Positions 1 through 32,467 of a stretch of 32,467 nucleotides of DNA are shown here, one piece after another. The stretch covers positions 1 through 32,467 of the forward strand of contig NZ_JALM01000059.1 in assembly GCF_000737195.2 (NCBI RefSeq), given 5' to 3'. A program made the translations under genes and the position numbers. A model generated the notes under the pieces. The model was not told the DNA's origin, made no database searches, and was given only the letters and a program-made list of their open reading frames with translations. This DNA comes from Sciscionella sediminilitoris (GTDB taxonomy: Bacteria; Actinomycetota; Actinomycetes; Mycobacteriales; Pseudonocardiaceae). Position 1 is the stretch's first letter; each line of letters opens with the position of its first letter.

Positions 1-57
1 AAAAGTGCGACAGAGCCATATCAACTGTGTAAGGCCGTGGCCTACTTGTTGAGATGA
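1..57 (+). CDS. Possible 3' end of an unidentified gene cut by the left edge
   Basis: A reading frame open from the first base encodes 18 residues and ends in TGA at 55-57. That stop shares its bases with an ATG at 54 (ATGA), the overlap typical of translationally coupled bacterial genes, and this is the only real support for it. Third positions are only about half G/C, unlike the rest of the window, so it is either foreign or not coding. Too short to assign to a family. Confidence 0.25.
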   Translation, partial: KSATEPYQLCKAVAYLLR

Positions 58-173
58 CATACCCGGATCGTGATTCGGTCTCGGAAAGAGAGTGTGAGCC
101 CGTTCAGTTGTTTGCACAGTTCCTCAGGAACTGCGACAAAGGCGACTGCGTTGCCGTCGAGTCACATCGTTGA
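54..173 (+). CDS. Possible 39-residue small protein, weakly DUF397-like
   Basis: A 39-codon ORF begins at the ATG that overlaps the preceding stop and ends in TGA at 171-173, 25 bases before a strong rightward terminator. The C-terminal part contains CDKGDCVAVE, which loosely resembles the G-N/D-C-V-E-V core of actinobacterial DUF397 proteins, but the usual downstream half of that family is absent, so it would be a truncated member at best. There is no convincing ribosome binding site beyond the coupling overlap. GC bias is weak. I would treat it as hypothetical; a non-coding leader or a decayed gene is equally possible. Confidence 0.25.
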   Translation: MTYPDRDSVSERECEPVQLFAQFLRNCDKGDCVAVESHR

Positions 174-198
174 GGGGCCCTGTCTTCCCAACTGCACA

Positions 199-240
199 GC
201 CGTGACCAGCGAGAACATCTCGCCGGTCACGGCTTTTCTC
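199..240 (+). terminator. Strong intrinsic terminator, rightward
   Basis: GCCGTGACC (199-207) pairs perfectly with GGTCACGGC (225-233). Inside it GCGAGA (209-214) pairs with TCTCGC (218-223) around an ACA loop, with a single A/C mismatch between the two helices. The stem is directly followed by TTTTCTC. The T-run places its main activity on the plus strand, ending whatever transcript enters from the left; it may also stop the leftward transcript of the DUF4232 gene. Confidence 0.8.
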
Positions 241-333
241 GTGCGCGGGAGTGAGCACAGCACTCAGTGACACTCCGCCCGAGAGGTTTTGGACGTGCGT
301 ACCGAGGTTCCCGGGCACTCCCTCCTCATCGTT

Positions 334-882
334 CTAGCGTTCCGGAGTGGGCGCGGTCCCCGCGTGCACGGCACCCACATCGATGGTGTGACTGTCCGCA
401 TTGGCATCCACCGCACCGAGGTTCCATGCCAGGTTCACCTTCGGGTCGATCGGGTCCCCGTGCGGATTGCTGGCCGCCGCCGCGGTGTAGGTGATCGCAT
501 TCGGGGTCTGCTGCTCGTCCGCGGCAGCGATCTCGGTCCAGTGCAATGGCACATAGGCGGAACTGCCATTGGCGATCCCGACAGCAGGCGTGCCACCGGC
601 GGCCTCGTTGTGCACCAGCACGTTGTGCGCGCCGACCAGTCCGATCTCCGGAACCCCGGAAAGGGCACAACGCTCGCCCTGCTTCGCGGTGAACTGGATC
701 GCCCCGGAACGATTCCCCACACCCGCATCACCGGGTACGAGCTTGGTCGTGAACTGATTCGCGGTACACGGCAGCAAACCCGAACCACCGGCCTCAGCGG
801 CACTCGCGGTAGCCCCGAGCATGCCGACACCGATCCCGGCCACCGCGAAACCGGCCACCATCCGACGCACCATACTGTTCAT
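334..882 (-). CDS. Secreted DUF4232 domain protein
   Basis: 182 residues. The ATG at 882 is chosen because it follows a purine-rich ribosome site (GGGAAGGGGAAG) and opens a textbook Sec signal peptide: basic MVRRM, a hydrophobic stretch, then an Ala-rich ASA-A cleavage zone near residue 27. The in-frame upstream ATG at 933 would add a 17-residue tail with no signal logic. The mature part has the DUF4232 pattern: a Cys soon after the signal (LLPCTANQF), a second Cys in ERCALSGVP, and a beta-rich body. DUF4232 proteins are abundant exported proteins of actinomycetes with no known activity; no lipobox is seen, so it is probably released. It stands alone between two terminators and has no visible link to its neighbours. 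Confidence 0.85.
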   Translation of the reverse strand: MNSMVRRMVAGFAVAGIGVGMLGATASAAEAGGSGLLPCTANQFTTKLVPGDAGVGNRSGAIQFTAKQGERCALSGVPEIGLVGAHNVLVHNEAAGGTPAVGIANGSSAYVPLHWTEIAAADEQQTPNAITYTAAAASNPHGDPIDPKVNLAWNLGAVDANADSHTIDVGAVHAGTAPTPER

Positions 883-928
883 GACTTCCCCTTCCCAGGC
901 ACCCCGACCAGAGCACCACCATCGGTGA

Positions 929-946
929 ACCAATCACACGATTGGT
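929..946 (-). promoter_or_regulatory. Inverted repeat upstream of the DUF4232 gene
   Basis: ACCAATC, four bases (ACAC), then GATTGGT form a perfect 7-bp inverted repeat 47-64 bases upstream of the DUF4232 start codon. Position and symmetry suit an operator. It has no T-run, so it is not a typical terminator. No cognate regulator can be named. Confidence 0.4.
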
Positions 947-1043
947 CTCGCACCGGAAGAGATGCACAGCCCCGGGGAAGGGAGGCCAAAACATGACATC
1001 GCTCGCCAGAGCGCAACCTCCAGGGGCTCCCACACGTCAACAG

Positions 1044-1071
1044 TGCTGTCACCGACCGTCAGGTGGCAGCA
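1044..1071 (-). terminator. Probable terminator of the leftward sugar operon
   Basis: TGCTGTCACC (1044-1053) and GGTGGCAGCA (1062-1071) form a 10-bp stem with one T.G wobble and an eight-base loop, beginning eight bases past the stop codon of the dehydrogenase gene. There is no U-run on the minus strand, which is common for actinomycete terminators. Confidence 0.6.
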
Positions 1072-1078
1072 TTTCCGG

Positions 1079-1843
1079 TCACCAGCACACGAAACCGCAG
1101 TCCGCGATCAGGTCGAGTCCGGTACAGGCCGAGGAAGCCTGGGAGGCAAGGAAGATCGCCGGTCCGACGAGCTCGTCCATGTCCACCATGCGTCCCATCG
1201 GAGTCTGGTCCTCCCATTCGGCCCTGGCTCCGGCGACTTCCGGTCGCTGTGTCATGGGGGTCAGCGTGTAGCCGGGACTGATGGAGTTGACCCGGATACC
1301 GCGTCGCGCCCATTCCACCGCGAGCGATTTGGTCAGGTGCATCACGCCCGCTTTCGCGGAGTTGTAATGCGCCTGGGTCAGTCCCCGGTTCACGATGGAA
1401 CCGGACATCGAGGCGAGGTTCACGATCGAACCACCACCGCGTTCCAGCATGACGCGCGCCTCCGCCTGGGCGCAGAGGAAGACGCCGGTGAGGTTGACAT
1501 CGATCATCCGCCGCCAGTCGGCGGGGGCCAGTTCCTCGGCGGGCGCCTGGTGGGCGATCCCGGCATTGTTGAGCGCGATGTCCAGCCCACCCAGCTCGTC
1601 CACGGTGCGCTCCACCGCGGCGGCGACCGAGTCGGCATCGGTGACGTCACCGCCGATCCCGATGGCCTCGGCACCGAGCCCGCGCAGCGTCTCGGCCTGT
1701 GCCGATGCGGTATCGGCGTCGAGGTCGAAGCAGGCCACGGCCGCCCCGGCGCGCGCCCATCCGGTCGCGATCGCTGCCCCGATCCCCCGCCCCGCTCCGG
1801 TGACGAAGGCCGTTTTTCCTTGCAGTGAAAAGGAATCGAGCAT
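1079..1843 (-). CDS. Short-chain dehydrogenase/reductase (polyol/ketose type)
   Basis: 254 residues, a classical SDR. It has the NAD(P)-binding TGAGRGIG near the N-terminus, NNAG, a catalytic Ser in NLASMSGS and the YNSAK active site. The protein ends in CGFVCW, like the GGYTxW-type tails of sorbitol, mannitol and xylulose reductases, so oxidation of a polyol or reduction of a ketose is the best guess. The ATG at 1843 is preferred because AAGGAG lies seven bases upstream; a GTG at 1849 is in frame but sits right against that site. It is the last gene of the leftward operon, its start region overlapping the end of the PfkB kinase gene. The cofactor and exact substrate cannot be read from sequence. 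Confidence 0.9.
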   Translation of the reverse strand: MLDSFSLQGKTAFVTGAGRGIGAAIATGWARAGAAVACFDLDADTASAQAETLRGLGAEAIGIGGDVTDADSVAAAVERTVDELGGLDIALNNAGIAHQAPAEELAPADWRRMIDVNLTGVFLCAQAEARVMLERGGGSIVNLASMSGSIVNRGLTQAHYNSAKAGVMHLTKSLAVEWARRGIRVNSISPGYTLTPMTQRPEVAGARAEWEDQTPMGRMVDMDELVGPAIFLASQASSACTGLDLIADCGFVCW

Positions 1844-1845
1844 GC

Positions 1846-2802
1846 TCACTCTCCTTGTTGCTTACGTGGGGTCATCGCGGTGAACCGGTCGAGCCCTGCT
1901 CGGTCGGTGATGCCCGCATCGGATCCGAGTCCGGTGGCGACGAGGCTGCCCGCCGCGAGGCCGAGCTCGGCTGCCTGTTCGATGCCCGCACCGTCCAGCA
2001 GCGCGGCGATGAATCCGGCGCTGAACGCATCGCCGCAGCCGGTCGTGTCCACAACGTCGACGGCGTAGGCGGGCAGCAATCGTTCGGTGCCGCCGCGTTC
2101 GGTGACGCTGACTCCGTCGGCTCCCATGGTCAGCACGGTGGCGCCGACGCCGTGCCGGTGATACCAGTCGATCGCGCTCGCCCGGTCATCGGTTCCCGCG
2201 ACGAAGCAGGCGTCTTCCAGGTTGGGCAACAGGTAGTCCACGTACGGCAGGCAGGCGGCGAGCCTGCCGGGGAACTCCGGATCCTTGGTGGGGATGAAAT
2301 CCATCAGTACGGTGAGCCCGATCTCCTTGGCACGCCGGAGAATCCGGGCACTCGGCTCGCCGTCGAGCGCGGGCAGCAGTCCGCTCCCGCCGAAGTGCAG
2401 TACCCGCGCCTCGGCCAGCAGCGGCCACGGGATCCGGTCCTCGGTCAGCTCCGCGCTCGCCCCGATCACGTGCAGCGGCGGGCGTCCGCCGTCCGGGCGG
2501 ATCGGCAGGATCGTCGCCGAGGTCTGTGCGGTGTCCACTTCGGACAGACCGGTGCAGTCGACACCTTCCGCGGTCATCCGCTCGCGCAGGAAGGCACCGA
2601 GCGTGTCCCGCCCGATCGCGCCGACCGAGGCGGTGCGCACACCGAGGCGGGCCAGATCGACCGCGGTCGCGGCGGCGGTACCCGCCACGGTCATGGTGAT
2701 CTCCTCGATGAGCTCGACCTCCTGCCCGGGCGGGATCCGGGTGACCGGACGGCCGAGGATGTCCAAGATGTGCAGGCCGAAGGTGACCACATCGGTGCGC
2801 AT
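1846..2802 (-). CDS. PfkB-family carbohydrate kinase
   Basis: 318 residues, normal for the ribokinase/PfkB family. The signature DVVDTTGCGDAFSAGF near the C-terminus carries the catalytic Asp and anion hole, with Cys where Ala is most common (GCGD for GAGD). An early Gly-rich segment (VAGTAAATAVDLARLG) matches PfkB signature 1. The enzyme should phosphorylate a sugar or sugar acid with ATP in the cytoplasm. The ATG at 2802 follows GGAGG with six-base spacing; the longer in-frame ORF upstream runs into the aldolase gene and is rejected. Fourteen bases separate it from the aldolase gene. It is the second sugar kinase of this locus besides the FGGY enzyme, hinting at two phosphorylated intermediates or two substrates. 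Confidence 0.9.
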   Translation of the reverse strand: MRTDVVTFGLHILDILGRPVTRIPPGQEVELIEEITMTVAGTAAATAVDLARLGVRTASVGAIGRDTLGAFLRERMTAEGVDCTGLSEVDTAQTSATILPIRPDGGRPPLHVIGASAELTEDRIPWPLLAEARVLHFGGSGLLPALDGEPSARILRRAKEIGLTVLMDFIPTKDPEFPGRLAACLPYVDYLLPNLEDACFVAGTDDRASAIDWYHRHGVGATVLTMGADGVSVTERGGTERLLPAYAVDVVDTTGCGDAFSAGFIAALLDGAGIEQAAELGLAAGSLVATGLGSDAGITDRAGLDRFTAMTPRKQQGE

Positions 2803-2816
2803 ACCGTCCTCCAGCC

Positions 2817-3449
2817 TCAGGCGTGCAGTGTCCGCAGGGCCGCCTCCGGGAAGGCGGTGGTGGTGTCCCCGAGGCACAGTGCGCGATAGGTCGCGGTGGC
2901 CGCCTCCTCGAGGTTCATCGCGCGCCGGAACGCCATGCCGATGCTGTCCCCGAGCGCGGAACAGCCGTGGTGGCCCAGAATCACGCAGTTGTGCTGTTTC
3001 GCCTCGGTCGCGGCGGTGTCGGCCAGTTCATCGGAACCGTTCGGGTAGTAGTCGGTCCGGCCGACCGAGCCGACGTATGCCGCGTGATCGAGGGTGAACA
3101 GCCGGATCGGATGACCGAGCGCGTCCACGAGCACCGCGTGCTGCGGATGAATGTGCACCACCGCGTTCACATCCGCGCGCACCCGATAGGTCCGCTGATG
3201 CAGCTTCCACTCACTGGACGGCGCTGGATTGCCCCCGATGACCGCACCGTCGAGATTCATCACCGTGAAGTCCTCCGGGGTGAGCCGGTCCAGCCAGGTT
3301 CCCGCCCCGGTGACCACGAACTCCCCGGAACCGGGTAGCCGTGCGGAGAGGTTGCCGCCGCTGGCCAGCACGAGCCCCCGCCGCACGGCCAGTTCACCGG
3401 CCTCGGCGAGTCGCTCGATCAATTCCTCGGTGGTCGCGGCATCGCGCAT
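2817..3449 (-). CDS. Class II aldolase/epimerase (AraD/FucA family)
   Basis: 210 residues, the usual size for L-fuculose-1-phosphate aldolase or L-ribulose-5-phosphate epimerase relatives. The metal site is visible: Glu80 in SSEWKLH, His99 and His101 in VVHIHPQH, and a third His in GHHGC (about 160). SGGNLSARLP near the N-terminus is the phosphate-binding segment of the family. The likely role is retro-aldol cleavage of a phosphorylated ketose or sugar acid to a triose and a C2/C3 fragment. The ATG at 3449 follows GGAAAGGGAA. It lies two bases after the regulator stop codon and upstream of the PfkB gene, so it is co-transcribed with them. Epimerase activity cannot be excluded. Confidence 0.88.
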   Translation of the reverse strand: MRDAATTEELIERLAEAGELAVRRGLVLASGGNLSARLPGSGEFVVTGAGTWLDRLTPEDFTVMNLDGAVIGGNPAPSSEWKLHQRTYRVRADVNAVVHIHPQHAVLVDALGHPIRLFTLDHAAYVGSVGRTDYYPNGSDELADTAATEAKQHNCVILGHHGCSALGDSIGMAFRRAMNLEEAATATYRALCLGDTTTAFPEAALRTLHA

Positions 3450-3451
3450 GC

Positions 3452-4420
3452 TCAGTTCCCTTTCCTGGTTGTCCGCAACAACGTTCTCGCGGTGTCGACA
3501 TCGGTGACGAGGTGGTTCATCAGCCCGGCGCTCAGCGCGGCCCGCAGCGGGGTGATCTTCTGACTGCCGAAGCCGACGGCGACGCGCTGCGGGATCCTGG
3601 CCAGTCCGCGCAAGCTCATCCCGACCACCCGCTGATCCACGGTGCTCTCGACCGCCCTGCCCGCGCTGTCGAAGAACCGGGCGGAAATGTCCCCGACGGC
3701 ACCGCGTTTGGTCAGCTGTCCCCGTTCGCGCTCGGTGAGTGTGTCCGCGAGGATCCCGCTGCCCGCCGCCACCGCGCCGACCCCGGCGATCAGCAGCTGG
3801 GCCCCGGCGGCGAGCTGCAGTGTCTGCCGCACCCCCGGGTCGGCGTTGAAGGCCGCCGCCGCATCCGCTGTCCTGGCGAGAATGGGCGCGGGCAGGTGAT
3901 AGGTCCGTGCGCCGAACGCCGCGCCGAACCCGATCACCAGCTCGTGCGGGCTCATTCCCCTGGAGGCACCGCCCCAGCTGCCCGCGAGCGGCACGAATCC
4001 CAGTTCCGGCAGTGGTTCCGGCGGTCGCAGGTGTGCCACGATCGCGGCCACGCTCGAGGAAAGCCCCACCGCGACGGTACGTACCGTCGGAGCGAGCGCG
4101 GTCAGACACTCCGCCCCGGCCATCCCGACCGAGGCGAGGCTGCGCTCGGGATCGGCGAAGCTCGGCGCGATCCAGGCTCCCGCCAGTCCGAACGCACCGC
4201 TCAGCTCGGCCTCGAGCTCGCCGAACGGGGTGGCCTCACCGTGGATGCGGATCTCGACGATTCCCGCGCGCCGCGCCTCGGCGAGCATCCTGGTGACCTT
4301 GACCCTGGAGAGCCCGAGCAGCTCACCGATCTCCTGGTGGGTCATGCCGTGCTGGTAATGCAGCCGGGCCACCCGGCCCAGCGGTTCGCGGGACTCCATC
4401 GGCCGAACATCCGTTCTCAT
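3452..4420 (-). CDS. SorC/DeoR-type sugar-responsive transcription regulator
   Basis: 322 residues. An N-terminal helix-turn-helix (MTHQEIGELLGLSRVKVTRM, from about residue 26) precedes a SorC-type sugar-phosphate-binding domain with the family segments GDISARFFD, RVVGMSL, IPQRVAVGFGSQK and VTDVDTARTLL at the C-terminus. Members bind DNA as oligomers and are usually released by a phosphorylated sugar made in the pathway they control. ATG 4420 is used; an ATG at 4399 is a plausible alternative since neither has a good ribosome site. It lies between the transporter gene (59 bases upstream) and the aldolase gene (2 bases downstream). GAACA-type palindromes at the divergent promoter, and one overlapping its own 5' end, are likely targets. 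Confidence 0.9.
   Translation of the reverse strand: MRTDVRPMESREPLGRVARLHYQHGMTHQEIGELLGLSRVKVTRMLAEARRAGIVEIRIHGEATPFGELEAELSGAFGLAGAWIAPSFADPERSLASVGMAGAECLTALAPTVRTVAVGLSSSVAAIVAHLRPPEPLPELGFVPLAGSWGGASRGMSPHELVIGFGAAFGARTYHLPAPILARTADAAAAFNADPGVRQTLQLAAGAQLLIAGVGAVAAGSGILADTLTERERGQLTKRGAVGDISARFFDSAGRAVESTVDQRVVGMSLRGLARIPQRVAVGFGSQKITPLRAALSAGLMNHLVTDVDTARTLLRTTRKGN
4405..4416 (-). promoter_or_regulatory. Possible SorC-type operator inside the regulator gene start
   Basis: GAAC-ATCC-GTTC is a spaced palindrome of the same half-sites seen at the divergent promoter. It lies just inside the 5' end of the regulator coding region, so it could allow autoregulation of an internal transcript. 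A chance occurrence within coding sequence is possible. Confidence 0.3.
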
Positions 4421-4479
4421 TGGTGAGCATCTGTTCGCCGAATCATCGCGCTCGCGCACCGGCGCGGGCAAGCCGGGGC

Positions 4480-5769
4480 TCATCCGGTGATCACCTCCGT
4501 GCGTCCCGCGGACGCCTGCTCGGTGCGCTTGTCCCGCAGCACATAGGTCAACGGGATGCCCACGGCGTAGAGAGCGGCCAGCAGCCACATCAACCCGCCG
4601 ACGCCGAGCGGCCCGAGGAAGATCCGGGCCAGTACCGGCCCGACCGCGTTGCTCAGCCCGGCCCCGAGGTTGAGGATGGCCACCGCGGCGGCCTTGTTGT
4701 TCGGCGCGAGCAGCGGCACGATCGCGCTCAGCGGCACATAGGCGGCCATGCCCAGCCCGAGCAGGATGGAGATCGCCATCGCGGCCGCGAAGTTCGCGCC
4801 GAGCCATTCCGGAACGTAGTACCAGGCCAGCACCGAGATCACGCAGAGCAGCCCGCCGAACCAGGCGACCACGGTGATCTGGCCGATCCGGTCGCCCAGG
4901 TATCCGGCCGCGACGTTGCCGAGGATGTTGGCGAACAGCATCGTGCCCCAGATGGTCTGCCACTGGGAGAGCGTGAACCCGATCTCGTTGATCATGTGCG
5001 TGGAGATGAAGACCGGGAACGCGTAGAAGCACAGGGTGTTGATGATGCGCACCACGCCGCCGATACCGACCTTCGGATGATCCTTCACCACGGTCAGGCC
5101 GCCTGCCACCTTCCGCAGGTTCGCCGAGAGCCCCGCATCACTGCGCTCGGAACGCGCCCGCACCGCGACGATCAGCAGTAGCCCGCCCGCGGCGATGAAC
5201 ACCAGCGAGAGCCACATCGTCGCCAGCTGGCCGAGCCATGGGATGACGATTCCCGCGAAGTAGGAGCTGACCACGCCGAGCCCGGCCGTCGAAGCGAACC
5301 AGTACCAGCCGACCGCCCTGCCGATCACCTCCTTCGGGGTGCGCATGGTCACCCAGACAAGGAAGCCGTAGGAGAAGAACGGGTATCCGAGGCCCCGGAT
5401 CCCGTACGAGATCAGCATCACCGGGTAGTTCTTGGTGGCCACACCGATCCCGAGGAACAGCAGCTCGAACACGAACCAGATCAGGAACCCGGCGAGCATG
5501 ACCCGCCTCGGCCCCCACGCCTCGGCGAGCGCACCGGCCAGCCAGGCGGCCACCGCGACCACGATGCCGTAGACGCTGACCAGGGTCGCGACATCGGCGG
5601 CCGCGAAACCGATGGATTCCAGGTAGGGAGCGAGGAATCCGAGTTCCACGCCGTCGCCGACCATGAACAGCAGCACCGCGAGGAAACCCCAGGCGAGCGG
5701 GCGGACGATCCCCTGACGGCCCAGCCACGTCCGCCGGGCGCCGTTTTCCCCCTCGGTGTTTTCGCGCAT
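4480..5769 (-). CDS. MFS sugar/polyol transporter (RbtT/DalT/CsbX-like)
   Basis: 429 residues with about twelve hydrophobic segments. The opening WGFLAVLLFMVGDGVELGFL resembles the RbtT/DalT/CsbX branch of the major facilitator superfamily, which includes ribitol and arabinitol carriers. It is a cytoplasmic-membrane permease and should import the substrate of the locus, probably with protons. ATG 5769 is chosen for GAGGAG positioned eight bases upstream; the longer in-frame ORF runs back into the promoter region. It is the first gene of the leftward five-gene operon, driven from the divergent promoter shared with the FGGY kinase gene. Confidence 0.9.
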   Translation of the reverse strand: MRENTEGENGARRTWLGRQGIVRPLAWGFLAVLLFMVGDGVELGFLAPYLESIGFAAADVATLVSVYGIVVAVAAWLAGALAEAWGPRRVMLAGFLIWFVFELLFLGIGVATKNYPVMLISYGIRGLGYPFFSYGFLVWVTMRTPKEVIGRAVGWYWFASTAGLGVVSSYFAGIVIPWLGQLATMWLSLVFIAAGGLLLIVAVRARSERSDAGLSANLRKVAGGLTVVKDHPKVGIGGVVRIINTLCFYAFPVFISTHMINEIGFTLSQWQTIWGTMLFANILGNVAAGYLGDRIGQITVVAWFGGLLCVISVLAWYYVPEWLGANFAAAMAISILLGLGMAAYVPLSAIVPLLAPNNKAAAVAILNLGAGLSNAVGPVLARIFLGPLGVGGLMWLLAALYAVGIPLTYVLRDKRTEQASAGRTEVITG

Positions 5770-5796
5770 CAGCACTCCTCTTCGAGCCCGCGCAAC

Positions 5797-5820
5797 GAAC
5801 AATTGTTCATACGGTTGCAC
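5797..5820. promoter_or_regulatory. Operator candidate O1 (transporter side)
   Basis: GAACAATTGTTC (5797-5808) is a perfect 12-bp palindrome followed by GTTGCAC (5814-5820), an element repeated at the second operator. It lies between the predicted leftward promoter and the transporter start codon, where a bound repressor would block transcription. GAACA half-sites are consistent with SorC/DeoR-family targets. Confidence 0.6.
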
Positions 5821-5833
5821 TATGGATCGGTAG

Positions 5834-5862
5834 AGCATCAGCTCGCCCGGCGCGGATGTCAA
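5834..5862 (-). promoter_or_regulatory. Predicted leftward promoter of the transporter operon
   Basis: A perfect consensus -35 box TTGACA reads leftward from 5862 to 5857. The best 17-base-spaced -10 is GATGCT (5839-5834), which is weak. Transcription would begin near 5827, about 58 bases before the transporter start codon and just ahead of operator O1. Confidence 0.5.
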
Positions 5863-5865
5863 GAG

Positions 5866-5894
5866 TTGACCGAACCGGATCCGGCATCTAGATT
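5866..5894 (+). promoter_or_regulatory. Predicted rightward promoter of the FGGY kinase operon
   Basis: TTGACC (5866-5871), 17 bases, then TAGATT (5889-5894) make a good SigA-type promoter. Its -35 box lies back to back with the leftward one, separated by only GAG. Transcription would begin near 5901, inside operator candidate O2, fitting repression by the linked SorC-type regulator. Confidence 0.6.
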
Positions 5895-5896
5895 CC

Positions 5897-5928
5897 GAAC
5901 AGTTGCACGATGTAGTGCACATATGTTC
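5897..5928. promoter_or_regulatory. Operator candidate O2 (FGGY kinase side)
   Basis: An imperfect 32-bp inverted repeat: the left arm is GAACA-GTT-GCAC (5897-5908) and the right arm read on the minus strand is GAACA-TATGT-GCAC (5928-5915). It covers the predicted +1 of the rightward promoter and shares the GAACA and GTTGCAC elements with O1. Confidence 0.6.
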
Positions 5929-5942
5929 AGTGGAGAGATGTG

Positions 5943-7457
5943 ATGGCTACTTCCGCCATCGTCGGGATCGACGCGGGCACCACCGCGGTCAAGACGGTGA
6001 TCATCACGCCGGACGGCCGGAACCTCGCGACGGCACGAGTCCCCCTCGAGGTCGAGCGCCCGCGACCGGACCGTGCCGAACAGTCGATGGAGGCGGTCTG
6101 GCAGTCGGTACGGCACACCGTCACGGCGGCATTGCATGCGGCGGGCGAGGTCGAGGTGAGCGCGATCGGCGTCACCGGGCAGGGCGACGGGGCCTGGCTG
6201 CTGGACGCCGAACACCGCCCGATCGGACCGGCGAAGCTGTGGCTGGATGGGCGCTCCGCAGCCCTGGTCGAGCAGTGGGAGCGGGACGGCAGGGCCGGGG
6301 CGGTCCGTGCGGTCACCGGTTCCACCCTGTTCGCCGGGGCCCTTCCGATCCTGCTCGAACAACTGCGCCCGGAGGCGCACTACCAGGCCAACTGCAAGGA
6401 CTGGATCCGGCTGCGGCTGACCGGCGTGCTCGAAACCGACGCCTCCGAAGCATCCCGCACCTATCTCGATGTGCGCACCGGGTGCTACTCCGGGGAACTC
6501 CTCGACCGGCTCGGTCATCGGCGCTACGCCGGACTGCTGGCGCCGGTGGTCCCGGCGACCGCGACCCGCCCGCTGCGCCGCGAGGCAGCCGAGGCACTCG
6601 GGCTGCGCCCCGGGATCCCGGTGGCCACCGGGATGGTGGACACCGCCGCCGCGGGCATCGGCCTCGGCGTGGTCGAACCGGGCGAGAGCTACGCGATCAT
6701 GGGCACCACCGCGTTTCTCGGCACGGTGCGGGAACGGGCCGAACAGGCCACGACCTCCACCGGCATCCTCCTGGCGACCGGCCACCGTGGCCGGATCCTC
6801 GAATGCCTCTGCCCGATGTCCGGGACCCCGAACCTGGAATGGGCCAGGGAGATCACCGGCAACGCGCACCGGGACTGGACGGATGTGGAAGCAGCAGCCG
6901 CGGAAGTCCCGCCGGGCGCGGACGGCGTGCTCTATCTGCCCTACGGGGCGCAGTCCGGTGAGCGCGCACCGTTCCACGCTCCGGAGGCCTCCGCGGGCTG
7001 GCTGGGCCTGTCCACTTCGACCAGCCCGGCCGCACTACTGCGCGCGGTCTACGAAGGCCTCGCGTTCAGCCTGCGGGAGTGCCGGGAAGCGCTCGGTACG
7101 ACCGGGCCGCTCCGGCTGTGTGGCGGTGCCACCACGAGCGCACTGCTCTGCCGGACCATCGCGGAGGTCACCGGCACGACCGTGTACCGGGCCGCGGACG
7201 AGGAGACCGGGGCGCGCGGAGCAGCCGCGATCGCACTGTCCGCCACCGAGAACACGGATCTCGCCCGGACCGCGGCGAAACTGCGCGGCGAGCCGCGCCG
7301 GTTCGAACCGGCCCCGGAACGGGCCGCCGACTACGAACGGCGTTACCGGATCTTCCGTTCCGTCCGGGACGCCGTCCGTCCACAATGGAGCGAACTGCGG
7401 AAGCTCCGCGAACCCAACGAACAGGAGACCACGTGCCCGACCGTCCTCGCGTGCTGA
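5943..7457 (+). CDS. FGGY-family carbohydrate kinase (L-xylulose kinase/LyxK-like)
   Basis: 504 residues, full length for FGGY kinases. The N-terminal ATPase segment IVGIDAGTTAVK, the lobe residues NCKDWIRLRLTG (typical of LyxK/EryA-like members), catalytic Asp233 in GMVDTAAAG, and the nucleotide-binding IMGTTAFLG and RLCGGATTS segments are all present. It should transfer phosphate from ATP to a ketose or polyol. ATG 5943 follows GGAGAG with five-base spacing; a GTG directly before it is less likely. It is first in the rightward operon, its 3' end overlapping the dehydrogenase gene by 25 bases. L-xylulose, erythritol and related tetritols/pentitols are all candidate substrates. Confidence 0.9.
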   Translation: MATSAIVGIDAGTTAVKTVIITPDGRNLATARVPLEVERPRPDRAEQSMEAVWQSVRHTVTAALHAAGEVEVSAIGVTGQGDGAWLLDAEHRPIGPAKLWLDGRSAALVEQWERDGRAGAVRAVTGSTLFAGALPILLEQLRPEAHYQANCKDWIRLRLTGVLETDASEASRTYLDVRTGCYSGELLDRLGHRRYAGLLAPVVPATATRPLRREAAEALGLRPGIPVATGMVDTAAAGIGLGVVEPGESYAIMGTTAFLGTVRERAEQATTSTGILLATGHRGRILECLCPMSGTPNLEWAREITGNAHRDWTDVEAAAAEVPPGADGVLYLPYGAQSGERAPFHAPEASAGWLGLSTSTSPAALLRAVYEGLAFSLRECREALGTTGPLRLCGGATTSALLCRTIAEVTGTTVYRAADEETGARGAAAIALSATENTDLARTAAKLRGEPRRFEPAPERAADYERRYRIFRSVRDAVRPQWSELRKLREPNEQETTCPTVLAC

Positions 7458-8434
7458 TCACCGCGGCCTTCGACAACGGAATCGCCGAAGCGCTGCACGA
7501 GGAGTTCGAGCTGACCGTGCTCGAACCGGCGAACCTGCGCCGCTCGCTCGCCGAAACCGGGGCGGACGACGCGCTCGCCGAGGCCGAGGCGGTGGTCTGC
7601 GAGACCGAACTACTCGACGCCACGGCTCTCGCCGCGGCACCGAATCTGCGCCTTGCCGTCTCCTGCCGGGCGGCGCCGGTGAACATCGACCTGGACGGCT
7701 GCACGGCGCGCGGAATTCCCGTCGCGACCACCCCCGCACGCAATGCCGACGTCACCGCCGATCTGACCTTCACCCTGCTGCTGGCCACGTTGCGCAACAC
7801 CTCCCGCGCGGAAGCCTGGCTGCGCAACGGTTCCTGGAGTGCCGAGGATGTGTTCGAGCCCTATCGGGAGTTCCGCGGTCTCGCCCTCAACGGCCGCACG
7901 CTCGGCATCCTCGGCGGCGGAGCGGTCGGCAGGCGGGTACTCACCCGCGCCCGCGCCTTCGGCATGCACGTGCTCGTCTACGACCCGTACCTCGACAAGG
8001 ACACCTTCGGCGACCAGGCCCGGGTCGTGGGCCTCGAGGAACTGCTCGGCGCCGCGGACGTGATCACCGTGCACACCCCGTTGCTGGAGTCCACCATCGG
8101 GCTCATCGGCGCCGAGCAACTCACCCTGATGCGGCCCGGCGGCCACCTGATCAACGCCGGACGCGCGGCGGTGGTCGAGGAGCAGGCGCTGCTCGACGCG
8201 CTGCGCACCGGTCACCTCGCCGGTGCCGGGCTCGACGTGTTCTGGGAGGAACCGCTGCCCGCGGAGCATCCACTGTTCGGGATGCCCAACGTCACCATGA
8301 CCCCGCACATCGGCGGCGCCTCCGACGACGTGATCGCCGTACACTCCCGGATGGCCGCCGAGGCTCTCCGGGCGTGGCGGCGGGGCGGGGTTCCCGCGGC
8401 CGTGGCGAACCCCGCCGTGTATGACCCCGCGTGA
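7433..8434 (+). CDS. D-2-hydroxyacid dehydrogenase (NAD-dependent)
   Basis: 333 residues. The Rossmann motif ILGGGAVGRRV, the segment INAGRAAVV with the substrate-binding Arg, a Glu in DVFWEEP and the catalytic His292 in TPHIGGAS give the complete family active site. It interconverts a D-2-hydroxyacid and a 2-oxoacid using NAD(H) or NADP(H). The start is GTG 7433, with AGGAG five bases upstream, placing it 25 bases inside the end of the FGGY kinase gene in another frame; the two should be translationally coupled. Its presence suggests the pathway passes through an acid such as glycolate, lactate or an aldonate, perhaps derived from the aldolase product, but the substrate is unknown. Confidence 0.88.
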   Translation: MPDRPRVLITAAFDNGIAEALHEEFELTVLEPANLRRSLAETGADDALAEAEAVVCETELLDATALAAAPNLRLAVSCRAAPVNIDLDGCTARGIPVATTPARNADVTADLTFTLLLATLRNTSRAEAWLRNGSWSAEDVFEPYREFRGLALNGRTLGILGGGAVGRRVLTRARAFGMHVLVYDPYLDKDTFGDQARVVGLEELLGAADVITVHTPLLESTIGLIGAEQLTLMRPGGHLINAGRAAVVEEQALLDALRTGHLAGAGLDVFWEEPLPAEHPLFGMPNVTMTPHIGGASDDVIAVHSRMAAEALRAWRRGGVPAAVANPAVYDPA

Positions 8435-8455
8435 CCGGTACCGGAGCAACGGGGA

Positions 8456-8478
8456 CCGCGCCGGTGGTACCGGCGCGG
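8456..8478. terminator. Bidirectional terminator between convergent operons
   Basis: CCGCGCCGGT (8456-8465) and ACCGGCGCGG (8469-8478) form a perfect 10-bp GC-rich stem with a GGT loop, between the stop of the D-2-hydroxyacid dehydrogenase gene (8434) and the end of the leftward methyltransferase gene (8489). It marks the likely border between the sugar locus and the biosynthetic cluster. Confidence 0.7.
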
Positions 8479-8488
8479 CGCTGCTCGG

Positions 8489-9364
8489 TCAGGGAACGTG
8501 CGCGACCACGATGATCACGCCCTGCATCTGCTGTCCGGCCAGGAGCGGGCGCCACCACTGCACGAGCTGCTCGTCGGGGACGGAGGAGAATGGCACGACA
8601 TCGATGATCTGCTGCACCTCGGCGGGCACGGGGTGTTCCCGGGCGTACCGCCGCAGTGCGAGATAGGTCCACAGCGCGGTGTACTTGGTGTTTTCGGTGA
8701 TGTCGGTGACCTCGTCGAGTACCAGCCCGGCCTGCTCGGCGAAGCCCTGGTAGTCCTCGGCGGCGATCGGCGCTGCCGCCCGCCATGAGTCCAGTATCCT
8801 GACGAAGTTCGCGTCGGTGGACCGCTCCGGTCCCGCACACAAGGTGAAATCCGTGAGCACGATGCGTCCGCCGGGCCGGACCACCCTGGCCATTTCGCGC
8901 AGTGCTCGCACCCGGTCGGGCACGTGGACGATCGATTCGAGCGCCATCGCATGATCGAACGAGTCGTCCGGGAACGGCAGCGCGAGCATGTCGGCCCGTT
9001 CGAAGCTCACCCGGCCCGCCACGCCGTCCTGCACGGCGCGGTTGTTGGCCAAGCGGACGTCCTCGCCGCTTGCCGAGATGCCGACCAGGCTTGCCCCGCT
9101 CGAGTTCGCCAGGCGTACCCCCGGCAGCCCCGGACCACATCCCACATCGAGCACCCGCTCGGTCGGCCGCGCGCCGACCCGATCGATCATCATCTCGGTC
9201 AGCCGCGCGCCCGCGGTCTCGAAATCGCTCTCGTCGTCCGGCCCGGTCCAGTAGCCATAGTGCATGTTCCCGCCCTGAGCCTGGGCGATGACCACGTTTG
9301 CCCGGTCGTAGAACTCCCCCACCGATTCGGGGGTCGGAACCGTGTAGTCGAGCTCAGCGTCCAT
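8489..9364 (-). CDS. SAM-dependent methyltransferase (EryG/rifamycin Orf14-like)
   Basis: 291 residues with a class I SAM fold: motif I VLDVGCGPG (residues 71-79), an acidic residue in FERADMLALPFPDDSFDHA, and the post-motif GGRIVLTDF. The N-terminal GGNMHYGYW is shared with sugar and antibiotic O-methyltransferases such as EryG and rifamycin Orf14, and with sarcosine methyltransferase relatives. O-methylation of a sugar or phenol of the cluster product is the best inference; N-methylation is possible. ATG 9364 follows AGGAAG and lies two bases after the sulfotransferase stop, so it is the last gene of the leftward glycosyltransferase, sulfotransferase, methyltransferase operon. Confidence 0.88.
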   Translation of the reverse strand: MDAELDYTVPTPESVGEFYDRANVVIAQAQGGNMHYGYWTGPDDESDFETAGARLTEMMIDRVGARPTERVLDVGCGPGLPGVRLANSSGASLVGISASGEDVRLANNRAVQDGVAGRVSFERADMLALPFPDDSFDHAMALESIVHVPDRVRALREMARVVRPGGRIVLTDFTLCAGPERSTDANFVRILDSWRAAAPIAAEDYQGFAEQAGLVLDEVTDITENTKYTALWTYLALRRYAREHPVPAEVQQIIDVVPFSSVPDEQLVQWWRPLLAGQQMQGVIIVVAHVP

Positions 9365-9366
9365 TT

Positions 9367-10398
9367 TCACTTCCTGATCATCGTGGTGCTGGCGGTCGGG
9401 TCGATCAGCGCCAGCTCGCCCGGTGCGCAGGCGGTCCGCAGTTCCTCGCGTGACACCGGGTCGAGCCGCTGCGCTGTCCCGCTGCGGAACCTGTCGATGC
9501 CGGCGCTGACCCGGTCGATCCAGCCGGGGTCGGCGGACACCCCCAGATAGGACGCCAGGGTCCCGAGCTCGCCGCGCGGATCGGCGAGCAGCTGCTCGTA
9601 GCACAGGTCGAGGTGGTCGGTATCAGCCAATTCGCCGACACCGTTGCAGATCATCGAGGACCAGAACTCACCGAAATCGCGCAGGGAAAGGTCGACGCCC
9701 ATCAGTGATTCCTCGCTGAATTCCGCGCGAAAAAACCGCTGATAGTCCGCAGGCAGCTCGGAGATGTGTTTCTGGAACAGCCGCCGCACCGGTACGTTCG
9801 CGGCCCTGGCCGCCGCCCGGGGGAGCAGCATGAGGCGGAATCCGTAGTGCCTGCTCATCGACAGCGCGCAATCCGGGCCGTCCCGGTAGAGGTGCACGAA
9901 TCGCGCCTCCGGAAACATCCTCCGCAATCGTTGCACGTAGAGAAGTGATGCCCCGGATCGTTCGACGAAGACCTGGCGGCCGAACCGGGCGGTGAACCAG
10001 CCGAACAAATCCCGGTAGTGGTCGCCGATCGGGCGGCGCGGCCAGTGCGGCAGCTCGCCCGCGAGCTCCTCGTAGAGCCGGTCCGGATCGTCGCTGAGCG
10101 CCGGGAGGGTCACGTGGCGAATGACCGGCACACCGGAGACCTCGCTGGACCGGCGAGCCGAAGGTCCATGCCATGCCGGCTTCCGCGCCCCGGCGCGCAT
10201 CATGGCGTCGAGCAAGGGATCCGGCTTTCTGAGCAACTCCCAGAAGCCCTGTCCGTCGAGCGGTTCCGCCGGAAAGGCCCGGTGACGCAGCGCGGCGAAG
10301 AACTCGCTGAGGCTGAGAACCTGCGGATGACCTTGCAATGCCTTGCTGAGCATTGTCGAGCCGCACCGGCCGGTGCCGACGATGAAGGTCAAGGACAC
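9367..10398 (-). CDS. PAPS-dependent sulfotransferase
   Basis: 343 residues. The 5'-phosphosulfate loop FIVGTGRCGSTMLSKAL sits at the N-terminus and the 3'-phosphate motif FVHLYRDGPDCALS about half-way, the standard arrangement of cytosolic sulfotransferases. It should move sulfate from PAPS to a hydroxyl, probably on the peptide, a tyrosine-like ring or an attached sugar. GTG 10398 is chosen because it places the P-loop four residues from the start, as usual; an ATG at 10440 would add 14 residues, overlap the glycosyltransferase gene by 17 bases and lacks a clear ribosome site. No PAPS synthesis genes are visible, so general sulfate activation must supply it. Confidence 0.85.
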   Translation of the reverse strand: MSLTFIVGTGRCGSTMLSKALQGHPQVLSLSEFFAALRHRAFPAEPLDGQGFWELLRKPDPLLDAMMRAGARKPAWHGPSARRSSEVSGVPVIRHVTLPALSDDPDRLYEELAGELPHWPRRPIGDHYRDLFGWFTARFGRQVFVERSGASLLYVQRLRRMFPEARFVHLYRDGPDCALSMSRHYGFRLMLLPRAAARAANVPVRRLFQKHISELPADYQRFFRAEFSEESLMGVDLSLRDFGEFWSSMICNGVGELADTDHLDLCYEQLLADPRGELGTLASYLGVSADPGWIDRVSAGIDRFRSGTAQRLDPVSREELRTACAPGELALIDPTASTTMIRK

Positions 10399-10423
10399 CT
10401 GAACCCCCGTCTCCGATACCCGG

Positions 10424-11647
10424 TCATGCCGCGAAGGCACCAGCGGTGGTCAACCGGTGAGCGGCGACCTCCGCGCCGTCGCGGCGGACGGCAGCCGCCA
10501 CCGCGCGAGCGGTTGCCCCCACCTCCGGCCGCAGGGCCCGATCGAGCGCGCTGAGCAGCGAGTCGACGGTCGGGTTACCGGGCGGGCACACGAAACCGGC
10601 GCCGAGCTGTTCGATCCGCGATGCCCAGTAGTGCTGGTCGTACATCTGCGGGACGAGGACTTGCGGCGCCCCGCCCAGCGCACCCATCAGCGTGGTCCCC
10701 GCGCTGCCGAAGTGGACCACGGCCGCGACCCGGGGGAACAGGGCCTGCACGTTGATCTCGTCGACGGCGAGGATCTCGTCGTCATCGGCGGGCAGTTCCA
10801 AGCCGGCCCAGCCACGGGAAACGATGGCGCGCCTGCCGAGCGTGCGGGCCGTGCGGACGACCACTTCTCCGAGATCGTCCTCCACCAGCATGCTGCTGCC
10901 GAAACCGAAGTAGATCGGTGGATCGCCACTGTCGAGGAATCGCTCCAGCCCGGGCGCGAGGGGCCGCTCGTCGGGCAGGAACCAGCCCCCGGGCTGGAAG
11001 ACGTTCAGGTCCGTGGGTTCGAGCCACGGACCGACGGTCGGATCGGCGGCCACCCACGGGCGGTCGGTGAAGGCGTGATCGCGGACATCCTCGAGTGCGG
11101 GCAGCCCGACGCCCGCCCGGTGCTCGTTGAGCGCAGTGCGCAGGAAATCGTTCATGAATTTCCGGTCACGCTCCCACAGCGCCCAGTTGTCCGCGTCCGG
11201 GGGCGCAGGCGGCTCGGTGGAAAGCGGCACCGGTGGCGGCGCGTGATACGGCGAGGGCAGCATGTTCGGGCTGAGAACCGCGAACACGTACCCGATGCCC
11301 AGTGATTCGGCGACCGAGCGTGCCGCGGCGAGCTGCGGAGTCAACGACAGCAGCAGATCGCAGCCCTCGGTAGCCGCGGCCAGCTTGCCGAACTGGGCCT
11401 CGATCTGCCGTTTGGCCATCGGAGCGAGCTGTTCGGCCGTATAGCTGGGGCGTGGCCGAGTGGCCAGTGCCTTGCGCATCACCGGGCCGATCGGTGTCGC
11501 GGCGAAACCGAGACCGGCGAGCCAGTCCTGAAAGTCGGGTGGCACACACAGCCGTACCTCGTGGCCGAGATCTCTCAATCGGGTGGCGAGCGCGACCAGC
11601 GGCTGGACGTCCCCGCGCGATCCGATGGTTGCCAGCATGATGCGCAT
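10424..11647 (-). CDS. Glycopeptide-type glycosyltransferase (GtfE-like, GT1)
   Basis: 407 residues, the size of the vancomycin Gtf enzymes, with strong family likeness throughout: start MRIMLATIGSRGDVQPLVAL, middle YHAPPPVP, HAFTDRPWVAADP and WFLPDERPL, and the donor loop VHFGSAGTT with His312. The HHGGAGTT motif is varied here (second His to Phe, Gly to Ser) but the first His and the AGTT are kept. It should transfer a sugar from an NDP donor to the peptide, possibly to a phenolic residue. ATG 11647 follows GGAGGAG at a rather long 11-base distance. It is first in the leftward tailoring operon, divergent from the ArsR-like regulator. No deoxysugar genes are visible, so glucose or another common sugar is likely. 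Confidence 0.9.
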   Translation of the reverse strand: MRIMLATIGSRGDVQPLVALATRLRDLGHEVRLCVPPDFQDWLAGLGFAATPIGPVMRKALATRPRPSYTAEQLAPMAKRQIEAQFGKLAAATEGCDLLLSLTPQLAAARSVAESLGIGYVFAVLSPNMLPSPYHAPPPVPLSTEPPAPPDADNWALWERDRKFMNDFLRTALNEHRAGVGLPALEDVRDHAFTDRPWVAADPTVGPWLEPTDLNVFQPGGWFLPDERPLAPGLERFLDSGDPPIYFGFGSSMLVEDDLGEVVVRTARTLGRRAIVSRGWAGLELPADDDEILAVDEINVQALFPRVAAVVHFGSAGTTLMGALGGAPQVLVPQMYDQHYWASRIEQLGAGFVCPPGNPTVDSLLSALDRALRPEVGATARAVAAAVRRDGAEVAAHRLTTAGAFAA

Positions 11648-11925
11648 AAACTTCGCCACTCCTCCAGAGCCGCAGAACCGGCCGGTCGGCGCCGACCATG
11701 CCGGGAGCGTAACCATCCGGCTCGCGGGCGCACCACGTCATTCTGCGATACGTGAAAGACGGAGTCCGCGGACATCGCTGGCCTCCGCTTTCAAGCACAG
11801 CCTTCAACACCGCCGAGGAATTCGGAACGAGAATGTACGATGCGGCTCATGGCCAACAGCGCACCGCCGAAGAGAAGCCCGGGATGATGTGATCGAACGC
11901 GGAAGTAAACACCACTGGGGAACTT
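11648..11925. promoter_or_regulatory. Divergent promoter region between glycosyltransferase and regulator genes
   Basis: 278 bases with no gene. It holds the start signals of the leftward tailoring operon and the rightward regulator. An inverted repeat CACGT-N11-ACGTG lies at 11734-11754 and is the only symmetrical element I can point to; it could bind the ArsR-like regulator encoded next to it. No convincing -35/-10 pair was found. The part nearest the regulator is distinctly A/T-richer than the surrounding genes. Confidence 0.5.
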
Positions 11926-12957
11926 ATGAAAATTCTGTTTTCAACCGATGGATTGATGCGCGTTCGCTTGATCAACATCCACAATTCCGTATCTGAAACA
12001 CTATTCGCGGCACGCCTTTTCGGTCGTAGTTCGAACGCGCTGCATTTCGACCGGTGGCGGCGAACCGTGCGAAGCAAGGCCGGCCAGCAGGCCCGTGCGC
12101 TCAGTTCACTGGCGCGGGCGGTGCAGCCACCGGCCGAGCTGTTCCGGCTTCCGGTCAGCACATTCGACTCCGGCGCGGCCGCCGCCTATTACCCGGACAG
12201 GTCGGCATCGGCCGTGAGCAGCCTGCTGTACCGCTTCCACGACGCGGCCATCCTCCCCTATGGGCAGGCACTGGCCAACGCTCTGGAGACGGACCGGAAC
12301 ACCCGCAGCGACATCATTCTCGACCACGGCGTCGACGGCTTCCTGCGCAGTCTCGACCCACTGTGCAGGTGGCAGTTCCCTCAGCTGGAGATCCCGAACG
12401 GATCGGATCACACGATCCGGATCGATGAGCAGGGCCTGCTCATCGCACCGTCCATCTTCCACTGCGACCGTCCCGCCGTGTTCATGCCGAACTCGCGCTC
12501 GAACGGCGGGCCGCCGATTCTGGTGTGTCCTTCGCCCATCACCATCGAGACGGCACACAAGTTGTGGGACTCCGGGGCACACGCCGAGCGCGCTCTCGCG
12601 GCACTGCTCGGGCGCACCCGCAGCAAGCTGCTGGCGGCCCTGACCGGCGGCTCGTCCACGACGGAGCTGGCCCTGCGCCTGGGCATCTCCGCGGCATCGG
12701 TGAGCCAACATACCGGTGTCCTGCGGGAGGCCGGGCTGATCACCACCGATCGTCATCAGAACACCGTCCAGCACCGGCGGACACCACTCGGCCTGGCGCT
12801 GGTCAACCGCATCGGTGCCGCACGCCGGTCCGGGCAGAAGCCGCCTCCGGTGGCCACGGAAGCGCACGAACCGTGCGTCCCCGCGCCGCACTCGGGACAT
12901 CCGGTGGAAACAAGCGCCCCGACCGAGGCGGCTGCTCAGACCAACGCCTCGGTGTGA
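11926..12957 (+). CDS. ArsR-like winged-helix transcription regulator with large N-terminal domain
   Basis: 343 residues. A C-terminal helix-turn-helix (SSTTELALRLGISAASVSQHTGVLREAGLI, roughly residues 243-272) is of the ArsR type. The first 230 residues form a separate domain I cannot assign to a ligand. Proteins of this layout are common in actinomycetes and often sit in secondary-metabolite clusters. The start at 11926 follows GGGGAA; an internal ATG at 11956 is possible. The first 35 or so codons are unusually A/T-rich compared with the rest. The tail after residue 300 looks disordered (Pro/Ala/Thr-rich). Divergent from the glycosyltransferase operon and convergent with the glycosidase gene, overlapping it by 22 bases, it is the only visible pathway-specific regulator. 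Confidence 0.8.
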   Translation: MKILFSTDGLMRVRLINIHNSVSETLFAARLFGRSSNALHFDRWRRTVRSKAGQQARALSSLARAVQPPAELFRLPVSTFDSGAAAAYYPDRSASAVSSLLYRFHDAAILPYGQALANALETDRNTRSDIILDHGVDGFLRSLDPLCRWQFPQLEIPNGSDHTIRIDEQGLLIAPSIFHCDRPAVFMPNSRSNGGPPILVCPSPITIETAHKLWDSGAHAERALAALLGRTRSKLLAALTGGSSTTELALRLGISAASVSQHTGVLREAGLITTDRHQNTVQHRRTPLGLALVNRIGAARRSGQKPPPVATEAHEPCVPAPHSGHPVETSAPTEAAAQTNASV

Positions 12958-14933
12958 TCCCGGGACTTCTCGGTCAAGCCCCACCGCCGGGCGGATCCGG
13001 TACTCGCGACATCCCGGATGCCCACATCCGCCGGGCCGTTTCCGGGGCGGCACACCAACAGCGATTCGCCTGCGCCGAGGCGGCCGCGCAGCATTCCGGG
13101 CGCAGCCCGCTCGACACGAACCGGATGTCCGGCCTCATCACGAACGTCCACCGGGCCGACGATCCCGTGGCGCAACGTGAACGGGCGCCCCGCCTCGCTG
13201 CGCACCCGGATCCAGTCGGTCCTTCCGTTGCTCCGCGAGGCATCGAGCACGAAGGCCCCCGGTGCCCGCAGCCCACTCACCGAGGCCTCCGCCCACTGAC
13301 CGGGCAGCGCGGGAAAGACATCCACCACATCATCGTGATCCGCGGAGACCAGCATCCGCATCATCACTTGGGCGGCTTCGAACGAAGCGCCGTGGTGCGC
13401 GAGCGCACCATCCCGGAGCAGCGTGGCCGCCGACATGCGGGAACCGGCGTGGTCCACGCCGTCCAGCACCGGGCGCAGGTGCTCCAGTGCCTGCTCCGGC
13501 GCACGAATCCCGGCCGCCATCACCGCGAAGGACAGATGCGAGCGGCTGTCCCAAGCCTGCGGCATCGAAGCCCAATGGCGCAGGCTGCGCGACATCACCG
13601 CGCGGTCCTCGGGCCGGTGCCATACCTTCTCCCCGAGCGGATGCATCCAGAGCAGGTGGGCCGGGCGCGGCTGGGATGCCGCGAGCCGTACACCCGCGCC
13701 GAGCAGCACACCGGTCTCGTCGGTGTGGTACGGCACCAGCCGGTCCGCCAATGTCCGCCAGCGCAACCGCTCGTCGTCCGGCACGTCCGGGCCCGCGAGC
13801 CGGTTCGCCGCCCAGCGCAGCAGCGAAAGATCGCAGGTGGAATCCTCCACATTGCCGAAGCCGGGTGAATAGGTCATCGGCAGGTGCAGGTACCCGTCCG
13901 GGCCTTCGAGCAAGGAACTCTCGTAGTGGCTCACCGCGCTGCGCAGCATCGGCCGGAGTACCTCGCTCAGTACACGGGCATCGGCACCGTATCGATAGCT
14001 GTCCCAGATCTCCGGCAGATTCCAGCCCAGGATCGGGTTCTCCGCGTCACCGGACTTGAGCCCCGCGGCGGGGGTCGCGGCCAGCAGATGATCGAAGTTC
14101 CGTGGCCAGTCCCCCTGCTCCGCGGCGGCCAGCGCGGGATGCGAGTCGAGATGATTGGTGGTGCTCAGCGTCACCGGGGTGTCCAGGCCACCGGCCGCGT
14201 CACCGCGCGCGATACTGGCCGCGGCATAGACCTGCAGCCAGTGGAACCGCTGAAGCGTCTTGTCCGGAACCGAAACGAAGCTGCCCCGGTAGTACTGGTG
14301 CCACCAACCGCGATGCGCGGCCAGCAGCCGCTCCGGCTCCTCGGCGGGCAGTTCTCCCGGCGCGCCGATCATCAGCCAGCGCCTGCTGCCGTACCACCGG
14401 TCGCGCCAGCCGATATCCGGCACGTCGTCCTCCGCGACCGGCGCCGCCGCACCCCGCTCCCCGCCGCGCGGGGTGAGACCGGCGAGCAGCGTCCCGGTTC
14501 CGCGCGGGACGCTCACGGTCAATTCCATGCTGCCCCTGGTCGTCGTGACGGTACCGGTCAGCTCGGCGTCCCAGGGATCGAGCCGCCAGTGCACGCCGGT
14601 GAGTGTGCCGCTCAACGGCAGCGTGTAGCGCGCCGCAGGCCGATCCAGGCCGTCCCCTGCCCGGCCGACGGCGAACACGAGGCCGGTTCCGCCCTCGGCC
14701 ACCAAGACCTGCGCGGTGCGGTCACCGTCCCCGAGGAACGGCGCGTTCCACCAGTGCATCGGCGGCCGGACCCAGTGCATGATCGCGTCGCGCACGACGG
14801 TCTCGTAGAGGTCGGCCGTCCCCGCGGTGCCGCCCGCCCACGCGGCGCTGGTGCCGAAGAAGTGTGCGCCGCTCGTGGCAACCGCCGCGGCGGCAAGACC
14901 GCGCAGGAACTGGCGTCGCTCAATCGCGGCCAT
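12936..14933 (-). CDS. Tat-exported glycoside hydrolase, GH95-like
   Basis: 665 residues. The N-terminus ERRQFLRG followed by an Ala-rich hydrophobic run and a cleavage zone near ASGAH...AAWA is a twin-arginine signal, so the folded enzyme leaves the cell. The rest looks like an (alpha/alpha)6-barrel glycosidase of the GH95/alpha-fucosidase type: repeated Trp/Tyr-rich stretches (NLPEIWDSYRYGAD, LPMTYSPGFGNVEDST, LLWMHPLGEKVW) and a beta-rich C-terminus. The family assignment is by pattern only, and the sugar cleaved is unknown. ATG 14933 follows AGGAG. It lies 36 bases after the glycosyltransferase gene in the same operon; an intracellular glycosyltransferase paired with an exported glycosidase recalls the OleI/OleR self-protection scheme of oleandomycin producers. 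Confidence 0.75.
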   Translation of the reverse strand: MAAIERRQFLRGLAAAAVATSGAHFFGTSAAWAGGTAGTADLYETVVRDAIMHWVRPPMHWWNAPFLGDGDRTAQVLVAEGGTGLVFAVGRAGDGLDRPAARYTLPLSGTLTGVHWRLDPWDAELTGTVTTTRGSMELTVSVPRGTGTLLAGLTPRGGERGAAAPVAEDDVPDIGWRDRWYGSRRWLMIGAPGELPAEEPERLLAAHRGWWHQYYRGSFVSVPDKTLQRFHWLQVYAAASIARGDAAGGLDTPVTLSTTNHLDSHPALAAAEQGDWPRNFDHLLAATPAAGLKSGDAENPILGWNLPEIWDSYRYGADARVLSEVLRPMLRSAVSHYESSLLEGPDGYLHLPMTYSPGFGNVEDSTCDLSLLRWAANRLAGPDVPDDERLRWRTLADRLVPYHTDETGVLLGAGVRLAASQPRPAHLLWMHPLGEKVWHRPEDRAVMSRSLRHWASMPQAWDSRSHLSFAVMAAGIRAPEQALEHLRPVLDGVDHAGSRMSAATLLRDGALAHHGASFEAAQVMMRMLVSADHDDVVDVFPALPGQWAEASVSGLRAPGAFVLDASRSNGRTDWIRVRSEAGRPFTLRHGIVGPVDVRDEAGHPVRVERAAPGMLRGRLGAGESLLVCRPGNGPADVGIRDVASTGSARRWGLTEKSRDHTEALV

Positions 14934-14969
14934 CTCGTCCCCTCTCCTGGCGAATGTCGGCCGGATACC

Positions 14970-16133
14970 TCATACTCCGTGATCCTGAAGGTGTTTCCGC
15001 AGCGCATCGGCTGCCGCACCGGCCGGATCGTCGTGGCGCAACGACTTCGCCATCCAGGCCAGCCGGTCGGCCGTCTCCGGATCGGCGACCAGCCGGCGAG
15101 CGGCATCGAGGAACGGCCTGCCCTCGGCCGGTCGGCCGACCGCCACCGCCACCCCGAGCTCCACCAGCCTCTTGGCGATGCCCACCTGGTCGTACGCGCG
15201 CGGCACCGCGATCATCGGCACCTCCTTCAGGACGGCCTCCAGCGCCGAATTCATGCTCGCCCTGGTGAGGAACACCGAAGCACGATCGAGCATCACCGAC
15301 TGCGGCATGAACCGCCGGGCGATCACGTTCTCCGGAAGCTCGCCGATCTCGGCCGGATCGGTTCCGGCGGTGGCCATCAGTACCGTCCACTCCGTACCGG
15401 CGAACTCCTCGGCCAGGGAACGGAAGAACTGGGGAGAACAGCCGAACACGGTGCCCGGCGAAACGAAAAGCAACGGCCCTCGGCCGATCCGCTCCCAGGG
15501 CAGGTCGATGTCTCCGTAGGTGCTGGTGTCCTGGATCAGCGGTCCGACGAAATGGTACCGCTGCCCGAACGTCTCGAACTCGGGTTGCATGTCCGGAGTC
15601 GCGTTGACCAGCGCCAGATCGGCATGATCCCGCAAGGACGGATGGAACTGGGGCAGCAGACCGAGCCGTTTCACCGTGCGGATCCACCGTTCGCTGTGCC
15701 GTCTCCGGAGACTGGCCAGCACCATCTGCTCGCTGACCGCGTAGGTCACGGTGAACGAGGCCAGCGGGGTGCCTTCCTGATGCGCGGCGGGCGCGCCCCA
15801 CCTGGCGGCGATATCGGCGACCACCATGTCCGGGCGCAACCGCGGCCATCGGCGCCGCAGTTCACGGACGATACCGCGGCGTTCCCGCATCATCTTCAGG
15901 CCCATCGCCCGGTTGCGCCGGATCTGTTCCTTGGTCGGATTCTCCGGGAAGTTCGGTATCACCGTGGTGTGGATCTCGGAGACCTCGCAGCCGAGATCGC
16001 GGAAGACCCCGGCGAACGGTGCGGCCACCGCGACCACGACCTCATCACCACGTCGTACGAGCTCGCCGATCAGCGGCGCCATCGGGTTGACATGGCCGTG
16101 CATCGGGTAGGGAATGAACAGATACCGCGACAA
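14970..16133 (-). CDS. MGT/OleD-type glycosyltransferase with altered donor loop
   Basis: 387 residues, GT1 family, macrolide glycosyltransferase (MGT) branch. The N-terminus YLFIPYPMHGHVNPM carries the His-Gly-His that includes the catalytic base of OleD. The start is TTG 16133, seven bases after a perfect AGGAGG; the in-frame ATG at 16187 would have no such site. In the C-terminal donor domain the usual THAG/THGG loop reads TRAS (Arg291 for His, Ser for Gly), while PMIAVPRAYDQ is normal. It is first in an operon with the exported glycosidase gene. OleD/OleI relatives inactivate their own antibiotic by glucosylation, which fits this pairing; the altered loop leaves its own catalytic activity open. 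Confidence 0.85.
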   Translation of the reverse strand: MSRYLFIPYPMHGHVNPMAPLIGELVRRGDEVVVAVAAPFAGVFRDLGCEVSEIHTTVIPNFPENPTKEQIRRNRAMGLKMMRERRGIVRELRRRWPRLRPDMVVADIAARWGAPAAHQEGTPLASFTVTYAVSEQMVLASLRRRHSERWIRTVKRLGLLPQFHPSLRDHADLALVNATPDMQPEFETFGQRYHFVGPLIQDTSTYGDIDLPWERIGRGPLLFVSPGTVFGCSPQFFRSLAEEFAGTEWTVLMATAGTDPAEIGELPENVIARRFMPQSVMLDRASVFLTRASMNSALEAVLKEVPMIAVPRAYDQVGIAKRLVELGVAVAVGRPAEGRPFLDAARRLVADPETADRLAWMAKSLRHDDPAGAAADALRKHLQDHGV

Positions 16134-16421
16134 GGGGCGACCTCCTGCGGGATAGGACCTGGCGACCGGTGAACCGCTCCTGGACACATCGGAAAAGTCG
16201 CGAAAACGCAGCCACTCATAACCATGAAAAAGGCACCATTATCGATAGATATTGGCACACAATTACAGCCGACCCGGTCAAGTTAGCATCGGCAGGCAAG
16301 CCTGTCACACACTTTTAGCGCTGATTGAATCAGGCGTGATGATAACTGAAAGTCCGGGTCAGAAGGGTTATTCATCGGCTAAAGTCGGGCGACCTCGGAT
16401 TCAGGCACGAAGGGTCATTCG
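16134..16421. promoter_or_regulatory. A/T-rich divergent promoter region with repeats
   Basis: 288 bases without a gene, clearly A/T-richer than its surroundings. It separates the leftward glycosyltransferase/glycosidase operon from the rightward P450 operon. CTGATT-G-AATCAG at 16321-16333 is a perfect inverted repeat. GAAGGGTNATTC occurs twice in direct orientation (16362-16373 and 16409-16420), the second copy covering the P450 ribosome site; related AAGTC(C)GGG strings precede each copy. These look like sites for a regulator that couples both operons. I could not assign reliable -35/-10 boxes. Confidence 0.55.
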
Positions 16422-17648
16422 ATGACAGCAAGAAACGCGGACAGCCTGCTCGACCTGTTCGACGCCGACTGGATCGCGCGACCTTACGATTACTATTCCA
16501 AGCTACGCGAACAACATGGCGTCTACCGGGACGACCTGATGCGCAGCTGGGTCGTGCTGAACCATGCGGACATCACCGCGCTGTCCAAGGACGACCGGCT
16601 CTCCGGCGCGCGGATCGACGAATTCCACGCCGCGCTTCCGCCGGAATCCCGCGCGGACATGGCGCCGCTCGCCGCGGTCCTCAAGAACATGATGCTGTTC
16701 CGGGAACCGCCGGAGCACACCCGGTTGCGCAAACTCATCCAGCCCGGCCTGACGCCGCGATTCATCCGGACCGTCCGCTCGACGATCGAGGAACTGACCG
16801 GCGAACTGCTGGACCGGGTGCTGCCGACCGGCCGGATGGACGTCATCCACGACTTCGCCAAGCCGCTCACCCAGTCCGTGATCGCGCTGCTGGCCGGGGT
16901 ACCCGCGCAGGCGGCCCATCTGCTGGCGGACTGGCGCGGGCTGCTGCCGGAGTTCTTCTCGCAGTCCTCGGCCGAGCTGCCCCGGCTGACCGCGTTGCGT
17001 GCGGTCCTCGACGAGAACCTCGCGCAACGACGCGCCGGGCTCGCCGAGGACCTGTTCACCGAGATGATCGCCGACCGGCTGGACGGGGGCGGCTACACCG
17101 ACGATGAGGTGTTCGCCAACTTCCTGCTGCTCATCGACGCCGGACAGGCGACGACCACGCACCTGATCGGTAATGCCGCGCTCGCCCTGCTGGACCATCC
17201 CGGGCAGGCCGAGCTGCTGCGCGACCGGCCCGGACTGGCGGCGAACGCGGCGCAGGAATTCCTCCGCTACGACAGCTCGGTGCAGTTCACGACCCGGATC
17301 GCGACCGGCGAAATGCGGGTGGCCGGCCAACTGATACCCGCCGGGGACAGCGTGACCCTGGTACTCGGGGCGGGCAACCGCGACCCGAGCCGGTACCCCG
17401 AGCCGGACCGGCTCGATCTCACCCGCAAGGCAACCGATCATCTCTCCTTCGGCCACGGCATCCACTATTGCCTCGGTGCCGCGCTGGCCCTCGCGGAGAT
17501 CGAGATCGCCATGCGCTGCCTCGTTCAGCGCACCGAGAACTGGCGAGCCGGCCGCACCGAGCTCTCCTGGCTCGACAGCGTCAACTTCCGGTTCCTCAGC
17601 GCCCTGCCCATCGAGTTCGACGAGCGCAAGCCAGAGGTCACAGCATGA
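16422..17648 (+). CDS. Cytochrome P450 (first), glutamate mutase operon
   Basis: 408 residues, standard bacterial class. Heme loop FGHGIHYCLGAAL with ligand Cys350, an ExxR in EFLRYDS, and I-helix DAGQATTTH are all visible. In the I-helix the acidic residue of the usual AG-x-E/D-T is Ala243, with Thr244 retained, so proton delivery may be unusual. It needs a ferredoxin partner, none of which is encoded nearby. ATG 16422 follows GAAGGG. The stop overlaps the next start (ATGA), so it is translationally coupled to the glutamate mutase genes; the likely substrate is therefore the 3-methylaspartate-derived building block or the peptide containing it, rather than the sugars. Confidence 0.92.
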   Translation: MTARNADSLLDLFDADWIARPYDYYSKLREQHGVYRDDLMRSWVVLNHADITALSKDDRLSGARIDEFHAALPPESRADMAPLAAVLKNMMLFREPPEHTRLRKLIQPGLTPRFIRTVRSTIEELTGELLDRVLPTGRMDVIHDFAKPLTQSVIALLAGVPAQAAHLLADWRGLLPEFFSQSSAELPRLTALRAVLDENLAQRRAGLAEDLFTEMIADRLDGGGYTDDEVFANFLLLIDAGQATTTHLIGNAALALLDHPGQAELLRDRPGLAANAAQEFLRYDSSVQFTTRIATGEMRVAGQLIPAGDSVTLVLGAGNRDPSRYPEPDRLDLTRKATDHLSFGHGIHYCLGAALALAEIEIAMRCLVQRTENWRAGRTELSWLDSVNFRFLSALPIEFDERKPEVTA

Positions 17649-18088
17649 TCACCACCACCCTCGCCCCGAGCCGGACGGTGCTGCTCGGAGTCACCGCCAG
17701 TGATACCCACGCGGTCGCCAACCAGCTCATTTGCCGGCATCTGCGCGGACATGGATTCCACGTGGTCAATCTCGGGGTCTGCACGCCACTGACCGAGTTC
17801 GCCGACGCACTCGACCGGGAACCCGACATCGCGGCAGTACTGATCGGCAGCCTGAACGGGCACGCGTACGAGGATCTGCGCGAGCTGCCCGAACTGCGCC
17901 GCAAGGGCCGGTTACGCCGCCCAGTGATCCTCGGCGGGAACATCTCGGTCGGTGCGCACAAGCAGGCCGGTGACCGGCTCCGGCTGGCAACACTGGGCAT
18001 CGACCACATCCTCACCGATGTGGACAGTCTGCTGCCGCTGCTCGACACCTTGCCGACGGCCCGCGTCCAGGAAGGGCGACATGGCTGA
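17645..18088 (+). CDS. Glutamate mutase, small cobalamin-binding subunit
   Basis: 147 residues, close to the size of the sigma/S subunit. The B12-binding pattern is present: VTASDTHAVAN (Asp20, His22) matches the family's D-x-H-x-x-G, with Ala25 where Gly is usual; VVNLGV, GSLNG and GGNISVG follow as in the family. His22 should bind cobalt from below. With the E subunit it would turn L-glutamate into (2S,3S)-3-methylaspartate in a radical reaction. It overlaps the P450 gene by 4 bases and the E subunit gene by 8. Codon 90 (17912-17914) is the rare leucine codon TTA. In friulimicin and vicenistatin producers, gene pairs of this kind feed a biosynthetic assembly line. Confidence 0.9.
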   Translation: MITTTLAPSRTVLLGVTASDTHAVANQLICRHLRGHGFHVVNLGVCTPLTEFADALDREPDIAAVLIGSLNGHAYEDLRELPELRRKGRLRRPVILGGNISVGAHKQAGDRLRLATLGIDHILTDVDSLLPLLDTLPTARVQEGRHG

Positions 18089-19466
18089 GCTGGGTGCCAT
18101 CGAGGTGAGCGAGGAGCTCGCCGGCCGATTACCGAGCTGGCCGGAGATCGTCGCGCAGCTGCGGGAAAACGGTGCCGGTCGGACCGTGGACGTGCTGCGG
18201 GACGCCGATCGGTGCGGCCGGCCGCTCGTCCAGCCACGCTGTGGCGTCGGCGCGCACCAGGAGATGCTGACCCTGCTGCGCGAGCTCGAAGCGTCCGGAC
18301 CCGCCATCCTTTCGGTCACCATCGACTCGTACACCCGGCTGGGCCAGTTCGACGTCGCCGCCCGGGTGCTTGCCGAGGATCCGCATCGGCTGAACGGCTA
18401 TCCGCTGGTGGCGCACGGCTGGCAGCGAGGGCGCCAGCTCGTCGAGGCGGTCGGGGTTCCGCTGGAGATCCGGCACGGTTCGCCGGACGGACGGCAGCTG
18501 TTCGCCACCGCCCTCGCGGCCGGGTTCACCTCGTACGAAGGCGGCGGCATCGGCTACAACCTCCCGTACTGCAAGGACGTTCCGCTGGCCGATTCACTGC
18601 GCGCCTGGCAGCAGATCGACACCACATGCGGGATGCTGGCCACCGAAGGCGTGCTCGTGGACCGCGAGCTGTTCGGCACCCTGACAGCGGTGCTGGTCCC
18701 GCCGTCGGTCAGCATCGCCGTCACCATGCTGGAGGCGATGGCGGCGGCCCAGGCGGGCGTGCGGTGCCTGTCGATCGCCTACCCACAGGGCGGCGAGATC
18801 CACCAGGATGTCGCCGCGCTGCGCGCCATCCGCGCACTGGCCCGGCGCTACCTCGTCCCGCAGATCGAGGTCTTCCCGGTGCTGCACCAGTTCATGGGCG
18901 CCTTCCCGGACGATCCGGCCCTGGCGAGCGCGCTGATCCTCTACGGCGGGCTGCTCGCGCGGCTCGGCGGCGCCACCAAGGTGATCAGCAAGACCGAACA
19001 GGAGGCGCACGGACTGCCCGATGGGGCAACGAATGGGCGGGGTATCCGCACCACGGCGGTCGGCGCTTCCGGCATGTTCGACTTCGTCAAACTCGACGAG
19101 GACCGGATCGCCGAGGAACAGTCCTGGATCGAGCGGGAGGTCGGCGAACAGGTGGAACCGCTGCTCGCCGGTGGGCACCTCACGACGGAGATCCGGACCG
19201 GGTTCCGGACCGGCCGGCTCGACATCCCGTTCAGTGCGAGCCGGCACGCGCACAGCAGGATCATTCCACGCCGCGACCGGTCCGGGGCCATCCGCTATGC
19301 GGACAGCGGCAACCTCCCGTTCTCCGCGGCAAGCCGGCGCCGCAACGCGGCCCTGCTCGCCGATGCGGATGATTCCCCCGCCCCGGGTCGGCGGGAGACC
19401 GGGGAGATAGCGGCGATGGTGCGGGACATCGCGCATTTCTCCGGTCGCAGCGCAGCTTGTCCCTGA
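18081..19466 (+). CDS. Glutamate mutase, large catalytic (epsilon) subunit
   Basis: 461 residues, slightly shorter than the roughly 480 of the clostridial enzyme. Residues that hold the substrate in that enzyme appear to be conserved: Arg53 (QPRCGVG), Arg86 (IDSYTR), Arg131 (IRHGSPD) and Glu153 (YEGGGIGYNLPY). The RLNGYPLVAHG segment is also typical. The TIM barrel should pair with the cobalamin subunit encoded just upstream (8-base overlap) and isomerise glutamate to 3-methylaspartate. No 3-methylaspartate ammonia-lyase gene is seen, which argues against fermentation of glutamate and for building-block supply. Codon 17 (18129-18131) is TTA. The last 30 or so residues are Arg/Ala-rich and not conserved in my memory of the family. 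Confidence 0.92.
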   Translation: MAELGAIEVSEELAGRLPSWPEIVAQLRENGAGRTVDVLRDADRCGRPLVQPRCGVGAHQEMLTLLRELEASGPAILSVTIDSYTRLGQFDVAARVLAEDPHRLNGYPLVAHGWQRGRQLVEAVGVPLEIRHGSPDGRQLFATALAAGFTSYEGGGIGYNLPYCKDVPLADSLRAWQQIDTTCGMLATEGVLVDRELFGTLTAVLVPPSVSIAVTMLEAMAAAQAGVRCLSIAYPQGGEIHQDVAALRAIRALARRYLVPQIEVFPVLHQFMGAFPDDPALASALILYGGLLARLGGATKVISKTEQEAHGLPDGATNGRGIRTTAVGASGMFDFVKLDEDRIAEEQSWIEREVGEQVEPLLAGGHLTTEIRTGFRTGRLDIPFSASRHAHSRIIPRRDRSGAIRYADSGNLPFSAASRRRNAALLADADDSPAPGRRETGEIAAMVRDIAHFSGRSAACP

Positions 19467-19482
19467 AACCGAAGGATCCAGT

Positions 19483-22233
19483 ATGAGCTACCTGGGATAC
19501 CCGCGGGTGAATTTCGCCGGCAAGTACCAATCGGATATCTCAACCGTCAACAACGCACTCCGCTACTACAACAACGACACCTTCGAACCACGCTTCCAGC
19601 GGCCCGCGTACTTCACCCCGAAGGGGCTGATCGACGAGAACGGGCTGTTCAATCCGCGCGGTACCGGCGATTTCCGGCTGTCCGGGCTGACCGTCCGCAG
19701 CGGACTGTCCCCGGACGGAACCCTCCTCGAGGACAGGTCCAAGGACCCGGTCGTCGGCATGTCGATACTGGAAGGCAACCGGCGGGTCAGCGCCAAGATG
19801 GTGGACATCGACCAGCGTGACCAGACCGTGCCGGGTATCTACGGGCTGTGCGTCCGGATCGTCGACGACAAGGGCCGGGAACTGCTCACCGGCGAGATGG
19901 AACCGACCTGGGTCGAAGACCTGTGGCGCCGCGGGCCCGGTGATCAAACCCCCGGCGGCACCAACGCCAGCGCCATGGTCACCTCGGTGTTGACGGATCT
20001 GCGCTGGGCCGACGATCTGCCCTCCGCGCTGCTGCACCAGCTCAGGGAGAACACCACCGAGGATCTGCTTTCCATCCGGTTCACCATGGACGGCTACGAG
20101 ATCGACCTGTTGAACTTCGGCCTCGCGCACACCTACGGCCGGCTCGTCGGCAGCATCGGCCCGTACCACAGCGGGGAACCGCGCCGGTTCGTCGCAGGCC
20201 GCAGACTCCGGCCGGTGACCGGCAAGTTGTCGGACACGGCGGTCCGTGCGGACGACACCAACCGCACCGTGTTCCTGGATTTCTCCAACAGTTGGCCGAC
20301 CAAGAGCAAGGGCGGGCCGCCTGCCGATCTCGGCTCCCTCAGCCTCGCGGTGCTGGACGACAAGGAGAAGCCGACCGTGTTGGCCCCGCTTCCCCGGGCG
20401 GACACCAGGTTCCTCGAGGATCACGGCGGTATCGCCGCGATCGAGCTGACCGCTGAACAGTTCGCGGCCATCGCTGATCGGCGCCTTGCCGTGGTCGACG
20501 CGGCCAGCCCGCCAGCGGCCGTCCTCGCCGAGAGCTCCGACGGGACCTGGATCCACGCCGACACGATCGTGCACCGGCTCTACCCGGCAAAGCCGTACGA
20601 GACCTCGAGCGCGACCGTCCACGTGACGAAGTTCGGCCGTCCGGCACCCGGTTTCGCGGTGACCGTCTCGGCGCCCAAACCGACCCCGGCGCTGACCTTC
20701 CCGGCCACACTGACAACCGATCACGACGGCCGGGCCGAACTCGCCCTCACCGCGAAGCCACCGCCGAGCCATACCTTCATCGACGGTGTGGCGACCTCCG
20801 TTCTGCTCACCAGCCCGGCCCGGTCGGGACAGCCGGACGCGCGGGTGGCCGCGCTCATCTTCAACGAGTACGACGCGCCGGACCGTCCGACGTGGAATCG
20901 CGATGTCCGGCCGATTTTTCAGCAGTACGCCAACCTCTACCCGGTCATGGGAGGACTCTTCGACCTCGCCAACTACAACCATGTCGTCGAGCAGAAGACC
21001 TACATCAGGCGCACCATGACCGCACCCGTCGAATCACCCACGTACATGCCGGTCAGCCGAGACCTCTCCCCAAGGAAGCGAGACATGATCATGAACTGGC
21101 TGCAGACCAAACCCGCACCGCCCATCCTGGAGATCACCTCGCGCGAGGAACTGCTCACGGTGCTGCAGCAGGCGATGCTGACCGAACTGGCGGTGATCCC
21201 GCCGTACAGCGCGGCGTTGTTCTCCATCAAACCGGGCTTCAACAAGGAGATCCGCCAACTGATCCGCGGGGTGCTGCTGGAGGAGATGCAGCACATGGCG
21301 CAGGTGTGCAACATCATCAACGCGGTCGGCGGCAAGCCGCAGATCGGCCGCCCGGGGCTGGTGCCCACCTATCCGGGACGGCTTCCCGGTCCGGTGCTGC
21401 CCGATCTGACCGTGCGGCTGCGCAAACTGTCCCCGCAACACGTCAAGGACGTGTTCATGGCGATCGAACAGCCCGAGCATCCGATGGTCGACGGCAAACC
21501 GTTCCGCGGCGCGGTGATCGCCGCCGACGAGATCTCGGTCGACAAGCAGGGCAATCTGTTGCGCAGCGGCGAAGCCTCGATGCGCAAGGTCGAGGAGTGG
21601 TTCAGCAAGGCCGAGTACACCCCGATGACGATCGGCTGGTTCTACAACCAGATCGCCAAGGCGATCATCCGGTTCGACGACGGCCGGCTGTTCACCGGTG
21701 ACCCCGCCCGGCAGGTCGGCTGGCCGGACGCGCCGGGCACGCTGTTCCGGGTCACCGACAAACGGACCGCGCTGCTGGGCATCCTGCAGATCATCGAGCA
21801 GGGCGAGGGCAGCCCGCACGACCTGGACGGCGACAATCTGGGAGATCCCGAAGAGCTCGGGCACTACTACCGGTTCGCCGAGATCGTGCACGGCAGGCAG
21901 TTGATGCGCAACGGCGAGGGCAAGTGGGTCTACGAGGGCCCGGAGATCCCGTTCGACCCGGAAGGGGTCTACCCGGTGGTGGACGACGCCGACTCGTACA
22001 GCCTCCCGGCGGATTCGCTCGCCCGGCGGGAGTCACTGAAATGCGATGAGTCCTACACCAACATGCTGGCCGGGCTGAACCGCGTCTTCAACGGGCACCC
22101 CGGGGAGATGGACGACGCCGTGGCGCTGATGGGCCAGCTCCAGGTGCAGGCCAAGCGGTTGTACGAGATCCCGGCCGCGGAAGGCTCCTCGACAGTGGCC
22201 GGACCGGCCTTCCAGTCGCCTGCGCCGCGCTGA
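19483..22233 (+). CDS. VioB/RebD-like enzyme with C-terminal ferritin-like domain
   Basis: 916 residues, near the roughly 1000 of VioB and RebD. The N-terminus MSYLGYPRVNFAGKYQ is the family hallmark (P-R-x-x-F-x-G), and the first two-thirds resemble the large N-terminal region of VioB. From about residue 550 a ferritin-like domain carries metal-ligand candidates: Glu568 (ELAVIPPY), Glu601 and His604 (EEMQH), Glu711 (KAEYTP), and Glu791, His794, Glu800 (EELGHYYRFAEI). VioB/RebD/StaD couple two indole-pyruvate imines oxidatively, but no amino-acid oxidase gene lies here, so another oxidative reaction is likely. The start follows AAGGA and lies 16 bases after the glutamate mutase gene; it ends the four-gene operon. 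The substrate cannot be named. Confidence 0.82.
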   Translation: MSYLGYPRVNFAGKYQSDISTVNNALRYYNNDTFEPRFQRPAYFTPKGLIDENGLFNPRGTGDFRLSGLTVRSGLSPDGTLLEDRSKDPVVGMSILEGNRRVSAKMVDIDQRDQTVPGIYGLCVRIVDDKGRELLTGEMEPTWVEDLWRRGPGDQTPGGTNASAMVTSVLTDLRWADDLPSALLHQLRENTTEDLLSIRFTMDGYEIDLLNFGLAHTYGRLVGSIGPYHSGEPRRFVAGRRLRPVTGKLSDTAVRADDTNRTVFLDFSNSWPTKSKGGPPADLGSLSLAVLDDKEKPTVLAPLPRADTRFLEDHGGIAAIELTAEQFAAIADRRLAVVDAASPPAAVLAESSDGTWIHADTIVHRLYPAKPYETSSATVHVTKFGRPAPGFAVTVSAPKPTPALTFPATLTTDHDGRAELALTAKPPPSHTFIDGVATSVLLTSPARSGQPDARVAALIFNEYDAPDRPTWNRDVRPIFQQYANLYPVMGGLFDLANYNHVVEQKTYIRRTMTAPVESPTYMPVSRDLSPRKRDMIMNWLQTKPAPPILEITSREELLTVLQQAMLTELAVIPPYSAALFSIKPGFNKEIRQLIRGVLLEEMQHMAQVCNIINAVGGKPQIGRPGLVPTYPGRLPGPVLPDLTVRLRKLSPQHVKDVFMAIEQPEHPMVDGKPFRGAVIAADEISVDKQGNLLRSGEASMRKVEEWFSKAEYTPMTIGWFYNQIAKAIIRFDDGRLFTGDPARQVGWPDAPGTLFRVTDKRTALLGILQIIEQGEGSPHDLDGDNLGDPEELGHYYRFAEIVHGRQLMRNGEGKWVYEGPEIPFDPEGVYPVVDDADSYSLPADSLARRESLKCDESYTNMLAGLNRVFNGHPGEMDDAVALMGQLQVQAKRLYEIPAAEGSSTVAGPAFQSPAPR

Positions 22234-22257
22234 GCCCCTTGGCCGCGCGGCGCCTCG

Positions 22258-22291
22258 GGATTCCCGGTCACCGCACGGTGGCCGGGAATCC
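22258..22291. terminator. Bidirectional terminator between convergent operons
   Basis: GGATTCCCGG (22258-22267) and CCGGGAATCC (22282-22291) pair perfectly and the bases between continue the helix (CACCG with CGGTG, one T.G wobble). This gives one of the strongest hairpins in the window, 24 bases after the VioB-like stop and ending four bases before the stop codon of the leftward P450 gene. Confidence 0.8.
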
Positions 22292-22295
22292 GGGT

Positions 22296-23492
22296 TCACC
22301 ACGCGACGGGTAACGCCGCCAATCCACCGGCCACCCGGTCACGGTTGACCGGAAGCTCCTCGTCCGGCACGGCAAGGCGCAGCGTCGGGAACCGCGCGAA
22401 CAGCCTGCCGAACACCTCCTGCAGCTCGATCTTCGCCAGGCTGGCACCGATACAGAACCGCGAGCCATAGCCGAACGACATGTGCGGATTGCAGGTACGG
22501 GTGATGTCGAACTCGTCCGGGCACTCGACCCGCTCGGGATCGTAATTGGCCGCGCCGGTGGCCATCACGACCGCGTCCCCGGCCTTGATGGTGACCTCGC
22601 CGATCGTGATGTCGTGTGCCGCCCACCGGGTGACGCCGCCGATCAGGCCCGGGGTGATGGTCATCCGCAGGATCTCCTCGACCGCGCCGGGCAGCAGGCC
22701 GGGATCGGCGAGCAATTTCGCGCGCTGTCCGGGATTGCGGATCAGCAGCAGCACGCCCAGATCGATGCGGGACATGGTGCTCTCGTGCCCGGCGAACAAC
22801 AGTCCGGTGATCAGCCCGGCGGCCTGCTCCGCCGAGGTGACGGTGTCCTCGGGGTTGTGCACCAGATGGGAGACCAGGTCCTCCGCGGGTTCCCGCCGTT
22901 TGGCCGCCATCAGCGCCGCGGTGTAGTCGACGAACTCCGCGCGCGCCGCCCCGGCTCGTGCGCTGTCACCGATATCGCTCATCCGGTTCCACCAGTCGCG
23001 CAGTTTTCCGTGGTCGCCCGGCGGTGCCCCGATCACCTCGCAGATCGCCGTCATCGGCAGCGGCTGGGACAGCACGGCGTGCAGATCGACCGGCGGAGTG
23101 ACCATGGCGTCCAGCACCTCGTCGATGTGCCCGCCGATCCTGGTACGAAGCTGCTCCATCCGCTTCGCCGCGAACGCCGGGGTGAGCAGTCGGCGCATCC
23201 GGTTGTGCACCTCCTGTTCCTTGTCGACCCCGGCGTGCGGCCTGCCCCCGTGGGTTGGCACGCCCGCGACGATCGGCGGGGTCGTCCTCGGGGCGTTGTC
23301 CGGATCCCGGTGCGCCCGGCCCAGCGCCTGGTTGCCGTACAGCTCACGCAGTTCGTCGTACCCGGTGACCAGCCACGCCTCGTCACCGGTCAGGGTGCGC
23401 ACCCGTGCGATGGGCTGCTCCCGCTGCAGTTCACGAAACCGCGGCGGGACCTCCAGTACATCCCCGTCTCCATCGAATGGCAGCTGATCCAT
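22296..23492 (-). CDS. Cytochrome P450 (second), downstream of the NRPS
   Basis: 398 residues. Heme loop FGYGSRFCIGASLAK, ExxR in EEILRMT and a normal I-helix AGHESTMS are present, so the catalytic set is complete. The N-terminal ELQREQPIARVRTLTGDEAWLVTGYDEL-type region is typical of antibiotic-cluster P450s. It begins 18 bases after the NRPS stop and ends the leftward core operon, so oxidation of the peptide is likely, for example hydroxylation or ring coupling of the Tyr-like residue, either on the carrier protein or after release. ATG 23492 has an AAGGA some ten bases upstream. Codon 394 (22311-22313), five codons before the stop, is TTA. Confidence 0.92.
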   Translation of the reverse strand: MDQLPFDGDGDVLEVPPRFRELQREQPIARVRTLTGDEAWLVTGYDELRELYGNQALGRAHRDPDNAPRTTPPIVAGVPTHGGRPHAGVDKEQEVHNRMRRLLTPAFAAKRMEQLRTRIGGHIDEVLDAMVTPPVDLHAVLSQPLPMTAICEVIGAPPGDHGKLRDWWNRMSDIGDSARAGAARAEFVDYTAALMAAKRREPAEDLVSHLVHNPEDTVTSAEQAAGLITGLLFAGHESTMSRIDLGVLLLIRNPGQRAKLLADPGLLPGAVEEILRMTITPGLIGGVTRWAAHDITIGEVTIKAGDAVVMATGAANYDPERVECPDEFDITRTCNPHMSFGYGSRFCIGASLAKIELQEVFGRLFARFPTLRLAVPDEELPVNRDRVAGGLAALPVAW

Positions 23493-23510
23493 GAGAACCG
23501 TTTCCTTCCG

Positions 23511-26500
23511 TCAGGTTTCACCGGTGCGGAGCGAGGCCGTCACGGCGCGCCCGATCGCCGTGACCGACGACGAATCGCTGAGCATCTTGCCGTGCACGAC
23601 ATCGATGTCGTGGTTTTCGATTTCTCCCTTGATGTGTTTCCGCCAGGCCTGCGATGTGCACTTCTCCGGCGAACCCGCGGAATTGCCGACGACATCGGAT
23701 TTCGACGTGGAACCGAAGAACAACAGGTCGCCGATGAATTCCTCCGGCCGGAAACCGGCCATCATCCGGACGTTGTTCACGTACACCCGCATGCTGTTCT
23801 TCAGCCCCTCCTCGCCGAGTGCCGCGAGGCGGTGTCCGGTGTCCCGCAGGTATTCGGCATAACGGCCGAGTACCGCGTCCGGATCGGCGGCAAGCTCGTC
23901 CCTGTCGAAGATGAATTCCTCGGCGAGCAGCGAGGCGATGATCTCGTGGTCCGGCAGCTCCGGTGGCCGCTGGTCCGGATTCGGGTACGCGTCGAGGATG
24001 ACGAGCCGATCGACCGCCGCGCCCCGCCGCTGCAGCTCGACGGCCACCGCGTGCGCCACCAGTCCCCCGAACGACCAGCCGATCAGCCGGTACGGACCCG
24101 CGGGGAACGCGGCCAGGATTTCGTCCGCGTAATCCGCGGCCATGTCCTCGATGGACCCGGGAAGCTCGGCGGGCCCCGCCAGGCCGCGCGCCTGCACGCC
24201 GTAGAGCGGATAGCACGGCGGCAGGTGCGCCAGCAGGCCAGCGTAGCTCCAGCTCGTCCCGGAACCGGGGTGGAAGCAGAACATCGGGGGCCGATCTCCG
24301 TTGCGGCGCAGCGGCAGGATCACGCTGAACGGGTCACGCTCGACATCCGAGCCCAGTTCCACGGCGAGCGCGGCCACGGTGGGCGCCTCGAAGACACTGC
24401 GCACCGACAGCTCCACACCGAACCGTTGCCGGATCAGCCGGACCAACCGGGTGGCGAGGAACGAATGCCCGCCGAGGCTGAAGAAATCCTCGTCGATCCC
24501 CACCGGCGCCCGGCCGAGCAGTTCGCCGAACAGGACGCTCAGCGCATCCTCCTCCGGAGTGCGGGGCAGCCGGGCCGGTCCGGTGCCCTCCGGCGCGGGC
24601 GGCAGTGCGGCGTGGTCGAGCTTGCCGTTGCGGGTCAGTGGCAGCGAATCCAGCACGACGAAGGCCGAAGGCACCAGATAGTCCGGTAACCGGCGTGCCA
24701 GGTGCTCGGCCCAGTCCCGCTGATCCGCGCCCGGCGCGGCCACCACATAGGCGATCAGCACATCCCCGGGCCGCGCCAGCACCACCGCCCGGCGCACCCC
24801 GGGGTGCTCGGCGAGCACCGCCTCCACCTCGCCGGGTTCCACCCGGAATCCGCGGATCTTCAGCTGCCGGTCGGCCCGGCGCACGTACACCAGCTCGCCG
24901 TCCCGCGTCCAGCGGACCAGATCGCCGGTGCGGTACATGCGCCTCCCCGGCGCCCCGAACGGGCAGGCGAGGAACCGCTCCGCCGTGCGGGCCGCACGGC
25001 GGGCGTACCCGCGGGCCAGACAGTCGCCCGCGAGGTACAGCTCACCGGTGACACCGGGGGCGACCGGCTGCAGCGCCGCGTCCAGCACGTACGCCGCGGT
25101 GTTGGGCACCGGGTGGCCGATCGGCGGGCAGGCGGGCGGATCGGCGGCGAGCACCGTCCCGGTGACCACGTGCGTCTCGGTCGGGCCGTACTGGTTGTGC
25201 AGGCGCCGCCCGGGAACCGCGGCAAGGAAGGTCCTGGTGACCTCGCTCGGTTTCAGCGCCTCCCCTGCCTGGATCACCTCGGTCAGCGCGGGCAGCGACA
25301 GACCGGCATCGGTGGCGTTCTCCGCCACCGCCTCGATGACCAGGTTGGGCGCGAACAGCTCACGCACTTCGCTTTCGGCGAGCCAGCGCACCAGCGCCCG
25401 CCCGTCGCGGCGCACGTCCTCGGGGCAGATCGCCAGGGTGCGGCCGGTGGTCAGGGCGAAGCACATCTCCTGGACCGCGACGTCGAAGCCGATCGGCGCG
25501 AATTGCGCGGTCACCGTGCCCGCACCGGCGGGCAGGGTTTCCCGCTGCCAGTCCAGGAGATTGACGATGGTGCGCTGCGGCATCAGCACACCCTTCGGTG
25601 TCCCGGTCGAGCCCGAGGTGTAGAGCAGGTAGAGCCCGGCACCCGGGTCCGGCGGCCCGGGGACGGGGTCACCCGTCTCTCCCCCGTCCTCCTCGATCCG
25701 CACCACCCGATGACCGCTCGCCCACGGCCCTGGCTCGCCGAAGGCGACCACCAGCTCCGGGCGGGCGTCGCCGAGCACCTTCGCGATCCGGTCGGCGGGC
25801 AGCCGGACGTCGATCGGCAGGTAGATCGCACCGGCCTTGAGTACGGCGCACAACGCGACGGCCTGCTCGACCGAGCGGGGCAGGGCCACCGCGACCACGC
25901 GTTCCTGGCCGGCGCCCCCGGCGAGGAGCCTTCGGGCCAGCCGATCGGCCGCGTCGTCGAGCTGCCGGTAGGTCAGCGACATGTCCTCGTACCGGACGGC
26001 GCAGGTGTCCGGGGTGGCCCTTGCCTGCTCGGCGAGCCGCTGCGGCAGTCCGCGCCCGGCAACCGGCCGGTGGGCACCGTTCCAGTTCCGCAGCACGTTC
26101 TCGCGCTCGGCCGGGTCCAGCACCGCCAGGCCGCTGAGCCGCTCTGTGGGGGCGGCGACCGCGGCGGAAAGCAGCCGCGCCAGCCGATCGGCGAGGCTGC
26201 GCGCGCTCGCCTTGTCGAACAAGTCCACGCTGTACTGCACACTGCCCTGGATGCCGCCCGGCTGCCCATCCGGACCGGTGCGTTCGGCGAAGGAGAACAG
26301 CAGGTCGAACTTGGCCGTACGCAGGCTCACCCGCTCCCGTTGCACGGCCAGACCGGAGGCCGGAGCATCGGGCGGAGCCTGCTCGGTGGTGTTCAGCGAG
26401 AGCATCACCTGGAACAGCGGATGCCGGGCCAGTGAGCGCGGCGGGTTGAGCAGCTCCACCAGCCGCTCGAACGGGACATCCTGGTGGTCGTAGGCCGCCA

Positions 26501-29500
26501 GATCCGTGTCCCGGACCCGGCCGATCAATTCGGCGAACGTCGGATCCCCGGAAACATCGGTCCGCAGCACCAGCGTGTTGACGAAGAAACCGACCAGCTC
26601 CTCGAGCCCCGCATCGGATCGCCCCGCCACCGGGGTACCCATCGGAATGTCGGTGCCCGCGCCGAGTCTGGCCAGCAGCCCGGCGATCGCCGCCTGCAGC
26701 ACCATGAACAACGTCGCCCGGCGTCCCCGGGCGAGCGCGGCCAGCCTGGCGTGCAGCGCCGCGGGCAGTTCGAACCCGACCTCGGCGCCGTCCTGCGAGC
26801 CGACCGCGGGCCGTGGCCGGTCCACCGGAAGCGGCAGCTCGACCGGCAGCCGCGCCAGCGTCTCCCGCCAGTACGCCTCCTGCTCGGCGAACACCGCCGC
26901 CCCCAGGACGTCGCGCTGCCAGAGCGCATAGTCCACATAGGACACTGGCAGATCCGGCCACCGCGGGGCCCGCCCGCCACTGCGTGCCGCGTAGGCCCGG
27001 GTCAGATCCCTGGCCAGCACGGACATCGACCAGCCGTCCGTTGCCACGTGATGAACCACCAGCACCAGCACGAATTCCCGCGCCCCGAGCATCAGCAACC
27101 GGGCCCGCACCGGCGGCCTCCGGTCGGCGAGGTCGAACCGCTGCCCGAGAACGGCCGCGATCTCGTCCGCGACACGTTCCGGGGCCACGTGGGCCACGGT
27201 GAACTCGGGCGTGGCATCCGGCAGCACGATCTGGTGCGGTCCCTCGTCGTCCTCGGCGAACACCGTCCGCAGCGTCGCGTGCCGTCCGAGCACATCGGCG
27301 AGCGCGGCGCGCAGTGCGGGCAGATCGAGGTTCCCGCGCAGCCGCAGCGGCATCGGGACGTTGTAGGCGGGCCTCGGTCCCTCGACCCGATTGAGGAACC
27401 AGAGCCGGTACTGCGCGGCGGAAAGCGGCAGCCGGTCCGGCCGTGGCACGCTCGGGACGATCGGCGGCCGTCGTTGCTGTCCTTCGCCGAGGATCTCGCC
27501 GAGCGCGGCCACCGAAGGAGCGTCGAAGAGTTTCCGCACCGCCAATTCGACGCCGAGGGCCGCGCGGATCCGACCGACGAGCCTCGTGGCCAGCAGCGAA
27601 TGCCCGCCGAGGGCGAAGAAGTCGTCGTCGATCCCGACCTCGAGGACGCCGAGCACATCCGCGAACAGGCGAGAGAGGATCTCTTCCCGGGGACCGCGCG
27701 GCATCCGCCCGCCCGGGGCGGTGCCGCGTTCCGGCGCGGGCAGGGCCTGGATGTCGACCTTGCCGTGCGGGGTGAGCGGAAGCTCGGGCAGCACCACGAA
27801 GGCCGCGGGCACCAGGTGGGCGGGAAGCCGCGCGGTGAGATGCGACCGCAGATCCGGGTTTTCCGCTCCGGTACGGAGCACCACGTACGCCACCAACCGC
27901 CGCTCGCCATCGGGCTCGGCGCGAGCGAGCACGACCGCCCGCGCCACCTCGGGGTGCTCGTCGAGCGCCGCCTCGATCTCCGCGGGTTCGATCCGGAACC
28001 CGCGGATCTTCACCTGATCGTCGGCCCGCCCGAGGAAACACAGCGCACCGTCGGCCCGCCGGTAGGCCCGGTCGCCGGTGCGGTACATGCGCTGTCCCGG
28101 CGGGCCGAACGGACAGGCCACGAAACGCTCCGCGGACAGGTCCGGACGGTCCAGATACCCCCGCGCCAGTCCGGCTCCTGCCAGGTAGAGCTCCCCGGCG
28201 ACCTCGGTCGCGGCCAGGCCGAGGCGGTCATCGAGCAAGTAGACCCGGGTGCCGTCGATGGGCCGTCCGATCGGTGGCACCCCATCGCCGCTCAGTGGTT
28301 CGCTCATCGTGGCGCAGACCGTGTTCTCGGTCGGGCCGTACGCGTTCACCATCCGGCGGCCCGGCGCCCACCGGGACACCAGCGCGGCCGGGCACGGCTC
28401 ACCGGCGACCACCACGGTCGCCCCGGCGGGCAGTGTTTCGGCGGGCAGCATCGCCAGTGCGGTCGGCGGCAGCGTGACGCAGTCGATCGCGCGTTCGGCG
28501 AGCAGAGCGGCAAGGGGTTCGCCGGGCAGCATCCGCTCGCCCGCGGTCAGCACCAGGGTCGCCCCGGAGCACAGCGTGACCCACAACTCCGAGCATGTCG
28601 CGTCGAAACTGAGCGCGGCGAACTGCAGGACCCGCCGACCCGGGCGCACATCGAAGGCCCGCTGTTGCCCGGCCACCAGCGCGGAAAGCCCGTGATGGGT
28701 GACGACCACGCCCTTCGGGCGACCGCTCGAGCCGGAGGTATAGGTGACGTACGCCGGGTTCGCCGTGGTCAGCGGTGCGACGCGATCGGCGTCCACCGGA
28801 TCGCGCCCGGATGCCGCCCCGGGCTCCTCGGTGTCCAGCAGCAGCACGGGAACCTCGGCCGGTTCCGGCAGCGTCGCGGCGATCGCCGCGGTGGTCAGCA
28901 GACAGACCGGGCGAGCCTCGGCGAGCAGCCGGGCCAGGCGCACCGGCGGGTGGGCCGGATCCAGTGGCAGATAGGCGGCTCCGGCCTTGGCCACCGCGAG
29001 CAACGCGACCGGAAGCACGGTCTCCCGCCCTGCCAGTACGGCGACCAGGTGCTCCGGGCCGATACCGCGGGCGATGAGGCGATGCGCCCACTGGTTGGCC
29101 CGCCGGTTCAGTTCGGCGTAGGTCACCGTGGAGTGGTCGTCCACGACGGCGGGGGTGTCCGGGGTGCGGGCCGCCTGTCGCGCGAACAACTCCGGCAGCG
29201 TGGCGGCCGGTGGCGCCTCCGGGCCCCGGCACCAGGCCAGGATCCGGTCCCGCTCCGCTGGTTCCGGCAAACGGATCCGGTGTACCGGCGTCTCCGGCGC
29301 ATCGGCCAGCAGTTCCAGCACCCGGACGACCCGGCCGAGAATGCGCCGCGCCGAATCGCCGCCGAACACGCTGGGCCGGTAATCCACCCGCAGCACCAGA
29401 CCGGATCCGGGCGCCGCGACCAGGGCGAGCGGGTAGTGCGTGCTGTCCCGGCCGCGGACCCGGCGCACCCGGAGCTGCTCGCCCCGCGACGCGGGGGGAC

Positions 29501-30572
29501 CGGACTGCCCGCCGGGATGGTTCTCGAAAACGGTCGGTGCGTCGAACAGCCGTGGGTGCCCGGAGATCGCCTGCGTCTCGGCGAGGCCGAGGTGGTGATA
29601 CGGGAGCAGCTCGAGCCCTTCCGCCTGCACGCGCCGGACCAGCTCGCCCAGCGCCTCGTCCGGGCGCAGCCGTACCCGCAGCGGGATGGTGTTGATGAAC
29701 AGCCCCACCATCGTCTCCACACCCGGTACCTCGGCGGGCCTGCCGGATACCGTGATGCCGGTGACGACATCGTCTCGCCCGGTCAGCTGCGCCAGGACCA
29801 GCACCCACGCGGTCTGCACGGCCGTGCTCATGGTCACCCGGTGCTCGCGGCACCAATCGCTGAGCCGGGCCGTGGTCTCCTCCGGCAGCACCCGCCGTAC
29901 CTGCTCGGGCAGTTCGGCGGGCCCACTGTGCTGTGGCGCCACCAGTGTCGGCCCGTCCAGCTCCGCCAGTGCCGCCCGCCATGCGGTCCGCGCCGCCCCG
30001 GAGTCCTGCTTGTTCAGCCAGTCCAGATAGGACCGATAGGGCGCCACCGGTTCGAGGCCCGAGCCGTCGCCCCGTCGTTGGTAGAGGGTGTGCAGATCGC
30101 GCCAGAGCACCGCGGTGGACCAGCCGTCGGCGAGGATGTGGTGCAACGTCAGCACCAGCTGGTGACTGCGCTCGCCGAACCGGATCAGGGTGAACCGGAC
30201 CAGCGGCGGCCGGTCCAGCCGGAAGCGGGTGGTGCGGTCGGCCGCCACGATCGCCTCGGCGGCCGCCTCCCGTTCCGGTTCCGGCCGGTCCGCCAGGTCC
30301 CGTACCGTCAGCGGCAGCCGAACCGATCGGGGAATCACCTGCACCGGTTTGCCCAGCCCCTCGTGCCGGAACCCGGCCCTCAGGTTGGGATGCCGCTCCA
30401 GCAGTGCCTGCCCCGCCGCCCGCAACGCGTCCTGATCGAGGGGACCGTCCAGGTCGACGACGAGCTGCACCGCGTAGACGTCCGTGGCCTGCTCGTCGTA
30501 CAGATTGTGGAAGAGCATGCCCTCCTGCAGCGGGGTGAGCGGCAGCAGGTCCTCAATCCCGGCCTTGGTCAT
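23511..30572 (-). CDS. NRPS, final two modules: C-A-T-C-A-T-TE
   Basis: 2353 residues. C1 (about 8-440, HHILADG at 144-150) starts [17 protein letters not shown], the form that follows an epimerase. A1 (about 455-930, [11 protein letters not shown]) gives code D-A-S-T-V-A-A-V-C-K, which I recall for Tyr or beta-hydroxy-Tyr. T1 has LGGHS near 990. C2 (about 1045-1490, HHVATDG near 1175) is of the L-to-L type. A2 (about 1510-1990, [11 protein letters not shown]) gives D-V-Q-L-I-A-Q-V-V-K, close to Pro codes. T2 has LGGHS near 2036. The thioesterase (about 2090 to end) has GWSFGG with Ser near 2167 and a late His in VVHGK, and should release the peptide by cyclisation or hydrolysis. Its ATG overlaps the upstream NRPS stop (ATGA). 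Codon 1962 (24687-24689) is TTA. Confidence 0.95.
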
Positions 30573-32467
30573 TCGTCCAGCCCCCATTCGGCTTCGATCA
30601 GATCGATCTCGTCCTGGCTCAGACCGGAGGCCGCCACATCGGACGGGGTGAAGCCGCCGCCTGCCACTTCGCTGTGCCGAGCCAGTGCGGTCAGTGCCTC
30701 GGCCCACGCATCGGCCGCTGCCCGGATCCGCTCCTCGCCGAGCAGTTCGCGTGGCCATACCCAGGTGCTCTCCAGGCACGGCCCGTCCTCGGTCTCCCGG
30801 ACGGTGGCGGCGATCTCCAGTGCGTGCGGCAACGGCATCGCCGGGTCCTGCCGTGGCGCGGCCACGGCCTCCTCGGCCACCGACCAGTCCGCGGTCCTGT
30901 CCCCCGCCGCCGGTGCCTTGCCGAGGTAGTTCAGCCCGACCTGGGCGTGGGCCAGCCGGTTCAGCGCGGCCCCGGTGCGGTGATCGAGATAGCGCAGTGC
31001 GCCGTAGCTCAGTCCCAGGTCGGTGACCCGGCGCAGCTGTTCCTTGACTTCCTTGAGCACGGTGTCCACGGGGCCCGCCGGGACGCGCACCGGATACATC
31101 GAGGTGAACCACCCGACGGTTCGGGACAGGTCCACATCCTCGATGACCTCCTCCGCGCGGCCGTGGCTTTCCAGGTCCACCAGCACTCCCCTGGGACCGG
31201 CCAGCCCGGCATCGTCCAGTGCGACGGCGAGACCGGCCAACAGCACGTGCGCCGGGTCGGCGTGGAAGGAGCCCGTCACGTCCTCGAGTACCGCGGCGGT
31301 GAGCCCGGCAGGTAGCCGCACGGTCAGGCTGGCCGCTGTGCCGATCGTGTCCCGTCGCGGATCGAGCGGCCGCCCGCCGAAGGGCGCCTCGGGTTCGCCG
31401 AGCACTTCGGACCAGGCGGCGAAGTCGGCCTGGCGCCGGACCAGGTGGCTCCACTCGTGCAGCTTCCGCGCCCAGGTCCGAAAGGATGTGCCGACCGGTG
31501 CGAGCCGGACCGGTTCCCCGGCGTGCACGGCCGCCCATGCCTCAGCGAGGTCGGGGAGCAGGATCCGCCAGGACACCGCGTCGACCGCGAGGTGGTGCAC
31601 GACGAGCAGCAGCCGCCCGGCCTCCCCGGGGCCGCGGTCGAACCACACGGCGCGAACCAGCTCACCGGTGAGCTTCAGGCTTTCCCTGGCGGCGCGGGCC
31701 TCGGTCCGGATCCGGTCCTCGTACGCCGCCGCGTCGAGTCCCGTCACGTCCACATGGCGGAGACGATCGGCCGCCGCGACCGAGCCGGGTGGCAGGACGG
31801 TCAGCGTCCAATCGGTGCCCGGAGCCCCGATGGCGCGCAACCGCAGGGCGTCGTGGTGGTCGAGCAACGCCTGCAGGGTGGCGGCGAGCTGGTCGTACCG
31901 CGCGCCCGCCGGTGCCCGCAGGAACCGTGACTGGTTGAATCCGTCGACGGGACCGCGCAGATCGGCCAGCCACTGGATGATCGGGGTGACGGCCACCTCG
32001 CCGATCCCCGCGCCGGGTTCCTCGGTCCGTTCGCCGGTGGTTTCCCGCACCGCGGTGGCGAGCCCGGCGACCGTCTGGTTCTCGAACAGGTCGCGAGCGG
32101 ACACGGTCAGTCCGGAGCTCCGTGCGCGGCTGGCGAACTGGATGGTGGTGATGCTGTCACCACCGAGGTCGAAGAAGTTGTCGTCGATGGTGACGTGGTC
32201 GATGCCGAGTATTTCGGCGAAGAGTCCGCAGAGGAGTTCCTCGCGCGGGGTTCGCGGCTCGCGGCCGTTCGCGTCGGCGGTGTATTCGGGAGCCGGGAGG
32301 GCATCCCGGTCGATCTTGTCGTTGGCGGTCAGCGGCAGTTCGGGCAAGACGACGATCGCCGCGGGAACCATGTACCCGGGAAGCTTTTCCGCCACATGCG
32401 CGCGCACCGCCGCCGCATCGACGGTCCCGCCGTCAGCAGCCACCACGTAGGCGACGAGTCGTTTGTC
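30569..32467 (-). CDS. NRPS, 3' part: A(end)-T-E, continues past the right edge
   Basis: About 632 residues are visible; the gene is cut at 32467 within the A domain (KRLVAYVV, A8/A9 region). Next come the A10 lysine ([11 protein letters not shown]), a carrier domain with [15 protein letters not shown] (the LGGDS form found before epimerases), and an epimerisation domain with intact [10 protein letters not shown] and [15 protein letters not shown]. The module therefore adds a residue converted to the D form; its identity cannot be read because the code region lies outside. The last 25 residues ([20 protein letters not shown]) match donor COM docking helices of the TycA type and should hand the chain to the next NRPS, whose start codon overlaps this stop. 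Confidence 0.95.

Follow-up and report, generated by a model that had tools for sequence, protein, structure and literature searches.

A glutamate mutase nested between a cytochrome P450 and a VioB-like protein in a probable telomycin-type lipopeptide cluster of Sciscionella sediminilitoris

The window analysed here, a stretch of 32,467 nucleotides constituting the entire contig NZ_JALM01000059.1 (C59) of the source genome, carries a packed unit of four genes, encoding a cytochrome P450 (P450a), the two subunits of a glutamate mutase (GlmS and GlmE) and a protein with a ferritin-like domain (VioBL). The reading that we consider likely is that the mutase separately supplies methylaspartate in a telomycin-type cluster and was added to an older tailoring pair, P450a and VioBL. 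The locus would hold the genes for precursor supply and tailoring in a nonribosomal peptide synthetase (NRPS) cluster for a lipopeptide of the telomycin type, in which GlmS/GlmE would rearrange L-glutamate to 3-methylaspartate, a putative building block for an Asp-type adenylation domain, probably at position 7. P450a and VioBL would form an older oxidation pair that does not need the mutase and most likely modifies a different residue of the peptide, either still on its carrier or after release; the mutase would share only expression with them. This reading builds on what was observed here: the order and orthology of the genes, the structure of their clades, the mutase residues that are kept and the NRPS codes of relatives.

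The four-gene unit and the window around it

The features of the window are as follows.

8489..11659, minus strand: Rgt-like glycosyltransferase, sulfotransferase and methyltransferase, conserved in the mutase clade
12121..12957, plus strand: HTH regulator (Pfam), with homologues in relatives
12936..14933, minus strand: GH95-like glycoside hydrolase (PF21307, 41.7 bits), N-terminus ERRQFLRG
14970..16133, minus strand: MGT-type glycosyltransferase (TIGR01426, 205.8 bits against a cut-off of 260)
16422..17648, plus strand: P450a, cytochrome P450, first gene of the unit (PF00067)
17645..18088, plus strand: GlmS, B12-binding subunit S of glutamate (methylaspartate) mutase (PF02310)
18081..19466, plus strand: GlmE, subunit E of glutamate (methylaspartate) mutase (PF06368, 375 bits)
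19483..22233, plus strand: VioBL, 916 aa, beta-rich N-terminal part and ferritin-like domain at residues 561-802 (PF12902, 182.1 bits)
22296..23492, minus strand: P450b, second P450, between VioBL and the NRPS (AGHEST I-helix)
23511..30572, minus strand: NRPS terminal unit C-A-T-C-A-T-TE (Pfam domains; codes DASTVAAVCK and DVQFIAQVVK)
30569..32467, minus strand: upstream NRPS gene, cut at the contig end (end of A, then T and C; Pfam domains)

The original prediction of one tightly packed unit was reproduced in all its coordinates: P450a and GlmS overlap by 4 bases, GlmS and GlmE by 8 bases, and a gap of 16 bases separates GlmE from VioBL. Each of the four genes has a Pfam match above cut-off, and third-position GC is of the coding type in the P450a, GlmE and VioBL frames. 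Actinoplanes utahensis and Plantactinospora endophytica keep the same gene order and the same 4-base and 8-base overlaps, with gaps of 23 and 50 bases, respectively, before VioBL; thus, the arrangement is not a product of chance.

In an alignment of GlmE to the solved structure 6h9e (E 1.7e-75), residues R66, R100, R149, E171, Y177 and Y181 correspond to R53, R86, R131, E153, Y159 and Y163 of the window protein, the first four being what we take to be the substrate arginines and the catalytic glutamate. GlmS retains the DxH of the B12 motif (D20-T-H22, aligned to D14-C-H16 of 1i9c), and the glycine three residues past the motif histidine is replaced by alanine. Because the checked catalytic residues are all kept, 3-methylaspartate is a reasonable product; judging from these residues, the mutase is plausibly active, and the methylaspartate originally predicted from it gains support. 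We infer both this residue and its position in the peptide. By score, the two subunits are diverged, and both lie below their NCBIfam equivalog cut-offs (GlmS, 81.9 against 110 bits for NF002612; GlmE, 334 against 390 bits), an observation that runs against the main reading.

VioBL loci with and without the mutase

Full-length VioBL is present in 13 genomes, the window included, and the neighbourhoods compared are the stretches fetched around it. Because all 13 loci were found by way of VioBL, its presence at every one of them carries no weight in itself. The telomycin cluster is not among these loci, and any telomycin-like clusters without VioBL would go unseen in such a sample. Mutase genes occur at 3 of the 13 loci (the window, A. 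utahensis and P. endophytica), each time in the same slot, and are absent from the fetched neighbourhood in the other 10 genomes. In these neighbourhoods VioBL thus occurs without the mutase, a pattern that the original prediction had itself named as counting against it, and the claim that the two form one system is not supported.

P450a orthologues (59-77% identity) are encoded in 8 of the 13 genomes, including the window. P450a directly precedes VioBL without the mutase in four of them, Saccharopolyspora hirsuta (where the two genes overlap by 4 bases), Streptomyces sp. LUP47B, Streptomyces sp. TRM68367 and G100, and lies ~13 kb from VioBL at the mutase-free locus of G892. Since P450a and VioBL occur together in these 5 genomes with no mutase nearby, we reject the idea that the P450, the mutase and VioBL obligately work as one system. 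It also tells against the earlier claim that the P450 and VioBL act on methylaspartate. Such a dedicated system, in which the pair would further oxidise the product of the mutase, could draw on the gene order and overlaps kept in 3 of 3 mutase genomes, and on the similar identities of the four proteins to those of the window (A. utahensis/Plantactinospora: P450a 77/74%, GlmS 74/72%, GlmE 74/71%, VioBL 76/72%), as would be seen in genes inherited together. However, a shared unit yields the same identity pattern without shared chemistry, and the I-helix motif of P450a is identical with or without a mutase nearby; we consider this alternative improbable. It is possible that P450a or VioBL later shifted onto methylaspartate within the mutase clade. 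The three mutase-bearing genomes form one clade (100/100) in both the VioBL and P450a trees, which, for VioBL, agrees with the mutase having been added one time. In our preferred reading, the ancestor of this clade would have gained the mutase genes in a single insertion that placed them between P450a and VioBL.

Canonical P450s carry in the I-helix the acid of an acid-alcohol pair, which P450a lacks: all 8 orthologues have AGQATTT, with alanine where the acid is usual. The heme-binding cysteine motif FGHGIHxCLG is present in all 8, and the best solved relative is chain 3ejb_B, a 'Biotin biosynthesis cytochrome P450-like enzyme'. In our reading, P450a is a P450 with an unusual I-helix and VioBL would be an iron oxidase of the ferritin-like kind, both with putative substrates and reactions. 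In VioBL, E568, E601, H604, E662, E711, E772 and H794 are invariant among 12 aligned sequences. The predicted structure (pLDDT 78) resembles 3hl1 in its C-terminal part; beyond this ferritin-like domain, the structure search returned low-scoring matches only.

The earlier 'VioB-like' label stands for the Pfam ferritin-like domain (PF12902) and fails for the VioB equivalog TIGR04492, against which VioBL scores 22.3 bits with a cut-off of 1250. If VioBL were nevertheless a true VioB/RebD-type enzyme, it would couple two imines from an oxidised amino acid; the shared domain and the weak TIGR04492 match point that way. However, besides the score, which rules out VioBL as a real VioB, a Pfam scan of 21 window proteins detected no flavin amino-acid oxidase (the VioA/RebO-type partner). 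A flavoprotein encoded near VioBL in S. acidipaludis was rejected as such a partner, its best solved relatives being phytoene desaturases rather than VioA or RebO. We therefore hold the coupling of imines to be very improbable.

The commonest partner counted was the GH95-like gene, with homologues in 10 of the 13 VioBL genomes including the window (P450a, 8 of 13); it is the immediate neighbour of VioBL in S. acidipaludis and Amycolatopsis rhizosphaerae. We take its N-terminus to be twin-arginine-like. The MGT-type glycosyltransferase is likewise a conserved neighbour, with homologues near VioBL in relatives. VioBL might accordingly modify a sugar or serve self-protection together with these two proteins. 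In G100, however, P450a, VioBL and an aminotransferase/MppJ-like methyltransferase protein (AT-MT) are present with no GH95-like match in 60 kb, and in G060 and G016 VioBL also occurs without the GH95-like gene (60 kb each); we judge a sugar or self-protection role unlikely, and keep to the peptide as the putative substrate.

Among the remaining genes, the Rgt-like glycosyltransferase, sulfotransferase and methyltransferase have homologues in A. utahensis (73, 68 and 73% identity). Plantactinospora encodes glycosyltransferases (62 and 64%) and a methyltransferase (67%); a sulfotransferase homologue was not found at its locus. The HTH regulator has homologues in A. utahensis (64%), Plantactinospora (61%), S. 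hirsuta (43%) and G892 (42%).

NRPS codes and the tryptophan-type positions

NRPS codes are readable at 7 of the 13 VioBL loci, the window and A. utahensis showing the last two only; the other 6 loci lack an NRPS with readable codes, so the label telomycin-like rests on 7. By code rules that we assume to apply to all codes given here, the window reads Tyr-type (DASTVAAVCK) and Pro-type (DVQFIAQVVK), S. griseomycini Gly-Pro-X8-X9-Leu-Pro, G892 Gly-Pro-X8-X9-Leu and Plantactinospora Pro-Gly-Asp-type (DMTKVGAVNK)-X8-X9-Tyr-Pro. The X8 and X9 codes of Plantactinospora are nearest each other, followed by position 8 of LUP47B. Together, the readable codes suggest a telomycin-like family of 11-residue lipopeptides. 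The NRPS of the window ends in the CAT-CATTe pattern, a termination named, in a passage of PMC9113097, for telomycin and related lipopeptides. The window cluster is probably one for a telomycin-like peptide antibiotic.

The contig end cuts the NRPS, and therefore no Asp-type module is visible in the window. A scan for the rest of the NRPS in the source genome, covering the starts (at most 20 kb each) of 60 of its 215 contigs, yielded only weak single NRPS-type matches, the best at 36% over 595 residues. That the source genome shows neither the Asp-type module nor positions 8 and 9 runs against the main reading. Comparison of the window with the references for acylase, MbtH, acyl-AMP ligase and AT-MT gave no match, which also counts against the main reading. 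In favour of it, A. utahensis and Plantactinospora encode an acylase, MbtH and a hydrolase in the gap between VioBL and the NRPS, and in S. hirsuta the NRPS is preceded by genes for a PP-binding carrier protein and an AMP-binding protein; the best matches of the latter include fatty acyl-AMP ligases, at scores below cut-offs.

The two tryptophan-type positions 8 and 9 would be the prime candidate targets of P450a and VioBL. Reading X8 and X9 as tryptophan leans on the analogy with telomycin, whose sequence is shared by ambobactin, with dehydrotryptophan, methyltryptophan, hydroxyleucine and hydroxyproline as C-terminal residues according to a passage of PMC6331918. Six of the 10 mutase-free VioBL loci carry tryptophan-type genes: AT-MT, the putative beta-methyltryptophan gene, occurs at 5, and tryptophan-5-halogenase-like genes at 2 (S. 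acidipaludis and G892), one of the 6 having both. AT-MT was not found at the 3 mutase loci, and mutase (3 loci) and AT-MT (5, in or near the operon) are combined in 0 of the 13 fetched loci. One operon can thus carry different precursor supplies.

A more specific and tentative proposal, which we think possible rather than likely, is that VioBL founds a new class of iron oxidases with a ferritin-like fold, desaturating a tryptophan of the NRPS peptide to the dehydrotryptophan of the telomycin family, and that the mutase clade put a supply of 3-methylaspartate into this operon as well. At 6 of the 13 loci VioBL has tryptophan-type genes nearby, and in two VioBL clusters the residues run from Gly to Leu in the order known from telomycin. 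The formation of this dehydrotryptophan is called unanswered in a passage of a 2023 review (PMC10880069), and VioBL is a concrete candidate for the step, as a lead only.

Among 372 genomes, 26 had AT-MT matches at 1e-60; the neighbourhoods compared were those of S. griseomycini, LUP47B and 15 of the other 24. None of these 15 further neighbourhoods had a VioBL match, none of the three with NRPS codes (G327, G329 and G635) was telomycin-like, and the other 12, checked against reference genes, gave no acylase match. AT-MT was therefore rejected as a route to the telomycin cluster in other Streptomyces. No paper on VioBL in NRPS clusters was found in the open-licence literature among the matches listed, nor, within the same scope, one describing the combination of P450, mutase and VioB-like protein, in line with the earlier remark that no described pathway with it is known. 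A speculative methylaspartate-oxidising system is replaced by a testable picture, in which telomycin-like clusters of several actinobacterial families carry VioBL, a putative oxidation enzyme of a group without assigned function.

Comparison with known systems

VioBL shares the PF12902 ferritin-like domain, presumably also its place behind a large N-terminal part, with the VioB/RebD iminophenylpyruvate dimer synthases and differs from VioB in its very low TIGR04492 score and in a window without an amino-acid oxidase among the 21 scanned proteins. In S. griseomycini, the AT-MT protein encoded near VioBL has a methyltransferase half that resembles MppJ (4kib, 1.1e-30), which we take to be the methyltransferase of mannopeptimycin biosynthesis; unlike MppJ, AT-MT is fused to an aminotransferase, and it was not found in the mutase clade. 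The methylaspartate of friulimicin is described, in a passage of PMC9113097, as a glutamate mutase product, and GlmA/GlmB of Actinoplanes friuliensis are likewise a two-subunit mutase within a lipopeptide NRPS cluster. The window mutase differs in being nested between the P450 and VioBL.

With telomycin (Streptomyces canus, tem), the window NRPS shares the CAT-CATTe termination, as given in that part of PMC9113097. The VioBL relatives are telomycin-like in their acyl-AMP ligase and carrier protein, PvdQ-type acylase, MbtH and AT-MT, and in the order Gly-Pro-X8-X9-Leu-Pro. In contrast to telomycin, the window clade has the mutase instead of AT-MT, a Tyr-type code rather than Leu at position 10 and an Asp-type code rather than Pro at position 7 (seen in Plantactinospora), and adds glycosyltransferases and the GH95-like gene.

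The four-gene unit and its surroundings

Four tightly packed genes, all reading in the same direction (plus strand), are found in the window, which represents one entire contig (G000:C59):

16422-17648, plus strand, P450a, first cytochrome P450 (Pfam P450)
17645-18088, plus strand, GlmS, glutamate mutase subunit S (Pfam B12-binding)
18081-19466, plus strand, GlmE, glutamate mutase subunit E (Pfam MutE)
19483-22233, plus strand, VioBL, a 916-residue VioB-like protein (Pfam Ferritin-like)

P450a and GlmS overlap by 4 bases (ATGA), GlmS and GlmE overlap by 8 bases, and VioBL begins after a 16-base gap behind GlmE, exactly as in the original observation of a packed unit. The four genes are a real operon with a probable methylaspartate supply. 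Residues 40-424 of GlmE could be aligned to the solved enzyme 6h9e (E 1.7e-75), with R66, R100, R149, E171, Y177 and Y181 conserved, and the D-x-H pair is retained in the alignment of GlmS to a solved structure. Neither subunit reached the NCBIfam equivalog cut-offs. Judging from sequence, GlmS and GlmE are likely to have mutase activity; the 3-methylaspartate of friulimicin is made by a mutase of this kind (PMC9113097).

All 8 P450a proteins identified carry a normal heme motif and the I-helix sequence AGQATTT, with Ala at a position that is usually acidic. The closest solved relative is the biotin-biosynthesis P450 3ejb_B, which is known to act on a carrier-bound acyl chain; P450a may have a carrier-bound substrate as well. 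A second P450, P450b, lies between VioBL and the NRPS:

22296-23492, P450b, in the gap that is occupied by MbtH, acylase and hydrolase genes in the sister clusters

Two genes located upstream of P450a recur as a pair in relatives:

12936-14933, GH95-like hydrolase with a twin-arginine-like N-terminus
14970-16133, MGT-type glycosyltransferase

This pair looks like a self-protection device, in which glycosylation inside the cell would be followed by reactivation outside. Genes for an Rgt-like glycosyltransferase, a sulfotransferase and a methyltransferase (8489-11659) are all conserved in A. utahensis and 2 of the 3 in Plantactinospora; the cluster product may carry sugar, methyl and sulfate groups. 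The sugar-metabolism genes at 1079-8434 (FGGY and PfkB kinases, class II aldolase, hydroxyacid dehydrogenase, MFS, SDR and a sugar-binding regulator) are probably outside the antibiotic cluster.

VioBL and its association with the mutase

VioBL is not VioB: it scored 22.3 bits against the VioB equivalog, with a cut-off of 1250, and 182 bits against PF12902. Eleven relatives align along the full length, with 50-76% identity to the window protein, and the 12-row alignment shows no variation at E568, E601, H604, E662, E711, E772 or H794; these seven residues could form a carboxylate-bridged iron site. In the structural model (pLDDT 78, 12 sequences), a beta-rich N-terminal part precedes a helical domain resembling 3hl1. 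The two parts are split over adjoining genes in genome G162, and 8 of the 20 plasmid matches listed (167 records matched) extend over a pair of genes, one annotated as 'hypothetical protein' and the other as 'ferritin-like protein'.

VioBL matches at 1e-10 were found in 52 of 297 same-family genomes, full-length in 6 (window included), and most of the remaining matches among those listed covered the ferritin-like domain alone. A named-genome scan, seeded by exact 8-residue patterns and hence missing distant members, yielded 8 loci, 2 of them in genomes already found by the same-family search. VioBL matches were found in 3 of 250 genomes of the A. utahensis family (two known before), 2 of 246 Streptomyces genomes (the query genome and one partial match) and 2 of 364 in a class-wide sample (the window and, judging by contig number and position, probably LUP47B again). 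The same-family set contains contigs of both S. hirsuta and A. rhizosphaerae, which makes Pseudonocardiaceae the probable family of the window. All searches combined gave 13 distinct genomes with full-length VioBL: the window, A. utahensis, P. endophytica, S. hirsuta, S. griseomycini, Streptomyces LUP47B, Streptomyces TRM68367, S. acidipaludis, A. rhizosphaerae, and genomes G100, G060, G016 and G892. Since all these loci were found via VioBL, they necessarily contain it.

The P450, the mutase and the VioB-like enzyme had been proposed to form one system that oxidizes methylaspartate further or installs an unusual bond on the residue carrying it. However, GlmS and GlmE accompany VioBL in only 3 of the 13 fetched neighbourhoods (window, A. 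utahensis and P. endophytica), which range from 5 to 100 kb, the A. rhizosphaerae contig being 5.2 kb and that of TRM68367 ending just past VioBL. In all three, the mutase is placed between P450a and VioBL with identical 4- and 8-base overlaps. P450a is present in 8 of the 13 loci and directly precedes VioBL, without the mutase, in S. hirsuta (4-base overlap), LUP47B, TRM68367 and G100; in G892 it is ~13 kb away. A different P450, 29% identical to P450a, fills the slot in S. griseomycini, and G892 has a relative of it. The relatives thus do not bear out a link of the mutase to a P450a-VioBL oxidation pair, and VioBL occurring independently of a mutase is the very finding that the original proposal had named as its refutation. 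The three mutase genomes form one group (100/100) in both the VioBL and P450a trees, for which a single mutase insertion is the simplest account; mutase loss in other lineages is possible.

NRPS architecture

NRPS codes, interpreted throughout by the usual specificity rules, were readable in 7 of the 13 loci. The window NRPS ends in C-A-T-C-A-T-TE, the CAT-CATTe arrangement described for telomycin and related lipopeptides in PMC9113097, with Tyr-type and Pro-type codes. We read 11 modules in LUP47B, 10 in G892 (to the end of the fetched stretch), 9 in S. hirsuta (with space for two more unread), 7 in Plantactinospora (from the contig start), 6 in S. griseomycini (to the contig end), and 2 each in the window and A. 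utahensis. Five loci (A. utahensis, Plantactinospora, S. griseomycini, LUP47B and S. hirsuta) carry acylase, MbtH and hydrolase genes after the NRPS. In S. hirsuta, the NRPS is preceded by a PP-binding protein and an AMP-binding protein, with fatty acyl-AMP ligases among the best NCBIfam matches of the AMP-binding protein, below cut-offs. Directly after the S. hirsuta VioBL (L032:12744-18164) are a stand-alone A-T protein, a TauD oxygenase and an OCD/PALP pair, presumably of the diaminopropionate type.

The Plantactinospora order is Pro-Gly-Asp-type-X8-X9-Tyr-Pro, with X8 and X9 closest to each other (66%) and then to LUP47B position 8 (52 and 55%). Because mutase-free LUP47B and S. hirsuta also have the Asp-type code at position 7, this code alone is no proof of methylaspartate. 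The terminal order in S. griseomycini is Gly-Pro-X8-X9-Leu-Pro; G892 shares its first five positions, as far as Leu. Ambobactin, which has the telomycin sequence, loses hydroxyproline, hydroxyleucine, methyltryptophan and dehydrotryptophan, in this order, in MS/MS (PMC6331918); therefore, X8 and X9 match dehydrotryptophan and beta-methyltryptophan.

Tryptophan-related genes near VioBL

A fused aminotransferase-methyltransferase (AT-MT) is encoded in 5 of the 13 loci, adjoining VioBL in S. griseomycini, LUP47B, G100 and G892 and ~6 kb away in S. hirsuta; none of the five contains the mutase. The methyltransferase half of the S. griseomycini protein matches MppJ. The fusion at L033:12837-14936, with an MppJ-like methyltransferase, appears to combine in a single protein the steps leading to a beta-methyl aromatic amino acid. 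Two loci have tryptophan-5-halogenase-like genes:

L034:5772-7310, S. acidipaludis, 890 bits to the solved tryptophan 5-halogenase, separated from VioBL by the GH95-like gene alone
L108:1982-3595, G892, 835 bits to the solved tryptophan 5-halogenase, adjoining VioBL

The G892 gene is followed by a PvdN-like PLP enzyme gene (L108:3610-4908) and a flavin-reductase gene; PvdQ-like acylases also occur in this cluster family.

Because AT-MT and halogenase-like genes lie near VioBL, and the origin of telomycin's Z-dehydrotryptophan is called unanswered in PMC10880069, a bold reading is that VioBL makes this residue. Several observations count against it, however. The telomycin cluster itself is not among the 13 loci compared, and these were collected via VioBL, so that its ubiquity there is by construction. 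The beta-methyltryptophan function of AT-MT is itself presumed, and MppJ itself acts on phenylpyruvate. Moreover, AT-MT has no match in the mutase-clade loci, and no halogenase was detected among the window proteins scanned, the only ones covered for this clade. The GH95-like gene is the commoner VioBL partner (10 of 13). In G060, where 60 kb of sequence gave no NRPS match, VioBL lies beside a two-component system, and in G016 it adjoins a RamC/LanC-like lanthipeptide-type synthetase (L048:11085-13682); the VioBL family may also be active in ribosomal peptide pathways. The lasting interest of VioBL is as an enzyme without assigned function in telomycin-like clusters.
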